45,778 nucleotides of DNA. Source: a virus. The stretch covers positions 1 to 45,778 of IMG/VR virus record IMGVR_UViG_3300045282_000136, one strand, 5' to 3'. Shown one piece after another: positions 1 to 45,778 of this stretch. Positions within the stretch are counted from its first letter, which is position 1. Each line of letters opens with the position of its first letter. A program made the translations under genes and the position numbers. Under the pieces are notes generated by a model. The model made no database searches and was not told the DNA's origin. It worked only from the letters and a program-made list of their open reading frames with translations.

Positions 1-65
1 CAACGAGGGTGCCTCGTTCCCAGCGTCTTGAGTTTGCGCCGTAGCGTGCCGAGTGTCTCACCCAT
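1..65 (-). CDS. Small N-terminal reading frame at window edge (21 aa if ends join)
   Basis: An ATG at 65 follows a good ribosome site (GGAAGGAGAG, about 5 bases upstream) and overlaps the stop of the upstream gene by 8 bases. It encodes a basic start, MGETLGTLRRKLKTL, then runs off the left edge after about 21 codons. If base 1 is joined to base 45778, the next codon is TGA, so the gene would be a complete 21-residue basic peptide. I do not recognise it. If the ends do not join, it is the 5-prime end of an unknown gene. Confidence 0.55.
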   Translation of the reverse strand, partial: MGETLGTLRRKLKTLGTRHPR

Positions 66-504
66 GTTTCTCTCCTTCCGGTGTCCCAGAAACCACAGCC
101 CCACAGTCACGACACTTCCACCCACCGGCATACGCAGACACAGACGGATGTCCGCACACCCCGCAGAAACGGGTCGGTCGCTCCGGTGTCCCAGAAACCA
201 CAGCAGCCACAGCAGCACGAGCGCGGCGAATCATTCCGAACGTGATGTGGCTATTCGGGGCGGCGACTTCTTCGTCGTCAGGCATCGACGGCTCGCCGTA
301 CTCGTCCAAAGCCTCAGTCAGGGACGACATAAACTCCGCTTCGCAGGCATCGGCTAACTCCTGGGCGGCGGCTACTACGTCTCTCTGAGCCAGCCACGAA
401 TCACAGAGATCGGTCACACGTGAGTCACGCGCAAACGTTCCCCGACCGTAGATATCGGACAGTTCCCGCACGGCCGCTTCTGTGGGTTGACGAGACTCAG
501 CCAT
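58..504 (-). CDS. Hypothetical protein with C-terminal zinc ribbon, 148 aa
   Basis: The protein has a helical, acidic N-terminal two thirds and a C-terminal zinc ribbon made of two CxxC knuckles (CGVCG and CRDCG, about residues 112-130). The ATG at 504 overlaps the upstream stop as TGATG, which sets the start; a GTG three bases earlier is the alternative. The first residues, MAESRQPTE, resemble the start of the upstream gene product (SRQPT), and the DNA shares a 14-base exact repeat there. Function unknown; zinc and possibly nucleic-acid binding is inferred. Confidence 0.75.
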   Translation of the reverse strand: MAESRQPTEAAVRELSDIYGRGTFARDSRVTDLCDSWLAQRDVVAAAQELADACEAEFMSSLTEALDEYGEPSMPDDEEVAAPNSHITFGMIRRARAAVAAVVSGTPERPTRFCGVCGHPSVSAYAGGWKCRDCGAVVSGTPEGEKHG

Positions 505-728
505 CACGACCCAGACTCCCGCAACAGAAGATCGAGAAAGTCATCCACGCCGACGAGGTAATAAGGGCCAGTCGCGTCACCATCGCAACGGCTGTTCAAC
601 CCAGCCTCTCGCCTGTCCGCGTGTGTTCCCGCTTCCCACTTCGTCTCGCTGACCATCCCGCACGTCGCGCAGTACCAGGCTTCCTTCGCCCTGGAATCCT
701 TGGTGGGTTGACGAGAACCACCAGTCAC
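504..728 (-). CDS. Small zinc-finger-like hypothetical protein, 74 aa
   Basis: The GTG at 728 overlaps the stop of the upstream gene as GTGA, so I prefer it to the longer frame that starts near 809. The product carries YCATCGMVS near residue 20, one CxxC knuckle followed by His and Cys residues that could complete a zinc site. The C-terminus (DDFLDLLL) is acidic and hydrophobic. Not recognised. Confidence 0.65.
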   Translation of the reverse strand: MTGGSRQPTKDSRAKEAWYCATCGMVSETKWEAGTHADRREAGLNSRCDGDATGPYYLVGVDDFLDLLLRESGS

Positions 729-1192
729 GCGGCCCACCCGCACGACCATGGAGACCAATCCCGCCCAGAGTCGATGAAGTAACGGTAAGCGGCCCGGGCC
801 TGTACCCACGCGCTCGAGCCGTGCCCGTACCTTGAACGGGCGTAGGAGCCCATCTGGAACAACCCCAGATATTGGCCGTTCTGGGCGTTGGTGTTAAACG
901 CGCCCCCGGTCTCGCAACGACTAACGCGGATCGCCTGCCCGCAGTAAGGGCCGAACACCCGGCAGATCACCTGCACGTTCGACAACGGATGCAGTTGCCG
1001 ACGCAACTTCCGCACATAGGCCCGGTCGCGCCGCAGCCACGGGTCAGCCGTCAGCCGATCGTGGGCCACTTGCTGCTTCGCCAACATCAGCTTCCCCTGC
1101 ACCGACACCGGATGCCCCGACAACCTATGAGCCCGCCCCGTCCCGACTAGAAGTAACGCGCCAAGTATGAAACCAACTGTCAGCATTTTCAT
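725..1192 (-). CDS. Secreted Rpf-like transglycosylase, 155 aa
   Basis: The N-terminus is a hydrophobic signal segment (residues 3-19), then a basic linker, then a lysozyme-fold domain at about residues 88-155. The domain has the catalytic-type RCETGG (Glu94), the substrate-cleft motif GQYLGLFQMG and a closing SPWSCGW, as in resuscitation-promoting factors and related transglycosylases of Actinobacteria. ATG 1192 follows GAGGAGACAG, so I reject the longer frame to 1288. It is expected to act on host peptidoglycan outside the membrane. It lies in the early/lysogeny arm, away from the lysis cassette, so it may be a lysogenic-conversion or exclusion factor rather than the main lysin. That role is inferred. 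Confidence 0.82.
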   Translation of the reverse strand: MKMLTVGFILGALLLVGTGRAHRLSGHPVSVQGKLMLAKQQVAHDRLTADPWLRRDRAYVRKLRRQLHPLSNVQVICRVFGPYCGQAIRVSRCETGGAFNTNAQNGQYLGLFQMGSYARSRYGHGSSAWVQARAAYRYFIDSGRDWSPWSCGWAA

Positions 1193-1220
1193 TCTGTCTC
1201 CTCGGTAGACAGCACGGGTC

Positions 1221-1451
1221 TCAGGCTTCAGGCTCCGCGAGCGCTCGGGCGATCTCAGCCACCAGCGCAGCGGCCCCGGCCCGGTCAATCCAAATGTTGA
1301 GCGCCTTCGCTTCGTAGTTAGGGGCCAACGTCAAAGCGATCTCGTCAGAGTCGCTTCGCTCGACCGTGATCCCCGTGTCTACGGCGTCGCCGTCTTCGGA
1401 GTCCACGGGCAACCAAACGGTTCCGCGTATCTGTGTCACGACTGCTGTCAT
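1221..1451 (-). CDS. Hypothetical acidic protein, 76 aa
   Basis: ATG 1451 overlaps the upstream stop as ATGA and has GGAGCAGG just before it. The protein is acidic, with an N-terminal beta-rich stretch and a C-terminal Ala-rich helix (AALVAEIARALAE). No family recognised. A 28-base gap separates it from the Rpf-like gene downstream. Confidence 0.7.
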   Translation of the reverse strand: MTAVVTQIRGTVWLPVDSEDGDAVDTGITVERSDSDEIALTLAPNYEAKALNIWIDRAGAAALVAEIARALAEPEA

Positions 1452-1696
1452 GCCTGCTCCTTCTCTGTTTGTTTAAGCCGTTCCACCAGGTCATCGACCA
1501 GGGGATCTGGGCCAGGTTGTGCGCTAGCCTTGATGGGGTCTAGCGGGGTGGGTATCGAGGGATGTGCGCACTCGCCAACCACGCGGCTCTTTTGACTACT
1601 TTGTGCCCGGGGACTGGAAACGCCTAAAGGACCGCCATTGAGCGCAACATGGCTTCCAGAGCCAAAGCGTAGGGGCTGTGGAAAACGCTGAAACAT
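1448..1696 (-). CDS. Hypothetical protein, 82 aa
   Basis: The ATG at 1696 directly follows a TAA stop (TAAATG), and its own stop overlaps the next start (ATGA), so it fits the operon. The middle is low in secondary structure and rich in Ser and Pro. The last 20 residues (DDLVERLKQTEKE) look like a short charged helix. Not recognised. Confidence 0.6.
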   Translation of the reverse strand: MFQRFPQPLRFGSGSHVALNGGPLGVSSPRAQSSQKSRVVGECAHPSIPTPLDPIKASAQPGPDPLVDDLVERLKQTEKEQA

Positions 1697-1852
1697 TTAG
1701 TCGTCCGCCCCCACGACTGCGAACCCCGTGATGACCGCTGCCGTGAATCCGTCCAGGGCGTAGGCCCACCACGAGAGATCAGCTCCAAGCGCAGCGGTAG
1801 CCAGAGAGACAATCAGCGCCCCGCCTGAGACAACGAGAAGAACCCTCGTCAC
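1697..1852 (-). CDS. Small two-helix membrane protein, 51 aa
   Basis: Reading the gap after the integrase gives a 52-codon frame. Its GTG (1852) overlaps the integrase stop as GTGA, and its TAA abuts the next ATG. The product has two hydrophobic stretches, VLLVVSGGALIVSLATAAL and FTAAVITGFAVVGA, around a short WWAYALDG loop, so a two-pass inner-membrane protein is likely. Function unknown; an exclusion or regulatory membrane peptide is possible. Confidence 0.7.
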   Translation of the reverse strand: MTRVLLVVSGGALIVSLATAALGADLSWWAYALDGFTAAVITGFAVVGADD

Positions 1853-2802
1853 CCTGCCCTCATCTTTGAAGCGACGTCCTCGATAGACAGATGTCCGTAG
1901 ATGTTCGCCGTCGTCGCGGACGACTCGTGACCCAATAGCATCTGCCGCTCCTCAAGGTCATACCCCTCGGCCCGCAAAATCTCGTTGTAGGTGTGCCGAG
2001 TCGTGTGCGGCTTCCGGTACAAAACCCTCGCTTCGGCTACACAGTCGCTGTACCACCGCTGGAACGCTGAGGTGGACAGGGGCTCCCGTTTGGAGTGCTT
2101 CTCCCGGTACCTAGACGGGCTGTTGGGGCCACGGGTCTTGAAGAACACATGCTCAGCGCGGTTCAGTCCTTCGAGGGTTCCGAGGTCAGCGAGCGCCACA
2201 AGCACAAAATCGAGGAGAGGCACCACGCGGGGTTTGTCTCCTTTCCCGTGCCTAACCACGATTCTTTCCCGCTGGAGGTCCACGTCACCCCATACCAGTC
2301 GTATTGCTTCATCGCGTCTCACTCCTGTCCCGAAGAGGATGGAAAAGTAGTTTCCGTGTGGCGCCGGCAACCCCTCAAGCAACACACGCTCAGCCTCACT
2401 GAAAATCTCTACGACGGGGGCAGCGGTCTTCTTGATCTTGACCACCTTGTCCATCGGGTTCTTCGGTATCCGCTCCTGCTCATACAGCCAGGTGAAGAAC
2501 GCCGAAGCAATCGAACGAGAGATGTGGCGGCTCTTGCGGGGATGGTCGATGATCCACCGCTCAACATCGCTAGCAGTGAACCCGTCAACAGGCTTGTCCA
2601 TGTTCATGCGGAGGAGACGGGCGATCTCCTGGCGGTACGCGTAAATAGTCCGGCTGGCCTTGTTAGCGACTTCTAAGCTCACGAGCCAGTCGGCCAAGTC
2701 GGGGGCGGCTCGCGCATCGAGATGCGTCAAGTCCCTCAGGAACGCCGAGTCTACGACCGTCGGGGCCTGAACTTCAAGCAGCTCCCTCGTCAAGGCGCTC
2801 AC
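1849..2802 (-). CDS. int: Tyrosine integrase, 317 aa
   Basis: Site-specific recombinase of the phage integrase family. An N-terminal SAM-like core-binding domain (about residues 30-115) precedes the catalytic domain. Active-site residues are visible: Arg in GVRRDE (162/163), Lys187 in HGKGDK, HTTRH (His266, Arg269), His292 in LLGHES and the nucleophile Tyr302 in IYGH. The GTG at 2802 overlaps the upstream stop as GTGA, which fixes the start. It sits inside a tight early operon with genes overlapping on both sides, so there is no free DNA next to it for a conventional attP. It lacks an obvious N-terminal arm-binding domain, as in shorter integrases. Confidence 0.95.
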   Translation of the reverse strand: MSALTRELLEVQAPTVVDSAFLRDLTHLDARAAPDLADWLVSLEVANKASRTIYAYRQEIARLLRMNMDKPVDGFTASDVERWIIDHPRKSRHISRSIASAFFTWLYEQERIPKNPMDKVVKIKKTAAPVVEIFSEAERVLLEGLPAPHGNYFSILFGTGVRRDEAIRLVWGDVDLQRERIVVRHGKGDKPRVVPLLDFVLVALADLGTLEGLNRAEHVFFKTRGPNSPSRYREKHSKREPLSTSAFQRWYSDCVAEARVLYRKPHTTRHTYNEILRAEGYDLEERQMLLGHESSATTANIYGHLSIEDVASKMRAG

Positions 2803-2891
2803 CAACGCACCTTCTGACGGTTGTAATGACGATCCGCAATCCTCCGGCTCGGCGGGTCGAAGCGATCAGAGAGTGCCCACTGCATCGTCAT
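2799..2891 (-). CDS. Small basic protein, 30 aa
   Basis: A 31-codon frame fills the space between the integrase and its upstream neighbour exactly. Its ATG overlaps the upstream stop (ATGA) and its stop overlaps the integrase GTG (GTGA). The product is basic and rich in Arg (MTMQWALSDRFDPPSRR...). An excisionase is not supported: no helix-turn-helix can be seen. It may mainly couple integrase translation to the upstream gene. Confidence 0.55.
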   Translation of the reverse strand: MTMQWALSDRFDPPSRRIADRHYNRQKVRW

Positions 2892-3139
2892 GACGCTTCT
2901 GCCTCATCTGAAAAAATCTCCTCAGCATCAGTCCGCGCCAAACCGTCACGCACACCCCGCACAGCCGCTTCGATCTTCCGCAGCCGCCCAATCTCGTCAC
3001 ACAACACCACCACATCCTTCGCAAGCGAACGCTGAGCAAGCCGAAGATGGTTGCCGCGTGTGTCGGCGTTGACGACGTTCTGCGCTCGAGACCTCATCGC
3101 CTGGACAGTCATTTGGGACAAGCCAGACGATGCGCTCAT
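2888..3139 (-). CDS. Hypothetical helical protein with shared C-terminal tail, 83 aa
   Basis: ATG 3139 overlaps the upstream stop as ATGA. The product is mostly helical (AQRSLAKDVVVLCDEIGRL) and ends in EEIFSDEAEAS. The same nine-residue ending (IFSDEAEAS) closes the 56-residue protein encoded at 3721-3891, about 830 bases away, which suggests a partial duplication. Function unknown. Confidence 0.65.
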   Translation of the reverse strand: MSASSGLSQMTVQAMRSRAQNVVNADTRGNHLRLAQRSLAKDVVVLCDEIGRLRKIEAAVRGVRDGLARTDAEEIFSDEAEAS

Positions 3140-3303
3140 GATGCTTTGCCATCCCCACCCAGACCCCGAACCGCATCCTGCAGCGCGAACCAAGCATTCG
3201 CTCCCACGAGAATCGGCGGCCCCTGCGAACCAAAAGGATCATCCATCCCAACAAGCTGCTGCGATTCTTCGACAACCCACTCGGCTGCTTCCAGAAGCGT
3301 CAT
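3136..3303 (-). CDS. Hypothetical protein, 55 aa
   Basis: The ATG at 3303 lies 4 bases after the upstream stop. The longer frame to 3360 would overlap the upstream gene without need. The product starts MTLLEAAEWVVEESQQLVG and has a hydrophobic middle (PPILVGANAWFALQDAV). It is probably a soluble small helical protein. Not recognised. Confidence 0.6.
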   Translation of the reverse strand: MTLLEAAEWVVEESQQLVGMDDPFGSQGPPILVGANAWFALQDAVRGLGGDGKAS

Positions 3304-3307
3304 GGAA

Positions 3308-3724
3308 TCAGTCAATGCAATCCGCCTTTCCGCAGTAGCCACAACGACCCCGCAACACACGCCAGAACTGGCGTAGCGATTGAGGATGAAGAAGTAGCCA
3401 GCCCGTATCTCGGAGCGACTGGCGGAACCAGAGCCTGGTTACGCGGTTTCCCGCAAATACCCCGTGCCGACGGTTGCTCTCGGAGTGCGAGGCGGCGGGT
3501 TCCGACAGAGGAGAATACTCAGGGTCGGGCTTCCCCACTTTCGTGCCGAGCTCACTCGGAGACGGGAGGACGGAGCCACCAGGAAGTCCGTCGCGCCCTG
3601 GTTTACTACGCGCCCCGACCCTGAACTTTGAGTTTACGTCACCGGGACCTAGACCGAAGGCGAGACCAATAAAGAAACAACCTGCGCCGAAAAGAAAGAA
3701 GACGAACCATTGGAGACCCGTCAT
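3308..3724 (-). CDS. Membrane-anchored protein with C-terminal Cys knuckle, 138 aa
   Basis: The N-terminus is a strong membrane segment (LQWFVFFLFGAGCFFIGLAFG, residues about 4-24). It is followed by a long low-complexity region rich in Gly, Pro and Ser, then a basic stretch and a C-terminal CGYCGKADC that may bind zinc. ATG 3724 overlaps the upstream stop (ATGA). The topology suggests the Cys knuckle faces the cytoplasm or lies at the membrane. No family recognised. Confidence 0.65.
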   Translation of the reverse strand: MTGLQWFVFFLFGAGCFFIGLAFGLGPGDVNSKFRVGARSKPGRDGLPGGSVLPSPSELGTKVGKPDPEYSPLSEPAASHSESNRRHGVFAGNRVTRLWFRQSLRDTGWLLLHPQSLRQFWRVLRGRCGYCGKADCID

Positions 3725-3891
3725 GACGCCTCAGCCTCGTCAGAGAAGATTGCTTCCGCGTCAGCCACATCCCCAACCAGAGTTTCCAACTCAGTCTGAG
3801 TCCACCCGCGTTGCAACAGCTCGGCGGTGGCTTCGATGAACCGCACCTCCCACGAACCAGGATGCAACGACCTGTCCACAGGCAAACTCAT
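3721..3891 (-). CDS. Small acidic protein sharing the IFSDEAEAS tail, 56 aa
   Basis: A 57-codon frame lies between two ATGA overlaps. The product begins MSLPVDRSLHPGSWEVRF and has a helical middle (IEATAELLQRGW). It ends in the acidic tail IFSDEAEAS that also ends the protein encoded at 2888-3139. Function unknown. Confidence 0.65.
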   Translation of the reverse strand: MSLPVDRSLHPGSWEVRFIEATAELLQRGWTQTELETLVGDVADAEAIFSDEAEAS

Positions 3892-4121
3892 TCGGTGTCG
3901 CCAAACGCTCGGGGAGCGTTCGGCTCCCTGTTGCCATCCCCACCGACCTTGCGCATGACGAGATCCCAGCGGCCGAACTCGTCCTGCTCGAAGCGGAACT
4001 GCACAGGCTCACTCCACTCAGCATCCGCCCGCACCCGGTCAATGAACATCTCGGACACCGCGAACCACACGCGCTGCTGCTGCCCGTCGCGCTGAACTGA
4101 AGCTGCCAATCGCTCACCCAC
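3888..4121 (-). CDS. Hypothetical protein, 77 aa
   Basis: The GTG at 4121 overlaps the upstream TAG (TAGTG), and the stop overlaps the next ATG. The product is beta-rich (QQQRVWFAVSEMFID, EPVQFRFEQDEFGRWDL), suggesting a small compact fold. Not recognised. Confidence 0.65.
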   Translation of the reverse strand: MGERLAASVQRDGQQQRVWFAVSEMFIDRVRADAEWSEPVQFRFEQDEFGRWDLVMRKVGGDGNREPNAPRAFGDTE

Positions 4122-4555
4122 TACTTCCCACCCGTGTTCGGAACGCTGACCGGCCCCGGGGCCACCGAGACCAGCGGGATGCCGTTCGCCCCGCCGGGGA
4201 TGTAGACGACGCTGTTGTTCTTCCCTGACGCGGCGATCGTCTTGAGCGCGTCGACCATCTCGAACTGCACATACAGCGGCGTCAGCGTCTTCGAGATTTC
4301 GTCCTGGGCTCGCTTGATGCCGATCGCGGTGCGGTAGCGGATGTCGGCTTGCTGGGTAGCGACCTTGACCCGCTGCGACTGGTTGCGAATCTCGATGGCG
4401 CTGATCTTCACGCGGTTGTTCGCGTCAGCTCGCGCCTGGTAACGGTTGTACGCCTTGCAGCCGAAAGACATCCCAAGAATCAGTCCGATAAGCAGGAACA
4501 GGCCGACAATCACTGTGGCAATTGTTCCTGCCAACGAGAAACCGTTCTGGTTCAC
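4121..4555 (-). CDS. Membrane protein with SPFH/prohibitin-like C-terminal tail, 144 aa
   Basis: One membrane segment (TIATVIVGLFLLIGLILGMSF, residues about 11-31) is followed by a charged helix (residues 45-95) and a tail, VVYIPGGANGIPLVSV, at about 117-132. That tail resembles the end of band-7/SPFH proteins (a TxVYVPxGxNGLPLV-like ending after an Ala/Gln-rich helix). The globular SPFH domain itself is missing. GTG 4555 follows GGAGGCGAA. Such proteins form membrane rings in cells; a phage version keeping only the anchor, helix and tail could interfere with host microdomains or with superinfection. That role is inferred, and the family call is by eye. Confidence 0.65.
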   Translation of the reverse strand: MNQNGFSLAGTIATVIVGLFLLIGLILGMSFGCKAYNRYQARADANNRVKISAIEIRNQSQRVKVATQQADIRYRTAIGIKRAQDEISKTLTPLYVQFEMVDALKTIAASGKNNSVVYIPGGANGIPLVSVAPGPVSVPNTGGK

Positions 4556-4573
4556 TTCGCCTCCATTCGTGTT

Positions 4574-4795
4574 TCACCATTGCTCATTGGCCGCTGATTT
4601 CCAACCACCATTGTCCTGAGAATCCCGCAACAACGAGACCAGTTCCATTCTCCTCCACATATCCCGCTCATGCCGTGTCGCATACCACTCCTCGATCGCG
4701 GCAACAGCATCCCGGAAATACGGTGTGTCTTTGAGTTCGTAAGCCTGGGAAACCAAGGCGTAAAGCGTCCGCTCATCGCGCACCGGCTTCCTCAC
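4574..4795 (-). CDS. Hypothetical helical protein, 73 aa
   Basis: The frame beginning at GTG 4795 reads as a charged helical protein (YALVSQAYELKD, FRDAVAAIEEWYATRHE, RRMELVSLLRDS). It is more protein-like than the competing frame at 4552-4776. The start is uncertain: a TTG at 4798 and a GTG at 4783 are alternatives, and an inverted repeat (4798-4823) lies immediately upstream. No family recognised. Confidence 0.6.
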   Translation of the reverse strand: MRKPVRDERTLYALVSQAYELKDTPYFRDAVAAIEEWYATRHERDMWRRMELVSLLRDSQDNGGWKSAANEQW

Positions 4796-4797
4796 CA

Positions 4798-4823
4798 AGT
4801 AGGAAAGCGTAGTTCTTCCTACT
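4798..4823. repeat. 8-bp inverted repeat in an intergenic gap
   Basis: AGTAGGAA (4798-4805) and TTCCTACT (4816-4823) form a perfect inverted repeat around a 10-base loop. It lies in one of the few gaps of the early arm (4796-4866), just upstream of the gene starting at 4795. No T-run follows on the minus strand, so a protein-binding site or mRNA hairpin is as likely as a terminator. The repeat overlaps the possible TTG start. Confidence 0.45.
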
Positions 4824-4866
4824 AGCGCTTTTGGTGTAAACCCTGGAATAGGAGAAAGCCATAGGG

Positions 4867-5139
4867 TTAAACCACAGCCTTTGAGTCAACGTCCATTGGC
4901 TCGCCTATATAAGGAGGCCCGCTAGAACAGCGGAAATGCCAAGACGCCAACGGTAAAGACTGCTTGAATCCTACGCTGTCATTTAACCGAACCGGCTCCC
5001 CACATTTCCAACAATTACGGGGCTGATTGGGGTCCATGTATTTCCAACCATCGCGGTTCGAAGCGTCCCTCTTCTTCTTTCGCATTTCACGTCCAATCTC
5101 TTCCAGAGCTGCCCCTGCATAGGTCTTCGGGTAGGTCAC
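4867..5139 (-). CDS. Zinc-finger hypothetical protein, 90 aa
   Basis: GTG 5139 overlaps the upstream stop (GTGA). A basic N-terminal helix (EEIGREMRKKKRD) is followed by a Cys/His cluster: CWKCGEPV at about residue 43 and WHFRCSSG at about residue 68, spaced for a single zinc site. It follows the OB-fold candidate and may share a DNA-related role. Function not known. Confidence 0.65.
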   Translation of the reverse strand: MTYPKTYAGAALEEIGREMRKKKRDASNRDGWKYMDPNQPRNCWKCGEPVRLNDSVGFKQSLPLASWHFRCSSGPPYIGEPMDVDSKAVV

Positions 5140-5675
5140 TCGTCACCGACTAGAAAAGGCACGCCGTCCCCACCCGGTTCACGCTCGAACACATCGCGTT
5201 CGGCGTGGACGACGAGACGGGTACCGACGATGATCACGTAGTCCATCGGGTCGCGCTGCGTAGCGCCCTGCTTGCTGTTGTCGGACACCACCTTCGCGTA
5301 CAGGTTCGCCGCCAGAGGCCCCTCGAGAAACGACTTCCAGATAGCGCAGCGGGTTTTGCCGAGAGCTTCCTTGTCGAAGTCACGGGCGCCGTCAGGCTTC
5401 GTCTGGATGTACTCGTCCGGCACGTTGCCGTTTGCTGCCTCGACAGCGGTGATGTTCTTCACCTTCCGTGGGCTGCCGTCACGACCGGGGGTGAGGGTTT
5501 TCTCCTCGAACTCGATCAAAGCCCGGGAGCCCTGCTTCAGCTTCCCGGCGAAGTCCTCGTTGAACGTACTGAAGGTGCGGCCGTTGCCGTCCTTGATCGT
5601 CCACCGGCTCCAGGTGCTCCCGTCGTTGCGGGTGCCTTCCTGTAGCCCAACCTCAACGATTGCGATTTCCTCCAT
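5136..5675 (-). CDS. OB-fold, putative ssDNA-binding protein, 179 aa
   Basis: The N-terminal 80 residues read as a beta-barrel: STWSRWTIKDGNGRTFSTFN, then ALIEFEEKTL and KNITAVE, typical of OB folds. The middle has KTRCAIWKSFLEGPLAANLY and the C-terminal part returns to beta strands. Phages of Actinobacteria often carry a protein of this layout, described as ssDNA-binding or replication-associated. ATG 5675 overlaps the upstream stop (TGATG). It is the only candidate replication or recombination protein in the early arm apart from the integrase and the HNH protein. The assignment is from pattern, not alignment. Confidence 0.55.
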   Translation of the reverse strand: MEEIAIVEVGLQEGTRNDGSTWSRWTIKDGNGRTFSTFNEDFAGKLKQGSRALIEFEEKTLTPGRDGSPRKVKNITAVEAANGNVPDEYIQTKPDGARDFDKEALGKTRCAIWKSFLEGPLAANLYAKVVSDNSKQGATQRDPMDYVIIVGTRLVVHAERDVFEREPGGDGVPFLVGDE

Positions 5676-5836
5676 CAGCCCTCCGTCGTCGTAGCGTTCG
5701 TGGCTCCGTTAGAAACGAGAACAACCTGCCGGGAGCCGTAGGTGTCGATACAGGCGCAGACCTCAGCCTCGGGGTCGTCCTCGTCCCATGTGTGGCCGCA
5801 ACGAACGCAGCGCACGACGAACCAGGACCGAATCAT
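5675..5836 (-). CDS. Small zinc-knuckle protein, 53 aa
   Basis: ATG 5836 is chosen because it overlaps the upstream stop (ATGA); the longer frame to 5917 would run inside the HNH gene. The product has RCVRCGHTWDED and EVCACID, two CxxC/CxC groups about 20 residues apart, a plausible zinc ribbon. Function unknown. Confidence 0.65.
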   Translation of the reverse strand: MIRSWFVVRCVRCGHTWDEDDPEAEVCACIDTYGSRQVVLVSNGATNATTTEG

Positions 5837-6387
5837 CTGTCCTCCAACCAGGGTGTGGGTTCGTAGGCGATGTCCCACGGGGACAGGCGTTCGTCCGGGG
5901 CTTCCCAATGCTCCCAATCGCTCTCTGAGGGGGCCAGCGAATCCCCGGCCGGCGAAATCCCTGGAGAGGACGCCCCGGCGCGACCGGGGTCATTGGCCCC
6001 TACCCCCTCAGACAACAATGGGTAGCGTTTGTTGAACCGCTCCCACGACAGTTTCGACTTCATGTAGACGCAGCGGTCACGGTTCGTGAGTACGTAAACA
6101 CGAAGCGAAGCTGCCACCTTCTCCCACCCCGGCCCGCGTGAATGGAAAAGGTCATGGTGGGGTCGGCACATCGGCGCGAGGTTCTCGATCACGTCGTCAC
6201 CGGAATCAGCCTTGCGGAAAGCAATGTGGTGGAGCGACTTCACGTTCGGCAGCCCGCAATGGACGCAGCAAGCGTTCTCGAAGTGCGCGTAGATGACTGC
6301 CCAGCCGTACCGAGTGGCCTTCTCGCGCTTCTCCGGCTTCCAGTCGGGCTCAACGTCCCGGTCGGCCCCTGCCCACAGAGACGCCAT
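5833..6387 (-). CDS. HNH endonuclease, 184 aa
   Basis: The HNH nuclease core lies at about residues 38-85: CCVHCG (zinc pair), HHI (catalytic His53/54), NLAPMCRPHHDLFH (Asn69, His77/78, His82). The remaining C-terminal 90 residues are low complexity and acidic. ATG 6387 overlaps the upstream stop (TGATG). HNH proteins in phages act in packaging, in DNA degradation or as homing enzymes. This one is far from the terminase, which argues against a packaging role. The exact target is unknown. Confidence 0.85.
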   Translation of the reverse strand: MASLWAGADRDVEPDWKPEKREKATRYGWAVIYAHFENACCVHCGLPNVKSLHHIAFRKADSGDDVIENLAPMCRPHHDLFHSRGPGWEKVAASLRVYVLTNRDRCVYMKSKLSWERFNKRYPLLSEGVGANDPGRAGASSPGISPAGDSLAPSESDWEHWEAPDERLSPWDIAYEPTPWLEDR

Positions 6388-6617
6388 CACGCAGCCCTCC
6401 GCTCAAGCGCACGCCGCACAGCCTTCGTCGCCGGCGGCTCCTTGCCCCAATCGTGACCATCAACCTGAGCCAGCCACGCCCTCGCGTAGTCCTCAAGCTC
6501 GCAATCGCGGTCGTCCACGATCTCCACCCCGAAGCTCTCTAGTAGCCGTTCGTTAGCGGGGCTGTTGAGCATGGAACGAGGGAACCGCATACCGGACAGG
6601 TCGATGCCGTAGATCAC
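6387..6617 (-). CDS. Hypothetical protein, 76 aa
   Basis: GTG 6617 overlaps the upstream stop (GTGA), so the start is set there and not at 6635. The product is MIYGIDLSGMRFPRS..., with an acidic central part (FGVEIVDDRDCELEDYARAW) and a basic end (AVRRALERRAA). Not recognised. Confidence 0.65.
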   Translation of the reverse strand: MIYGIDLSGMRFPRSMLNSPANERLLESFGVEIVDDRDCELEDYARAWLAQVDGHDWGKEPPATKAVRRALERRAA

Positions 6618-6781
6618 TTGAGCCAGAACTCCCACGCACCACGCTTGCCGATTCGCCGCGTCCCGATCCGGTTCCGCTCGGTGAAGCGGAGCGGGTTGCG
6701 GCGGACATCACGCAGCACCCAATAGAGCGGCCCCGTACGCAGCCCGTACCAACCCGGAGAATGGAACCAGCGAAACCTCAC
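6614..6781 (-). CDS. Small basic aromatic protein, 55 aa
   Basis: GTG 6781 overlaps the upstream stop (GTGA). The product is rich in Arg, Trp and Gly (MRFRWFHSPGWYGLRTG, RNRIGTRRIGKRGAWEFW). It is strongly basic and could bind nucleic acid or membrane. No family recognised. Confidence 0.6.
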   Translation of the reverse strand: MRFRWFHSPGWYGLRTGPLYWVLRDVRRNPLRFTERNRIGTRRIGKRGAWEFWLK

Positions 6782-7005
6782 GCCACCGACACCCAACCCA
6801 TGCATGTACGAAGCAAATGGTCGTAGTCACCGCTCATCGCTTCGTCCTGGAAGGCATTGATTTCCTTCATCGCCTCGCCAGTTGTCCAACCGTCCTCGCG
6901 AAAATAGGCGCGCAGTTCACGTTGAACGTTCCCAAGAACCGCGAAGGCGTTGCCGTCCTCGCCTGTTAGCTGCACTTCAACATCCGGGTAACGTGGCTCG
7001 CTCAC
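6778..7005 (-). CDS. Conserved phage hypothetical protein, 75 aa
   Basis: The sequence has a pattern I associate with a small conserved actinophage family: VQLTGEDGNAFAVLGNV at the start, an AMSGDYDHLL segment near the end, and a terminal W-V pair. No function is established. GTG 7005 overlaps the upstream stop (GTGA). Confidence 0.7.
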   Translation of the reverse strand: MSEPRYPDVEVQLTGEDGNAFAVLGNVQRELRAYFREDGWTTGEAMKEINAFQDEAMSGDYDHLLRTCMGWVSVA

Positions 7006-7385
7006 GCTGCCTCCCACAAAGTAGGTTGCTGGCCCAGATCGGTCGAAGGGGGAGAGTGACCCAGGCCAGCAACATGACCGTCCGCCTCAGTGGACTCAGG
7101 GGTCAAGGCAAACGGTTCAGGAGGGCTGTCGAGTGGCAGCCCAGTCGCCTGAGTTTTCTCAAGCCTCTGCGCCGCCCTCCGACGTTCCTTAAAAGCGTTA
7201 GTCGTAATTTTCTTACACGCGCGACAACGACGGTGCTCCTTATTAGGACCCCGCCAATAAGTGTTCTCGGGGCTGTACTCATGCCCCCGGTCGCAATGTG
7301 TCGCCCTCGCGTACTTCGCGGTAATAGCCTCACCGCGCAGAACGTTTTCCCCGTTCGTGACCGGCTCGAGGTGTGCTGGGTTCAC
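7002..7385 (-). CDS. Zinc-finger hypothetical protein, 127 aa
   Basis: GTG 7385 overlaps the upstream stop (GTGA). Residues about 31-60 form a His/Cys cluster (THCDRGHEYSPENTYW, then RRCRACKK) like the N-terminal zinc part of actinobacterial HNH-type proteins, but no nuclease core follows. The C-terminal half is low complexity, ending in QPTLWEAA. The same WEAA ending, with a 15-base exact DNA repeat, closes the upstream gene (7382-7723). A DNA-binding role is inferred. Confidence 0.65.
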   Translation of the reverse strand: MNPAHLEPVTNGENVLRGEAITAKYARATHCDRGHEYSPENTYWRGPNKEHRRCRACKKITTNAFKERRRAAQRLEKTQATGLPLDSPPEPFALTPESTEADGHVAGLGHSPPSTDLGQQPTLWEAA

Positions 7386-7723
7386 GCTGCCTCCCAAACC
7401 GTCAGTTGCGTGGTGGGGGATTGCTCCGTCGAGCTTCCGGCGCTAGCACCGTGGCCGTCCCCCGCGACCAGCTCGTGTGACAGCGAAGAAGCCGGGTGGT
7501 CTCGATCCGTTCCGCCAGTAACGGGGACCTGACCCGGCTTCTGCACTGTCCCGAACAGTTGGTACAGCCACTTGTCCTTCTCGTGCCAACATTTGATCGT
7601 GTAGCCGTCCCGCCGCAAATCAGCAACCCGGCTATGAAGCATCACGCCAAGCCGATAGCCCTCCATGTGGGAGTGCGGTTCGTTGTCGCTGAGCAGTTGA
7701 AGAACCCGCTGCTTGTGAGTCAT
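7382..7723 (-). CDS. Helix-turn-helix DNA-binding protein, 113 aa
   Basis: The N-terminal 55 residues (MTHKQRVLQLLSDNEPHSHMEG through VADLRRDGYTIKCW) match a small winged-helix layout: a first helix, a turn, then a recognition-type helix with an LRRDGY wing. Such proteins are common in phage early regions. The rest is low complexity and ends in TVWEAA. ATG 7723 overlaps the upstream stop (ATGA). Its target is not known. Confidence 0.65.
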   Translation of the reverse strand: MTHKQRVLQLLSDNEPHSHMEGYRLGVMLHSRVADLRRDGYTIKCWHEKDKWLYQLFGTVQKPGQVPVTGGTDRDHPASSLSHELVAGDGHGASAGSSTEQSPTTQLTVWEAA

Positions 7724-7926
7724 ACGAGCCCCTCAGCAATCAGCGCCGTAGTTGCCGGGTCATACCGTCCGGCTTTCATCACGACAACCCCGGACAGGTC
7801 TTCGCCGTCGCTGCGAATGGTTGCGGCGGCAAGCAGGATTGCGTCGAGGGTTTCGGCTTCGGCGAGTTGCCGGTTCGATTCCGGGAAGACAAGTTCGAAC
7901 ATCGGTTCTGCGTGGACAGCCATCAT
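7720..7926 (-). CDS. Hypothetical protein, 68 aa
   Basis: Two adjacent ATGs (7926 and 7923) overlap the upstream TGA, giving MMAVHAEPMFELVF. The longer upstream frame is a shadow of two other genes. The product has a helix, QLAEAETLDAILLAAATI, then a VVVMKAGRYDP strand. Not recognised. Confidence 0.65.
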   Translation of the reverse strand: MMAVHAEPMFELVFPESNRQLAEAETLDAILLAAATIRSDGEDLSGVVVMKAGRYDPATTALIAEGLV

Positions 7927-8027
7927 CGGCTCCAGAACCATCCGGCTAGGGCTAGTACACAAGTGGTGATAACCAACACGGCACTGAGGAACTGCACCGG
8001 GCCAAAGATGAAGCCGGAAAGGTTCAT
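7923..8027 (-). CDS. Small single-pass membrane protein, 34 aa
   Basis: A 35-codon frame sits between two TGATG overlaps. The product is largely hydrophobic (FIFGPVQFLSAVLVITT, then CVLALAGWFWSR), with one membrane span and a short basic end. Function unknown. The fit to both neighbours and the GC-rich third positions support translation. Confidence 0.65.
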   Translation of the reverse strand: MNLSGFIFGPVQFLSAVLVITTCVLALAGWFWSR

Positions 8028-8401
8028 CAGGCAGCACTCCTCGCTGCTTCATCACGCGGGAAAACCTCAGAGAAGAGGAATGTCTTGCCCCCGTTGAACG
8101 GCAACTGTTCGAAGCCGAGCGGCCGTGAGCCCCACTCGTCAGAGTCACGAAGAACGTAGATCGTGCGGCCTTTGATCTTCGTGAATTCGCTAACACCGAA
8201 GACCTCGCAGAGACGCCGCAAGAAAGTGATTCCTTCGGGCCCGCTGGTGCGCTTCTCCGTGTCCCTGTCCCATTCGTCCAGGCAAAGATGTCCTGTGCCC
8301 TGGTGGGTGCCGCCGTAGTCCCAGCCGATGTGAACCGTGAATACGCCGTGGTCTTCGATCCCCAGCCAAACCTCATCGACGCGAGCGATGGTCTTGGTCA
8401 T
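8027..8401 (-). CDS. Conserved phage hypothetical protein, 124 aa
   Basis: The protein begins MTKTIARVDEVWLGIEDHGVFTVHIGWDYGG; the longer frame to 8488 would cover a small gene. The pattern DHGVFTVHIGWDYG, a GHLCLDEW segment, FLRRLCEVFGV and KIKGRTIYV recalls a phage family that describes a beta fold of unknown function. ATG 8401 overlaps the upstream stop (ATGA). Confidence 0.7.
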   Translation of the reverse strand: MTKTIARVDEVWLGIEDHGVFTVHIGWDYGGTHQGTGHLCLDEWDRDTEKRTSGPEGITFLRRLCEVFGVSEFTKIKGRTIYVLRDSDEWGSRPLGFEQLPFNGGKTFLFSEVFPRDEAARSAA

Positions 8402-8502
8402 GGCAGTACGACTTTCACGCGGGTGCCGCACCGTCCGCAGTACCACCGGCCCATCCTTTGGATAGCGCAAGCGGGGTTGCCGTGGCAATAGATCGCTAGC
8501 AC
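8398..8502 (-). CDS. Small zinc-ribbon protein, 34 aa
   Basis: A 35-codon frame starts at GTG 8502 inside the end of the metallopeptidase-like gene and ends in an ATGA overlap. The product carries two Cys groups, IYCHGNPACA and WYCGRCGTR, typical of a minimal zinc ribbon. Too small for a clear function. Confidence 0.55.
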   Translation of the reverse strand: MLAIYCHGNPACAIQRMGRWYCGRCGTRVKVVLP

Positions 8503-9152
8503 GTCACACCGTGGTACTGAACTGGCATCGCGGCATCCCACCTGTGGGCGTCAACGACGAGCCGGGTGTAGTACGGGTTCGGGACAGTGGTGTCGACCGC
8601 TACGACCGTTGTGTAGACCCACCGGACCGTCCGGCCGTGAACCTGGCGGTGTCCGTGGCGTTTAACGACCCGGAAGTCCCGCTGTGTTGCCGTCGCAGCC
8701 ACATGAAAATAGGTTGTGGCCACAGACGGGAACGCCTTCAAGGCGTTGCATTCCACGAGGGCTTCGTCGCCGCTGCGGAGTCTCTGGTGCATCGCCTCGT
8801 GCGTCAGGACAAGGATCGCCTGCGCGGCGTGGTAGGTGCCTACGTCCTCGTTACCGAACCACGCATGAAGCGTTTCGCAGATCTTTGGACTGACGAACAG
8901 CGTTGAGCCGGTGGTCGGGTAGGTGAAGCCGGCGATGTACGTTCCGTCTATCCCTTGCTGCGCCCAGAAGCTCTCCCAGGGAAGCCAGGAGTCTTCGCAG
9001 TAGACATTCACCGGTTTGCCGCTTAGGGCAGAGCCGATCTGGTCGAGTTGTACGAGCGGCCAGTTCGCGGCCTTCGCGTGGTTGTGGTGGCCGACTAGGA
9101 GCGCCCCGAAGAAGATCAGCCCACAGATTGTAATTTTCATCACAAATTTCAT
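8496..9152 (-). CDS. Secreted HExxH metallopeptidase-like protein, 218 aa
   Basis: A signal peptide covers residues about 1-28 (hydrophobic ICGLIFFGALLVG, then an AKAAN cleavage region). The mature part holds LTHEAMHQ, an HExxH zinc motif (His118, Glu119, His122), followed 12 residues later by Glu134 in ALVECNA, a candidate third ligand as in gluzincins. The fold around it is not one I can name. ATG 9152 overlaps the stop of the winged-helix gene (ATGA), so it is the second gene of the early arm, next to the immunity switch. A secreted protease there suggests a lysogenic-conversion or host-surface role. This is inference. Confidence 0.7.
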   Translation of the reverse strand: MKFVMKITICGLIFFGALLVGHHNHAKAANWPLVQLDQIGSALSGKPVNVYCEDSWLPWESFWAQQGIDGTYIAGFTYPTTGSTLFVSPKICETLHAWFGNEDVGTYHAAQAILVLTHEAMHQRLRSGDEALVECNALKAFPSVATTYFHVAATATQRDFRVVKRHGHRQVHGRTVRWVYTTVVAVDTTVPNPYYTRLVVDAHRWDAAMPVQYHGVTC

Positions 9153-9340
9153 GCGGGGGCTTTCGCCGGGTAGATCCGCCGCTGCTCCCCAAGCAACCGG
9201 ATCTGCCCGTCACGCTCGAGACCGAGGATGTGGTGGTGGACAGTCGATTGCGACACCCCGACGTGCCGGGCGATCTCCCGGACGGTGGGGGAATGATCGA
9301 CCTGGTTCACGTAGTCGAGAACCTTTTCTCTGGTGGTCAT
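9149..9340 (-). CDS. Winged-helix regulator (LexA-N-like), first gene of early arm, 63 aa
   Basis: The protein is almost only a DNA-binding domain: MTTREKVLDYVNQVDHSP, TVREIARHVGVSQSTVHHHI (helix-turn-helix) and LERDGQIRLL (wing), as in the LexA N-terminal domain. ATG 9340 follows AGAGG at 5 bases; the upstream extension is rejected because it crosses the operator region. It is divergent from the XRE repressor at 9422, so it is a good Cro-like or early regulator candidate acting on the shared control region. Confidence 0.8.
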   Translation of the reverse strand: MTTREKVLDYVNQVDHSPTVREIARHVGVSQSTVHHHILGLERDGQIRLLGEQRRIYPAKAPA

Positions 9341-9361
9341 CCGAACCTCTGTTCTCTTGCG

Positions 9362-9380
9362 GACACATCGTTCATGTGTC
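9362..9380. promoter_or_regulatory. Perfect 19-bp palindrome, candidate operator
   Basis: GACACAT-cgttc-ATGTGTC is a perfect 7-bp inverted repeat with a 5-base spacer, centred between the divergent regulators at 9340 and 9422. A copy of its left half (ACACATCG) recurs at 9391-9398 followed by AACACACAT. The palindrome lies just downstream of the possible -10 of the leftward promoter, where a bound repressor would block it. Which of the two regulators binds is not known. Confidence 0.6.
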
Positions 9381-9382
9381 AG

Positions 9383-9411
9383 ATTGAAGCACACATCGAA
9401 CACACATGCAA
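9383..9411 (-). promoter_or_regulatory. Possible leftward early promoter
   Basis: On the minus strand TTGCAT (9411-9406) and TTCAAT (9388-9383) are separated by exactly 17 bases. Match to the sigma-70 consensus is only partial, but the position fits: it lies upstream of the winged-helix gene, with the palindrome 9362-9380 near the expected transcription start. Confidence 0.35.
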
Positions 9412-9421
9412 GGGGCAGCAC

Positions 9422-9829
9422 ATGAAACGTTCGTCGCAAAGAGCGAGTGTTCCGACTAGAAGGGGGTTCTCGTCTGGCGTCTACCTGGAGAACCTTTTGG
9501 CGGAGCTCAACCGTGCCGAGATCAGCGCACGCATCAAACAAGCCCGCACCCACGCCGGCCTAACCCAACCCGAGCTAGGAGAGGTCCTACAGGTCCACTG
9601 GAGGACCGTTCAGGGCTGGGAAGGCAAAGTCGTGCCCTGGGATCGGCTTGACGAGATAGCCCGAGCCACGGGGAAAACCCGGGACTGGCTACTCCACGGA
9701 GACCAGGCGGTTACACCGGACCTGCGGGGCGAGGTGGCACAACTGACAGAACGGGTCGACCAGATCCTGGAGATCGTGTTGACCCTCCTTGATTCAGCAG
9801 AGCCTCCATCTGCGTCAAAGCACCCCTGA
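9422..9829 (+). CDS. XRE-family helix-turn-helix repressor, 135 aa
   Basis: Plus strand, opposite to nearly all other genes. Residues about 36-95 form an XRE/Cro-CI domain: ARIKQARTHAGLTQPELGEVL, then VHWRTVQGWEGK (recognition helix) and LDEIARATGKTRDWLLHG. A C-terminal helix (LTERVDQILEIVLTLL) could serve for oligomerisation. There is no LexA-like peptidase domain, so RecA-driven self-cleavage is not expected. ATG 9422 follows AGGGG at 6 bases; an ATG at 9374 is an alternative but lies in the palindrome. It probably maintains lysogeny by repressing the leftward early operon. Confidence 0.85.
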   Translation: MKRSSQRASVPTRRGFSSGVYLENLLAELNRAEISARIKQARTHAGLTQPELGEVLQVHWRTVQGWEGKVVPWDRLDEIARATGKTRDWLLHGDQAVTPDLRGEVAQLTERVDQILEIVLTLLDSAEPPSASKHP

Positions 9830-9878
9830 GCGCCATCAGGACCGCCGCTAGCGCCTCGAGTTCCGCTCGCTCGAACAC
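9711..9878 (-). CDS. Small helical protein antisense to the repressor end, 55 aa
   Basis: GTG 9878 follows AAGGGG at 7 bases; a GTG at 9926 is possible but badly spaced. The product has a long amphipathic helix (ERAELEALAAVLMALRGAL), then a Pro/Gly-rich tail. Its last 40 codons overlap the end of the plus-strand repressor gene in antisense. If real, it is the last gene of the late arm and its transcript would run into the repressor gene. Part of it may be a shadow. Confidence 0.42.
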   Translation of the reverse strand: MFERAELEALAAVLMALRGALTQMEALLNQGGSTRSPGSGRPVLSVVPPRPAGPV

Positions 9879-9986
9879 CCCTAAACCCCTTCCCTTCCCG
9901 CCACAGGATCGGTTTTTGGCTTTCACCCCTGGTCTAGGAAGGGTGTTAACAGGTTGTTACCAAAAGACGCGGTGCATTGCAACTAT

Positions 9987-10181
9987 TCAGAGAAGAACCC
10001 GGGCGATCAGCTCCGGCGGACACCCCTTCTCCACAAGACGCCTGAGATCCCCCACGTCGATCTCCGACTCCGCGAACAACCTCGCCTCAACCCGTGACAT
10101 CCCCGCTTTCGACGCCTCCCGCCGGCGCAACCGAACCCACTCCTTGTCCAGTTCCTCCGGGGTCTCGATCTCGGCGGTCAC
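9987..10181 (-). CDS. Hypothetical charged helical protein, 64 aa
   Basis: GTG 10181 overlaps the upstream stop (GTGA). The product is highly charged and helical (TPEELDKEWVRLRRREASK, EARLFAESEIDVGDLRRLV). It lies near the end of the late arm. Not recognised. Confidence 0.65.
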   Translation of the reverse strand: MTAEIETPEELDKEWVRLRRREASKAGMSRVEARLFAESEIDVGDLRRLVEKGCPPELIARVLL

Positions 10182-10357
10182 TCTTCGTTGTCCCTCGTCG
10201 CCTTCGTGTTGTCATGCAACGCACTCGAATAACCGAACAGGATCGTTTCCGGGCCGTCCCAGGCGATGCCGTTCGTGTGGCCGGCCAGCGGTCCGCAGTA
10301 CGCGGGCTCCCACTCCAGAAGGTCGGAGCCTTCGCCGGTGTAGGCACCCCACAGCAC
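10178..10357 (-). CDS. Hypothetical protein, 59 aa
   Basis: A 60-codon frame starts at GTG 10357, 4 bases after the upstream stop, and ends in a GTGA overlap. Its third positions are strongly GC-rich, unlike the competing Arg-rich frames on both strands here. The product is acidic and aromatic (MLWGAYTGEGSDLLEWE, ETILFGYSSALHDN), with a single-domain look. Not recognised. Confidence 0.6.
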   Translation of the reverse strand: MLWGAYTGEGSDLLEWEPAYCGPLAGHTNGIAWDGPETILFGYSSALHDNTKATRDNEE

Positions 10358-10361
10358 GTCA

Positions 10362-10601
10362 TCACCACAGCTCGAGTACCAGATGTCCGAACAGGTAGAT
10401 GAGACCGAACCCGCCGACGAAGATGGCGGCGGTCATCAGGAGCGTCCGGCCGCCAGCGTGTCCTTGGTGTCGCCACGCCTTCAGTTTCGAACTGAGAGTC
10501 GGTGTGGCGGGGTTCCCGTCGAAGGCTGCTTTGGCGTCAAGCGCAACGAACGCTAGGAAACCGAGCGCCACAACAGCGAGCGCGGCTAGCAGCAAGGTCA
10601 C
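10362..10601 (-). CDS. Two-pass membrane protein in lysis region, 79 aa
   Basis: Two hydrophobic segments, LLLAALAVVALGFLAFVAL and LLMTAAIFVGGFGLIYLFG, flank a basic loop of about 35 residues (SSKLKAWRHQGHAGG). GTG 10601 overlaps the stop of a 16-codon frame (GTGA). It could be a holin partner or another lysis membrane protein. Confidence 0.7.
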   Translation of the reverse strand: MTLLLAALAVVALGFLAFVALDAKAAFDGNPATPTLSSKLKAWRHQGHAGGRTLLMTAAIFVGGFGLIYLFGHLVLELW

Positions 10602-10648
10602 TTCTCTGCCACCCGTTTCAAAAATGCGGCCCGAATTTGGGAGGTCAT
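10598..10648 (-). CDS. 16-aa mini reading frame between two membrane genes
   Basis: The ATG overlaps the holin-candidate stop (ATGA) and the TGA overlaps the next GTG (GTGA). The encoded peptide, MTSQIRAAFLKRVAEK, is a possible short amphipathic basic helix. It may serve mainly to carry ribosomes from one gene to the next (translational coupling), since no other frame bridges the gap. Confidence 0.4.
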   Translation of the reverse strand: MTSQIRAAFLKRVAEK

Positions 10649-10866
10649 TTCTTCACCGCTGGTTTCCTCCTGGGCGTCGCTGTGTGGTTCCTTCGCTTCG
10701 GTCCTGCCAGGAACAACGCCAAGGCGATCAGCGCAGTCGATGCGGTGGTTGCTTCTTCAACGGTGAGTTCGTACCCGGCTTTCTTCGCCCCGTACACGAT
10801 CGCTGACGCGAGATAGCCGGTGATGATGGCAGCACTAGCGTTGGGGTGGTCTCTAGGGGAAACCAT
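10645..10866 (-). CDS. Holin candidate, 73 aa
   Basis: Two hydrophobic helices (AAIITGYLASAIVYGA and STALIALALFLAG) separated by a short acidic turn (YELTVEEATT), then a basic C-terminal tail (KRRNHTATPRRKPAVKK). This is a common phage holin plan. ATG 10866 overlaps the stop of the 25-aa peptide (TGATG). It lies two genes downstream of the endolysin-linked genes, with other membrane proteins, so holin identity is likely but not unique to it. Confidence 0.65.
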   Translation of the reverse strand: MVSPRDHPNASAAIITGYLASAIVYGAKKAGYELTVEEATTASTALIALALFLAGPKRRNHTATPRRKPAVKK

Positions 10867-10943
10867 CACAGCCTCCCGCGCCCGAAGAACCCGAGTAGCG
10901 CGAGCACCAGAATGATGATCAGGATGATCCAGAGCAGACTCAT
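10866..10943 (-). CDS. 25-aa single-pass membrane peptide
   Basis: ATG 10943 has an AGGAGGAACGT ribosome site (5-6 bases spacing), one of the best in the region. The peptide is nearly all membrane span (WIILIIILVLALLGFFG) with a GRGRL basic end. Its stop overlaps the holin start. I recall similar 25-35 residue peptides in actinophage lysis cassettes, but no function is established. Confidence 0.75.
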   Translation of the reverse strand: MSLLWIILIIILVLALLGFFGRGRL

Positions 10944-10952
10944 ACGTTCCTC

Positions 10953-11165
10953 CTAAATGTCGGGGGTTTCGTCCTGGGGGCGCACAACGATGATTACCTC
11001 GGGCATCGCCTCGCCCTTACCTGTTTCGAGCCACAGCACATGCTCAACGAGAAGGGAACGGTCCCTGCCGTTGGCGAGGCGGATCGTTTCGCCTTTGCGT
11101 GGGATCCCTGCTAGGAGGATTTCACGGTCTCGCTGCCCTTTTTCCGAGAGGATCACAGCAATCAA
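10953..11165 (-). CDS. Hypothetical beta-rich protein, 70 aa
   Basis: A TTG at 11165 overlaps the upstream stop (TTGA) and follows GAGGGGG at 4 bases; GTG 11156 is the alternative. The product is beta-rich (ILLAGIPRKGETIRLANG, EVIIVVRPQD). The stop codon is part of the next gene's ribosome site. Not recognised. Confidence 0.65.
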   Translation of the reverse strand: MIAVILSEKGQRDREILLAGIPRKGETIRLANGRDRSLLVEHVLWLETGKGEAMPEVIIVVRPQDETPDI

Positions 11166-11671
11166 TTCGCCCCCTCGGGTTTCACGAACGCGATTGCCTG
11201 GGCCTCGACGATGTTCGCCTGCTTCAACCGGTCAGACAACTCCGCCGCAAGCTGGGCGATCTTCTGTTCGGTAGCGTCGATAGCGGCGACCGCCTCCGGC
11301 GAAGGCTGTTCCCCGGCCGCTTTCTTCAAAGCGACGACCTCACGCATCATCGCGAGCTCACGCACCGTCGCGTCGTACTCCGACTGCATCGCCGCCGTCA
11401 TGTTCGAGTTGACGAGAGTGTGGATGACGTCGAGCTTCTCGTTCGTCTCGGCGGCTGTGTGAGCGACCTTCTTGTTCTCCGCGAGTAGAAGCCGTGCAGC
11501 CTCTGCTGCCTGCGCCGCGACCTCACCCTGCTGTCGTTTCGCTTCCGCTGCTACGTCGTCCTGGCGTGCCCAGTCGAGTATCTTCTCCGCTTTACGCTGC
11601 CGCCCGTTCAGCCACGACAGGATGATCGGGCCGATCACCGCGACGACGAGGGCGATCAGCAGGGAGTTCAT
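11162..11671 (-). CDS. Membrane-anchored coiled-coil protein in lysis cassette, 169 aa
   Basis: An N-terminal membrane span (LLIALVVAVIGPIILSWL) is followed by an Ala/Glu/Lys-rich coiled coil from about residue 25 to 155, with heptad-like repeats. ATG 11671 overlaps the endolysin stop (ATGA). Proteins of this form are frequent next to actinophage endolysins and may act as holin-like or spanin-like lysis helpers. That role is inferred from context. Confidence 0.7.
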   Translation of the reverse strand: MNSLLIALVVAVIGPIILSWLNGRQRKAEKILDWARQDDVAAEAKRQQGEVAAQAAEAARLLLAENKKVAHTAAETNEKLDVIHTLVNSNMTAAMQSEYDATVRELAMMREVVALKKAAGEQPSPEAVAAIDATEQKIAQLAAELSDRLKQANIVEAQAIAFVKPEGAN

Positions 11672-12318
11672 TTGATTCCCCAGCTTTTGCGGAACCGACC
11701 GTACTCATGCTCATCCTTCACACGTCCCACGAACTGCCGCCACAGGTTGAGATCGGTCGTCGGGCAGGACGTGTGACCTCCGGCGAGCTGCCCACCATCG
11801 GCGTGGCGAAGGAACCCTTTGCGGCCGAGCGTCCAGCCGTGGACCCAGTTATCCGGCAGTTTGAAGTCGTGGCACCAGAACGCGATGATCCGCGCTGCAC
11901 GAGCGAACCCTTCGGGGTCGTGGCCGAGCCACATCGCGTCACCGCATTCCAGCGACACGCCCGTCCGGTTGTAGAACGCTTCCGTCCACGCCTTCCTGGA
12001 GTACCGAACCATCTGCACGCACCGGCCAGCGGCCTTACCGACCTCGCCCGCATAAACAGAGGTCGCGCTCGCTTCGCTCTGCGGGTTGTCGAACCAGTCC
12101 TCGACGCTCTGGAAGGTTCCTCCGGCCCAGCGGTGGACCCAGGCTTTCTGGATCGGCGCACCGAGCCGACTGGAGCTGTTGGCGGTGAGGTTGAACTCGA
12201 GTTGCGGCAGCGTGAGGCTGCCGACCGGCGGCAGGTTTTTGTAGGTCAAAGAGAGAACCCCTAGCTTTTGGTAATAGGCAATGGTGCGTTCATGTTCGTT
12301 GTCAAAGACGCTTCTCAA
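11668..12318 (-). CDS. Endolysin, N-acetylmuramoyl-L-alanine amidase-like, 216 aa
   Basis: Zinc amidase of the T7-lysozyme/Amidase_2 type. Visible ligand-like residues are His62 in VHRWAGG, His172 in FLRHADGG and Cys185 in GGHTSCPT, with Glu124 in VSLECGDAMW. The first 55 residues look like an extra N-terminal element of unknown role. No signal peptide, so release needs a holin. The start is probably the TTG at 12318 that overlaps the upstream stop (TTGA); no good ATG lies near. It cleaves the bond between MurNAc and L-Ala of peptidoglycan, by family. Confidence 0.85.
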   Translation of the reverse strand: MRSVFDNEHERTIAYYQKLGVLSLTYKNLPPVGSLTLPQLEFNLTANSSSRLGAPIQKAWVHRWAGGTFQSVEDWFDNPQSEASATSVYAGEVGKAAGRCVQMVRYSRKAWTEAFYNRTGVSLECGDAMWLGHDPEGFARAARIIAFWCHDFKLPDNWVHGWTLGRKGFLRHADGGQLAGGHTSCPTTDLNLWRQFVGRVKDEHEYGRFRKSWGIK

Positions 12319-12464
12319 CCAACAGGCCCGAACGGGAAGTGGGCGGCAGCGAACACCGCGAGACCTACGGCGATGAGGGTGGCCCCGGTTGCGGGGTAGG
12401 CGATGAAGGCTGCGATCGCGAACAGGACCACAGCGATCAGGATCAGCAGAGCGCTGATGTTCAT
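12315..12464 (-). CDS. Small two-helix membrane protein (holin candidate), 49 aa
   Basis: ATG 12464 follows AAGGAGGAACCC, a strong ribosome site; the longer frame to 12656 is a shadow. The protein is two hydrophobic stretches (LLILIAVVLFAIAAFIA and ATLIAVGLAVFAAAHF) with a short YPATG turn. It lies directly upstream of the endolysin, so it competes with the 73-aa protein for the holin role. Confidence 0.7.
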   Translation of the reverse strand: MNISALLILIAVVLFAIAAFIAYPATGATLIAVGLAVFAAAHFPFGPVG

Positions 12465-12481
12465 GGGTTCCTCCTTGGTAG

Positions 12482-13240
12482 TTAGACGAGTTCTAGAACT
12501 GCGTACCGCATCCGCCACGAGTTGTTCGCGGACGAGGCCGACCACTGGACTGTCACGTCGAGGGTCTGTGCGGTGGTGGTGTCGATGGTGCCAAGGGTGG
12601 AGATGCCGAGATCGCCAGCTACGAAGCCCTCGTTCGCAACGTCTGGATACGACCATCCGCCGATCCCTGTGGTGGCAGCGGCGGTATCAGCTCGTCGCAG
12701 GGGGCCGAGTTGTCCCTCGATCATTTGTGAATTCGCAGCGGCTTTATTGGCCACCAAGAGAAACAGATGCCAGGGCTGGCGGTTTGCTCCGGGGGTGCTG
12801 CGGAAGATGATGTTTTCCGCGTAGAAGGTTGTGCCACCGAACTTGATCCGAAACGTTAGGGTGTCGACGGTGTTGTTGTTGAACAGAAAGTCTCCGCTTA
12901 CAGTCAGACGAAGCATCCTGTTCGTGCTCATGTCATTGCCGGCGATGCTCTTGGTGTAAATACTTGTCTCCGCGACGGAGGTGTTCACGTCAACGGTGGC
13001 TGTGGCGCGGTCGTACACCGTCACACCACCAGCGGCGATGATCTGTGCTGCGGTTATCGACGTTGAGAGGGACGACCATTTCTGCTGCCCTGTTGTGGTG
13101 TCGGCGGTGAGCACATAGCTGGTGACAGGACTGGGGGCCAGCACTGCCAGGGGCACCAGTCCGTTGTGGTCGAGCGCCAACCCCATCCCAGGCGTGGGGT
13201 TGCGGGCGTTCTCGATCTTCTGAAGGTCGTCCTGGTTCAT
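12482..13240 (-). CDS. Virion protein, probable tail/fibre component, 252 aa
   Basis: The N-terminus (MNQDDLQKIENARNPTPGM) is helical, with the rest beta-rich and high in Thr, Ser, Asn (TTGQQKWSSLSTSIT, DFLFNNNTVDTLTFRIKFGG). The middle to C-terminal part resembles receptor-binding or fibre-head domains of phage tails. ATG 13240 overlaps the nozzle-like gene stop (ATGA). As the last structural gene before lysis it may be the fibre tip. Exact family not recognised. Confidence 0.65.
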   Translation of the reverse strand: MNQDDLQKIENARNPTPGMGLALDHNGLVPLAVLAPSPVTSYVLTADTTTGQQKWSSLSTSITAAQIIAAGGVTVYDRATATVDVNTSVAETSIYTKSIAGNDMSTNRMLRLTVSGDFLFNNNTVDTLTFRIKFGGTTFYAENIIFRSTPGANRQPWHLFLLVANKAAANSQMIEGQLGPLRRADTAAATTGIGGWSYPDVANEGFVAGDLGISTLGTIDTTTAQTLDVTVQWSASSANNSWRMRYAVLELV

Positions 13241-15087
13241 ACTTCTCGGAGCTTGACCCGCACCACGTAGGTGCCTGACAGGGTGGGGGTGTCGTCAGCC
13301 TGGTGGATCTCGTAGACCTGCAATCCCTCCGGGTCGTTCAGGTCAACCAACCCTGTGAACGTCCCGAACCTGTCAGTAATCGAGAACGGGGTAGTTGATT
13401 GCGCCAGAGAGATCAGGTCGTTTACTTGTTCCCGCCCGCTTCTCGTCATCGTTGTGGCGTCCCGCAACTCCCGGGCCTCGAGTCCTCCATCACCGGAGCA
13501 GTCCAACACGAATTCGCGGCGGCGGAACTGCTGCAACACCGGGGCAGCACGCACATAGGTGCGTTTCAAGATCGGCCCGCTCGTTGATGTGCCTTTGTTC
13601 AGGGTGATAAGAAGGCTGATGCTCCGGCACGATTGTGAGAACGACGCTTCCACCCCCGATTGGGCTCCCAATTGGACAGTCGAGTAGGTGCCGTCGAGGC
13701 TGTTGAGTTGGTAGCCGATGTCGACGGACCCACCGTCACCATCTGTGGCTGATGTGAAGTCGACTTTGATGCCACGCACGAACTTGTCCAACGACGAATC
13801 GAAGTCGAACAGGCTTGTGATAACGCTGGCGTTGCTGGCTACCGTAGCGGACGGAAAGAACGAGCCGGTGGTGGTGTTGTTGACACGCAGTATCTGAGAC
13901 CCGTTCGACGCGAGCTTGCTGCCGTTCAAAGTGTTACCGACCGTGTACGAGCCGATCCGTTCGAACGACCCTAAACCAAGGTCGAAGAAAACGAACCTCC
14001 CTTCGCTGTCGTCGGTGAACACCACACCGTTCAAGTAGTCGCAAATGTCGGAGACAGCGGAACTCGACGTTGTTTTGTCGGACTTCCAGGTTTCCCCGAT
14101 GTTGCCGTTCGCGTAGAACAGGACCGCGCTGCGGTAACGACCGAAGCTGTTGACGACGTAGGCACCGCTGACGAAGATGATCCCGGACTGGACGGTGACC
14201 CCGAACCCAAGGAAGTTCGTGGGGAACTGGGCTAAGAGGCTGACACCGACACCGTCGTACAGGTAAAGCTCTGATCCGCCGTTGAAGCTTTGCTGTTTCA
14301 GGATCGCTAGTTTGCTCCCGAACGGCACCATCGTTGTTTGGTATCCCACCGCTGCCCCGGTCGCGTCCCGCCATGTGTAAAGGGTGGTTGCGACGCCGGC
14401 CGTGTCGAACCTGATCAGCGAAGCAAGGTCGCTGGATGTCCCGTACAGGGTGTTGTTGAGGAACACAAGGTTCGCGGCTGCTGTCGCCGAGAACGTCCCG
14501 AAGGTGTGGGTGCTGGTGTTGTAGCTCGCAACCTTCGTTTGCCCAGCGATAAACACCCGGAGAGATCCGTAGTCGAACGCGACACCACCAAGGTTCGCGT
14601 TCCCTGCCCCATGAGCGCCACGACTCGTAACCGTTCCGGTGCTGGACACCTCGAACAGGTCCGTCAATGACACCGCGAAGAACGTGGTCGTCAAAGCCGG
14701 ACCACCACAGACCGAGTAGGTAGCGGACGCGAACGCGGGAGAGATGAAGTTCTGGTTGATCGTCGCCTGGCCCGGACGAGTGATGTCTACCTGGTTGCCG
14801 CGCCAATACCTCGATCGTGAATCAGCGTTGCTCTGACGGAAGAACCGTTGTTCTTCTCCTTCTGACCAGTCGCTCTGGGCGCTCGTTAACCACCATGCTT
14901 GCTGGTCGTCACCGAAATTGCCGCTGATGTTCGACCGGTCAATGAACGTCGGGCTCAGCGAGTAAACAGCCTTGTGCTGGCGAAACGGCAGAGAGGGCTG
15001 GATAGTGTCGAGGAACACATAGCCTTTGCCTGCTAGTGCTACGTCGAATCGGGTTGGGATGTCCGACGCAGCAGCCGGGTCAGCCAT
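13237..15087 (-). CDS. Tail nozzle-like beta-propeller protein, 616 aa
   Basis: Long, beta-rich protein with successive strand-turn units (SGTVTSRGAHG, FIAGQTKVASYNTST, LYGTSSDLASLIRFD, LYLYDGVGVSLLAQF) that read like a beta-propeller. A short C-terminal domain ends in TYVVRVKLREV. In T7-like phages the nozzle protein gp12 is a propeller encoded just after the adaptor gp11. Here the gene follows the 293-aa adaptor candidate and the two genes are 1 base apart, so a nozzle role is a reasonable inference. The ATG at 15087 is used. Confidence 0.65.
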   Translation of the reverse strand: MADPAAASDIPTRFDVALAGKGYVFLDTIQPSLPFRQHKAVYSLSPTFIDRSNISGNFGDDQQAWWLTSAQSDWSEGEEQRFFRQSNADSRSRYWRGNQVDITRPGQATINQNFISPAFASATYSVCGGPALTTTFFAVSLTDLFEVSSTGTVTSRGAHGAGNANLGGVAFDYGSLRVFIAGQTKVASYNTSTHTFGTFSATAAANLVFLNNTLYGTSSDLASLIRFDTAGVATTLYTWRDATGAAVGYQTTMVPFGSKLAILKQQSFNGGSELYLYDGVGVSLLAQFPTNFLGFGVTVQSGIIFVSGAYVVNSFGRYRSAVLFYANGNIGETWKSDKTTSSSAVSDICDYLNGVVFTDDSEGRFVFFDLGLGSFERIGSYTVGNTLNGSKLASNGSQILRVNNTTTGSFFPSATVASNASVITSLFDFDSSLDKFVRGIKVDFTSATDGDGGSVDIGYQLNSLDGTYSTVQLGAQSGVEASFSQSCRSISLLITLNKGTSTSGPILKRTYVRAAPVLQQFRRREFVLDCSGDGGLEARELRDATTMTRSGREQVNDLISLAQSTTPFSITDRFGTFTGLVDLNDPEGLQVYEIHQADDTPTLSGTYVVRVKLREV

Positions 15088-15088
15088 C

Positions 15089-15970
15089 TCAGAGCAAACT
15101 CTCGCAGTGCCTAGGCAGCGCAGGCATGGCTGCTAACGCGAGCTCTGAACGGAACCGTTGCCACAACATGTTCCCGATAGCCGAAGAGGATCCAACACGG
15201 TTCGCTTGTTCGCGTTCGTCGATAGCACCCGCCGAGAACCTCACTCTGGCTGCCTCGCCGCTCATCAGAAGTGTGGCAGCGGCGTAGATCGGGAGCAGAT
15301 ACTCAGCTTGCGGGGGCCACAGAGGATCCAGTGTGTCGGTGACGCCTGTGAGTTTCGGGAATGGCCCAAACCCTCGCAGCCGAACCGTAGAGGCACTAGC
15401 GGGTGGGCTTCTGAACTTGATCGCCGGCAGGGTGGTCAAGCCGCCTTGTGCTGCACCACGGACGATCTCGAACCTGCGGGTATCCCTGAACGTCAGGTCC
15501 CCGGATTGGAGCACGTCGATTTTGTAGATGAACGGGATCGGGTAGCCCGTATACCCGGGCATGTCGGGAATGGTGTACCCGTAGGTGGTGTCTGAGCCGG
15601 TGAGGCTGGCGGCTACGGGTTTGTAGATCAGCGGGAAACACGCCTGGATCGCCTCGTTCAACGCGTCCAGAATCTCGATCGAGAAGAAGTTCGGGCGCAT
15701 CAACACACTCGAACTCGTCGCGTGAGAAGCTGCCGTTGACCCGTACAACCCCCTGCGGATCAGCAACGTCGTGGAGTTCTGGGGGGAAGCGGTGATCAAC
15801 ACCATCTCCTGGTCCACTTCCAGTGTCCACCGCTTCGCATAGATAGACGTGTCGGAGACGGTCATGCTGACCTGCCCCGCTGTCATCGCGGTGGTCGTGG
15901 TGTCCCAGTCCCGCCAATCACGGATGAACCTCCGGGTCTGTTGGATCAGCGTGGAAGCGCTGGTCGCCAT
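15089..15970 (-). CDS. Head-tail adaptor-like protein (gp11 type), 293 aa
   Basis: ATG 15970 overlaps the upstream stop (TAATG), so I reject the longer frame to 16063. N-terminal helices (LIQQTRRFIRDWRDWD), a beta-rich centre with two hydrophobic strands (EMVLITASPQNSTTLLIRRG), then long C-terminal helices (YLLPIYAAATLLMSGEAARVRF). The plan, length and place after the capsid and before the propeller gene fit an adaptor/gatekeeper. Assignment by context and general look. Confidence 0.6.
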   Translation of the reverse strand: MATSASTLIQQTRRFIRDWRDWDTTTTAMTAGQVSMTVSDTSIYAKRWTLEVDQEMVLITASPQNSTTLLIRRGLYGSTAASHATSSSVLMRPNFFSIEILDALNEAIQACFPLIYKPVAASLTGSDTTYGYTIPDMPGYTGYPIPFIYKIDVLQSGDLTFRDTRRFEIVRGAAQGGLTTLPAIKFRSPPASASTVRLRGFGPFPKLTGVTDTLDPLWPPQAEYLLPIYAAATLLMSGEAARVRFSAGAIDEREQANRVGSSSAIGNMLWQRFRSELALAAMPALPRHCESLL

Positions 15971-16260
15971 TACCGGTAGGACACCACGATGTCTGAGCCT
16001 GTCCCGCCGACGCTGTAGATCGACATGCCACCGATGACTCGCAGGTCGCCGAACTGGTAGCAACCGACGGTGCCGCCACCGATGTTCGCGACCACATACG
16101 ACCGGGCTGTTGACCCATTTGGTGCGTTTCCGTAGATGACGATGGAGGTTCCGAGTGACGCGTTCGTGACGTTGACGAACCCAAGGATCGCGTCTGACCC
16201 CTGCCCGCCCACGCTGAACGCGGTTGATGTGTTGAACCTCACCGAGTTGTAGGTGGGCAT
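15970..16260 (-). CDS. Small beta-rich virion protein, 96 aa
   Basis: All-beta, Gly/Ser/Asn-rich protein (SVRFNTSTAFSVGGQGSDA, LGTSIVIYGNAPNGS, VVANIGGG). Located between capsid and adaptor genes. ATG 16260 overlaps the upstream stop (TGATG). A head-decoration or stabilisation role is possible; no family recognised. Confidence 0.6.
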   Translation of the reverse strand: MPTYNSVRFNTSTAFSVGGQGSDAILGFVNVTNASLGTSIVIYGNAPNGSTARSYVVANIGGGTVGCYQFGDLRVIGGMSIYSVGGTGSDIVVSYR

Positions 16261-16508
16261 CAGTTCTCCTTCGGTTCGATCAGTTTCCCCGCATGAGGCT
16301 TCAACCGCATATCCGGGGCCGTACGCACAATCATGCCGCCACGGTTCTCAAACTCGTCCAGATGATCCTGCCTCCACAACTCCAGGTCAGGATCCTTCGG
16401 GACAAGCTTCGAAAAGTCGGCAGCGGAGCGTTTGTTTTCTCGGACACGACATTTCTGGAAGTTGAAATGCCGCTCACCACACTGGGCACAGGTTTTAGCT
16501 TCCGCCAT
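16260..16508 (-). CDS. Small zinc-knuckle protein, 82 aa
   Basis: The N-terminus has CAQCGERHFNFQKC, three Cys and a His that could hold zinc. The rest is charged (KLVPKDPDLELWRQDHLDEF). It lies among structural genes, so may be a virion or assembly protein. The ATG at 16508 overlaps the upstream gene by 14 bases. Confidence 0.6.
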   Translation of the reverse strand: MAEAKTCAQCGERHFNFQKCRVRENKRSAADFSKLVPKDPDLELWRQDHLDEFENRGGMIVRTAPDMRLKPHAGKLIEPKEN

Positions 16509-16803
16509 TTCCTAGCCCGTCGTCTTCGATGTCTGTTCCACGCAGGCCAGCAGCCATCTGCTCAAACAACGCTTCACCAATGATCCCTGCGGCGCTGTCC
16601 CGCGAGGGGCGAGGCCCCATCGCTCCGGCACGCGCCCAGGAATCTTCGCGGTTGGCTGACTGCACAGCAGGAGTAAACGCAGCGTTCAGTTCCGCTTTGC
16701 GCTGCTCCTCTCTCAGCCTGAGCTCTGTCTCGGCCTCGAGTTTTGCGCGTATCTCCTTCTCGATCTCGGCCCTCAACTGGGCCTCGTCGATGCCTTCGAG
16801 CAT
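16495..16803 (-). CDS. Coiled-coil protein downstream of capsid gene, 102 aa
   Basis: ATG 16803 follows a CTAGGAGGAGTA ribosome site. The first 45 residues form a strongly charged coiled coil (EAQLRAEIEKEIRAKLEAE); the remainder is Gly/Ala-rich. It is the first gene after the hairpin that follows the major capsid gene. It may be an assembly or head-completion protein. Not recognised. Confidence 0.65.
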   Translation of the reverse strand: MLEGIDEAQLRAEIEKEIRAKLEAETELRLREEQRKAELNAAFTPAVQSANREDSWARAGAMGPRPSRDSAAGIIGEALFEQMAAGLRGTDIEDDGLGNGGS

Positions 16804-16823
16804 TACTCCTCCTAGGAAGGGTT

Positions 16824-16848
16824 GTGGGGGCGCCTAGAACGCCCCCAC
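16824..16848 (-). terminator. GC-rich hairpin after the capsid gene
   Basis: GTGGGGGCG (16824-16832) and CGCCCCCAC (16840-16848) form a perfect 9-bp stem with a 7-base loop, 5 bases after the capsid stop. There is no T-run; hairpins of this kind are common factor-type terminators in Actinobacteria. It could end or attenuate the capsid transcript, or protect its 3-prime end while some read-through serves the tail genes. Confidence 0.65.
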
Positions 16849-16853
16849 ACGCT

Positions 16854-18011
16854 TTACAGCTTGCTCGAGTAGTAGCCGGTCGCTTCTGGGTTGCGGACTT
16901 CCATCGTCCACTCACCCAAACACCGGCGCTTGCGTGCGTCGGCGAAGTCGACAGCGGCGATCACGAACATGCCGCGTCCCTGCAGCGGGACCATGCGGAT
17001 CTTGTCCCTCATGAAGAGGAACGCGTCCCCAGTGTTGACCCGGGGGTCAACGACGACGTTGACGACGTTGCCCTGGTTCAACTGGACCTGCTGGACGGTG
17101 TAACCAACACCCTTGTCCGACTCCGCCAACCGACGGTTGGTCGAGTCATACCCCGTCACGGACCCGACGAGGTCGGTTCCGATCAGGAGGGTGTCCGGGA
17201 ACACACCCAGATCCACAATCGATTTGTTCTGGGTGTTGAGGTACGAATACGAGAACGAACCGGACGCCGTGTCACGGAACCCGGCCTGGCCGTTCCAGTA
17301 CCTCAACCCGCCCATGTACCGGTACTGAGACGCAGTACCAGGCCCGACCCGCTCAGAGTAGAGCGCGGCCCGTGAGAGCCCGATCTTCATCTCGATCGCC
17401 CGGTTGGCGAGCTGATGCGCCACCTCATCGCTCATTGCTGTCGTCGCCTTCTGCCGCGCCAACTCAGAACCCGTGATCTTCAGGTCATACCGACCCGCCA
17501 GAATATGGGTGTAGTTGGAACGAACAGTGGGTGTGAGGGATTTGTCCGAACCGATGTCGGAGCCTTCCTGCTCACCCGGGATAACAGCGAACGACGGCGT
17601 AAACGACGCCGAGTTCGAGGTAGCACCAGACGCGATCCACGCCGTGGTAAGAGCGTCTGTTGAGATCGCGGTGATCTGTAGAACAAGACCGACCGTACCC
17701 GTCGTGTCTGCTGCGTTCCTTGCGACGAGAAGGTCACCAACGTGGGTTCTTAGGCCCTGGCCGGCTGTCACGTTCACGGTCGTGGTCGCCGAGTTGTACA
17801 CCGACGCGCCGGTCACCGTGTCCGCGTTCAGAAGGTCTTCGTTCCACCAGTGCTGAATGTCGGTAGCGGGGCTACCGAAATCCACGTTCAGGTTCCCCAA
17901 CAGATGGAGGTCGTAGTACAGAGCGTCCGCCAGGACTGGCGAGATGTCTCTGATCTGTGCTCCGTCTGTGAGGTTAAAGGTGGCAAAGCCACCTGCTGCT
18001 TGCAGTGCCAT
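16854..18011 (-). CDS. Major capsid protein, SU10/DUF5309-like, 385 aa
   Basis: Forms the icosahedral head. The sequence matches what I know of the SU10-type HK97-fold capsid family: conserved helix ILAGRYDLKITGSELARQKA near residue 165, LANRAIEMKIGLSRAAL, then RYMGGLRYW, and a late beta region with VVVDPRVNTGDAFLFM. An inserted beta-rich segment lies at about 60-140. ATG 18011 follows AGGAGGTGAT at 5-6 bases, close to a perfect ribosome site, consistent with very high expression. Flanked by GC-rich hairpins on both sides and a 177-base leader. Confidence 0.85.
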   Translation of the reverse strand: MALQAAGGFATFNLTDGAQIRDISPVLADALYYDLHLLGNLNVDFGSPATDIQHWWNEDLLNADTVTGASVYNSATTTVNVTAGQGLRTHVGDLLVARNAADTTGTVGLVLQITAISTDALTTAWIASGATSNSASFTPSFAVIPGEQEGSDIGSDKSLTPTVRSNYTHILAGRYDLKITGSELARQKATTAMSDEVAHQLANRAIEMKIGLSRAALYSERVGPGTASQYRYMGGLRYWNGQAGFRDTASGSFSYSYLNTQNKSIVDLGVFPDTLLIGTDLVGSVTGYDSTNRRLAESDKGVGYTVQQVQLNQGNVVNVVVDPRVNTGDAFLFMRDKIRMVPLQGRGMFVIAAVDFADARKRRCLGEWTMEVRNPEATGYYSSKL

Positions 18012-18188
18012 AGGTCATCACCTCCTGTCTGGCTGGATTTGCGCACCCCTCACTGGGGTGAAAGCCCCTTCACCTGAACATGGGCGAACCAGTGGACAAA
18101 CGCCTTTGCGCGTCCTCGGTTTTCGCTTTCCTGAAAAGGTTGTTAGGGCGAGAACCCCGTGGCGGTTCGACCCACCAACGGGGTTAGA
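18012..18188 (-). promoter_or_regulatory. Structured leader upstream of the capsid gene
   Basis: 177 bases without a gene. Minus-strand hairpins: AACCCCGT/ACGGGGTT (18185-18178 with 18160-18153), which can extend by inner GGT/ACC pairing; and, nearer the gene, two alternative pairings, GGTGAA/TTCACC (18057-18062 with 18069-18074) and CACCCC/GGGGTG (18044-18049 with 18055-18060), that share bases and so exclude each other. The distal hairpin may terminate or process the upstream transcript. I see no clear -35/-10 pair. Confidence 0.5.
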
Positions 18189-18374
18189 TCAGTCGAACAG
18201 CTTGCCGAGAAACCACCGAGACACAGGCGACGGAAGCGACTCCATGTGGTCAGGGGCAACATCATCGAAATCAACGTCGGCCTCACCGTTGAACTCCTTC
18301 CCCAACTTCGGGATACCGTCGCCGCCGAACTTATTGTCCTCCGCTGCTTCCTCCAATTGGTCAGCAGTAGCCAT
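18189..18374 (-). CDS. Small acidic protein, 61 aa
   Basis: ATG 18374 follows CGGAGGTAAAC. The protein is strongly acidic in the centre (GEADVDFDDVAPDHMES) and ends in a hydrophobic RWFLGKLFD. It sits between the scaffold and capsid genes, so may be an assembly or head-minor protein. Not recognised. Confidence 0.6.
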   Translation of the reverse strand: MATADQLEEAAEDNKFGGDGIPKLGKEFNGEADVDFDDVAPDHMESLPSPVSRWFLGKLFD

Positions 18375-18376
18375 GT

Positions 18377-18529
18377 TTACCTCCGTCCCGGTTTCGTTGT
18401 GTTTCGCTGGGGACCTTGGACATGCGGTGGGATCTGTTTCAGCAGCCCATAACCCCTGGCCTGCGAAGCCTTGGCCGCAGATGTCAGCTTGAGGGGTGGC
18501 CCTCCACCAGACGCTGTGCTTCTTGCCAT
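18377..18529 (-). CDS. Small basic protein, 50 aa
   Basis: A 51-codon frame has one of the best ribosome sites in the region (AAGGAGGAGTG before ATG 18529), and its TAA lies inside the next gene's ribosome site. The product is basic and low in acidic residues (MARSTASGGGPPLKLTSAA, KPGRR end). It lies between the acidic scaffold candidate and the acidic 61-residue protein. Function unknown; the opposite charge suggests a partner. Confidence 0.65.
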   Translation of the reverse strand: MARSTASGGGPPLKLTSAAKASQARGYGLLKQIPPHVQGPQRNTTKPGRR

Positions 18530-18538
18530 CACTCCTCC

Positions 18539-19231
18539 TTAGATGCCTTTGTTGAACCGCTCGTCATGCTGGAACCGAGCCTTCACCATGTCCTTCACCG
18601 ACCCGTGCCGACGCCTGTCAAGGGCCTGCTGGGATTCGGTGACCCCTTCGGCTCGTTCCACCATCGGCTGCGGCGGACCCGACGCTGGCAAACCCCAATC
18701 GTTCTCCTCCTGGGCTCGGTCAGCCGCCAACGACGCTGCCTGCTCCTGGGTTTCCGTCTGCTTCAACTGACCCAAGAGAGGCTTGAGTTTCTTCGCGTAC
18801 CTCTGGTGCTGCGCCTCCGCTTCACGCAGAAAAGCACGACGGCTGGTCGCGTTGATTTCCTCTACGTCAGCGAGCGGGAACCGTCGTGTAGCTTCTTGGC
18901 GCCAGTTCTTCACGCCCTGCTTCACCCGTTGTTCCTCGCTCCACGTCAGCTTCTTCTCCAGCTTCCGCAGTTTCGCCTGGAGCTTCTCGGGGTCCTCGTA
19001 CTGGTACTCGTTCTCCGGGTCAGGCGCGACCGGCTCTTCCTCGTCTTCCTCCTCCTCCGGTGGTGCTTCGAGAAGATCCTCGATGCCGGTTGTGTCTGCT
19101 TCCAGGATGGACAGATCTGGTGTCTCATCCTCTGGTGCAGCCTGCTCACCCTCGTCGGGTGCTTCGACGAGCCGGGCCGTGTCGGCCATCAGCTCGGCGG
19201 CAGCCTGCGCTGCGGGCGTCATTGAAGACAT
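18539..19231 (-). CDS. Scaffolding protein candidate, 230 aa
   Basis: Acidic N-terminal half (EGEQAAPEDETPDLS, PPEEEEDEEEPVAPD), then long charged helices (PEKLQAKLRKLEKKL, RRAFLREAEAQHQRYAKKL) and a basic end. This is the usual composition of phage scaffolding proteins, and the gene lies just upstream of the capsid gene. Start at ATG 19231, after GGCAGGGGGT; the longer frame to 19288 lacks a ribosome site. Assigned by composition and position only. Confidence 0.65.
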   Translation of the reverse strand: MSSMTPAAQAAAELMADTARLVEAPDEGEQAAPEDETPDLSILEADTTGIEDLLEAPPEEEEDEEEPVAPDPENEYQYEDPEKLQAKLRKLEKKLTWSEEQRVKQGVKNWRQEATRRFPLADVEEINATSRRAFLREAEAQHQRYAKKLKPLLGQLKQTETQEQAASLAADRAQEENDWGLPASGPPQPMVERAEGVTESQQALDRRRHGSVKDMVKARFQHDERFNKGI

Positions 19232-19262
19232 ACCCCCTGCCTTTCTGTGATAGTGATGACCC

Positions 19263-19352
19263 GTGGACACATATGCCACGGTCGTCATCGTGGTCGTGCT
19301 GATCTACTGGATCGTCGGGTTCCTCTACCTGCTACTCAGCGGACCCGACTAA
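19263..19352 (+). CDS. Plus-strand 29-aa membrane peptide frame
   Basis: A plus-strand 30-codon frame (GTG 19263 to TAA 19352) occupies the 117-base gap between two minus-strand structural genes. Nearly every third position is G or C. The peptide is a single strong membrane span (TVVIVVVLIYWIVGFLYLL) with a short acidic SGPD end. I see no good ribosome site upstream, so translation is uncertain. If real, it is one of only three plus-strand genes and would be antisense to the structural transcript. Confidence 0.4.
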   Translation: MDTYATVVIVVVLIYWIVGFLYLLLSGPD

Positions 19353-20995
19353 GCAGGCAGGTCAGGGGCCTTCGGTGCCAGGGCTTGGCTAGCGGTGTTC
19401 GGGGTGGCGGTTTGTCCGCCGAAGATGGCTGCCATCCGTTGCTTCGCCTTATCCAACGCTGTTTGGAGCCGTTCCCCCATCTCTGAGGGCAACCCCGCTT
19501 GCTGACGGCCCAACGACTGGGCGAGTTGTCCTCGCTCGTCGGGGTTGCTGGCGTTCGGGTATCCCTGCGCACCGCTAGGCGGTGTGTCTCCGAACGCCCC
19601 CAGGGTGTACATCCAGTCCTCGCCCTGGGCAGCCACCAACGCCGTCGACTCATATGTGCGGCCCAAATATTCGGGGGTCCATCCCTGGGTCATCGCCGAC
19701 TCCACCTCGGGGATCGTGATCGCCCGGTTGAAGTACTGCATCGTGTACGTGTTCGCCTGCGACACATACGACCGGTAACCAGCCTCGTCGCCGAACAGCC
19801 CTGTCCGTACTCCCTCGAAGTAACCGGGGAACGTCTGCGAAAACCAGGGTGTCGTGTGGATGTACTGCCTCGCCAACTGCACGGCCAGGTCGGGCTGATC
19901 GATGTACTGCTTGAAAATCGAGTTGACCTTGTCAACCACGTCGGGGGGTAGACCCATACCACCGAAATAGGCCCCCGCGAAGTCAGTAGCTGGGGCTCCA
20001 GAGGGGGTGGTGGAGGGGGTTCCGCCAGCGTTAGGTCCGCTAGTGGGGGCCGCTGCCCCGTAGGCATTCGCGAGCGCCTGCCCGCCCGGCGTCACGTTGT
20101 AGGTCGAGGAGGTACCAGGAATGTATGTGCCGGGCTTAGGTGCCCCGCCTGTGACCTGTCCGCCACTCCCGGTGCTGCCAGGAGCCCCGGGAACACCTGT
20201 GTAGATACCGAAGCTGGCGAAGTTGCCGCCACTAGGAGCGGCCTGGTTCGGTCCCACGACAGCGGTGATCTTGGACGGGTCAACCCCGTTCGCGGCAACC
20301 CGAGCGACGGTCGCGTTCGGGTCAATGGGGGTCATGTCGCCCGCGTAGGACTGCACCCACACATCCGCCCCAAGGTCGGTGTATGCCTTGTAGTTGTAGT
20401 CGTCCTGGTTCGGCGGCATCGTCACCGACACAGACGTGTTCCCGACGATGGGTTTGATCAGGTCAGCGACCTGCTGGGAGAAGTTCCAGCCCGCGCTTCC
20501 CTCATAGCCCTTGCCGGCGTCCTCCACATCCAACACAAGCTTGTTGGGGGCGAACTGCTGTGCTGACGCAACCCTTGCTGCGTAGTCCGCAGGGGTGATT
20601 CCGGGTGGGGCGTTGACCTGGATCGCTATCGGGATCCCCCACGACTTCGCCCCGTCATACAAAATCTGGAAGTTCGGGTCGTCCTGGACGATCACGATCC
20701 CCGTCCCCGACTGCTTCATCCCCGCAAAATCAGGGTACGTTGACGGGAGATTGACCGCGAACACCCAGGAGGGCTTCGCAGCCGCGCTCGAGGCCGCTGG
20801 TGCCGCCGCAGGAGGGTTAGCTGCCTGGTAGGTCGCGGTAGCCTCAGCAGCCTTCGTGTCGGAGTACCCGCCCACCGCTGGGGGCGAGTAGGGTTTGTTG
20901 TGGGCGGCGTTGTATTCGGTGATGACCTGGTTCTGGTCCTCGACCGACATGCGTTTCCACAGAGTGGAGTCGATCCCCCACTGGTTAAGCGCCAC
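19349..20995 (-). CDS. Virion protein with TIM-barrel-like hydrolase domain, 548 aa
   Basis: Residues about 75-250 read as a GH25/DUF1906-like TIM barrel: SWVFAVNLPSTYPDF, IVIVQDDPNFQILYDG, IPIAIQVNAPPG, NKLVLDVEDAGK (acidic DVED near residue 155), VSVTMPPNQDD and DVWVQSYAGD. A Gly/Pro/Ser linker (about 255-340) leads to a helical C-terminal region resembling that of the upstream transglycosylase protein. GTG 20995 overlaps the upstream gene by 11 bases. Probably a virion lysin or ejection protein. The catalytic residues are not certain. Confidence 0.6.
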   Translation of the reverse strand: MALNQWGIDSTLWKRMSVEDQNQVITEYNAAHNKPYSPPAVGGYSDTKAAEATATYQAANPPAAAPAASSAAAKPSWVFAVNLPSTYPDFAGMKQSGTGIVIVQDDPNFQILYDGAKSWGIPIAIQVNAPPGITPADYAARVASAQQFAPNKLVLDVEDAGKGYEGSAGWNFSQQVADLIKPIVGNTSVSVTMPPNQDDYNYKAYTDLGADVWVQSYAGDMTPIDPNATVARVAANGVDPSKITAVVGPNQAAPSGGNFASFGIYTGVPGAPGSTGSGGQVTGGAPKPGTYIPGTSSTYNVTPGGQALANAYGAAAPTSGPNAGGTPSTTPSGAPATDFAGAYFGGMGLPPDVVDKVNSIFKQYIDQPDLAVQLARQYIHTTPWFSQTFPGYFEGVRTGLFGDEAGYRSYVSQANTYTMQYFNRAITIPEVESAMTQGWTPEYLGRTYESTALVAAQGEDWMYTLGAFGDTPPSGAQGYPNASNPDERGQLAQSLGRQQAGLPSEMGERLQTALDKAKQRMAAIFGGQTATPNTASQALAPKAPDLPA

Positions 20996-22124
20996 TTGGT
21001 GCTCCCGCCCCTAGAACAGTTTGCGCTCCACCAAGTCCGGGCTCAAACCCCAACGCGTTCCCGAGCCCCATCGCCATCTTCTGGAACTCACCCGAGTTCT
21101 GCCACTCCGGTTGCGCCCGCAAATACTCTTTCCATTGGTCGCCGTTCCATCCTTTCCGGATCGCCATGTCGATCTTCGCGCTGGCTTGCGGATCGGGGGC
21201 ACCGTAGATCGAGCTGTACTGGCTCGAATACTGCGCCGCTAGACCCTTGTATTCCTGGCTGGTGTTGTAGTCGGGGCGGTCCCGAAGCCGCTGCACGAAG
21301 CTGGCGCCGAGGTTGTGAACGATCGCATATCTGACAGCGTTCTTATCAGGCTGCGAGTCGTTACCGAACACACCTTTCCAGATCTCCTCATAGGAGGGAT
21401 AGTTCGTTTGCCACACCGGGCTCTTGTAGAAGCTCGGGTTCTTCTTCGGATCGCTGAGAGCATTCGTGAGCGCATAGGTGGAGATCGGGTGTTTCATGTA
21501 GTTCTGAACCTGTTTGTTCGTCGCCGGTTTACCTGTGTACGCTAAGTAGATCGGGTCGAGAACCTGCCGCGCCTGAGCTGCTGCTAGTTGTGGCTGTCTG
21601 GCGTTTGCTGCCTGTTGCGCTGCCGACCGGTTCGCCACATCGCCCGGGCTTTGCGCCGTAACCGTCGACACATAACCCTTACCGATGTCGTTGAAGACAG
21701 GACCGTTGTAGCCGGGGTTGTAGTAGTTCTTGTACGCCTTCTCGTAGGTGCCGTACTTGTTCAGCCCCTGCTTCAGATACTGGGCACCCCAGTTGATCGC
21801 GAACGTCGGGTTCGACATCTGCGCTTTGCTGATGTTCGGGTGGGCTGATGGGTTGATCTGCGCGATCCCATACCCATGGCCACCTGGGGCCATGATCGTC
21901 TCGACAGGGACACCGCGTCTTTTGGCTTCCCCGAACGATTCTTTCCACAACAGCGACGCGTAGTAGACGGGGTCGACGCCGTTTTGGATGGCGGCTTTGT
22001 AGATGAGTTGGGAGTAGCCGCGCATGTTCGGGTGCGCGTTGATGTACGCCTTATACGCAGCCTGTGTCCCCGACTGCTTCTTGTTCTTCGGAGGTGGGAG
22101 AACGATCGGCGGGGGGTTAGCCAT
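20985..22124 (-). CDS. Internal virion protein with SLT transglycosylase domain, 379 aa
   Basis: Residues about 30-160 form a soluble-lytic-transglycosylase (lysozyme-like) domain. Glu62 in LLWKES is the likely catalytic residue; GHGYGIAQINPSAHP (82-96) and the later NWGAQYLKQGL and AYKNYYNPG are family motifs. A helical C-terminal domain follows. ATG 22124 overlaps the ejection-protein stop (TGATG). It probably opens host peptidoglycan during DNA entry, as virion transglycosylases of short-tailed phages do. Confidence 0.8.
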   Translation of the reverse strand: MANPPPIVLPPPKNKKQSGTQAAYKAYINAHPNMRGYSQLIYKAAIQNGVDPVYYASLLWKESFGEAKRRGVPVETIMAPGGHGYGIAQINPSAHPNISKAQMSNPTFAINWGAQYLKQGLNKYGTYEKAYKNYYNPGYNGPVFNDIGKGYVSTVTAQSPGDVANRSAAQQAANARQPQLAAAQARQVLDPIYLAYTGKPATNKQVQNYMKHPISTYALTNALSDPKKNPSFYKSPVWQTNYPSYEEIWKGVFGNDSQPDKNAVRYAIVHNLGASFVQRLRDRPDYNTSQEYKGLAAQYSSQYSSIYGAPDPQASAKIDMAIRKGWNGDQWKEYLRAQPEWQNSGEFQKMAMGLGNALGFEPGLGGAQTVLGAGAPSGA

Positions 22125-25100
22125 CAGTCAGGCAGGGTGTTGAGGAAGCTGGTTCCGCCGTGGGCGTCGACCCAGGCCCAAAGGTTCTTCTGCTCAGGCT
22201 GCTGCAACCACGGCAACAAAGATTTCGCCACGTAGTTCTTCCACACGTCTTTGAGTTCCCCCTTCGGATAAACACCGCTAGCCAAGGCTGTAGCGATCGT
22301 CTTCGCGTTCGTGCCGATCCCCGTGTCGAACTGGGACCGGATCGTGGGGTCCATGTTCTGGTACGGCTTCAACAGCTCGAGCCGGCGGATCTTCGGTTTC
22401 ACCGAGAACAGATAGTCCTTCAGGATCCCCTTGTACTCCGGGTAGCGTTCCATCTGCTTGACCGCAGACAGCAACTGATCGGCGGTGACGTTAGAGCCTG
22501 GATGGGCTTTCTGGTATTCGTGTTTCACATCGGCCAGCCGTGCCCAAGCAGCACTAACGGTGATCGGTGGTTTAGGTCCGACGAGTTCCTTGTCGAAGTT
22601 GCTGATAGCACCCCAATCACGGTTCAACAACCCAGCGATATGGGTTTGTTTCTCCTTCGATGTTTGCTTCGCCCACTCCAACCTCACCGGGGAAGGAGCA
22701 ACACGCTTCCCATTGATCACGATCGGCTGGTCCTGCTCGTCCTGCCACAACCTCAAAGCAGCCTCGTGCAACGTACTGTCGGGGTCGTTGTCTAGAGCCT
22801 TGACCTTCTCCCGTGCGGCACGAAGGTACGACAGGTACTTGCGGCCTGCGGCGTAGAGCTCGTCTTGCGTGCCGGGGGTGGTGTGCATGTCCGTCAACCC
22901 CATGCTCCGGAGGATGCTCATCTTGGCTTCGAGGGTTTCTTTCTTGAACGACGCGACCGCTCTAACGTCGCTGTCCCATTCGCGTAGGGCTTGGGCGTTG
23001 CCGTACTTGTTCACCACGAAATCCTTGAACCGGCTGATCTCCGTCGGGTCGGACAACTTCCCCAGCTTCGCAGACAACTTCGACGCCTCACCCTCCGACA
23101 GCCGATGCTTCTTCAGGAACACATCGATGTCGGTGGCAGCCTGTTCCTTCGGTGTCGGTGTCCTACCCAGTTTCCGGGTCTGCTGCTGGTACGCCCACGT
23201 CCTAGCTCCACCAAGGTTCACCGCCGTCTTCACATCGGCCGGCAGCTTCTCCTTCAATAGATCAGCCTGCATCCCCAGCGCTTTGCGCACCAGCGTCATC
23301 TCATGCTGGTGCCTAGCTGCGAGGGGTTGTTCCGCCCAGTACCTAGCAGCGAGAGCATCAGGGTCAACCTCGCGGGCGACCATGCCCCCTGCGATCAAAG
23401 ATCCGTACCCGCCCAGCCACCCAGGGGTGAACACAGACCGGTGCAAAGCGGCGTGTTCGCGTTCGGCGAGGGTGTTGCGGTTCGTCAGGTCAATGGGTTT
23501 CTCGGCGGGGTTCTTCTTCGTTGCTCGAGCGTAAGCGGCCGCCTGCGGCAAACCGGTGATCAGATCCTTTGCTGCACCGAGGACTGGTGAGTCTTGGTAG
23601 GCGTTGCCGTAATCGTCACGGCCGGTTACTGCGTGGAGCCCAAACGTGGTGGCGGGGCCACCGAGTTGGGCGGCGTTGTTGAACCCCGACGGGTCACCCA
23701 CCGTCAACGCCGAACCCAAAGACACCATCTGCTGCAATGTGGAGAACACGTTGATCGAGGTGGCATTCACGACCTTCGGGTGGCCGTCAGGGGTGAAACC
23801 AACAGGCACGTACCCGGTCTTTTGGAACCAGTCTGGAACCTTGTTGAACACCTCGGGGTGTTCCTGCATCTCCTGTTGCCCGATCTGCGCCAAAATGTCC
23901 GACTTGATCGGATGCTCGATGATGCTCCGCAACGACCAGACGAGGGAGCGACTCACCCACGGGTACACGAAAATGTAGTTCCGCAGCACCTCACGCTCGT
24001 ACCAGGTCAAATTGTCGAACTCGACCATCGCCTTGTTCGCCCGTCGTTTCGCCTCATTCACCGCATCAAAGTTCTTCGGGTCAAACAGAGCCTTCTCGAG
24101 ATCCTTGCCCTTGAAGCCTTTGCGCTCGAGCTCGTACAGAATGGCTCCCCGGCGGAACACCTGGTCCGCGACCTTGTTCCACACACTCGCTGCTGCCCGC
24201 CCTGCTTTCAGGAGAGCGTGGTCGAAGTCGGGGGCGAACGACCGGGACTTCGACTGACCCACCAGCGCATCCAAGGCGTCTGTGACTTTGTCGCCGTGTA
24301 GCTGCCGGGACATGATTGCTTTGGTGAGGTTGGGGACGGTGTGGTGGCCCTGGTGGAACAGCATGATCCCGACGTTCGACACCGCGTTCAACGCGTAAGC
24401 CAGTCGGGCGAACAGGGTGATGTCACGGAAGGGTTCGTTGATGATCTGCCCCGCCAACTTCGCCTTCGTCCTCAAGGGTGGCCGGAATGATTCGAGGTGT
24501 TGTTTGCTGACCCAGCGGACGTTGTCGATCGGCTCTGTGATCACCCAACGGCCATTGTCCAATTGCTTCCCGGGGTAGAGGAACTTGAACAGATCATCCA
24601 CAGTGCCGGGGTGGAGATCGGCCACGTCTTTGCCGGTCACCTGGCCCTGCTCGATCTCCTCCAACACTTCCTTCAACCGTGGCGGCACATCTGTCGTGTC
24701 CCGGATCGGCCGGTCAAACGGCGAGCGTGGTGTCTCCGTGGAGGCTGACCAGAGGCGTTTGTGGTCGTTGCGGACTGTGGCTAGCCGGACTGTGCGGGCG
24801 TAGGCTTCGCCGATCAGGTTGGTGGTGTCGATCCGGAAGTCCCCGGAGCGGATGCTGTCCCCGGTGAACTCGTGCTTCATCTCCGGCAGGTCACGGCCGG
24901 GTGTGTAGCCGTACCCGGACTCGCGCATCTCGAAGAACGGCCCCCGCTCACTCACCTTCCTTGGGCCTTTGCCCTTCACGAACGACGGCAAATAAAGACT
25001 GGAGGCAACCTGCCGTTCTGTTGGTATGTCCAACTCACTGGTTTTCTTTCCTGTCCTGACGACCTCGCCGTAGGCGATCACCCGCCTGTCTGCCGTGTCG

Positions 25101-26689
25101 GGGTCCAAGCCGAGGTCGCGGATCTTGATCTGCTCCTGCCGGTCGATCGCCTCATACGTCGCGGCCAACGCTTCCTTGAACCGCTTCGACGGGTTCTCCA
25201 GTGCTTTCTCCGCGAGCTTCAACGCGTGTAGTTGTGCTCTGTGGGAGGCGGGGTCGCCGATCTCCCAGTCGATCATCTTCTTGTGGAAGTCCCGCCACGT
25301 CTGCAACGGCGTCGGATCATCCAACGTGACAACCTGAAGTGCTTTCTGCTCCCCGATCGTCAACCCGCCCCGAACCTGCTCGGGCAACTTGTTGAACACC
25401 TTGTCCAAAACCGGGGCGGCGGTCACTGACCAGCCGGCGGCACGCTCGAGCTCACGCTTCGGCTCCATCAGCAGAATGTTCTCGGTGCGCTTCCGGGCCT
25501 GCATCTCACGTCTTAGAGAAGCCTCACCTGAGAACGGTGACGTGGACGGGTCGAGCATCCTGTCCAACACCTGGTTCGACCGCCACAACCGTGCTGTAGG
25601 ACCCAAACCCCCAGGCATGTCTGAAGCCTCGAAGCGTTGCCGCATCCGCCGGTTCTTCTGCGCGGCCACCACACGCTGAACACCAGCCACAAGTTGGTTC
25701 TCCGACAGCAGGGCTTCCTCCGTGTGGCCGCCCTTCCTGAGGGTGACGGTGCCGGAGGTGGGCCTCCTGATCAGTGCTGTCGCGGCCTCCCGTGCGCTAC
25801 CAGCGGTAGCTGCGCGGCCAACACGGGTTACGACCCCCGCACCACCGGTGACGGCAGCAAAGAGGTCAAGGGAGAGGTAGCCGAGGTTCTCGCGGGGATG
25901 ACGGACATCTTGGATAACACCCTTGACGGCCATCTTGCCCATCTTCACGTTCGTCTTCACCAGGCTCGTCGGCAACTCGCCCCGGCTGATCGCCTTTATG
26001 TCCTTGTACCCGGCCTGCCCTTCAGCAACCGCCGCCAGTGCAGGACCGACGGTGAGCCCGGTGACTACCTGGGTGAAGTCCTTGGCGCCCTCCCGTAGAG
26101 CACCCGACAAAGGTGTGGGGAAGAACGACGCGACCTGCCGTTGCACATAGTCATCCTCGCCCTGGATGTACGCCTTCGCGAACTTCGCTTTGAACTCCGG
26201 GTCCTGCATGTAGTCATGCAACTGCTGCTCATTCGCGTGGAGCCACTTCATCTTCTCCGCAGCCCCAGCAACCTTCGCCTGCTGGTACCCCTCGAGGAAC
26301 TGGTCCGCGTCCTGCCTGCGCTGCTGAACAACCGTGTCCAACTTGTAAGTCCGCCGGTTCACAGCCGGGAACAGCTTCGGGTAATCCACCAGCGACACAC
26401 CAGACCGGGCGATATCCAGTGTTAGCCCAGGCGGGGGTTTGTAGCCGAACGTCTGCGTGTGCGCCTGCGAGATCGCGTCCACATGCTGGTTGAACGCTTG
26501 GATGCCCCCGGTGAACCCGGCTGCTTTCAGAACCGGGTCGGGGGGCTCATCCGGGCCAGCGAACTTCGGCTTCGGAGCAGGAGGCTCTACACGCCCCGGC
26601 GTGCGGTCGAACGACTGGTTCTGTTTCGGCTTCTGTTTCGGTGGTGGTTTCTGCGCAGTCGAACCAGGACCGCTCACATACTTAGGCAT
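22124..26689 (-). CDS. Very large internal virion (ejection) protein, 1521 aa
   Basis: The largest gene. ATG 26689 (MPKYVSGPGSTAQ) overlaps the upstream gene by 8 bases, so the frame above it is dropped. A Lys/Pro-rich start leads to a long helical protein. The central part, with LARLAYALNAVSNVGIMLFH-like helices, NKAMVEFDNLTWYEREVLRN and YPWVSRSLVWSLRSIIEHP, resembles large-polyvalent-protein-associated segments (LPD38-like) found in giant internal proteins of podoviruses. It is probably packed with the DNA and ejected to form a channel. It is too helical and far from tail genes to call a tape measure. Confidence 0.7.
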   Translation of the reverse strand: MPKYVSGPGSTAQKPPPKQKPKQNQSFDRTPGRVEPPAPKPKFAGPDEPPDPVLKAAGFTGGIQAFNQHVDAISQAHTQTFGYKPPPGLTLDIARSGVSLVDYPKLFPAVNRRTYKLDTVVQQRRQDADQFLEGYQQAKVAGAAEKMKWLHANEQQLHDYMQDPEFKAKFAKAYIQGEDDYVQRQVASFFPTPLSGALREGAKDFTQVVTGLTVGPALAAVAEGQAGYKDIKAISRGELPTSLVKTNVKMGKMAVKGVIQDVRHPRENLGYLSLDLFAAVTGGAGVVTRVGRAATAGSAREAATALIRRPTSGTVTLRKGGHTEEALLSENQLVAGVQRVVAAQKNRRMRQRFEASDMPGGLGPTARLWRSNQVLDRMLDPSTSPFSGEASLRREMQARKRTENILLMEPKRELERAAGWSVTAAPVLDKVFNKLPEQVRGGLTIGEQKALQVVTLDDPTPLQTWRDFHKKMIDWEIGDPASHRAQLHALKLAEKALENPSKRFKEALAATYEAIDRQEQIKIRDLGLDPDTADRRVIAYGEVVRTGKKTSELDIPTERQVASSLYLPSFVKGKGPRKVSERGPFFEMRESGYGYTPGRDLPEMKHEFTGDSIRSGDFRIDTTNLIGEAYARTVRLATVRNDHKRLWSASTETPRSPFDRPIRDTTDVPPRLKEVLEEIEQGQVTGKDVADLHPGTVDDLFKFLYPGKQLDNGRWVITEPIDNVRWVSKQHLESFRPPLRTKAKLAGQIINEPFRDITLFARLAYALNAVSNVGIMLFHQGHHTVPNLTKAIMSRQLHGDKVTDALDALVGQSKSRSFAPDFDHALLKAGRAAASVWNKVADQVFRRGAILYELERKGFKGKDLEKALFDPKNFDAVNEAKRRANKAMVEFDNLTWYEREVLRNYIFVYPWVSRSLVWSLRSIIEHPIKSDILAQIGQQEMQEHPEVFNKVPDWFQKTGYVPVGFTPDGHPKVVNATSINVFSTLQQMVSLGSALTVGDPSGFNNAAQLGGPATTFGLHAVTGRDDYGNAYQDSPVLGAAKDLITGLPQAAAYARATKKNPAEKPIDLTNRNTLAEREHAALHRSVFTPGWLGGYGSLIAGGMVAREVDPDALAARYWAEQPLAARHQHEMTLVRKALGMQADLLKEKLPADVKTAVNLGGARTWAYQQQTRKLGRTPTPKEQAATDIDVFLKKHRLSEGEASKLSAKLGKLSDPTEISRFKDFVVNKYGNAQALREWDSDVRAVASFKKETLEAKMSILRSMGLTDMHTTPGTQDELYAAGRKYLSYLRAAREKVKALDNDPDSTLHEAALRLWQDEQDQPIVINGKRVAPSPVRLEWAKQTSKEKQTHIAGLLNRDWGAISNFDKELVGPKPPITVSAAWARLADVKHEYQKAHPGSNVTADQLLSAVKQMERYPEYKGILKDYLFSVKPKIRRLELLKPYQNMDPTIRSQFDTGIGTNAKTIATALASGVYPKGELKDVWKNYVAKSLLPWLQQPEQKNLWAWVDAHGGTSFLNTLPD

Positions 26690-27353
26690 TGAACATGCTC
26701 GCGTACTGCGCGGTCTCAGGCGACACCGCCGGCTGATCCACAACACGCTTCCAGAACTGGGCTGCGCCCACCGGCGACTGATCCCCCGAAACTGTGCCGG
26801 GCAATAGCCCTCCAGGTGGTTGTGTCATCTCCGGTGCCGCGCTGGTCTGGGGTGGGGGTTGGGTGCCGATCACCTGGTCCGGAACAGGAACCTGCGTACC
26901 CACAGGAGCAGGCACAGCGGCAGCAGCCTTGTCCACATACGGATCTTTCGAGATGTTGCCGGACAAGCTGCCGTGGCTGTCGTAACCGAAACCAACCAGA
27001 TCCACATGCTCAGGATCGGGTTTGCCGTGGTAAAAGTTCGGGACGTTCCCCGACCTGAGCCCATACTTCGCCAAGGTCTTCACGCCGTAGAACGAGCCGA
27101 TCATCTTCCCACCCGGGCCGTCGACCCTCGCGTCAGCCGCGATCCCGTGCGTATGTGGGTCACCCTTGAAACCCCCGACCTGGGCGGAGTACTTGTCGGA
27201 GCGGTAACCGGAGAAGATGTAGATGGTGTGGCCCGTCGCCGCACCCAACTCGTTCAACCTGTTCAGCAACCCAAGCTTCATGTGCTTCCAATCCACATGC
27301 CCTGCAAACCGCAACATCGGGTACCTGCGCACGCTCACGTAGGCGTCAGCCAC
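26682..27353 (-). CDS. M15/VanY-like D-alanyl peptidase-like virion protein, 223 aa
   Basis: Residues about 12-125 carry the M15-type zinc-peptidase pattern: IYIFSGYRSDKYSAQVGG, then DPHTHGIAADARV (His69, Asp74) and DPEHVDLVGF (Glu115, His116). The second half is a Pro/Ala/Val-rich tail ending in a short helix. GTG 27353 overlaps the upstream stop by 8 bases. Located next to the ejection protein and the transglycosylase, it is likely to cut peptide crosslinks while DNA enters. Confidence 0.78.
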   Translation of the reverse strand: MADAYVSVRRYPMLRFAGHVDWKHMKLGLLNRLNELGAATGHTIYIFSGYRSDKYSAQVGGFKGDPHTHGIAADARVDGPGGKMIGSFYGVKTLAKYGLRSGNVPNFYHGKPDPEHVDLVGFGYDSHGSLSGNISKDPYVDKAAAAVPAPVGTQVPVPDQVIGTQPPPQTSAAPEMTQPPGGLLPGTVSGDQSPVGAAQFWKRVVDQPAVSPETAQYASMFNA

Positions 27354-27651
27354 CGAAGATCGCCCTCACATCGTCCGACGCCCCCGGCAAATCAGCTATC
27401 GCCTTGTAGATCTGCTCCGGAGGCAACGTCGGGCTCTGTGTCCCAACAGTCGGCGGCTGCTGTGGAGACTGTTGCGGTGTTCCTCGCGTAGCTGAGCGTT
27501 GAGACCGCTGGGGTGTGTTCAGCGCCTGGGCTGCGTAAGGCGCTCCGGAAATGGGAGCTGCCTTTGTAAGCGCAGTCTGTTTCTTCACATCACCGTACTT
27601 AGGCTGAATCTGGTACGAACCGAGCTGGTTGCCACCGCCAGGGTTAGGCAT
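27346..27651 (-). CDS. Pro/Gln-rich small virion-region protein, 101 aa
   Basis: ATG 27651 (MPNPGGGNQLGSYQIQPKYG) is chosen because it overlaps the upstream gene by 8 bases. The middle is low complexity, rich in Gln, Pro and Thr; a terminal helix (EQIYKAIADLPGASDDV) ends it. Not recognised. It belongs to the internal-protein cluster. Confidence 0.65.
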   Translation of the reverse strand: MPNPGGGNQLGSYQIQPKYGDVKKQTALTKAAPISGAPYAAQALNTPQRSQRSATRGTPQQSPQQPPTVGTQSPTLPPEQIYKAIADLPGASDDVRAIFGG

Positions 27652-27826
27652 AGCGTCGATAGTCCAAGTCGTTTGTAGCCTGAAAGGAACGGTTCTTGGG
27701 TTTGCCGAAGGGATGCAACGGCAGGATCTTCTCCCTCTTCGGGGCACCTTCGTTCGGGCCGTTGACGTGTGGAGGGACAGCCTTCGTTGGGCCGAGTTTC
27801 CCTCCGCCGCTTGCTGTGCTTTTCAT
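27644..27826 (-). CDS. Small basic Pro-rich protein, 60 aa
   Basis: ATG 27826 follows AAGGAGGAACC. The product is basic with GGGKLGPTKAVPPHVNG and a KREKILPLHPFGKPKNR stretch, then DYRRYA. The stop overlaps the next ATG by 8 bases. Not recognised; could be an internal or DNA-binding head protein. Confidence 0.65.
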   Translation of the reverse strand: MKSTASGGGKLGPTKAVPPHVNGPNEGAPKREKILPLHPFGKPKNRSFQATNDLDYRRYA

Positions 27827-27835
27827 GGTTCCTCC

Positions 27836-27979
27836 TTACCAGCGGTGCAGGCCGTGGTCCTGGTAACCCCACCCCTTGTCCTTGAACAGGATCTGCTCGT
27901 CCTCACTGAACGTCGTCGGAGTTGGTGGGGGCGGAACAACCACCACACCCGCGTCACGGGGACGGAACAGGAGGAGCAT
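27836..27979 (-). CDS. Small hypothetical protein, 47 aa
   Basis: A 48-codon frame whose ATG (27979) overlaps the stop of the fibre gene (TGATG) and which ends just before the next ribosome site. The start is hydrophobic (MLLLFRPRDAGVVVVPPPP), with an acidic to basic C-terminal part. Not recognised. Confidence 0.6.
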   Translation of the reverse strand: MLLLFRPRDAGVVVVPPPPTPTTFSEDEQILFKDKGWGYQDHGLHRW

Positions 27980-29574
27980 CAGGGGGTGTACTCGTAGCCG
28001 ATCAGGCAGCAACTGAAGGTGTTGCTGGCGATCGAAGTCTCAACATGACTGATGCAAAGACTGGTGCTTGCCGGGAGCTCGATCGCGCCCTCAGCTATGT
28101 CGGCGTCGTTGTATCCAACAGCGTTGATCGTCGCGACCGGGGTGCCAGCCTGGACAGCAATGATCACCGAATGGGTGGCCGCGTTCCCTTGTCTAACCCT
28201 GGCTCTCATGGCCTGGATCGAAGCGACGTTGGCTCGAGTCGATGTTACGAACTCCGTCAACCTAAGGATCTTCCCTGCCGTCACGATGTACGACGTAGAC
28301 GCCGCCTGCGACAATCCCGCTTTGGTGATGTTCATCGTCGCCAGTGCCTCTGTGGTTATGCCTGCCACGTCGTCCACCCAGAACGTCAATGGGGTTCGGG
28401 AGATGTCCCGAGTGGGCTTGATCGGCCACGCGTTAGACGTTGCAGCACTGGTGCCTTGGTTCGCGATGACGGTGCCGCTGATCGTGACGCTTGAGGAACC
28501 CTGTGAGGCAAGGTTGACCTGCACCGTCGCATCCGAAGCCAGCACAACCGGCGCAGACGACGCAGCAGCTTTCTGCCCAAGTGTGGTTTGGGCGCCACCG
28601 TAGGAAGCGACGTTGACGTTGATAACGCTTACACCCTGGGAAGCCAAACTAACCTGAACGGTGGCGTCGGAGGCGAGCACAGCAGGGACTGAGTTGGCTG
28701 CCGTCTTCTGTCCCAGAGAAGTTGTTGATCCGCCCCAGGATGCGTTGTTGATGTTGACCGTCTGGTCAGAGGGGAGCACAACCGGCATCGACGCGGCCCC
28801 GGTTTTCTGCCCCAGCGAGGTTGTCGAGCCGCCGTAGCAAGCTATCGCTACGTTCCATGGGTTCGTGCCGGCCAAGACGCTGAACGACCCGGCCTGGGAA
28901 ACGTTTATGCTTGCGCCCTGCGAAGCGAGGCTGACCTGGACGGTTCCGGTGACTCGGGTTACGTCAACGTCAAGCCCGTTGGCGGTGTCTCCGGTGGAGC
29001 GCACATAACTAGATAGAGCATTGTCCCAGTGAGTTTGTTGGGTCGCGAGCAGACCGACACCGGATGTGCTAAAGCTGGCAGCGGAACGTATTTTGCTCCA
29101 GCCGTTAGCCCCGGCATCGAAGAGAACGTTTTGGCTTGTTGTGGCAAGACCAGTAGCAGCGGAGATTCCGTCAGCGGGAACGGTAACGCCAGGGAACACG
29201 CCAAGAGAACCAATCCTGACCAGAACCTCGCCACGATTCGACATCTGCAAGTCGCCGCGTTGCCCTGTCGCCAACGTCGGCTGGGTGGTGTTGAACACCC
29301 CGCCGACCTTGACTGGGTTGCCCGAATCGGATCCTGTGTTTGATGCGTTGCCGACAACCACAATCGAATCAGCCGGCGAGATGTTCAGCACCGAGTTCGC
29401 CAACGACACAAGCCCCTGAACCTGCAGCCCGTTGGCGTTCGCAGTTATGTGGGTGTCAGACCCGTCCGCGCTATAGGAGAGCTTGACTCGTTGAACTTGT
29501 CCGGAGGCTGCTTCGTCTGAGGAGACTGTGTAGTCGGGCAACGCAACGTTGTCGACCGTCACGTTGTCGGCCAT
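27979..29574 (-). CDS. Repeat-bearing virion fibre or spike protein, 531 aa
   Basis: Mostly beta, rich in Ser/Thr/Val. It contains three copies of a module of about 23 residues, GGSTTSLGQKT...SMPVVLPSDQTV, at residues 248-270, 281-304 and 326-349, joined by TVQVSLASQG units. Such modules occur in phage tail and baseplate proteins that carry repeated beta hairpins. A C-terminal region (from about 375) is a separate compact domain. ATG 29574 overlaps the portal stop (TGATG-type). A receptor-binding or decorating role is likely but the family is not named. Confidence 0.65.
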   Translation of the reverse strand: MADNVTVDNVALPDYTVSSDEAASGQVQRVKLSYSADGSDTHITANANGLQVQGLVSLANSVLNISPADSIVVVGNASNTGSDSGNPVKVGGVFNTTQPTLATGQRGDLQMSNRGEVLVRIGSLGVFPGVTVPADGISAATGLATTSQNVLFDAGANGWSKIRSAASFSTSGVGLLATQQTHWDNALSSYVRSTGDTANGLDVDVTRVTGTVQVSLASQGASINVSQAGSFSVLAGTNPWNVAIACYGGSTTSLGQKTGAASMPVVLPSDQTVNINNASWGGSTTSLGQKTAANSVPAVLASDATVQVSLASQGVSVINVNVASYGGAQTTLGQKAAASSAPVVLASDATVQVNLASQGSSSVTISGTVIANQGTSAATSNAWPIKPTRDISRTPLTFWVDDVAGITTEALATMNITKAGLSQAASTSYIVTAGKILRLTEFVTSTRANVASIQAMRARVRQGNAATHSVIIAVQAGTPVATINAVGYNDADIAEGAIELPASTSLCISHVETSIASNTFSCCLIGYEYTP

Positions 29575-31721
29575 TACTGAACCCCGATACCAGCCAACGC
29601 TTCAGGCGACGGCGGACCACTCATCCCTTGCTGCGCCTGCACCCCCGGCGTCACATCCACGTTACGCTCATTCGGTGTGCCGGTAACCACATGGAACGTC
29701 AACCGTCCCTGCCACTGCGGCAACTGACTCGCAATCGTCTGCTGATCAGCCGGTTCGGTGACCATGACCTCGATGTCCTGTGACGTTTCGCCGCGTTCGA
29801 CGATCTCACCGACAAGCCAAACCTGACCCTGGATGTTTTGCAGGCCCTGGAACGCTGCGATGGCCTCCTGGACGTTGATGGCCTGATTGCCGCCCTGTGG
29901 TGGGCCTGGGGGCGGCGGCCCACCAGTGGGTGCTGGAGGCCCTCCTGGGCCTGGCGGGAGGGCTGCCTGCGGGGCTCCGCCGCCAAGGGCCGGGGGCGCG
30001 GCAGGCTGGCCCATCGCCATCGGGTGCGGCTGCCCAGGAGCAGCCGTCGTCCCCGTTGGGGTTGTCTTTCCAGCGAGGTACCCGGCGGCCTGCTTCTCGA
30101 CCTGGTCTGCTGTAGCTGGGTCCGCCGACGCTTGCAAAGCCATCAGGTAGGCACCGAGCACAGCGTCCTCTACGTCTTCGGCGTAGATCTCTTCGACCAT
30201 CGCGTCGTTGTCGGGCTCGCCCATCTGCTCCCTGACACGCTTCTTCGAGATGATCTTCGCCCCCAAAGCCTGGAGGTTCATCACGAGCTTCTCGTGCGGG
30301 TCAAGTGCCGGCGCGAAGATCACATCGTTGCGTGGGCTGCCGATCAGTTCTTTGCCTTTGATCGTCAGCGCGAACCTCGAGGGGACAAGATCAGTGAAAG
30401 ACGTGTACTGCGCCCCGTAGAGGTTCATGGTGTCGTTCTGGAAGATCGTCCGTCCGATCTCGATCGCCATCTCGTTCCACGTCACGATCCCGTTTCCGAT
30501 CCCGACACCCTGCACCATCTCGACCATGCTCCCTGTGCCTGCGCCTTGGAGCTCGTTGACGGCTTTGCCGGTTACAATGCTGGTGGCAGGGCTTTGCCCA
30601 AACTGCACCTCCGGCATCCCCGTCGACTCCTTGATGTTGTGGTCGTTCAAGTTGCTGAACTGCTCCTGCATCCCTAAAGCCTGCACAGGGGGATGAAGCC
30701 ACTCCACGCCACCACCCTGGTTAATGGGAATGACAGCACCAGGTCCTGTCTCGATCTCCTCCGGTGCCTTGGCCGGATCGATCAGCACCAAGCGGGGGAA
30801 CACATTTTCGATCACAGCCTGGAACATCAGCGAGTACAGCGCGTTGCCCATTTCGTTGAGGTTGATCGCCTGCTCAACCGCACCATGGCCCCACACCTCA
30901 TCAGGCACATCGATGAACTTCAGGTGCTGGAAGAGGTTGAAGCCAAGGTTGTGCTCAACGCCGTTCACTTTCTGCGCGTCGCCTAGCTGCTCATCCTTCG
31001 ACTGGGGTGTGACCTGGGCGACCCAACGCTGCCACTCGTTCTCGTCGCTGTACTCCATGATCTCAACCTGCGGGTCAGACACCTGGCCGCGCTTGAAACG
31101 TCCCGACCGTTTCTGCCTAAGAGCTTCGATCGGCGCCTGGTATTCCTTGAAGTTCGCGGCAGCGATGCTCTCACTGATTTTCCAGGCGAACATGATCGCC
31201 TGCTCACCCTGCTTATCGAAACTAGGGATCGGGTACGCGAACTCCGGACTCCTGATGATCGGTGTCGGCAACCGGGTTTTGAAGTCAGGGTGGATCCCGA
31301 GGAAAGTGTCTCCCATCAACGGGAGGTACCAGCCGATCTTCGTGAAGATCTTGTCCATCGAACCCATCTGCCACGTCCCGTACAAATACCGTTCTTTCCG
31401 TGTTGCTTGTGCTCGACGGGTGTCTGTTTCGGGTGGGTCGACCCACACCCGGATCATCGGCAACGGAGACAGGAACGTTTGGTATTTGACGCAGACCATT
31501 TGGATGACGTTGTGGACGAGCTTCACGTCCGGGCCGATGTCGCTCATCCCACTCATCAGATCCCTGAAAATTGACGCGATGGGTCGTGACTCGCTGTCGG
31601 CCATTTTCCAGTAGTCGCCGTGCCAGTACCGGCGCAGCATCCGGAACGCCTCATGGCGGTCCCGGTAGGCATCCTCGTACTGGGTCTTGAGAGCGTGCGC
31701 CTCGTCGTAGCTGACAGCCAC
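29574..31721 (-). CDS. Portal protein with Pro/Gly-rich C-terminal tail, 715 aa
   Basis: Dodecameric ring at the DNA entry vertex, by family. Start at GTG 31721, which overlaps the TAG of the 60-aa gene (TAGTG). The core is typical of portal proteins of short-tailed phages: an N-terminal helical part (LKTQYEDAYRDRHEAFRML), WVDPPETDT, the HLKFIDVPDEVWGHGA region, and the wing/stem helices before residue 450. From about 590 to 640 there is a low-complexity Pro/Gly/Ala tail, then a C-terminal helical end (VQEAIAAFQGLQNIQGQVW). Confidence 0.8.
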   Translation of the reverse strand: MAVSYDEAHALKTQYEDAYRDRHEAFRMLRRYWHGDYWKMADSESRPIASIFRDLMSGMSDIGPDVKLVHNVIQMVCVKYQTFLSPLPMIRVWVDPPETDTRRAQATRKERYLYGTWQMGSMDKIFTKIGWYLPLMGDTFLGIHPDFKTRLPTPIIRSPEFAYPIPSFDKQGEQAIMFAWKISESIAAANFKEYQAPIEALRQKRSGRFKRGQVSDPQVEIMEYSDENEWQRWVAQVTPQSKDEQLGDAQKVNGVEHNLGFNLFQHLKFIDVPDEVWGHGAVEQAINLNEMGNALYSLMFQAVIENVFPRLVLIDPAKAPEEIETGPGAVIPINQGGGVEWLHPPVQALGMQEQFSNLNDHNIKESTGMPEVQFGQSPATSIVTGKAVNELQGAGTGSMVEMVQGVGIGNGIVTWNEMAIEIGRTIFQNDTMNLYGAQYTSFTDLVPSRFALTIKGKELIGSPRNDVIFAPALDPHEKLVMNLQALGAKIISKKRVREQMGEPDNDAMVEEIYAEDVEDAVLGAYLMALQASADPATADQVEKQAAGYLAGKTTPTGTTAAPGQPHPMAMGQPAAPPALGGGAPQAALPPGPGGPPAPTGGPPPPGPPQGGNQAINVQEAIAAFQGLQNIQGQVWLVGEIVERGETSQDIEVMVTEPADQQTIASQLPQWQGRLTFHVVTGTPNERNVDVTPGVQAQQGMSGPPSPEALAGIGVQ

Positions 31722-31903
31722 TAGTGCCCGGCCCAGTCGAACGGGACATCGTGGTAGAGACTCCATCCGTGATCTGTGAACACTGATTCTCCCTCTGTTT
31801 GCTGCGACGGTGCAGCCTGAATAGGTTCAGACGGATAGGTCAAACCGGGCACCAGCAACCCTGGGTACGCACCGTAGATCACTCCATCCAGGGTGATCGT
31901 CAT
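31721..31903 (-). CDS. Small hypothetical protein, 60 aa
   Basis: ATG 31903 overlaps the stop of the tailspike gene (ATGA), and the TAG overlaps the portal GTG. The product, MTITLDGVIYGAYPGLLVPG..., is short and mixed, ending in LYHDVPFDWAGH. It lies between spike and portal genes. Not recognised. Confidence 0.65.
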   Translation of the reverse strand: MTITLDGVIYGAYPGLLVPGLTYPSEPIQAAPSQQTEGESVFTDHGWSLYHDVPFDWAGH

Positions 31904-33480
31904 TTCGCTACCCAGCCGGTGCTGCCGGTACCGAACTCCTTGACGTAGGAACAGGTGAACGAACTACCGTCTATACGTTTACAAGTAGACCCAACCCCGG
32001 CAACCTCGTTCCCCTCCGGGGTTCCAGCCCGAACGATGTCAAGCACGTTGTTTTTGAGATCGAGAACATCGTGTTGGTTGGAGCAGGCGCGTAGCTTGAT
32101 GTTGGTTCCGAGCACGGCGCCGCCTGACAGTTGGCTGCCGAACCGTGTGCCGACGGTGTTGAACGTAACCCCGACAACCTCGATGTTGTCGATCGTGATC
32201 GCGCTCGAACCGAACACCAAAACACCATGTTCGGTTGTGTTCCGCATCGAGCCACCCGAAATCGAGACGTTGCTTGTGTTGTCGAGAATCACACACTTTT
32301 TGGCGGTGCCCTGACCATCTATCACAAGCCCTGTGAGTGCTCCGCTGCCGCCGCCGATCGAAACGATGTACTCCGCCGCCTGGTAACAGGTAACCCCGGA
32401 AAGCGAGAATCCCACCGCTGACTGGGTCTTGATCGACGTGCCAGTACAGCCACGGATGGTGCCACCCGTAACCGATGTGTAGTCGGAGTTGTTGCCGCCT
32501 CCCGCGTCGAGGATGATGCCCGCGCTCGTCAACCCGTTCCCGTCAATACCGTTGCCCTGAATTTGGGCGTAGCGGCTTCCCGCCACCTCGATTCCATAGG
32601 TCTTCGCGTTGTAAAGACTAGGGTTGTTAGAGACATTGGCCCCATCGCAGGCAGCTACCGAAATGGCGTAGTTACCGCCCTCGCTGTGCGTCCCCGAGAT
32701 CTTCGCGCCAGGGGAATAGGTGGTCTCGATACAAATCGCGGCAGCATCTGTTGGGCTGACCGGCATCAAGACACGAGTGCCCTCCACACGGACCCGCTTG
32801 TAGCTGTGGGAGCTAGTGCCGTGAACCTTCAAACCACCCTCACTGATCGATCCGGCAGCGATACCAGTGCGGTCAACACTGTTGTAGGTCGCCCGGAAGT
32901 CGGTGAGGTCTGCGCTGGTTGCCTCCGCGAAAATCGAGATGTAGTCAGTGTTCAAAGCGGTGCAACCATCCACCCAGGCGTTGTTCGCGTTAAGTGAGTA
33001 GACACCGATGCGTTTGCCGTTCTGGACTGTTATCCCGCGAACAACACAGTCGTCGGCAGCGATGCGGATGATGTCGTTGCTGACCGACTGGTTCGCTTTG
33101 TTTCCGTCCCAGATACCCGGCCCCTCAAGATGAGCACCGGCACCCGTCAACGACAACAACGTCCCGGACGTAGAAGCCTTCTGAGTCACCGTCCCATAAC
33201 TCAGAACGGTCACTCCGGTCGGAACGGTTACCGAGGTCAACTGGTACGAATCAGGCGGGATAACAACAACTTTCGCCCCTGAATCAAACGCTGCTTGGAA
33301 CTGGGTGGTGTCGTTCTGGCCCCCACCGAGCGCACCATAGGCGGCGTCTTTGACGCTTACAGCACGGGACCTGAGCTCATAGACTCCAGCGTCCCAGACC
33401 TCAATGTCCTGCGCCCGCACCAGCGTGTCGGTTGTGGTCCAGTCATGCCATGCCGCCCGTGCTCGAGCGGGGAGAGCCAT
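31900..33480 (-). CDS. Tailspike with pectate-lyase-type parallel beta-helix, 526 aa
   Basis: The N-terminal 45 residues (MALPARARAAWHDWTT...) are a likely virion-attachment part. A pectate-lyase-3-like start (VKDAAYGALGGGQNDTTQFQ and AFDSGAKVVVIPPDSYQL) opens a long series of short strand repeats such as RIGVYSLNANNAWVDGC, IEVAGSRYAQIQGNGI, IDNIEVVG. This is the parallel beta-helix of phage tailspikes that bind or cut surface glycans. Catalytic residues are not clear. The ATG follows the upstream TAA with no gap (TAAATG). Confidence 0.8.
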   Translation of the reverse strand: MALPARARAAWHDWTTTDTLVRAQDIEVWDAGVYELRSRAVSVKDAAYGALGGGQNDTTQFQAAFDSGAKVVVIPPDSYQLTSVTVPTGVTVLSYGTVTQKASTSGTLLSLTGAGAHLEGPGIWDGNKANQSVSNDIIRIAADDCVVRGITVQNGKRIGVYSLNANNAWVDGCTALNTDYISIFAEATSADLTDFRATYNSVDRTGIAAGSISEGGLKVHGTSSHSYKRVRVEGTRVLMPVSPTDAAAICIETTYSPGAKISGTHSEGGNYAISVAACDGANVSNNPSLYNAKTYGIEVAGSRYAQIQGNGIDGNGLTSAGIILDAGGGNNSDYTSVTGGTIRGCTGTSIKTQSAVGFSLSGVTCYQAAEYIVSIGGGSGALTGLVIDGQGTAKKCVILDNTSNVSISGGSMRNTTEHGVLVFGSSAITIDNIEVVGVTFNTVGTRFGSQLSGGAVLGTNIKLRACSNQHDVLDLKNNVLDIVRAGTPEGNEVAGVGSTCKRIDGSSFTCSYVKEFGTGSTGWVAK

Positions 33481-34059
33481 TTAGCTTGCGGCCATGTAAA
33501 ACGACTGGGCACCCGCCGAGATAGCCGCTGTTGCGGGTAGATCAGAAAGCCCGGTCTGTGTTCCAAGCGGCTTCGCGCCCGTACCGACAGCAAGCCCTCC
33601 TATCAACTGGTTGTTGCCGCGATACAAGGTAATACCAGCTCCTACAGGCAGATACGCCAGGTAGTAGCCGTTGTCGGAAAGGATCGTGTATGGAGCCGTC
33701 AAGTTGGTTTTGACCATGGTTCCGTTCGCGCCCGTGCCGAAGTTCGCATGATTAGAAGCACTCACAGCAAGCTGAACACCGTTCAGGTCGTATATTCCAA
33801 CTTTGACCAGCGTCACAGATCCTGACCCTGTGCCTAAAGCAACAGTAATCGCCGAGACTAGGTCTCCTGCTTTGAACCCGACCAGACCGAACCAGGCGTC
33901 ACCGGCTGTTATCGCCGTTGTCGAAAGGTTCGCCTGCCCGTCAAGAGTCTCAGCGATTATTCCGCGTGCCTTCAACGAGATGCCCCTACGGCTGTCAGCG
34001 TTGATCGCGTCGATCAGATCTTGTCTAGTAGCACCGAACGAATCAATCTTGGTTGGCAT
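33481..34059 (-). CDS. Virion protein, probable fibre-associated, 192 aa
   Basis: A helical N-terminus (SFGATRQDLIDAINADSR) is followed by a beta-sandwich-like domain rich in Gly, Thr, Asn (AWFGLVGFKAGDLVSAIT, VGIYDLNGVQLAVSAS, GYYLAYLPVGAGITLY). It abuts the terminase stop (TAGATG). Similar domains occur in tail fibre tips. Not identified further. Confidence 0.6.
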   Translation of the reverse strand: MPTKIDSFGATRQDLIDAINADSRRGISLKARGIIAETLDGQANLSTTAITAGDAWFGLVGFKAGDLVSAITVALGTGSGSVTLVKVGIYDLNGVQLAVSASNHANFGTGANGTMVKTNLTAPYTILSDNGYYLAYLPVGAGITLYRGNNQLIGGLAVGTGAKPLGTQTGLSDLPATAAISAGAQSFYMAAS

Positions 34060-35610
34060 CTAAGCCTCCACTCTCGGGTAGTACGGGTTCCTAACAGTCC
34101 GGCGACGCTGGCTCGACCCATACGTCCACGCCATCGGCTTCTTCATGTAATTCGAAGACTTGTACTTCGGACCAGTCTCCTGAAGTTGTTTCCACGCGAA
34201 CCACAACGCCATCACCGTGTCCGTTGTACGGCCCGGATACTGGATCAACTCATCCACAAGTTGGCCCATCTTCCGCATCGATGCGGGGTCGCCCCAGGGG
34301 ATGTGGAACTCGCCGTTCTCGAAATGCGGCCCCATCCTCTGCACACCAAGCTCCGGGTCAGGCTTGTTAGTTCGAGTGGTGTAGTGGGGTTCGATGTTGA
34401 ACGCCAACCCCAACTCGCTCATCTTGCTCTTCAACGCATCCACAAGGCCCTGCTGGTACGAGTTCGCCTCAACCACACTCTTCAGCAGCTCGTATTTCTG
34501 GTGTTGCAACAGGATCGTGTCGACCTGCTGCGGAAGACTCAACTGGTCGCGGATCATGTCGACGACCCAGAAGCAACGTTCGTGGTCCCGACAAGACCCG
34601 GCAGCAAGTGTGACGTGCGCACAGAACTTCGCGGACTTGGTTAACCCGACGGCGGGGTCGAAGCCGGCGACTTTCCGCCAACCCGGGTCGTAGTCACCGA
34701 CCTTGTAGGTTTTATCGACGCAACCCCGGTACTGGGTTTTGCCGATCCAGCCGCCCTTGACGTACTCCTCCTTGAACACCATCCGCGACTTATCAACGGC
34801 GATGTTGCGCAACCGTTTGTTGAAGTCGAGTGTGCCCATCTCGGCTTTGAGGGCCATGAGTTCTTCCCACGGCCACCACGCCGGCCACAACGCTTTTTTC
34901 TCGTCCTCGTCGACGATCGCGTCCTCACGCTGCACATACCAGATCGGCGCCCCTGTTTCCGGGTTTGCGAGTTCGATCAGGTCGTTGTAGAGGTCCGACG
35001 GGTCAAAGAGCGTTCCAACCACGGTGAGCCGAGCACCAGGAACACCCATCGTTCTGACGGACTGGTTGAACCACTCCCGCAGCTTCTGGCGTTGCTCCGG
35101 AGTATTCGAGTTCTTCTCGGTGACAACGTCGTCGCAGATCGTCCAGTCGGTGCGGTGACCCAGCGTGTGCTTGCTTGATGATCCGAAGAACGCAAGAGTC
35201 GGCTCCTTATGGATCTGGGTGCGCTTCGCGACCGTCATCTTCCCTGCCGCCCACGGCTTGTCGTCACCCGGCTCAGGATGGAACGGGCCGAAGTCACGGA
35301 TCAACTCAACGTTCTGCGCAAGCTCAGCCTGAATCGCAAGACTGATGTTGTTGGCTTCGGCGTCGTTCTTGCCGATGATCCCCAACCGCATGTCCGGGTT
35401 TTGGCAGATCGCCCAGATCGGCAGCAACGTAGACACCAACGTTGTTTTCCCGTGAGCTGCGGGGTACAGGATCAGCGCCCGCGACTCCGAGGTCGCTGAA
35501 TTGATCAACCTGAGATGAAACGCCTCGAGCTTCTGGATCCGGTGCTTGAAGTAATGGCTGACGAACAGGTCCGGATGCTCGAGGAGCAAACCTTTGGCTT
35601 CTTGGCTCAT
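34060..35610 (-). CDS. terL: Large terminase (packaging ATPase-nuclease), 516 aa
   Basis: ATPase domain: Walker A PAAHGKTT (residues 50-57), Walker B WTICDD (156-161). Nuclease domain: Asp318 in AGFDPAVG, Glu381 in SVVEANS, Asp464 in TTDTVMAL, the expected acidic triad. It cuts and pumps the concatemer into the prohead through the portal. ATG 35610 overlaps the upstream gene stop (ATGA). Length is normal for the family. Confidence 0.93.
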   Translation of the reverse strand: MSQEAKGLLLEHPDLFVSHYFKHRIQKLEAFHLRLINSATSESRALILYPAAHGKTTLVSTLLPIWAICQNPDMRLGIIGKNDAEANNISLAIQAELAQNVELIRDFGPFHPEPGDDKPWAAGKMTVAKRTQIHKEPTLAFFGSSSKHTLGHRTDWTICDDVVTEKNSNTPEQRQKLREWFNQSVRTMGVPGARLTVVGTLFDPSDLYNDLIELANPETGAPIWYVQREDAIVDEDEKKALWPAWWPWEELMALKAEMGTLDFNKRLRNIAVDKSRMVFKEEYVKGGWIGKTQYRGCVDKTYKVGDYDPGWRKVAGFDPAVGLTKSAKFCAHVTLAAGSCRDHERCFWVVDMIRDQLSLPQQVDTILLQHQKYELLKSVVEANSYQQGLVDALKSKMSELGLAFNIEPHYTTRTNKPDPELGVQRMGPHFENGEFHIPWGDPASMRKMGQLVDELIQYPGRTTDTVMALWFAWKQLQETGPKYKSSNYMKKPMAWTYGSSQRRRTVRNPYYPRVEA

Positions 35611-35831
35611 GTCACGATACTCAGACCGTACGACGGGTTCGCGCCACGGAAGATGTTGTAGGTAGCCGTCACCGTCTTATCGACGTTCTGGTCAAACGCC
35701 CCGATCAGACGAGACCCCTCGATAATGCTTTGACGAACCATCGACTTCTCCGCGTCCGTCAGAGTGCTGTCGGTGTGGATGCTGTCGATCGCGTCCTGGA
35801 GACTACGGCCCTTACCGGATTTGCTTGGCAT
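35607..35831 (-). CDS. Small hypothetical protein adjacent to terL, 74 aa
   Basis: ATG 35831 is preferred to the GTG at 35840 because the GAGGGGGT ribosome site is about 8 bases upstream of the ATG. The protein has a helical first half (SLQDAIDSIHTDSTLTDAEK) and a beta-like end (VTATYNIFRGANPSYG). It could be a small terminase, but no helix-turn-helix is clear. Confidence 0.6.
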   Translation of the reverse strand: MPSKSGKGRSLQDAIDSIHTDSTLTDAEKSMVRQSIIEGSRLIGAFDQNVDKTVTATYNIFRGANPSYGLSIVT

Positions 35832-35836
35832 AGATG

Positions 35837-36025
35837 TCACCCCCTCAACTGGTGCTCGAGATTGCGCTCTCTATCAGCGCGTGCTGCCTGATCCCACAAG
35901 TGCCTGTCCAAAGTGGCTGTGCGCAACCACTTGTTGAATGCCGGCCGTTCCCAACCACAATCCGGACAGGCGGGTTCTTTCCTGTCGAACCATTCCCGAC
36001 AGGACATGCAATACGTTTCGCCCAT
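35837..36025 (-). CDS. Zinc-ribbon protein, 62 aa
   Basis: An N-terminal zinc ribbon has two CxxC knuckles (YCMSCREWF and PACPDCGWE). A basic helical tail follows. ATG 36025 abuts the upstream TAG (TAGATG). A nucleic-acid or assembly partner role for packaging is possible; unknown family. Confidence 0.65.
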   Translation of the reverse strand: MGETYCMSCREWFDRKEPACPDCGWERPAFNKWLRTATLDRHLWDQAARADRERNLEHQLRG

Positions 36026-36220
36026 CTAGTAGGGGCGGACACCCTCGGTAACCGGGGGCAAAGGTGTCGGGGGAGGCATCGGCGGGACGATCGCCGGGGT
36101 GATCACGTTCGGGTCTGTTTCCCGGTGGGCTGGGGTTGGTTGCACATGCGTGATCGACGGGTTCGGGGCGCCCGCCCCTTCACCGAACGGAAGGTCATGT
36201 GTCATCGGCTGGTGTGTCAT
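36026..36220 (-). CDS. Proline-rich small protein, 64 aa
   Basis: ATG 36220 has GGAGGTGG at a good distance, so the longer frame to 36253 is rejected. The protein is mostly Pro/Thr-rich (THVQPTPAHRETDPNV, PPMPPPTPLPPV) and probably disordered. It overlaps the end of the upstream gene by 26 bases. Not recognised. Confidence 0.55.
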   Translation of the reverse strand: MTHQPMTHDLPFGEGAGAPNPSITHVQPTPAHRETDPNVITPAIVPPMPPPTPLPPVTEGVRPY

Positions 36221-36542
36221 CGTCCACCTCCAAAGCGTTGGTAAGCCCGGCACGCAACGTGTCGAGCCGGTCGAGTTCCTGAAGGATCAGTTCGCGTTTC
36301 CGGTCGTCTGGGAGATCAACACTGTTGATGACCTCCAACGGATCGATCTCCTCGCCCTCATCCTTCGGCTTCTCTGGCTCCCGTTGTTTCAGCAGCAACA
36401 GGCCAAGGTTGAGGAGACCGGTCCCGGGAAGCTTTGCACGCTCCCCCTCATCTTTGAAACGCCTTTCGAGCTCAGAGATGACCTCGTTGAAGAGGGCGTC
36501 TACGCGGCCACTTGCTGTTGTTCCCGGATCCACGCCAGACAC
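36195..36542 (-). CDS. Small terminase candidate, about 115 aa
   Basis: Helical protein with VDALFNEVISELERRFKDE, LPGTGLLNLGLLLLKQ and a leucine-rich C-terminal helix (LILQELDRLDTLRAGL). Composition and position upstream of terL fit a small terminase subunit, but there is no visible DNA-binding motif. The start is uncertain: GTG 36542 is used, GTG 36533 is near, and both lie inside the epimerase gene end. Confidence 0.5.
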   Translation of the reverse strand: MSGVDPGTTASGRVDALFNEVISELERRFKDEGERAKLPGTGLLNLGLLLLKQREPEKPKDEGEEIDPLEVINSVDLPDDRKRELILQELDRLDTLRAGLTNALEVDDDTPADDT

Positions 36543-37423
36543 TCCGCCATCCCCTCCTCCAGGCTCACCGACGGGGACCAACCGAGATCCCGAAGCTTCC
36601 TTGTCGACAACCGCTTCACGACGGTCTGTCTTTCCGGGGGGTTGATCATCTCGATCAGGTCATGGTCGGCACCGGTCAGGTCACACGCCATCTCAGCTAC
36701 TTGGCGCATAGGGCGGGGGTCGTCGTCGCGGCCGACGTTGAAGATTCCGCCCGGGGTATCCAGAATCATCCGGACACCCCGAACGGTGTCCCCTACCCAA
36801 CACCAAGACCGCTCCGAGGCTTTGTGGACCGGGATCGTCTGCCGGTTGTCTGCCTGCCACAGCATGTTGATGATGGCGGCACGGCCCCGGCCGGCTGGAA
36901 GACCGGGACCGTACGGCATTGAGAGACGCAGGATGGTCAACCCATTTGGGCAGTAGAGACGGGAGATCTCCTCACCCCAACGTTTGCTCAACCCGTAAGC
37001 GTTATGCGGAATCCGGTGCGGCGCAACAGACCGTCCAAGGTTTTCTTCGTAGCAGGTGACGTTCGCCTCGTCCCCGTAAACCTCCGACGTGGATGCGTAC
37101 ACCAGCCGGATGTTGCGCTCACCGCACTCCTTCGCCACAAGAGCTGTGATCCCCGCGTTATCAGCGATCGTGCGTTGAACGTCGTCCTCACCGAACAGTC
37201 TCCCCACCTTCGCGGCGAGGTGGATCACCATTTGTGGTGAGTTGAGTTTCAGCAGTTCACGGAGATCGTCGCGTTTGCTGATGTCTTTTCCGAACATCAC
37301 CTCGTCTACTGAGCGGCCGTGGAAGTCGATGTCTACCCCGTCGACGTGGTGTCCTGCCTCGCGGAGTTCGCGGCAGAGATGTGTGCCGATGAAACCGGCT
37401 GAGCCTGTGACGAGGATTCTCAT
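36500..37423 (-). CDS. NAD-dependent sugar epimerase/dehydratase, 307 aa
   Basis: Extended SDR enzyme. The NAD-binding GSAGFIG (residues 7-13, a GxxGxxG motif) follows the first strand; HLAAKVG is the next conserved loop; a YGLSK motif (YxxxK) at about 144-148 and Ser/Thr in YASTSEVYG complete the active site. It acts on a nucleotide-activated sugar in the cytoplasm, typically at C4 or as a dehydratase. It lies in a group of glycosyltransferases, so it probably makes or modifies their sugar donor. ATG 37423 overlaps the upstream stop (ATGA). Confidence 0.88.
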   Translation of the reverse strand: MRILVTGSAGFIGTHLCRELREAGHHVDGVDIDFHGRSVDEVMFGKDISKRDDLRELLKLNSPQMVIHLAAKVGRLFGEDDVQRTIADNAGITALVAKECGERNIRLVYASTSEVYGDEANVTCYEENLGRSVAPHRIPHNAYGLSKRWGEEISRLYCPNGLTILRLSMPYGPGLPAGRGRAAIINMLWQADNRQTIPVHKASERSWCWVGDTVRGVRMILDTPGGIFNVGRDDDPRPMRQVAEMACDLTGADHDLIEMINPPERQTVVKRLSTRKLRDLGWSPSVSLEEGMAECLAWIREQQQVAA

Positions 37424-38193
37424 GGCCTCTCGATCATCATGTGGGAGAACTTCTCAGGATGGTCCAACACATAAGGCGGAAGATCATCTGTCCACTCCAA
37501 CTCCTGCTTCACCACATCGGGGAACAGCGGCATCCCCATCTGCGCCCCAGCAAGATCAGCGTGCGGGACTAGCTCCTGGTGAACAAACGACCTGAGTTTG
37601 TATTCGGGGTTGTTCATCCAAGATAGATGCCATCCGGGAGGTCCTATGGGTTCCATGTGGTGGAGGCGAGCCTCTTCTAGATCCTTGTAAAGCTCACCAA
37701 CGTAGGCTGCCGGGAAGATCCTCGCGATCTGCCACGACTCATGTGCGGGAGCGGCCCATCGCCAGTTGAGCTTCGCGACGTGCATGTTGCAGAGAAGAAT
37801 GTGTTCGTCGTATCCCTTCGGTTGCAACATCGCCGCTTCCACAGCATCCGGGTGGGGGATCTCATCCAAGTCGCTGAGCAGAATCCAGTCTTCGTTCCGG
37901 TCGCCTTTGAACCCGTACCAGAGACACTTGCGTTGTCGTTTCTCCCGTGTCCAGTCATGCACCCCGGTTGGCATCTCTATGACACGGTGGATGATCTTGT
38001 CGCGCCACGGATCCCAGCGTGGGAGATGGAGGTCTTTGAGGAGGTGGAGTTCCTTCGGATGCCCGCTATGCGTGACGGGGCTTTCGCCGATTACATGGAA
38101 GTCCACAACGTCATCGAGGGTTGCGAGTCGGATCTCGAGGATGTCGAGCTCGTCGAAGAACGGGGTTAGGCTCCAGACAGCCACAGTGCCCAC
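37420..38193 (-). CDS. GT17-like glycosyltransferase, 257 aa
   Basis: The pattern SLTPFFDELDILEIRL, VDFHVIGESPVTHSG, and a DLDEIP metal-binding motif (108-113) matches Glyco_transf_17, the family of the bisecting GlcNAc transferase and bacterial relatives. Trp/His residues downstream (WHLSWMNN) also fit. Starts at GTG 38193, or GTG 38184 with the same frame. The preceding gene overlaps it by about 28 bases. Confidence 0.75.
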   Translation of the reverse strand: MGTVAVWSLTPFFDELDILEIRLATLDDVVDFHVIGESPVTHSGHPKELHLLKDLHLPRWDPWRDKIIHRVIEMPTGVHDWTREKRQRKCLWYGFKGDRNEDWILLSDLDEIPHPDAVEAAMLQPKGYDEHILLCNMHVAKLNWRWAAPAHESWQIARIFPAAYVGELYKDLEEARLHHMEPIGPPGWHLSWMNNPEYKLRSFVHQELVPHADLAGAQMGMPLFPDVVKQELEWTDDLPPYVLDHPEKFSHMMIERP

Positions 38194-38783
38194 TGGTCGA
38201 ACTTGGCCCGGTCAGCCCACATCCGTTGCTCCCATGTCATCCCGGCACCCCTGCCTGCCTCGGCTAGTGAGTGTGTGAAGAGGTAATCGTTATGGACGCC
38301 GGTGGCGATGCCGTGCTTTGCTGCCGCGTACGAAATGCAGTTGTCGGTGAAGTAGTGAGTCTCTCGTAGGAACGGCTCGACTTGAACACGGATGTCGTTC
38401 CAGAGTTGACGAGAGAGAAAAGGGATTCGACTAAAATCGGTTTGGTAGCCGGTCGGGTGGTCAGTTTCCCAACCGTCCGAGCCGCCGCACGACTGAAGGG
38501 TGTTGTCATCGTTCAGGATTCGTGGGGCTGGAAGGAAACCGCGACCGACAACTTCCCTTGCTGCAACGTCCCATCCTTCATGCGGAGATAGATCGTCTGC
38601 TGAGAAATGCACGAAGTCTCCCCGCGCTGTAGACATTCCATCAACCCAGGCCACGCCACAAGCGGGTCTGTCTTCGATGACGATGGCTTCGTACTCTCCT
38701 GCTGTGTTTTCTTTGTACGCCCGAAGACAGGTTTCGAGATGGCGTTCACGCCCAGCGATGGTCGGCACAACGACACTGATCAA
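38166..38783 (-). CDS. GT2-like glycosyltransferase (GT-A fold), 205 aa
   Basis: The first strand and donor-binding loop ISVVVPTIAGRERHLETCL, the strand AIVIEDRPACG, and HFSADDLSP (Asp63/64 region) match the nucleotide- and metal-binding core of GT2 enzymes. The TTG at 38783 overlaps the upstream stop (TTGA). The acceptor is unknown: DNA base, virion protein or host wall are all possible. Confidence 0.75.
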   Translation of the reverse strand: MISVVVPTIAGRERHLETCLRAYKENTAGEYEAIVIEDRPACGVAWVDGMSTARGDFVHFSADDLSPHEGWDVAAREVVGRGFLPAPRILNDDNTLQSCGGSDGWETDHPTGYQTDFSRIPFLSRQLWNDIRVQVEPFLRETHYFTDNCISYAAAKHGIATGVHNDYLFTHSLAEAGRGAGMTWEQRMWADRAKFDQWALWLSGA

Positions 38784-38935
38784 CCCTTACGCTGGCCGGG
38801 ATAGAAACCCTGGATGATGTCCTGGCGGCTAGCAGACTTCGACGGACGCGGTGACCAGTACGCCCAGCCAGCCCGGATCCGCAGCTTGTCCGTTTCCGAC
38901 CACACCAGCTTCGCGTTCGGTTTCGTGCCCGCCAT
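38780..38935 (-). CDS. Small basic hypothetical protein, 51 aa
   Basis: A 52-codon frame between a TGATG overlap (with 38935-39153) and a TTGA overlap (with the GT2 gene). The product (MAGTKPNAKLVWSETDK, then WAYWSPRPSKSASRQD) is basic and aromatic. It lies inside the sugar cassette. Not recognised. Confidence 0.65.
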   Translation of the reverse strand: MAGTKPNAKLVWSETDKLRIRAGWAYWSPRPSKSASRQDIIQGFYPGQRKG

Positions 38936-39153
38936 CAGCCCTCAGCCTTCTCCTCAGCCAGATCAGAGGCGTCGGCGGCGTCGATCTCGTCCGCGAGCTC
39001 TTGTGGGATCTCCGATCCCTTGAACAGACCTTTGGTTGTGCTGTACATGTCTTCGTTGGATTGGGGGATCTTGATGACGCTGATCACATCGTTGACTGTG
39101 ATCTTCTGTCCGCCGACCTCGTATGTGGTGAGTTTCTCTTTCTTCGCTGCCAT
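38935..39153 (-). CDS. Small hypothetical protein, 72 aa
   Basis: ATG 39153 follows TTTAGGAGGAAAC. The protein is basic at the start (MAAKKEKLTTYEVGG), acidic at the end (EIDAADASDLAEEKAEG) and may be a compact beta-alpha fold. It sits between glycosyltransferase genes, so it may be a minor virion protein or an enzyme partner. Unknown. Confidence 0.65.
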   Translation of the reverse strand: MAAKKEKLTTYEVGGQKITVNDVISVIKIPQSNEDMYSTTKGLFKGSEIPQELADEIDAADASDLAEEKAEG

Positions 39154-39161
39154 GTTTCCTC

Positions 39162-39842
39162 CTAAACGCTGGTTTCTGGTACGAGCCCTCTGAGCATCGC
39201 TGTGCGCCTGTAGTAGGCGGGGTACTCGTTGAACTGATGGAAACTGATGTTGTTGGCTACCGTCGGAATAAGCCGGCCAACCATCCAGCCGCTCTGCTGA
39301 ATCGCGATCGACGCTTTTGTGTCTTCATCCATTCCACCGGGACGCCAGGTGCCAGGCTCCCACCGAAACCCGTTGTCGTAGATTTCTCTCCGGATGACAC
39401 AATTACCTCCCGGGTTCGTGAGCCATAGCCCCCAGCGTTCCTCATAGGGTGGCCCGGCGGGATAATCCTCATGTGCGTTCAGGATCCCGAGTTGCCCGAG
39501 GTGGGGGAGACGCTCGAAGGTGGCTTCTACTTCTTCTCGCCAGCCGGGTAGGTATTCGATGTCGTTGTCGGAGCGGTGGAGAAGATCGCACTGAGGGAAC
39601 CCCAGCAGAAGACGATGCCAGCCGATATTCGCGGCGGCCCCGGGGAACAGGTTCTTCTCATTGTGGACGATGCAGATCCGGTTTGAGAGAAGCGACTCGA
39701 TGTATTCGCTGGTTCCATCTGTGCTTGCGTTGTCGACGATGGCGAGTACCGCGTCGTCCCCGACCGTCTTGACATAGCTGTCGATCGTCTTCTTGGTGTA
39801 CTCAAGACGGTCGTGGCAAACGATAACGCTGTGGATCTTCAC
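39162..39842 (-). CDS. GT2-family glycosyltransferase, 226 aa
   Basis: Classic GT2 layout: IHSVIVCHDRLEYTKKTID, LAIVDNASTDGTSEYIE, NLFPGAAANIGW, and the DxD motif RSDND (92-94). The later TWRPGGMDEDTKAS motif is in the acceptor part. GTG 39842 overlaps the upstream stop (GTGA). Transfers a sugar from a nucleotide donor; acceptor unknown. Confidence 0.85.
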   Translation of the reverse strand: MKIHSVIVCHDRLEYTKKTIDSYVKTVGDDAVLAIVDNASTDGTSEYIESLLSNRICIVHNEKNLFPGAAANIGWHRLLLGFPQCDLLHRSDNDIEYLPGWREEVEATFERLPHLGQLGILNAHEDYPAGPPYEERWGLWLTNPGGNCVIRREIYDNGFRWEPGTWRPGGMDEDTKASIAIQQSGWMVGRLIPTVANNISFHQFNEYPAYYRRTAMLRGLVPETSV

Positions 39843-40396
39843 GCAGGCTGGAACTGGTTGCCGGTTTCGCCGCTATGGAATCTGTATGTCCACAACACCT
39901 CGGGGACGCATTTGAACCTTCCGCCGTGTAACCAGATCCGTTGCCAGAGCTCCCAGTCCTCGAGGGGCTGGTTGTGGTAGCCGCCGACCATGTTGAACAT
40001 GTCCCGGCGGATCAGCGCGGTGTTGGGGATGAAGTTGCGGCGAAACAACATCTTCGCGTTGAACAACCTATTTGGGCACCAATCTGTTCTGCCGACCATG
40101 CGTGTCCACGAATAGACAACGTCGGCGTCTACTCCTGCTCGGACCAGTTGCTCACAGCAATCGGGATCGAGTACGTCGTCGTCATCGAGTGGGAGGAGCC
40201 ATTCAGTGGTCGCATCTTTTGCAAGGTTGTTGCGGGTACGTTGTGGACCAAGACGCTTCCCGTCACACGCGACGAGGTGAGTGACCTTGACGGTTTGGGC
40301 TTGGACGGATTCACTGCACGCCTCCAGTAACTCAACCCGTTCGGGGAGCGTCGGGGTGATGACGGTGACGTTTACGCTACCGCTGGAACTCGTCAC
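39839..40396 (-). CDS. GT2-family glycosyltransferase, 185 aa
   Basis: Short GT2 enzyme. VTVITPTLPERVELLEACS opens the fold, LPLDDDDVLDP (71-74 region) is the metal-binding DxD, and HNQPLEDWELWQRIW is a typical acceptor-side motif. GTG 40396 overlaps the upstream stop (GTGA). Translationally linked to the GT2 gene downstream. Confidence 0.85.
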   Translation of the reverse strand: MTSSSGSVNVTVITPTLPERVELLEACSESVQAQTVKVTHLVACDGKRLGPQRTRNNLAKDATTEWLLPLDDDDVLDPDCCEQLVRAGVDADVVYSWTRMVGRTDWCPNRLFNAKMLFRRNFIPNTALIRRDMFNMVGGYHNQPLEDWELWQRIWLHGGRFKCVPEVLWTYRFHSGETGNQFQPA

Positions 40397-40647
40397 AGCT
40401 TCGCTACTTCCACAACGGCGCTGCGAGGGATGAACGTAGCCCCGGCAACTCGTATCCCTTCGTCGTTACCGAGGTAGACAGACGCCGCAACAACCAATCC
40501 TTCGTCCGTGTCGCTGACAAGGAACCCAGCCGACTCATGGATCAGCTCATCCTTCGTCGGCAACACACCCTCGGGGTTGAACCAACTACCCTCGCCGAGG
40601 ATCATCGAGTCTGTCCATCTGACATGAACAAGTTTCGGCCGCTTCAC
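40393..40647 (-). CDS. Hypothetical protein, 84 aa
   Basis: GTG 40647 overlaps the GT4 stop (GTGA), so I use it instead of the long upstream frame. The product (MKRPKLVHVRWTDSM, then DELIHESAGFLVSDTDEG) is a small beta-rich protein ending in PRSAVVEVAKL. It lies in the sugar cassette. Not recognised. Confidence 0.65.
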   Translation of the reverse strand: MKRPKLVHVRWTDSMILGEGSWFNPEGVLPTKDELIHESAGFLVSDTDEGLVVAASVYLGNDEGIRVAGATFIPRSAVVEVAKL

Positions 40648-41753
40648 GCTACCGCTGGTTCCGGTGTCCACAACTGTTTCCTCGCGGCAGCCTGGTCGGC
40701 CAAGCCTTGGTAGAGAGTTTCCCAGTCTTCGATATGTCGCTCGTAGGTGAACATCTGCGCCTGCTCGTATGCGGCGCGACCCATCGCTGCGAGACGATCG
40801 GGTTCGGCTATAAGCGTGTCGAGCGCCTGTTTCCACTGGAACGGCAACTCACAGAGGTACCCGTTGGTTCCGTCCTCGATGAGCTCTTTGTACTGGGCGG
40901 TCGGGGTCGCTAGCGGCACGATCCCGCACGCCGAATACTCCAAGCCTTTGAGGTAGCTCTTGCCCTCGTTGAACCTGTTCTGCGCCAACGGCACCAAACC
41001 GATGTCCATCACTGAGGTGATGTAGGCGAGCTCCAGGTGGCGGTAGTCAGTGCGATCAGTTGTGACTCTCTGGGCTTCCGGGATGTTGAGGAAATCATGT
41101 ACGTCCGCGCCTCCCACAGAAACGAACTCGACACTTCGGTGATCTTCAAGCCACCCAGACAGCCACGGACGTATGACCTCAAGATCAGCCTTGTGATATT
41201 CCAGGATCCCCATCCACCCGACACGCAACCGCCTCCATTCCTTGCGCTCATACACCGGGGCTAGTTCTGACCACATGGGCCAGTGGAGCCGGTTTCGTAG
41301 CACGGTGATGTTCGGGTTCAGTTTCTCGTACGACCGTTTCAAACTTGGTGTGCTGACGGTGACGTGGTCGGCCATGCTGACGGTCTGGTGGAACACAGCC
41401 GGGTCGTCGTTGAAGGGGTTGTAGGCCGGCACATGCAAAAGGTCATCGTCGACCTCGACCACAACCTTTTTCCCGGCCTCATGGATCTGAGTAATGATCT
41501 CCGGGACGTTCGGGGTGTTCGCCATCTGCAACACGTACACGTCCGCGTCGGGCCAATCACCGAAACTACACGTCACCCAACCTTCAGGTAGCTGCCCGTC
41601 CGGGAAAACCTGGACGGGTTGCCCGTCGGGCCGTGTGAACGCCATTGGGGGACACTGAGCGAAATGCCCCCGTTCGGTGAGGTAGTGCGCGGGGAACAGA
41701 CACCGGTACCAACCCGACGCATCAATATTCTTGGGGAGAAAGCAGACCCTCAA
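40644..41753 (-). CDS. GT4-like (GT-B) glycosyltransferase, 369 aa
   Basis: Two Rossmann-like halves. First half: MRVCFLPKNIDASGWYRC, VYVLQMANTPNVPEII, KKVVVEVDDDLLH. Second half: RLRVGWMGILEYHKADL, VEFVSVGGADVHDF, DIGLVPLAQNRFNEGKS, a GT4-type donor-site tail with GKSYLKGLEYSACG. TTG 41753 overlaps the upstream stop (TTGA). Retaining glycosyltransferases of this kind use nucleotide sugars; acceptor unknown. Confidence 0.82.
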   Translation of the reverse strand: MRVCFLPKNIDASGWYRCLFPAHYLTERGHFAQCPPMAFTRPDGQPVQVFPDGQLPEGWVTCSFGDWPDADVYVLQMANTPNVPEIITQIHEAGKKVVVEVDDDLLHVPAYNPFNDDPAVFHQTVSMADHVTVSTPSLKRSYEKLNPNITVLRNRLHWPMWSELAPVYERKEWRRLRVGWMGILEYHKADLEVIRPWLSGWLEDHRSVEFVSVGGADVHDFLNIPEAQRVTTDRTDYRHLELAYITSVMDIGLVPLAQNRFNEGKSYLKGLEYSACGIVPLATPTAQYKELIEDGTNGYLCELPFQWKQALDTLIAEPDRLAAMGRAAYEQAQMFTYERHIEDWETLYQGLADQAAARKQLWTPEPAVA

Positions 41754-41971
41754 CGGTTGACCATGATCCTCGGGAAGAGCTGAACATGCTCACCCGGCTT
41801 GATCGGCTGAGGATGATCAGCCAACCACTCGACCTTGCCGCCAGCCGGAATCGCAATGACCGAACCGGGACCGAACGGCATATCCTCCGGGCCAGGTTCG
41901 CGGAAGCCCAGTTCGATCTCGAGCTTCCGGATTCGGCGCAACGTCTCCTGGTGCTTGCGGTTGCGGCTCAC
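41750..41971 (-). CDS. Hypothetical protein, 73 aa
   Basis: GTG 41971 overlaps the upstream stop (GTGA). A basic helix (RKHQETLRRIRKLEIEL) precedes a beta-rich part (GSVIAIPAGGKVEWLADHP). Not recognised. Confidence 0.65.
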   Translation of the reverse strand: MSRNRKHQETLRRIRKLEIELGFREPGPEDMPFGPGSVIAIPAGGKVEWLADHPQPIKPGEHVQLFPRIMVNR

Positions 41972-42255
41972 CAGCCGACCAGCATCCTCGCATAGCCGAC
42001 CCGGGTGAGTTTCGCCCAGCCCGCATAACCCCTAGCCGAGGACAGCGCCCCGTTCCGGGCGGCCACCTCACACCTTCTCTTGTCGCCCTCCGGGTACGAA
42101 CACCCAAACGTCCACTGCCCACGGCGTTTCACCTCGAGCCGCCACCCCTGGTCCTCCACCAGCCGGTACCGGGTTCTGAGCAGCCACCACGCAACCAGCC
42201 GAATATGAACCGGGTCACGGCGCGGCCTTGCCTTCGGGACCCGCTCAACCCTCAC
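41968..42255 (-). CDS. Strongly basic hypothetical protein, 95 aa
   Basis: GTG 42255 overlaps the stop of the 41-aa basic protein (GTGA). The product is rich in Arg, Trp and Gly (VAWWLLRTRYRLVEDQG, KRRGQWTFGCSYPEGD). Nucleic-acid binding is plausible from charge. Not recognised. Confidence 0.6.
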   Translation of the reverse strand: MRVERVPKARPRRDPVHIRLVAWWLLRTRYRLVEDQGWRLEVKRRGQWTFGCSYPEGDKRRCEVAARNGALSSARGYAGWAKLTRVGYARMLVGW

Positions 42256-42377
42256 TTCTTGCGCTTCTTCTTCTTGCCGTACCCAGCCTCACGCATAACC
42301 TTCTTCGCCGCCGCCGTGCCCTTCTTCCGTTGCACACTCAGGAAAATGGCTTCGCGCTGCTTTTCAGGCCACGGCAT
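42252..42377 (-). CDS. Small Lys/Arg-rich protein, 41 aa
   Basis: A 42-codon frame overlapping the upstream gene by 14 bases and ending in a GTGA overlap. The product, MPWPEKQREAIFLSVQRKK..., ends in GYGKKKKRKK. I recall short, very basic proteins of this kind in actinophages. Probably nucleic-acid binding; role unknown. Confidence 0.7.
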   Translation of the reverse strand: MPWPEKQREAIFLSVQRKKGTAAAKKVMREAGYGKKKKRKK

Positions 42378-42627
42378 CGCGGGCCTCCTCACGCGACGAA
42401 CCAAGGATGAAATCGTGGTTCGCTTCGATCCGAACCAGCATGATCAGCTTCGGGTGACCCTCTACTTCATGCCGAGAAGGAACATCCATCCACCGCAAAA
42501 CCCCGGTCCGCACAACCTCTTCGTACTCCTCCTGGCTGAAGAACCGGACATTCCCAACCTCGTCAAGAAGCGGCTTGAAGTAACCGCCCTCCCTCGTTGT
42601 GTAGACCAACATCGTCTCGCCGTTCAC
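42364..42627 (-). CDS. Hypothetical protein, 87 aa
   Basis: GTG 42627 overlaps the upstream stop (GTGA). The protein has a beta-rich start (TMLVYTTREGGYFKPLL) and an acidic middle with a few hydrophobic strands (LIMLVRIEANHDF). Not recognised. Confidence 0.65.
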   Translation of the reverse strand: MNGETMLVYTTREGGYFKPLLDEVGNVRFFSQEEYEEVVRTGVLRWMDVPSRHEVEGHPKLIMLVRIEANHDFILGSSREEARDAVA

Positions 42628-42842
42628 GAGTAGTCGCCGCCCTTCGCCCGGATCAAAGCCTCACGCTCCGCCTTGTCCGCCTCCACCCGCCTGACCTCAG
42701 CCTCAACCCGGTCGCACTCGGTCGACAACACCTTCCGGATCCAACCGGACAGCCGAAACCCCCTTGCAACCGCAGCACCGCGCCAGCGGTCCCAATCCTC
42801 ATCCGACACACGCAACGTACGGACAGGGGTCACACCAGACAT
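42624..42842 (-). CDS. Ribbon-helix-helix-like small DNA-binding protein, 72 aa
   Basis: TLRVSDEDWDRWRGAAVARG is followed by RLSGWIRKVLSTEC, the strand-helix-helix pattern of Arc/CopG-type proteins. A charged helix tail (EVRRVEADKAEREALI) follows. ATG 42842 lies inside the end of the endonuclease gene (13-base overlap). It may regulate the late arm. Its DNA site is unknown. Confidence 0.6.
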   Translation of the reverse strand: MSGVTPVRTLRVSDEDWDRWRGAAVARGFRLSGWIRKVLSTECDRVEAEVRRVEADKAEREALIRAKGGDYS

Positions 42843-43438
42843 AGATCCCGCAAATCAAGCTGCGACAAATGTGCCGCCCAGCGGAAAACAACTTCCGGGT
42901 CATCGCCAGCCTGACCAAGCGACGTATTACAAGCCAAGTGGAGCAACCCCCGGACACGGCCCGTCGCATGGTCATGGTCAACATGAGGACCCTCGATCTG
43001 ACCACGCAAACTCTTGAACGGCTGGTGACACGCCGCACAACAGTGCCCCTGTTTCTCCAGCAAATCCCAAAAAATTTCTGGTGTAATACCGAAGCCTTTG
43101 AGAACCTGAGCTCGGCTAGAACACTTCTGGCCAGGGCAATACACCTGGTTCTTGCGAGCCATGAACACCTCCCGGCACATACGGCATCGCTTCTCCTTGC
43201 GCGGCCTAGGCGGCTTCATAACCATCAGCCAACACTCCCTAGAACAGAACCGCTTACCAGCGTGAACCTCAACACCAATCTCGACACCACACCCAGCACA
43301 CTCACGCACCAAGTCCGTCAGACCACGAAGCCCGCGCTGATACTCCCTGTGATACGCCCGATGACAGTCCCGGCAATACGGGCTATACGCAAGCCGCTCC
43401 CCCTCACACCGCGCACACGACTTCGCTGTCTCACACAC
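42830..43438 (-). CDS. Endonuclease VII-like protein with several zinc modules, 202 aa
   Basis: The C-terminal part has PHVDHDHATGRVRGLLH and LACNTSLGQAGDDP (about 151-180), the signature of T4 gp49-type (recombination endonuclease VII) HNH enzymes that resolve branched DNA before packaging. Upstream are three Cys clusters (C8xxC11/C22xxC25, C47xxC50/C65x3C69, C85xxC88/C101...C106) and one in the core (C134xxC137). GTG 43438 is used. First gene of the late arm. Confidence 0.85.
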   Translation of the reverse strand: MCETAKSCARCEGERLAYSPYCRDCHRAYHREYQRGLRGLTDLVRECAGCGVEIGVEVHAGKRFCSRECWLMVMKPPRPRKEKRCRMCREVFMARKNQVYCPGQKCSSRAQVLKGFGITPEIFWDLLEKQGHCCAACHQPFKSLRGQIEGPHVDHDHATGRVRGLLHLACNTSLGQAGDDPEVVFRWAAHLSQLDLRDLCLV

Positions 43439-43782
43439 ACCATCAGTGTATTACCCAGCCAGGACAACACCCGAAGTGTTCAAATGCAGCACATTTAGGA
43501 CGAGCCGGATAGTCCTAGATAGAGAGACCTGAGGTTTAAACCCCCGGGTTCGCTGTAGACCAGGGGCTCTAACCACAGTTAGACACCATCCCCACCCACC
43601 AAACCATGGGGAATGAGCCCAAATACCCCGCTAATGGGGCTTGTGACAGCGAATAAGCCCGAGTTTGTGCTGATTCACCATGGGTGGACAGCCTGGCTCG
43701 TCAGACCATGATCTGTGTGGTGGTGTGAAGTGTGGTGGTGTGCGTGGTGTGTGGCTACAGTTGTGGCTACACTGGTGGTGTT
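43439..43782. promoter_or_regulatory. Divergent intergenic control region
   Basis: 344 bases between the late arm (43438, minus) and the RHH gene (43783, plus). No convincing gene. Perfect inverted repeats lie in series: AACAC/GTGTT (43466-43480), AAATG/CATTT (43482-43496), TAGGAC/GTCCTA (43496-43517) and the palindrome GGTTTAAACC (43533-43542). A GTGG-rich tract and three TGTGGCTACA copies adjoin the plus-strand gene. It is the largest gene-free stretch, so it is a candidate for the late promoter, an origin or attP. No clear sigma-70 pair was found. Confidence 0.55.
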
Positions 43783-43791
43783 GTGGCTACA
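43750..43791. repeat. Three direct copies of TGTGGCTACA
   Basis: The 9-base core GTGGCTACA begins at 43751, 43763 and 43783, each preceded by T, so each reads TGTGGCTACA. The spacing is 12 and 20 bases. Each is a near-palindrome (TGT....ACA). The third copy includes the proposed GTG start of the RHH gene. Arc/CopG-type proteins often bind arrays of short sites near their own promoter, so autoregulation is likely but not shown. Confidence 0.55.
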
Positions 43792-44070
43792 AGATCGGCG
43801 CTTGTTCGGGTGAGGCTGACCGAGGCGGAGCATGCTCAGCTTGAGGCTGTGTGTGAGCAGCAGGGTGTGACGATGTCGGACTACATACGCGGTGTGCTGT
43901 TCGGTGCGAGGATCGTGATGGTTGACCCGTCGACCCCTAGTCCTTCACCCTTGCCCGATCCTCCGCAACCCGTAAGCGTGGCTCCTGTGAAGCCCACCCG
44001 ACCAAACAACGACGTGATGTGCGTCCACCGTGTCCCTGCTGGGGCGTTCTGCAAGATCTGTGACGGCTAG
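43783..44070 (+). CDS. Ribbon-helix-helix regulator with C-terminal Cys/His knuckle, 95 aa
   Basis: Plus strand. ALVRVRLTEAEHAQLEAVCE followed by GVTMSDYIRGVLFG is the beta strand plus two helices of Arc/CopG/MetJ-type DNA-binding proteins. A Pro/Ser linker follows, then CVHRVPAGAFCKICDG, a short CxH...CxxC knuckle that may bind zinc. GTG 43783 is chosen because it leaves the fold intact; the longer frame to 43732 reads through the repeats. It faces the late arm, so it is a good candidate late-gene or immunity regulator. Confidence 0.72.
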   Translation: MATRSALVRVRLTEAEHAQLEAVCEQQGVTMSDYIRGVLFGARIVMVDPSTPSPSPLPDPPQPVSVAPVKPTRPNNDVMCVHRVPAGAFCKICDG

Positions 44071-44085
44071 TTCTTGGTGTCGCCC

Positions 44086-44100
44086 GAACACGGGGTGTTC
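44086..44100. terminator. Short hairpin between convergent genes
   Basis: GAACAC (44086-44091) and GTGTTC (44095-44100) form a perfect 6-bp stem with a GGG loop in the 28-base space between the plus-strand RHH gene and the minus-strand gene ending at 44099. It overlaps that stop codon. There is no T-run, so a bidirectional terminator is only a possibility; a protein site is another. Confidence 0.4.
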
Positions 44101-44284
44101 AGGCTCCTGCTCCATCCCCACCTTGTAGCCGCCAAGAAGCTTCGAGCTCTGGGTGCCGGCGGAGGATCCACTGCTGATTCGCTAGAACCTTAGAGGCGCA
44201 ACTAGCACAGACCCGGGCTGTGTCTGTCTTGTAGGTGAGGAGCGTGTCGGCCCTGGACCCGCAGGCTTGGTAGCGGCAGAGCAT
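44099..44284 (-). CDS. Zinc-ribbon protein, 61 aa
   Basis: ATG 44284 overlaps the stop of the Cys-rich peptide gene (TAATG). The product has CRYQACGSRADTLL and VCASCASKVLA, two Cys pairs about 20 residues apart, a zinc ribbon, then a helix (QQWILRRHPELEASWRL). Not recognised. Confidence 0.68.
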   Translation of the reverse strand: MLCRYQACGSRADTLLTYKTDTARVCASCASKVLANQQWILRRHPELEASWRLQGGDGAGA

Positions 44285-44433
44285 TAGGCGCAGTGTAAGC
44301 ACCATCCGCCCTGGTGGACAGGGGCAGGGTCCGGTGCTGGCAAACAACCTGAGATGCAGGTCCAGTCGGCGGCGGCCGAGCCGCTCAGGCAGAGCGTGGC
44401 TATGACCGCGAACGCGGCCAGGGTCTTACGCAT
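44284..44433 (-). CDS. Secreted cysteine-rich peptide, 49 aa
   Basis: The frame has a strong ribosome site (CTAGGAGGACTCTC before ATG 44433). A signal peptide (MRKTLAAFAVIATLCLSG, cleavage near SAAA-DW) precedes a mature peptide of about 27 residues with Cys pairs WTCISGC and WCLHC. A lipobox is not clear. Such a peptide would be exported and probably disulphide- or metal-stabilised. It is translationally linked to the zinc-ribbon gene. Role unknown; a lysogenic-conversion peptide is possible. Confidence 0.68.
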   Translation of the reverse strand: MRKTLAAFAVIATLCLSGSAAADWTCISGCLPAPDPAPVHQGGWCLHCA

Positions 44434-44543
44434 GAGAGTCCTCCTAGATCAGGCCGCGAGTTGGGAAACTCAAGCGGCGTGACGCCCTAAACGAGAGCAG
44501 GGGCGCCCGGGGAAACGCTACCACATCGGGTCGGATATCACCA
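44434..44543 (-). promoter_or_regulatory. Leader region with hairpins
   Basis: 110 gene-free bases upstream of the secreted peptide. On the minus strand CCGC-tt-GAGTT-tccc-AACTC-GCGG (44477-44454) makes a 9-bp interrupted stem, and GGCGT-G-ACGCC (44476-44486) overlaps its base, so the two compete. They may be a terminator for the gene ending at 44544 or a translational control element of the peptide gene. Confidence 0.45.
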
Positions 44544-45113
44544 TCACGCAGCGTTGAGCACTTCGTCGCCGGGCAGAAACTCTGCTGTCAGCTCATCCGG
44601 CACAAAGGGTTCCAGGGGCCATCTCATGACTCCTCCGTCCTGCCACCGCCCAACAGGCTCCCCCGCATGATTGTCCCAGTTGGAGCCGAGCCAATCCACC
44701 CCCTCCTTCACCTGGTCCACCAACACTTGCCGGTTGAAGGAGAGCCGTAGTTGGTGGGATTGGGTGAGCCTTGTGTCCTCGAACAGGGTGCCGTGGCTCC
44801 TGTAGCGGATGGTTCGGGGGGCTGTGTAGACGGGGAACCTGTTCGACCTGAAATACCACTCCGAAACATGCCAATACGTTGGAGGCTCCACTAACCGCAG
44901 CTCTTTGACAAGTCTTTCGAGAGCCCGGTAGGAGGGGCTCGAGGTGAAGATGGTCGACTGGATCCCGGTCTCGTCCCCGGCGTCGTACCCCTCAGAACTC
45001 CACAGGGTCTCCTGACACGAAACCATGTGCGTCAGCAACGTATCTATGACCTCTTGGCGCGCAGTCAACCTGTAGACATCCGACAAGCTCTTGTGGAAAG
45101 AGGCTTGCTTCAC
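44544..45113 (-). CDS. Conserved phage hypothetical protein, 189 aa
   Basis: GTG 45113 overlaps the LAGLIDADG gene stop (GTGA). The protein starts with a helical region (ARQEVIDTLLTHMVSCQETL), then YDAGDETGIQSTIFTSSPSYR and WHVSEWYFRSNRFPVYTAP. I have the impression of a conserved actinophage family, but no function is known. The C-terminus is acidic and Leu/Pro-rich. Confidence 0.6.
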   Translation of the reverse strand: MKQASFHKSLSDVYRLTARQEVIDTLLTHMVSCQETLWSSEGYDAGDETGIQSTIFTSSPSYRALERLVKELRLVEPPTYWHVSEWYFRSNRFPVYTAPRTIRYRSHGTLFEDTRLTQSHQLRLSFNRQVLVDQVKEGVDWLGSNWDNHAGEPVGRWQDGGVMRWPLEPFVPDELTAEFLPGDEVLNAA

Positions 45114-45592
45114 GCCGCTGCCCTGATCCGTTGGTACTGCCATTTTCTGTAACACCGCTTGGAGCAGTGGGTCTGCCTCGCACCGTTCGGAGGCCATACC
45201 GGGCAAAACTCAGCACCACATCCCACACACGAACGCGCATACATCAGCGTGGACTGATAGTCCCGCCTACGGCCCAGCACCTCCTCCGCACGCCCTCTGC
45301 GGCGCTCACAAAGCCACGGAAGGATCATCCGAAGGAAATACTCCGCTGGTCCACCAACCAGTTGCCAGGCCCATTGGTCCTTGTGATGAGCAGGGGCGCT
45401 GGGACTCCTTGACAATCTGACCGTACCCGCCCCGATGATCCCGACGAAGCGTTCCATTACATCCTTATCAGTGGACCTCATCGACACCTGAACGAGAGCC
45501 TTAGACATAGTGATGCAGCCCTCGCCTTCAAACAAACCGATGGCCCAGGCGAGGTCAGTCGTCAGCACACCACCCGGATTAGCCTTAGCCAT
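45110..45592 (-). CDS. LAGLIDADG-type homing endonuclease-like protein with zinc finger, 160 aa
   Basis: One LAGLIDADG-like motif, LAWAIGLFEGEGCITMS (residues about 14-30), leads a domain of about 100 residues with strands (ALVQVSMRSTDK, WAWQLVGGPAEYF). The C-terminal 35 residues form a zinc finger: CVGCGAEFCPVW and HCSKRCYRKW. Single-motif proteins of this type act as dimers. ATG 45592 is assumed; TTG 45607 and ATG 45655 are in frame too. Homing enzymes in a phage often drive their own spread. Activity is not shown. Confidence 0.75.
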   Translation of the reverse strand: MAKANPGGVLTTDLAWAIGLFEGEGCITMSKALVQVSMRSTDKDVMERFVGIIGAGTVRLSRSPSAPAHHKDQWAWQLVGGPAEYFLRMILPWLCERRRGRAEEVLGRRRDYQSTLMYARSCVGCGAEFCPVWPPNGARQTHCSKRCYRKWQYQRIRAAA

Positions 45593-45626
45593 AGCGGAAA
45601 CCAATGAGGAACGTTCCTTTCCTCCA

Positions 45627-45773
45627 TTAGTCCACCACTGACGACCGTTCACCATCTTTCCGCTCAGCGCGTACTGCTTCACGCTCGAGCTCCCTGAGCC
45701 GCTTCGACGGCCAGATAACCTCCGCAAGCAGCAGGATCCGGTCGGTTTCGTCGCAGAACGGCACCAGCTTCAT
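45627..45773 (-). CDS. Small charged helical protein, 48 aa
   Basis: ATG 45773 begins 3 bases after what would be GAGG if the ends are joined. The product is MKLVPFCDETDRILLLAEV, then a charged helix (PSKRLRELEREAVRAERKD). It ends at TAA 45627, which overlaps an ATG. Not recognised. The ribosome-site argument depends on the circular join. Confidence 0.6.
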   Translation of the reverse strand: MKLVPFCDETDRILLLAEVIWPSKRLRELEREAVRAERKDGERSSVVD

Positions 45774-45778
45774 CGCCT

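What the first reader, a model, noticed from the sequence alone, without database searches (positions are those of the whole stretch)
36500..41753. Five-enzyme sugar cassette inside the late arm
An epimerase, a GT17-like enzyme, three GT2-like enzymes counting the 38166 gene, and a GT4-like enzyme lie in one overlapping operon (36500-41753), mixed with small genes of unknown role. Four different transferases suggest stepwise building of an oligosaccharide, on virion proteins or on DNA. No base-modifying (for example hydroxymethylating) enzyme was seen, so protein glycosylation is more likely.
Basis: partly seen in the sequence, partly recalled or inferred. Interest (0 to 1): 0.65.

Follow-up and report, generated by a model that had tools for sequence, protein, structure and literature searches.

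The report
Phage virion sugar-coating gene cassette
A bacterial virus carries six sugar enzymes in the same gene string as its head-building genes, and a core pair of them recurs in many unrelated viruses, which suggests a virus-owned kit for putting sugars on virus particles.

Summary
The cassette is real. Six enzymes, not five, lie on the minus strand at 36500-41753: a sugar-nucleotide SDR, a GT17-like enzyme, three GT2-like enzymes (the 38166 gene is below the Pfam cut-off but models as a GT-A fold) and a GT4. All keep family motifs. All six are conserved in order in the one close relative; the five with measurable dN/dS are under purifying selection. Genes overlap or abut from 42255 down to the large terminase gene.

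The SDR belongs to a subfamily found in 46 further virus contigs (35-60% identity) but not above 28% in the cellular genomes reached, a capped scan. Beside it sits the 38166-type transferase in 25 of 31 non-redundant loci, against 0 of 79 control phage loci. The block lies among terminase, portal, capsid or tape-measure genes of phages with at least three unrelated portals. Eight such loci also carry a relative of Che8 gp110, a transferase reported as essential for capsid glycosylation.

Virion-protein glycosylation is the best reading (about 0.7). Acceptor and sugar are unknown; no partner enzyme for DNA glycosylation was found. Known kind of function, new and widespread variant.

The parts
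40644..41753 (-). GT4-like glycosyltransferase, 369 aa, first enzyme of the cassette
   Evidence: PF13524 E 1.6e-6, phrog_7162 E 5e-33; 91% aa identity to G001, dN/dS 0.09; 28-32% to Atuin and Zuko GTs
40393..40669 (-). small protein of unknown role (GTG at 40669 or 40645), overlaps the GT4 end
   Evidence: ORF and codon preference; no tblastn hit in G001
39839..40396 (-). GT2 glycosyltransferase, 185 aa (DDDD motif)
   Evidence: PF00535 E 6e-9, phrog_14775 E 4e-14; 12 non-redundant loci carry this type; weak relative of Che8 gp108
39162..39842 (-). GT2 glycosyltransferase, 226 aa (DND motif)
   Evidence: PF00535 E 4e-11; same place in other cassettes
38935..39153 (-). small protein, 72 aa, residues 5-72 identical in G001; unknown role
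   Evidence: no other relative found
38780..38935 (-). small protein, 51 aa, 98% identical in G001; unknown role
38166..38783 (-). 38166-type GT-A glycosyltransferase, 205 aa; core partner of the SDR
   Evidence: AlphaFold2 pLDDT 94 and Foldseek to GT-A enzymes; invariant P7 T8 R12 W46 D63 D64 W71 D147 H171 in 25 relatives; within 3 kb of the SDR in 25 of 31 loci
37420..38193 (-). GT17-like glycosyltransferase, 257 aa (DLDE motif)
   Evidence: PF04724 E 6e-13; D108, D110, E111, W188, H189 invariant in 9 relatives
36500..37423 (-). sugar-nucleotide SDR, 307 aa, of a subfamily so far seen only in virus contigs; ASTSEVYG and Y143xxxK147
   Evidence: PF01370 E 2e-37; 46 further IMG/VR loci; alignment A8
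34060..36533 (-). downstream part of the same operon: four small ORFs and the large terminase (34060-35610)
   Evidence: phrog_38 E 4e-59 for TerL; overlaps or abutting ends at every junction
41750..42255 (-). two small upstream ORFs overlapping the GT4 start (41968-42255, 41750-41971)
   Evidence: 4-nt overlaps; 41968 ORF 82% identical in G001

Best explanation
This is a late-expressed glycosylation module that decorates proteins of the phage particle. Shown by sequence: six enzymes arranged in one operon-like string with packaging genes, all with retained catalytic motifs, conserved in order with the sister phage, and a recurrent core pair (virus-subfamily SDR plus 38166-type GT-A transferase) in the head or tail-gene region of many phages. 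Inferred: the SDR converts a host nucleotide sugar into a dedicated donor; the 38166-type enzyme, its constant partner, transfers that sugar; the GT2, GT17 and GT4 enzymes, which vary between phages, add further sugars; and the acceptor is one or more abundant virion proteins. Acceptor, linkage, sugar and order of steps are unknown.
For: Operon with overlaps or 0-8 nt gaps from 42255 to TerL and no promoter or terminator signal above chance. Purifying selection in five of the six enzymes. Core pair in 25 of 31 loci against 0 of 79 GT4-selected phage loci; without the three loci used as seeds it is 22 of 28. Structural genes detected within the stretch in 22 of 31 loci, with three portal types. 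The same kind of trio (GT4, 38166-type, SDR) lies between capsid and head-tail adaptor genes in Microcystis phage Mae-JY09, and an SDR-GT4 pair lies close upstream of terminase in Streptomyces phage Zuko. The GT between protease and capsid genes in eight relatives is homologous to Che8 gp110 (51.7 bits), which PMC12363180 calls essential for capsid glycosylation. No membrane segments in the enzymes; no dedicated DNA-base enzyme found in the phage or its sister. Tailspike and the 33481 protein differ between the sister phages while the cassette is kept, which argues against these two as the only acceptors.
Against: No acceptor protein was identified and no glycan data exist. The gp110-type gene is not in this window or its sister. 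Late-operon placement is an inference from layout, not expression data. The TET/JBP search had no working positive control, so an unusual DNA-modification route is not excluded. Nine of 31 loci showed none of the structural genes I could detect, which may reflect limited local profiles.
Confidence: 0.7

Rival explanations
1. The cassette glycosylates the phage DNA, protecting it from host nucleases.
For: Phage glycosyltransferases can act on hydroxymethylated bases (PMC6024577); DNA would be one acceptor common to all these phages.
Against: No 5mC methylase or thymidylate synthase-like enzyme in the window or sister; among 23 module-bearing records only 3 and 1 had one. TET/JBP 0 of 23, control silent. 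No base-modifying gene recurred beside the core pair among the local clusters looked at.
Confidence: 0.1
2. The cassette changes host surface glycans during infection to block adsorption of other phages or loss of progeny to debris.
For: Soluble GT2/GT4 enzymes occur in surface polysaccharide synthesis (general knowledge); the window has an integrase, so a lysogenic stage is possible.
Against: No transmembrane segment in any of the six enzymes; no flippase or lipid-carrier enzyme among family hits in the cassette. Layout ties the genes to packaging genes, not to lysogeny genes.
Confidence: 0.12
3. The enzymes modify the tailspike or other receptor-binding protein specifically.
For: Tailspike (31900-33480) and 33481-34059 lie just downstream of TerL.
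Against: The sister phage has a different tailspike (only 119 N-terminal residues match, at 47%) and no detectable 33481 homologue, yet the same cassette.
Confidence: 0.08

Closest known systems
Virion glycosylation of mycobacteriophages Che8, Corndog and Myrna (Freeman et al. 2023, read only through PMC12363180, PMC12691614, PMC11256854)
   Same: Phage-encoded glycosyltransferases; the 39839-type GT2 is a weak relative of Che8 gp108, and a gene in the same module of related phages is homologous to Che8 gp110.
   Different: Che8 has three GTs near its right end and no SDR among them; here a dedicated SDR, GT17, GT4 and 38166-type enzyme sit in the packaging operon. No direct homologue of gp110 in the window.
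GT4, 38166-type and SDR genes of Microcystis phage Mae-JY09
   Same: A 40.5% identical 38166-type enzyme next to an SDR and a GT4, inside the head-gene block.
   Different: Its SDR is only weakly similar (28-30%), its GT4 is of another type, and none of that block's other listed genes matched GT17 or the two GT2 genes.
UDP-glucuronate decarboxylase and dTDP-glucose 4,6-dehydratase (extended SDR)
   Same: S/T-x-E triad with YxxxK; best PDB profile matches.
   Different: Distant in sequence; substrate not inferable from sequence.
GT17 (MGAT3-type, PF04724)
   Same: PF04724 over its cut-off; DxDE motif.
   Different: Matches only the middle of the profile; no solved relative by sequence and a weaker model (pLDDT 80).

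Membership tests
Phage virion-protein glycosylation systems (Che8 type) | Phage-encoded glycosyltransferases | tested here: met
   Five transferases by profile and fold
Phage virion-protein glycosylation systems (Che8 type) | Homology to transferases with experimental support | tested here: inconclusive
   39839-type profile to Che8 gp108 34.7 bits (generic GT2 region); gp110 homologue in relatives but not in the window
Phage virion-protein glycosylation systems (Che8 type) | Glycan on capsid or tail proteins | not testable with these tools
   Needs particles and mass spectrometry
DNA-glycosylating phages (T4 type, TET type) | Base hydroxymethylation route (dCMP hydroxymethylase, or 5mC methylase plus TET) | tested here: inconclusive
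   PF00303 and PF00145 absent from window and sister; PF12851 absent, but nothing rang in the controls
Extended SDR sugar-nucleotide enzymes (PF01370) | NAD-binding glycine motif and YxxxK active site | tested here: met
   TGxxGFIG at 6-13, Y143/K147 invariant in 32 sequences
GalE-type 4-epimerases | No Glu after the catalytic Ser/Thr (GalE-type active-site loop) | tested here: not met
   T112 nearly invariant, S113 and E114 invariant, as in UXS; the solved GalE 4zrm has STGGAIYG there. That the Glu marks dehydratases and decarboxylases is general knowledge, not tested.
GT2 (PF00535), for the 38166 gene | Profile score over the curated cut-off | tested here: not met
   15.4 bits against 23.3; GT-A fold shown by model only
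GT17 (PF04724) | Profile score over the curated cut-off | tested here: met
   49 bits against 26

The most novel reading that the evidence does not exclude
The virus-subfamily SDR and the 38166-type enzyme form the core of a virus-owned protein glycosylation pathway in which the SDR makes a dedicated sugar donor and the 38166-type enzyme is an undescribed family that starts the glycan on a virion protein. Foldseek ranks polypeptide GalNAc-transferases first for its model, but generic GT-A similarity is an equally good account of that.
Probability: 0.25. Interest if true: 0.78.

Novelty: new variant of a known kind. Interest (0 to 1): 0.6.

Why it matters
Virion glycosylation is reported for few phages. 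This module gives a sequence signature (SDR subfamily next to the 38166-type transferase among head genes) that recurs in dozens of uncultured phages, so it predicts which phages carry glycosylated particles. It also supplies candidate enzymes for making and attaching an unusual sugar. None of the 38166-type or GT17-type proteins tested matched any PHROGs family.

Tried and rejected
(1) Near-identity phage search: no match. (2) tblastn of MCP, both GT2 proteins and SDR in INPHARED: nothing at the thresholds used. (3) TerL alignment as a bait for wider relatives: only the sister phage and one 22% match. (4) Greedy longest-ORF gene calling of related loci: abandoned because antisense shadow ORFs won in GC-rich DNA (cluster 1); replaced by six-frame profile search. 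(5) The first adjacency script failed part-way, and its narrow adjacency count (12 upstream, 1 downstream of 31) used whole stop-to-stop frames and a 250-nt limit; I replaced it by 'within 3 kb'. (6) Search for a small protein shared by all cassettes as the acceptor: the cassette's small ORFs occur only in the sister phage. (7) Corndog records AY129335 and NC_004685 were not in the collection, and the Freeman 2023 paper is not held. (8) The GT17 model matched only general GT-A folds with low TM-scores. (9) Promoter and terminator scan gave no more than shuffles. (10) Ser/Thr-rich stretches in structural proteins were listed as possible acceptors, but none stands out enough to name one.

Full report
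WHAT THE WINDOW IS. The window is a 45,778-base IMG/VR virus record classed as linear, 59.8% GC, with no near relative among 50,697 phage records for its right third. The major capsid protein matches SU10_MCP (PF17236 E 3e-30), the portal-like gene 29574-31766 matches phrog_332, and TerL is 34060-35610, which together point to a short-tailed phage. 31900-33480 is a beta-helix protein, probably a tailspike. One close relative was found, IMGVR_UViG_3300045303_000191 (48,457 bp, here G001). Its two ends both match window 15125-15286, so it looks complete and circularly permuted.

THE OBSERVATION. Six enzymes lie on the minus strand at 36500-41753: SDR, GT17-like, 38166, two GT2 and GT4. The 38166 gene scores below the Pfam cut-off for GT2 (15.4 bits against 23.3), but its AlphaFold2 model (25-sequence alignment, pLDDT 94, pTM 0.90) matches GT-A glycosyltransferases, best E 4e-8. 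The top matches are polypeptide GalNAc-transferases; WrtF and TarP follow closely, so this does not show the acceptor. Every junction from 42255 to TerL is an overlap of 1-59 nt, or a gap of 0-8 nt. Promoter-like and terminator-like sites are no more frequent than in shuffled sequence. Start codons are my choice of ORF starts, so the exact overlaps are approximate.

CONSERVATION. All six enzymes are kept in order in G001 at 74-94% amino-acid identity. dN/dS is SDR 0.077, GT17 0.105, 38166 0.177, 39839 GT2 0.088 and GT4 0.093, against 0.069 for TerL and 0.038 for the capsid protein. For 39162 the synonymous change was saturated, so no ratio can be given. In the same comparison the tailspike keeps only 119 N-terminal residues at 47% and the 33481 protein has no match.

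A RECURRENT MODULE. Relatives of the 38166 protein were found in a Microcystis phage (40.5%) and in three more virus contigs besides G001. In one, IMGVR_UViG_3300031999_000091 (L016/L106), the order GT2, GT2, 38166-type, GT17, SDR is the same as here, after TerL and before the portal gene, with the SDR 58% identical. Using the SDR alignment as bait, 46 further virus contigs encode relatives at 35-60% identity. No INPHARED phage matched at E 1e-20. Clustering at 95% nucleotide identity gives 38 loci including the window and G001. Of the 31 with enough flank, 25 have a 38166-type gene within 3 kb of the SDR and 7 a GT17; all 31 have another transferase of the local families and 22 have TerL, portal, capsid, protease or tape-measure genes within the stretch. 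No hit is on the opposite strand. Excluding the window, G001 and L106, which seeded the searches, the first figure is 22 of 28. As a control, 79 phage loci chosen by the GT4 alone contain no 38166-type gene and only distant SDRs (Fisher P 2e-19; relatedness among loci means this P is only a guide). The local profiles were built from these same loci, so '31 of 31 with another GT' is partly by construction; the 0 of 79 control is not.

ARCHITECTURES. Eight loci read TerL (or are cut off before it), GT2-like, GT2, GT2, 38166-type, SDR, portal, protease, another GT and mostly MCP; one of them, L106, has a GT17 between the 38166-type gene and the SDR. Four read portal, SDR, 38166-type, tape measure; several read GT4, GT, 38166-type, SDR. 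The gene names portal, protease, capsid and tape measure in these relatives rest on reading the sequences of cluster representatives, not on a family search. Trees of the SDR and the 38166-type enzyme group loci largely by phage type, so the module is mostly inherited with its phage type, but at least three distinct portal families carry it.

LINK TO KNOWN GLYCOSYLATION. Che8 has three GTs in a row, gp108-110. PMC12363180, citing Freeman et al. 2023, says mycobacteriophages glycosylate capsid and tail tube proteins and names gp110 among the essential enzymes. The profile of the GT between protease and capsid genes in eight relatives scores 51.7 bits against gp110; the 39839-type profile scores 34.7 bits against gp108. 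I read these statements in secondary sources; the original paper is not held.

THE SDR. Its motif ASTSEVYG with Y143 and K147 equals that of UDP-glucuronate decarboxylase and differs from GalE. Y143, K147, S113 and E114 are invariant in 32 subfamily members. The best profile matches in the PDB are dTDP-glucose 4,6-dehydratase-related proteins and UDP-glucuronate decarboxylases. 'Epimerase' is therefore not established.

DNA AS ACCEPTOR. PF00145 and PF00303 are absent from window and sister; among 23 module-bearing records 3 and 1 have a match. PF12851 matched none, but no control rang, so that search is not informative by itself. Together with placement among head genes this makes DNA less likely, not excluded.

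VERDICT. The interpretation as protein glycosylation is the best supported, at about 0.7. What is new is the scale and the conserved core pair. Acceptor, sugar and linkage remain to be shown.

Noticed in passing
31900-34059: Tailspike (beta-helix, PF13229) and the adjacent 33481 protein are exchanged between the window and G001 while neighbours are conserved: a likely host-range module swap.
   Followed up: partly
L010:9472-9894 and 10617-11006: G001 has two extra ORFs inserted between cassette genes; the first resembles the window's LAGLIDADG-like ORF 45110-45727, perhaps a homing endonuclease insertion.
   Followed up: partly
38935-39153: A 72-aa protein inside the cassette is identical over residues 5-72 in G001, far more conserved than the neighbouring transferases, with codon use like the large structural genes.
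   Followed up: partly
L012:1319-2380 (Streptomyces phage Zuko gene 4): Annotated 'UDP-glucose dehydrogenase' but the sequence reads as a dTDP-glucose 4,6-dehydratase-like SDR (STDEVFG, YSASK).
   Followed up: no
42252-42627: A stretch almost identical between window and G001 (dS 0.02 for 42364-42627) amid otherwise 80-90% identity, suggesting recent exchange.
   Followed up: no
1849-2805: Tyrosine integrase (phrog_1 E 4e-39); only a 26% partial match in G001, so the integration module also differs.
   Followed up: no
42830-43438: Endonuclease VII family protein (PF02945 E 8e-18) upstream of the cassette.
   Followed up: no
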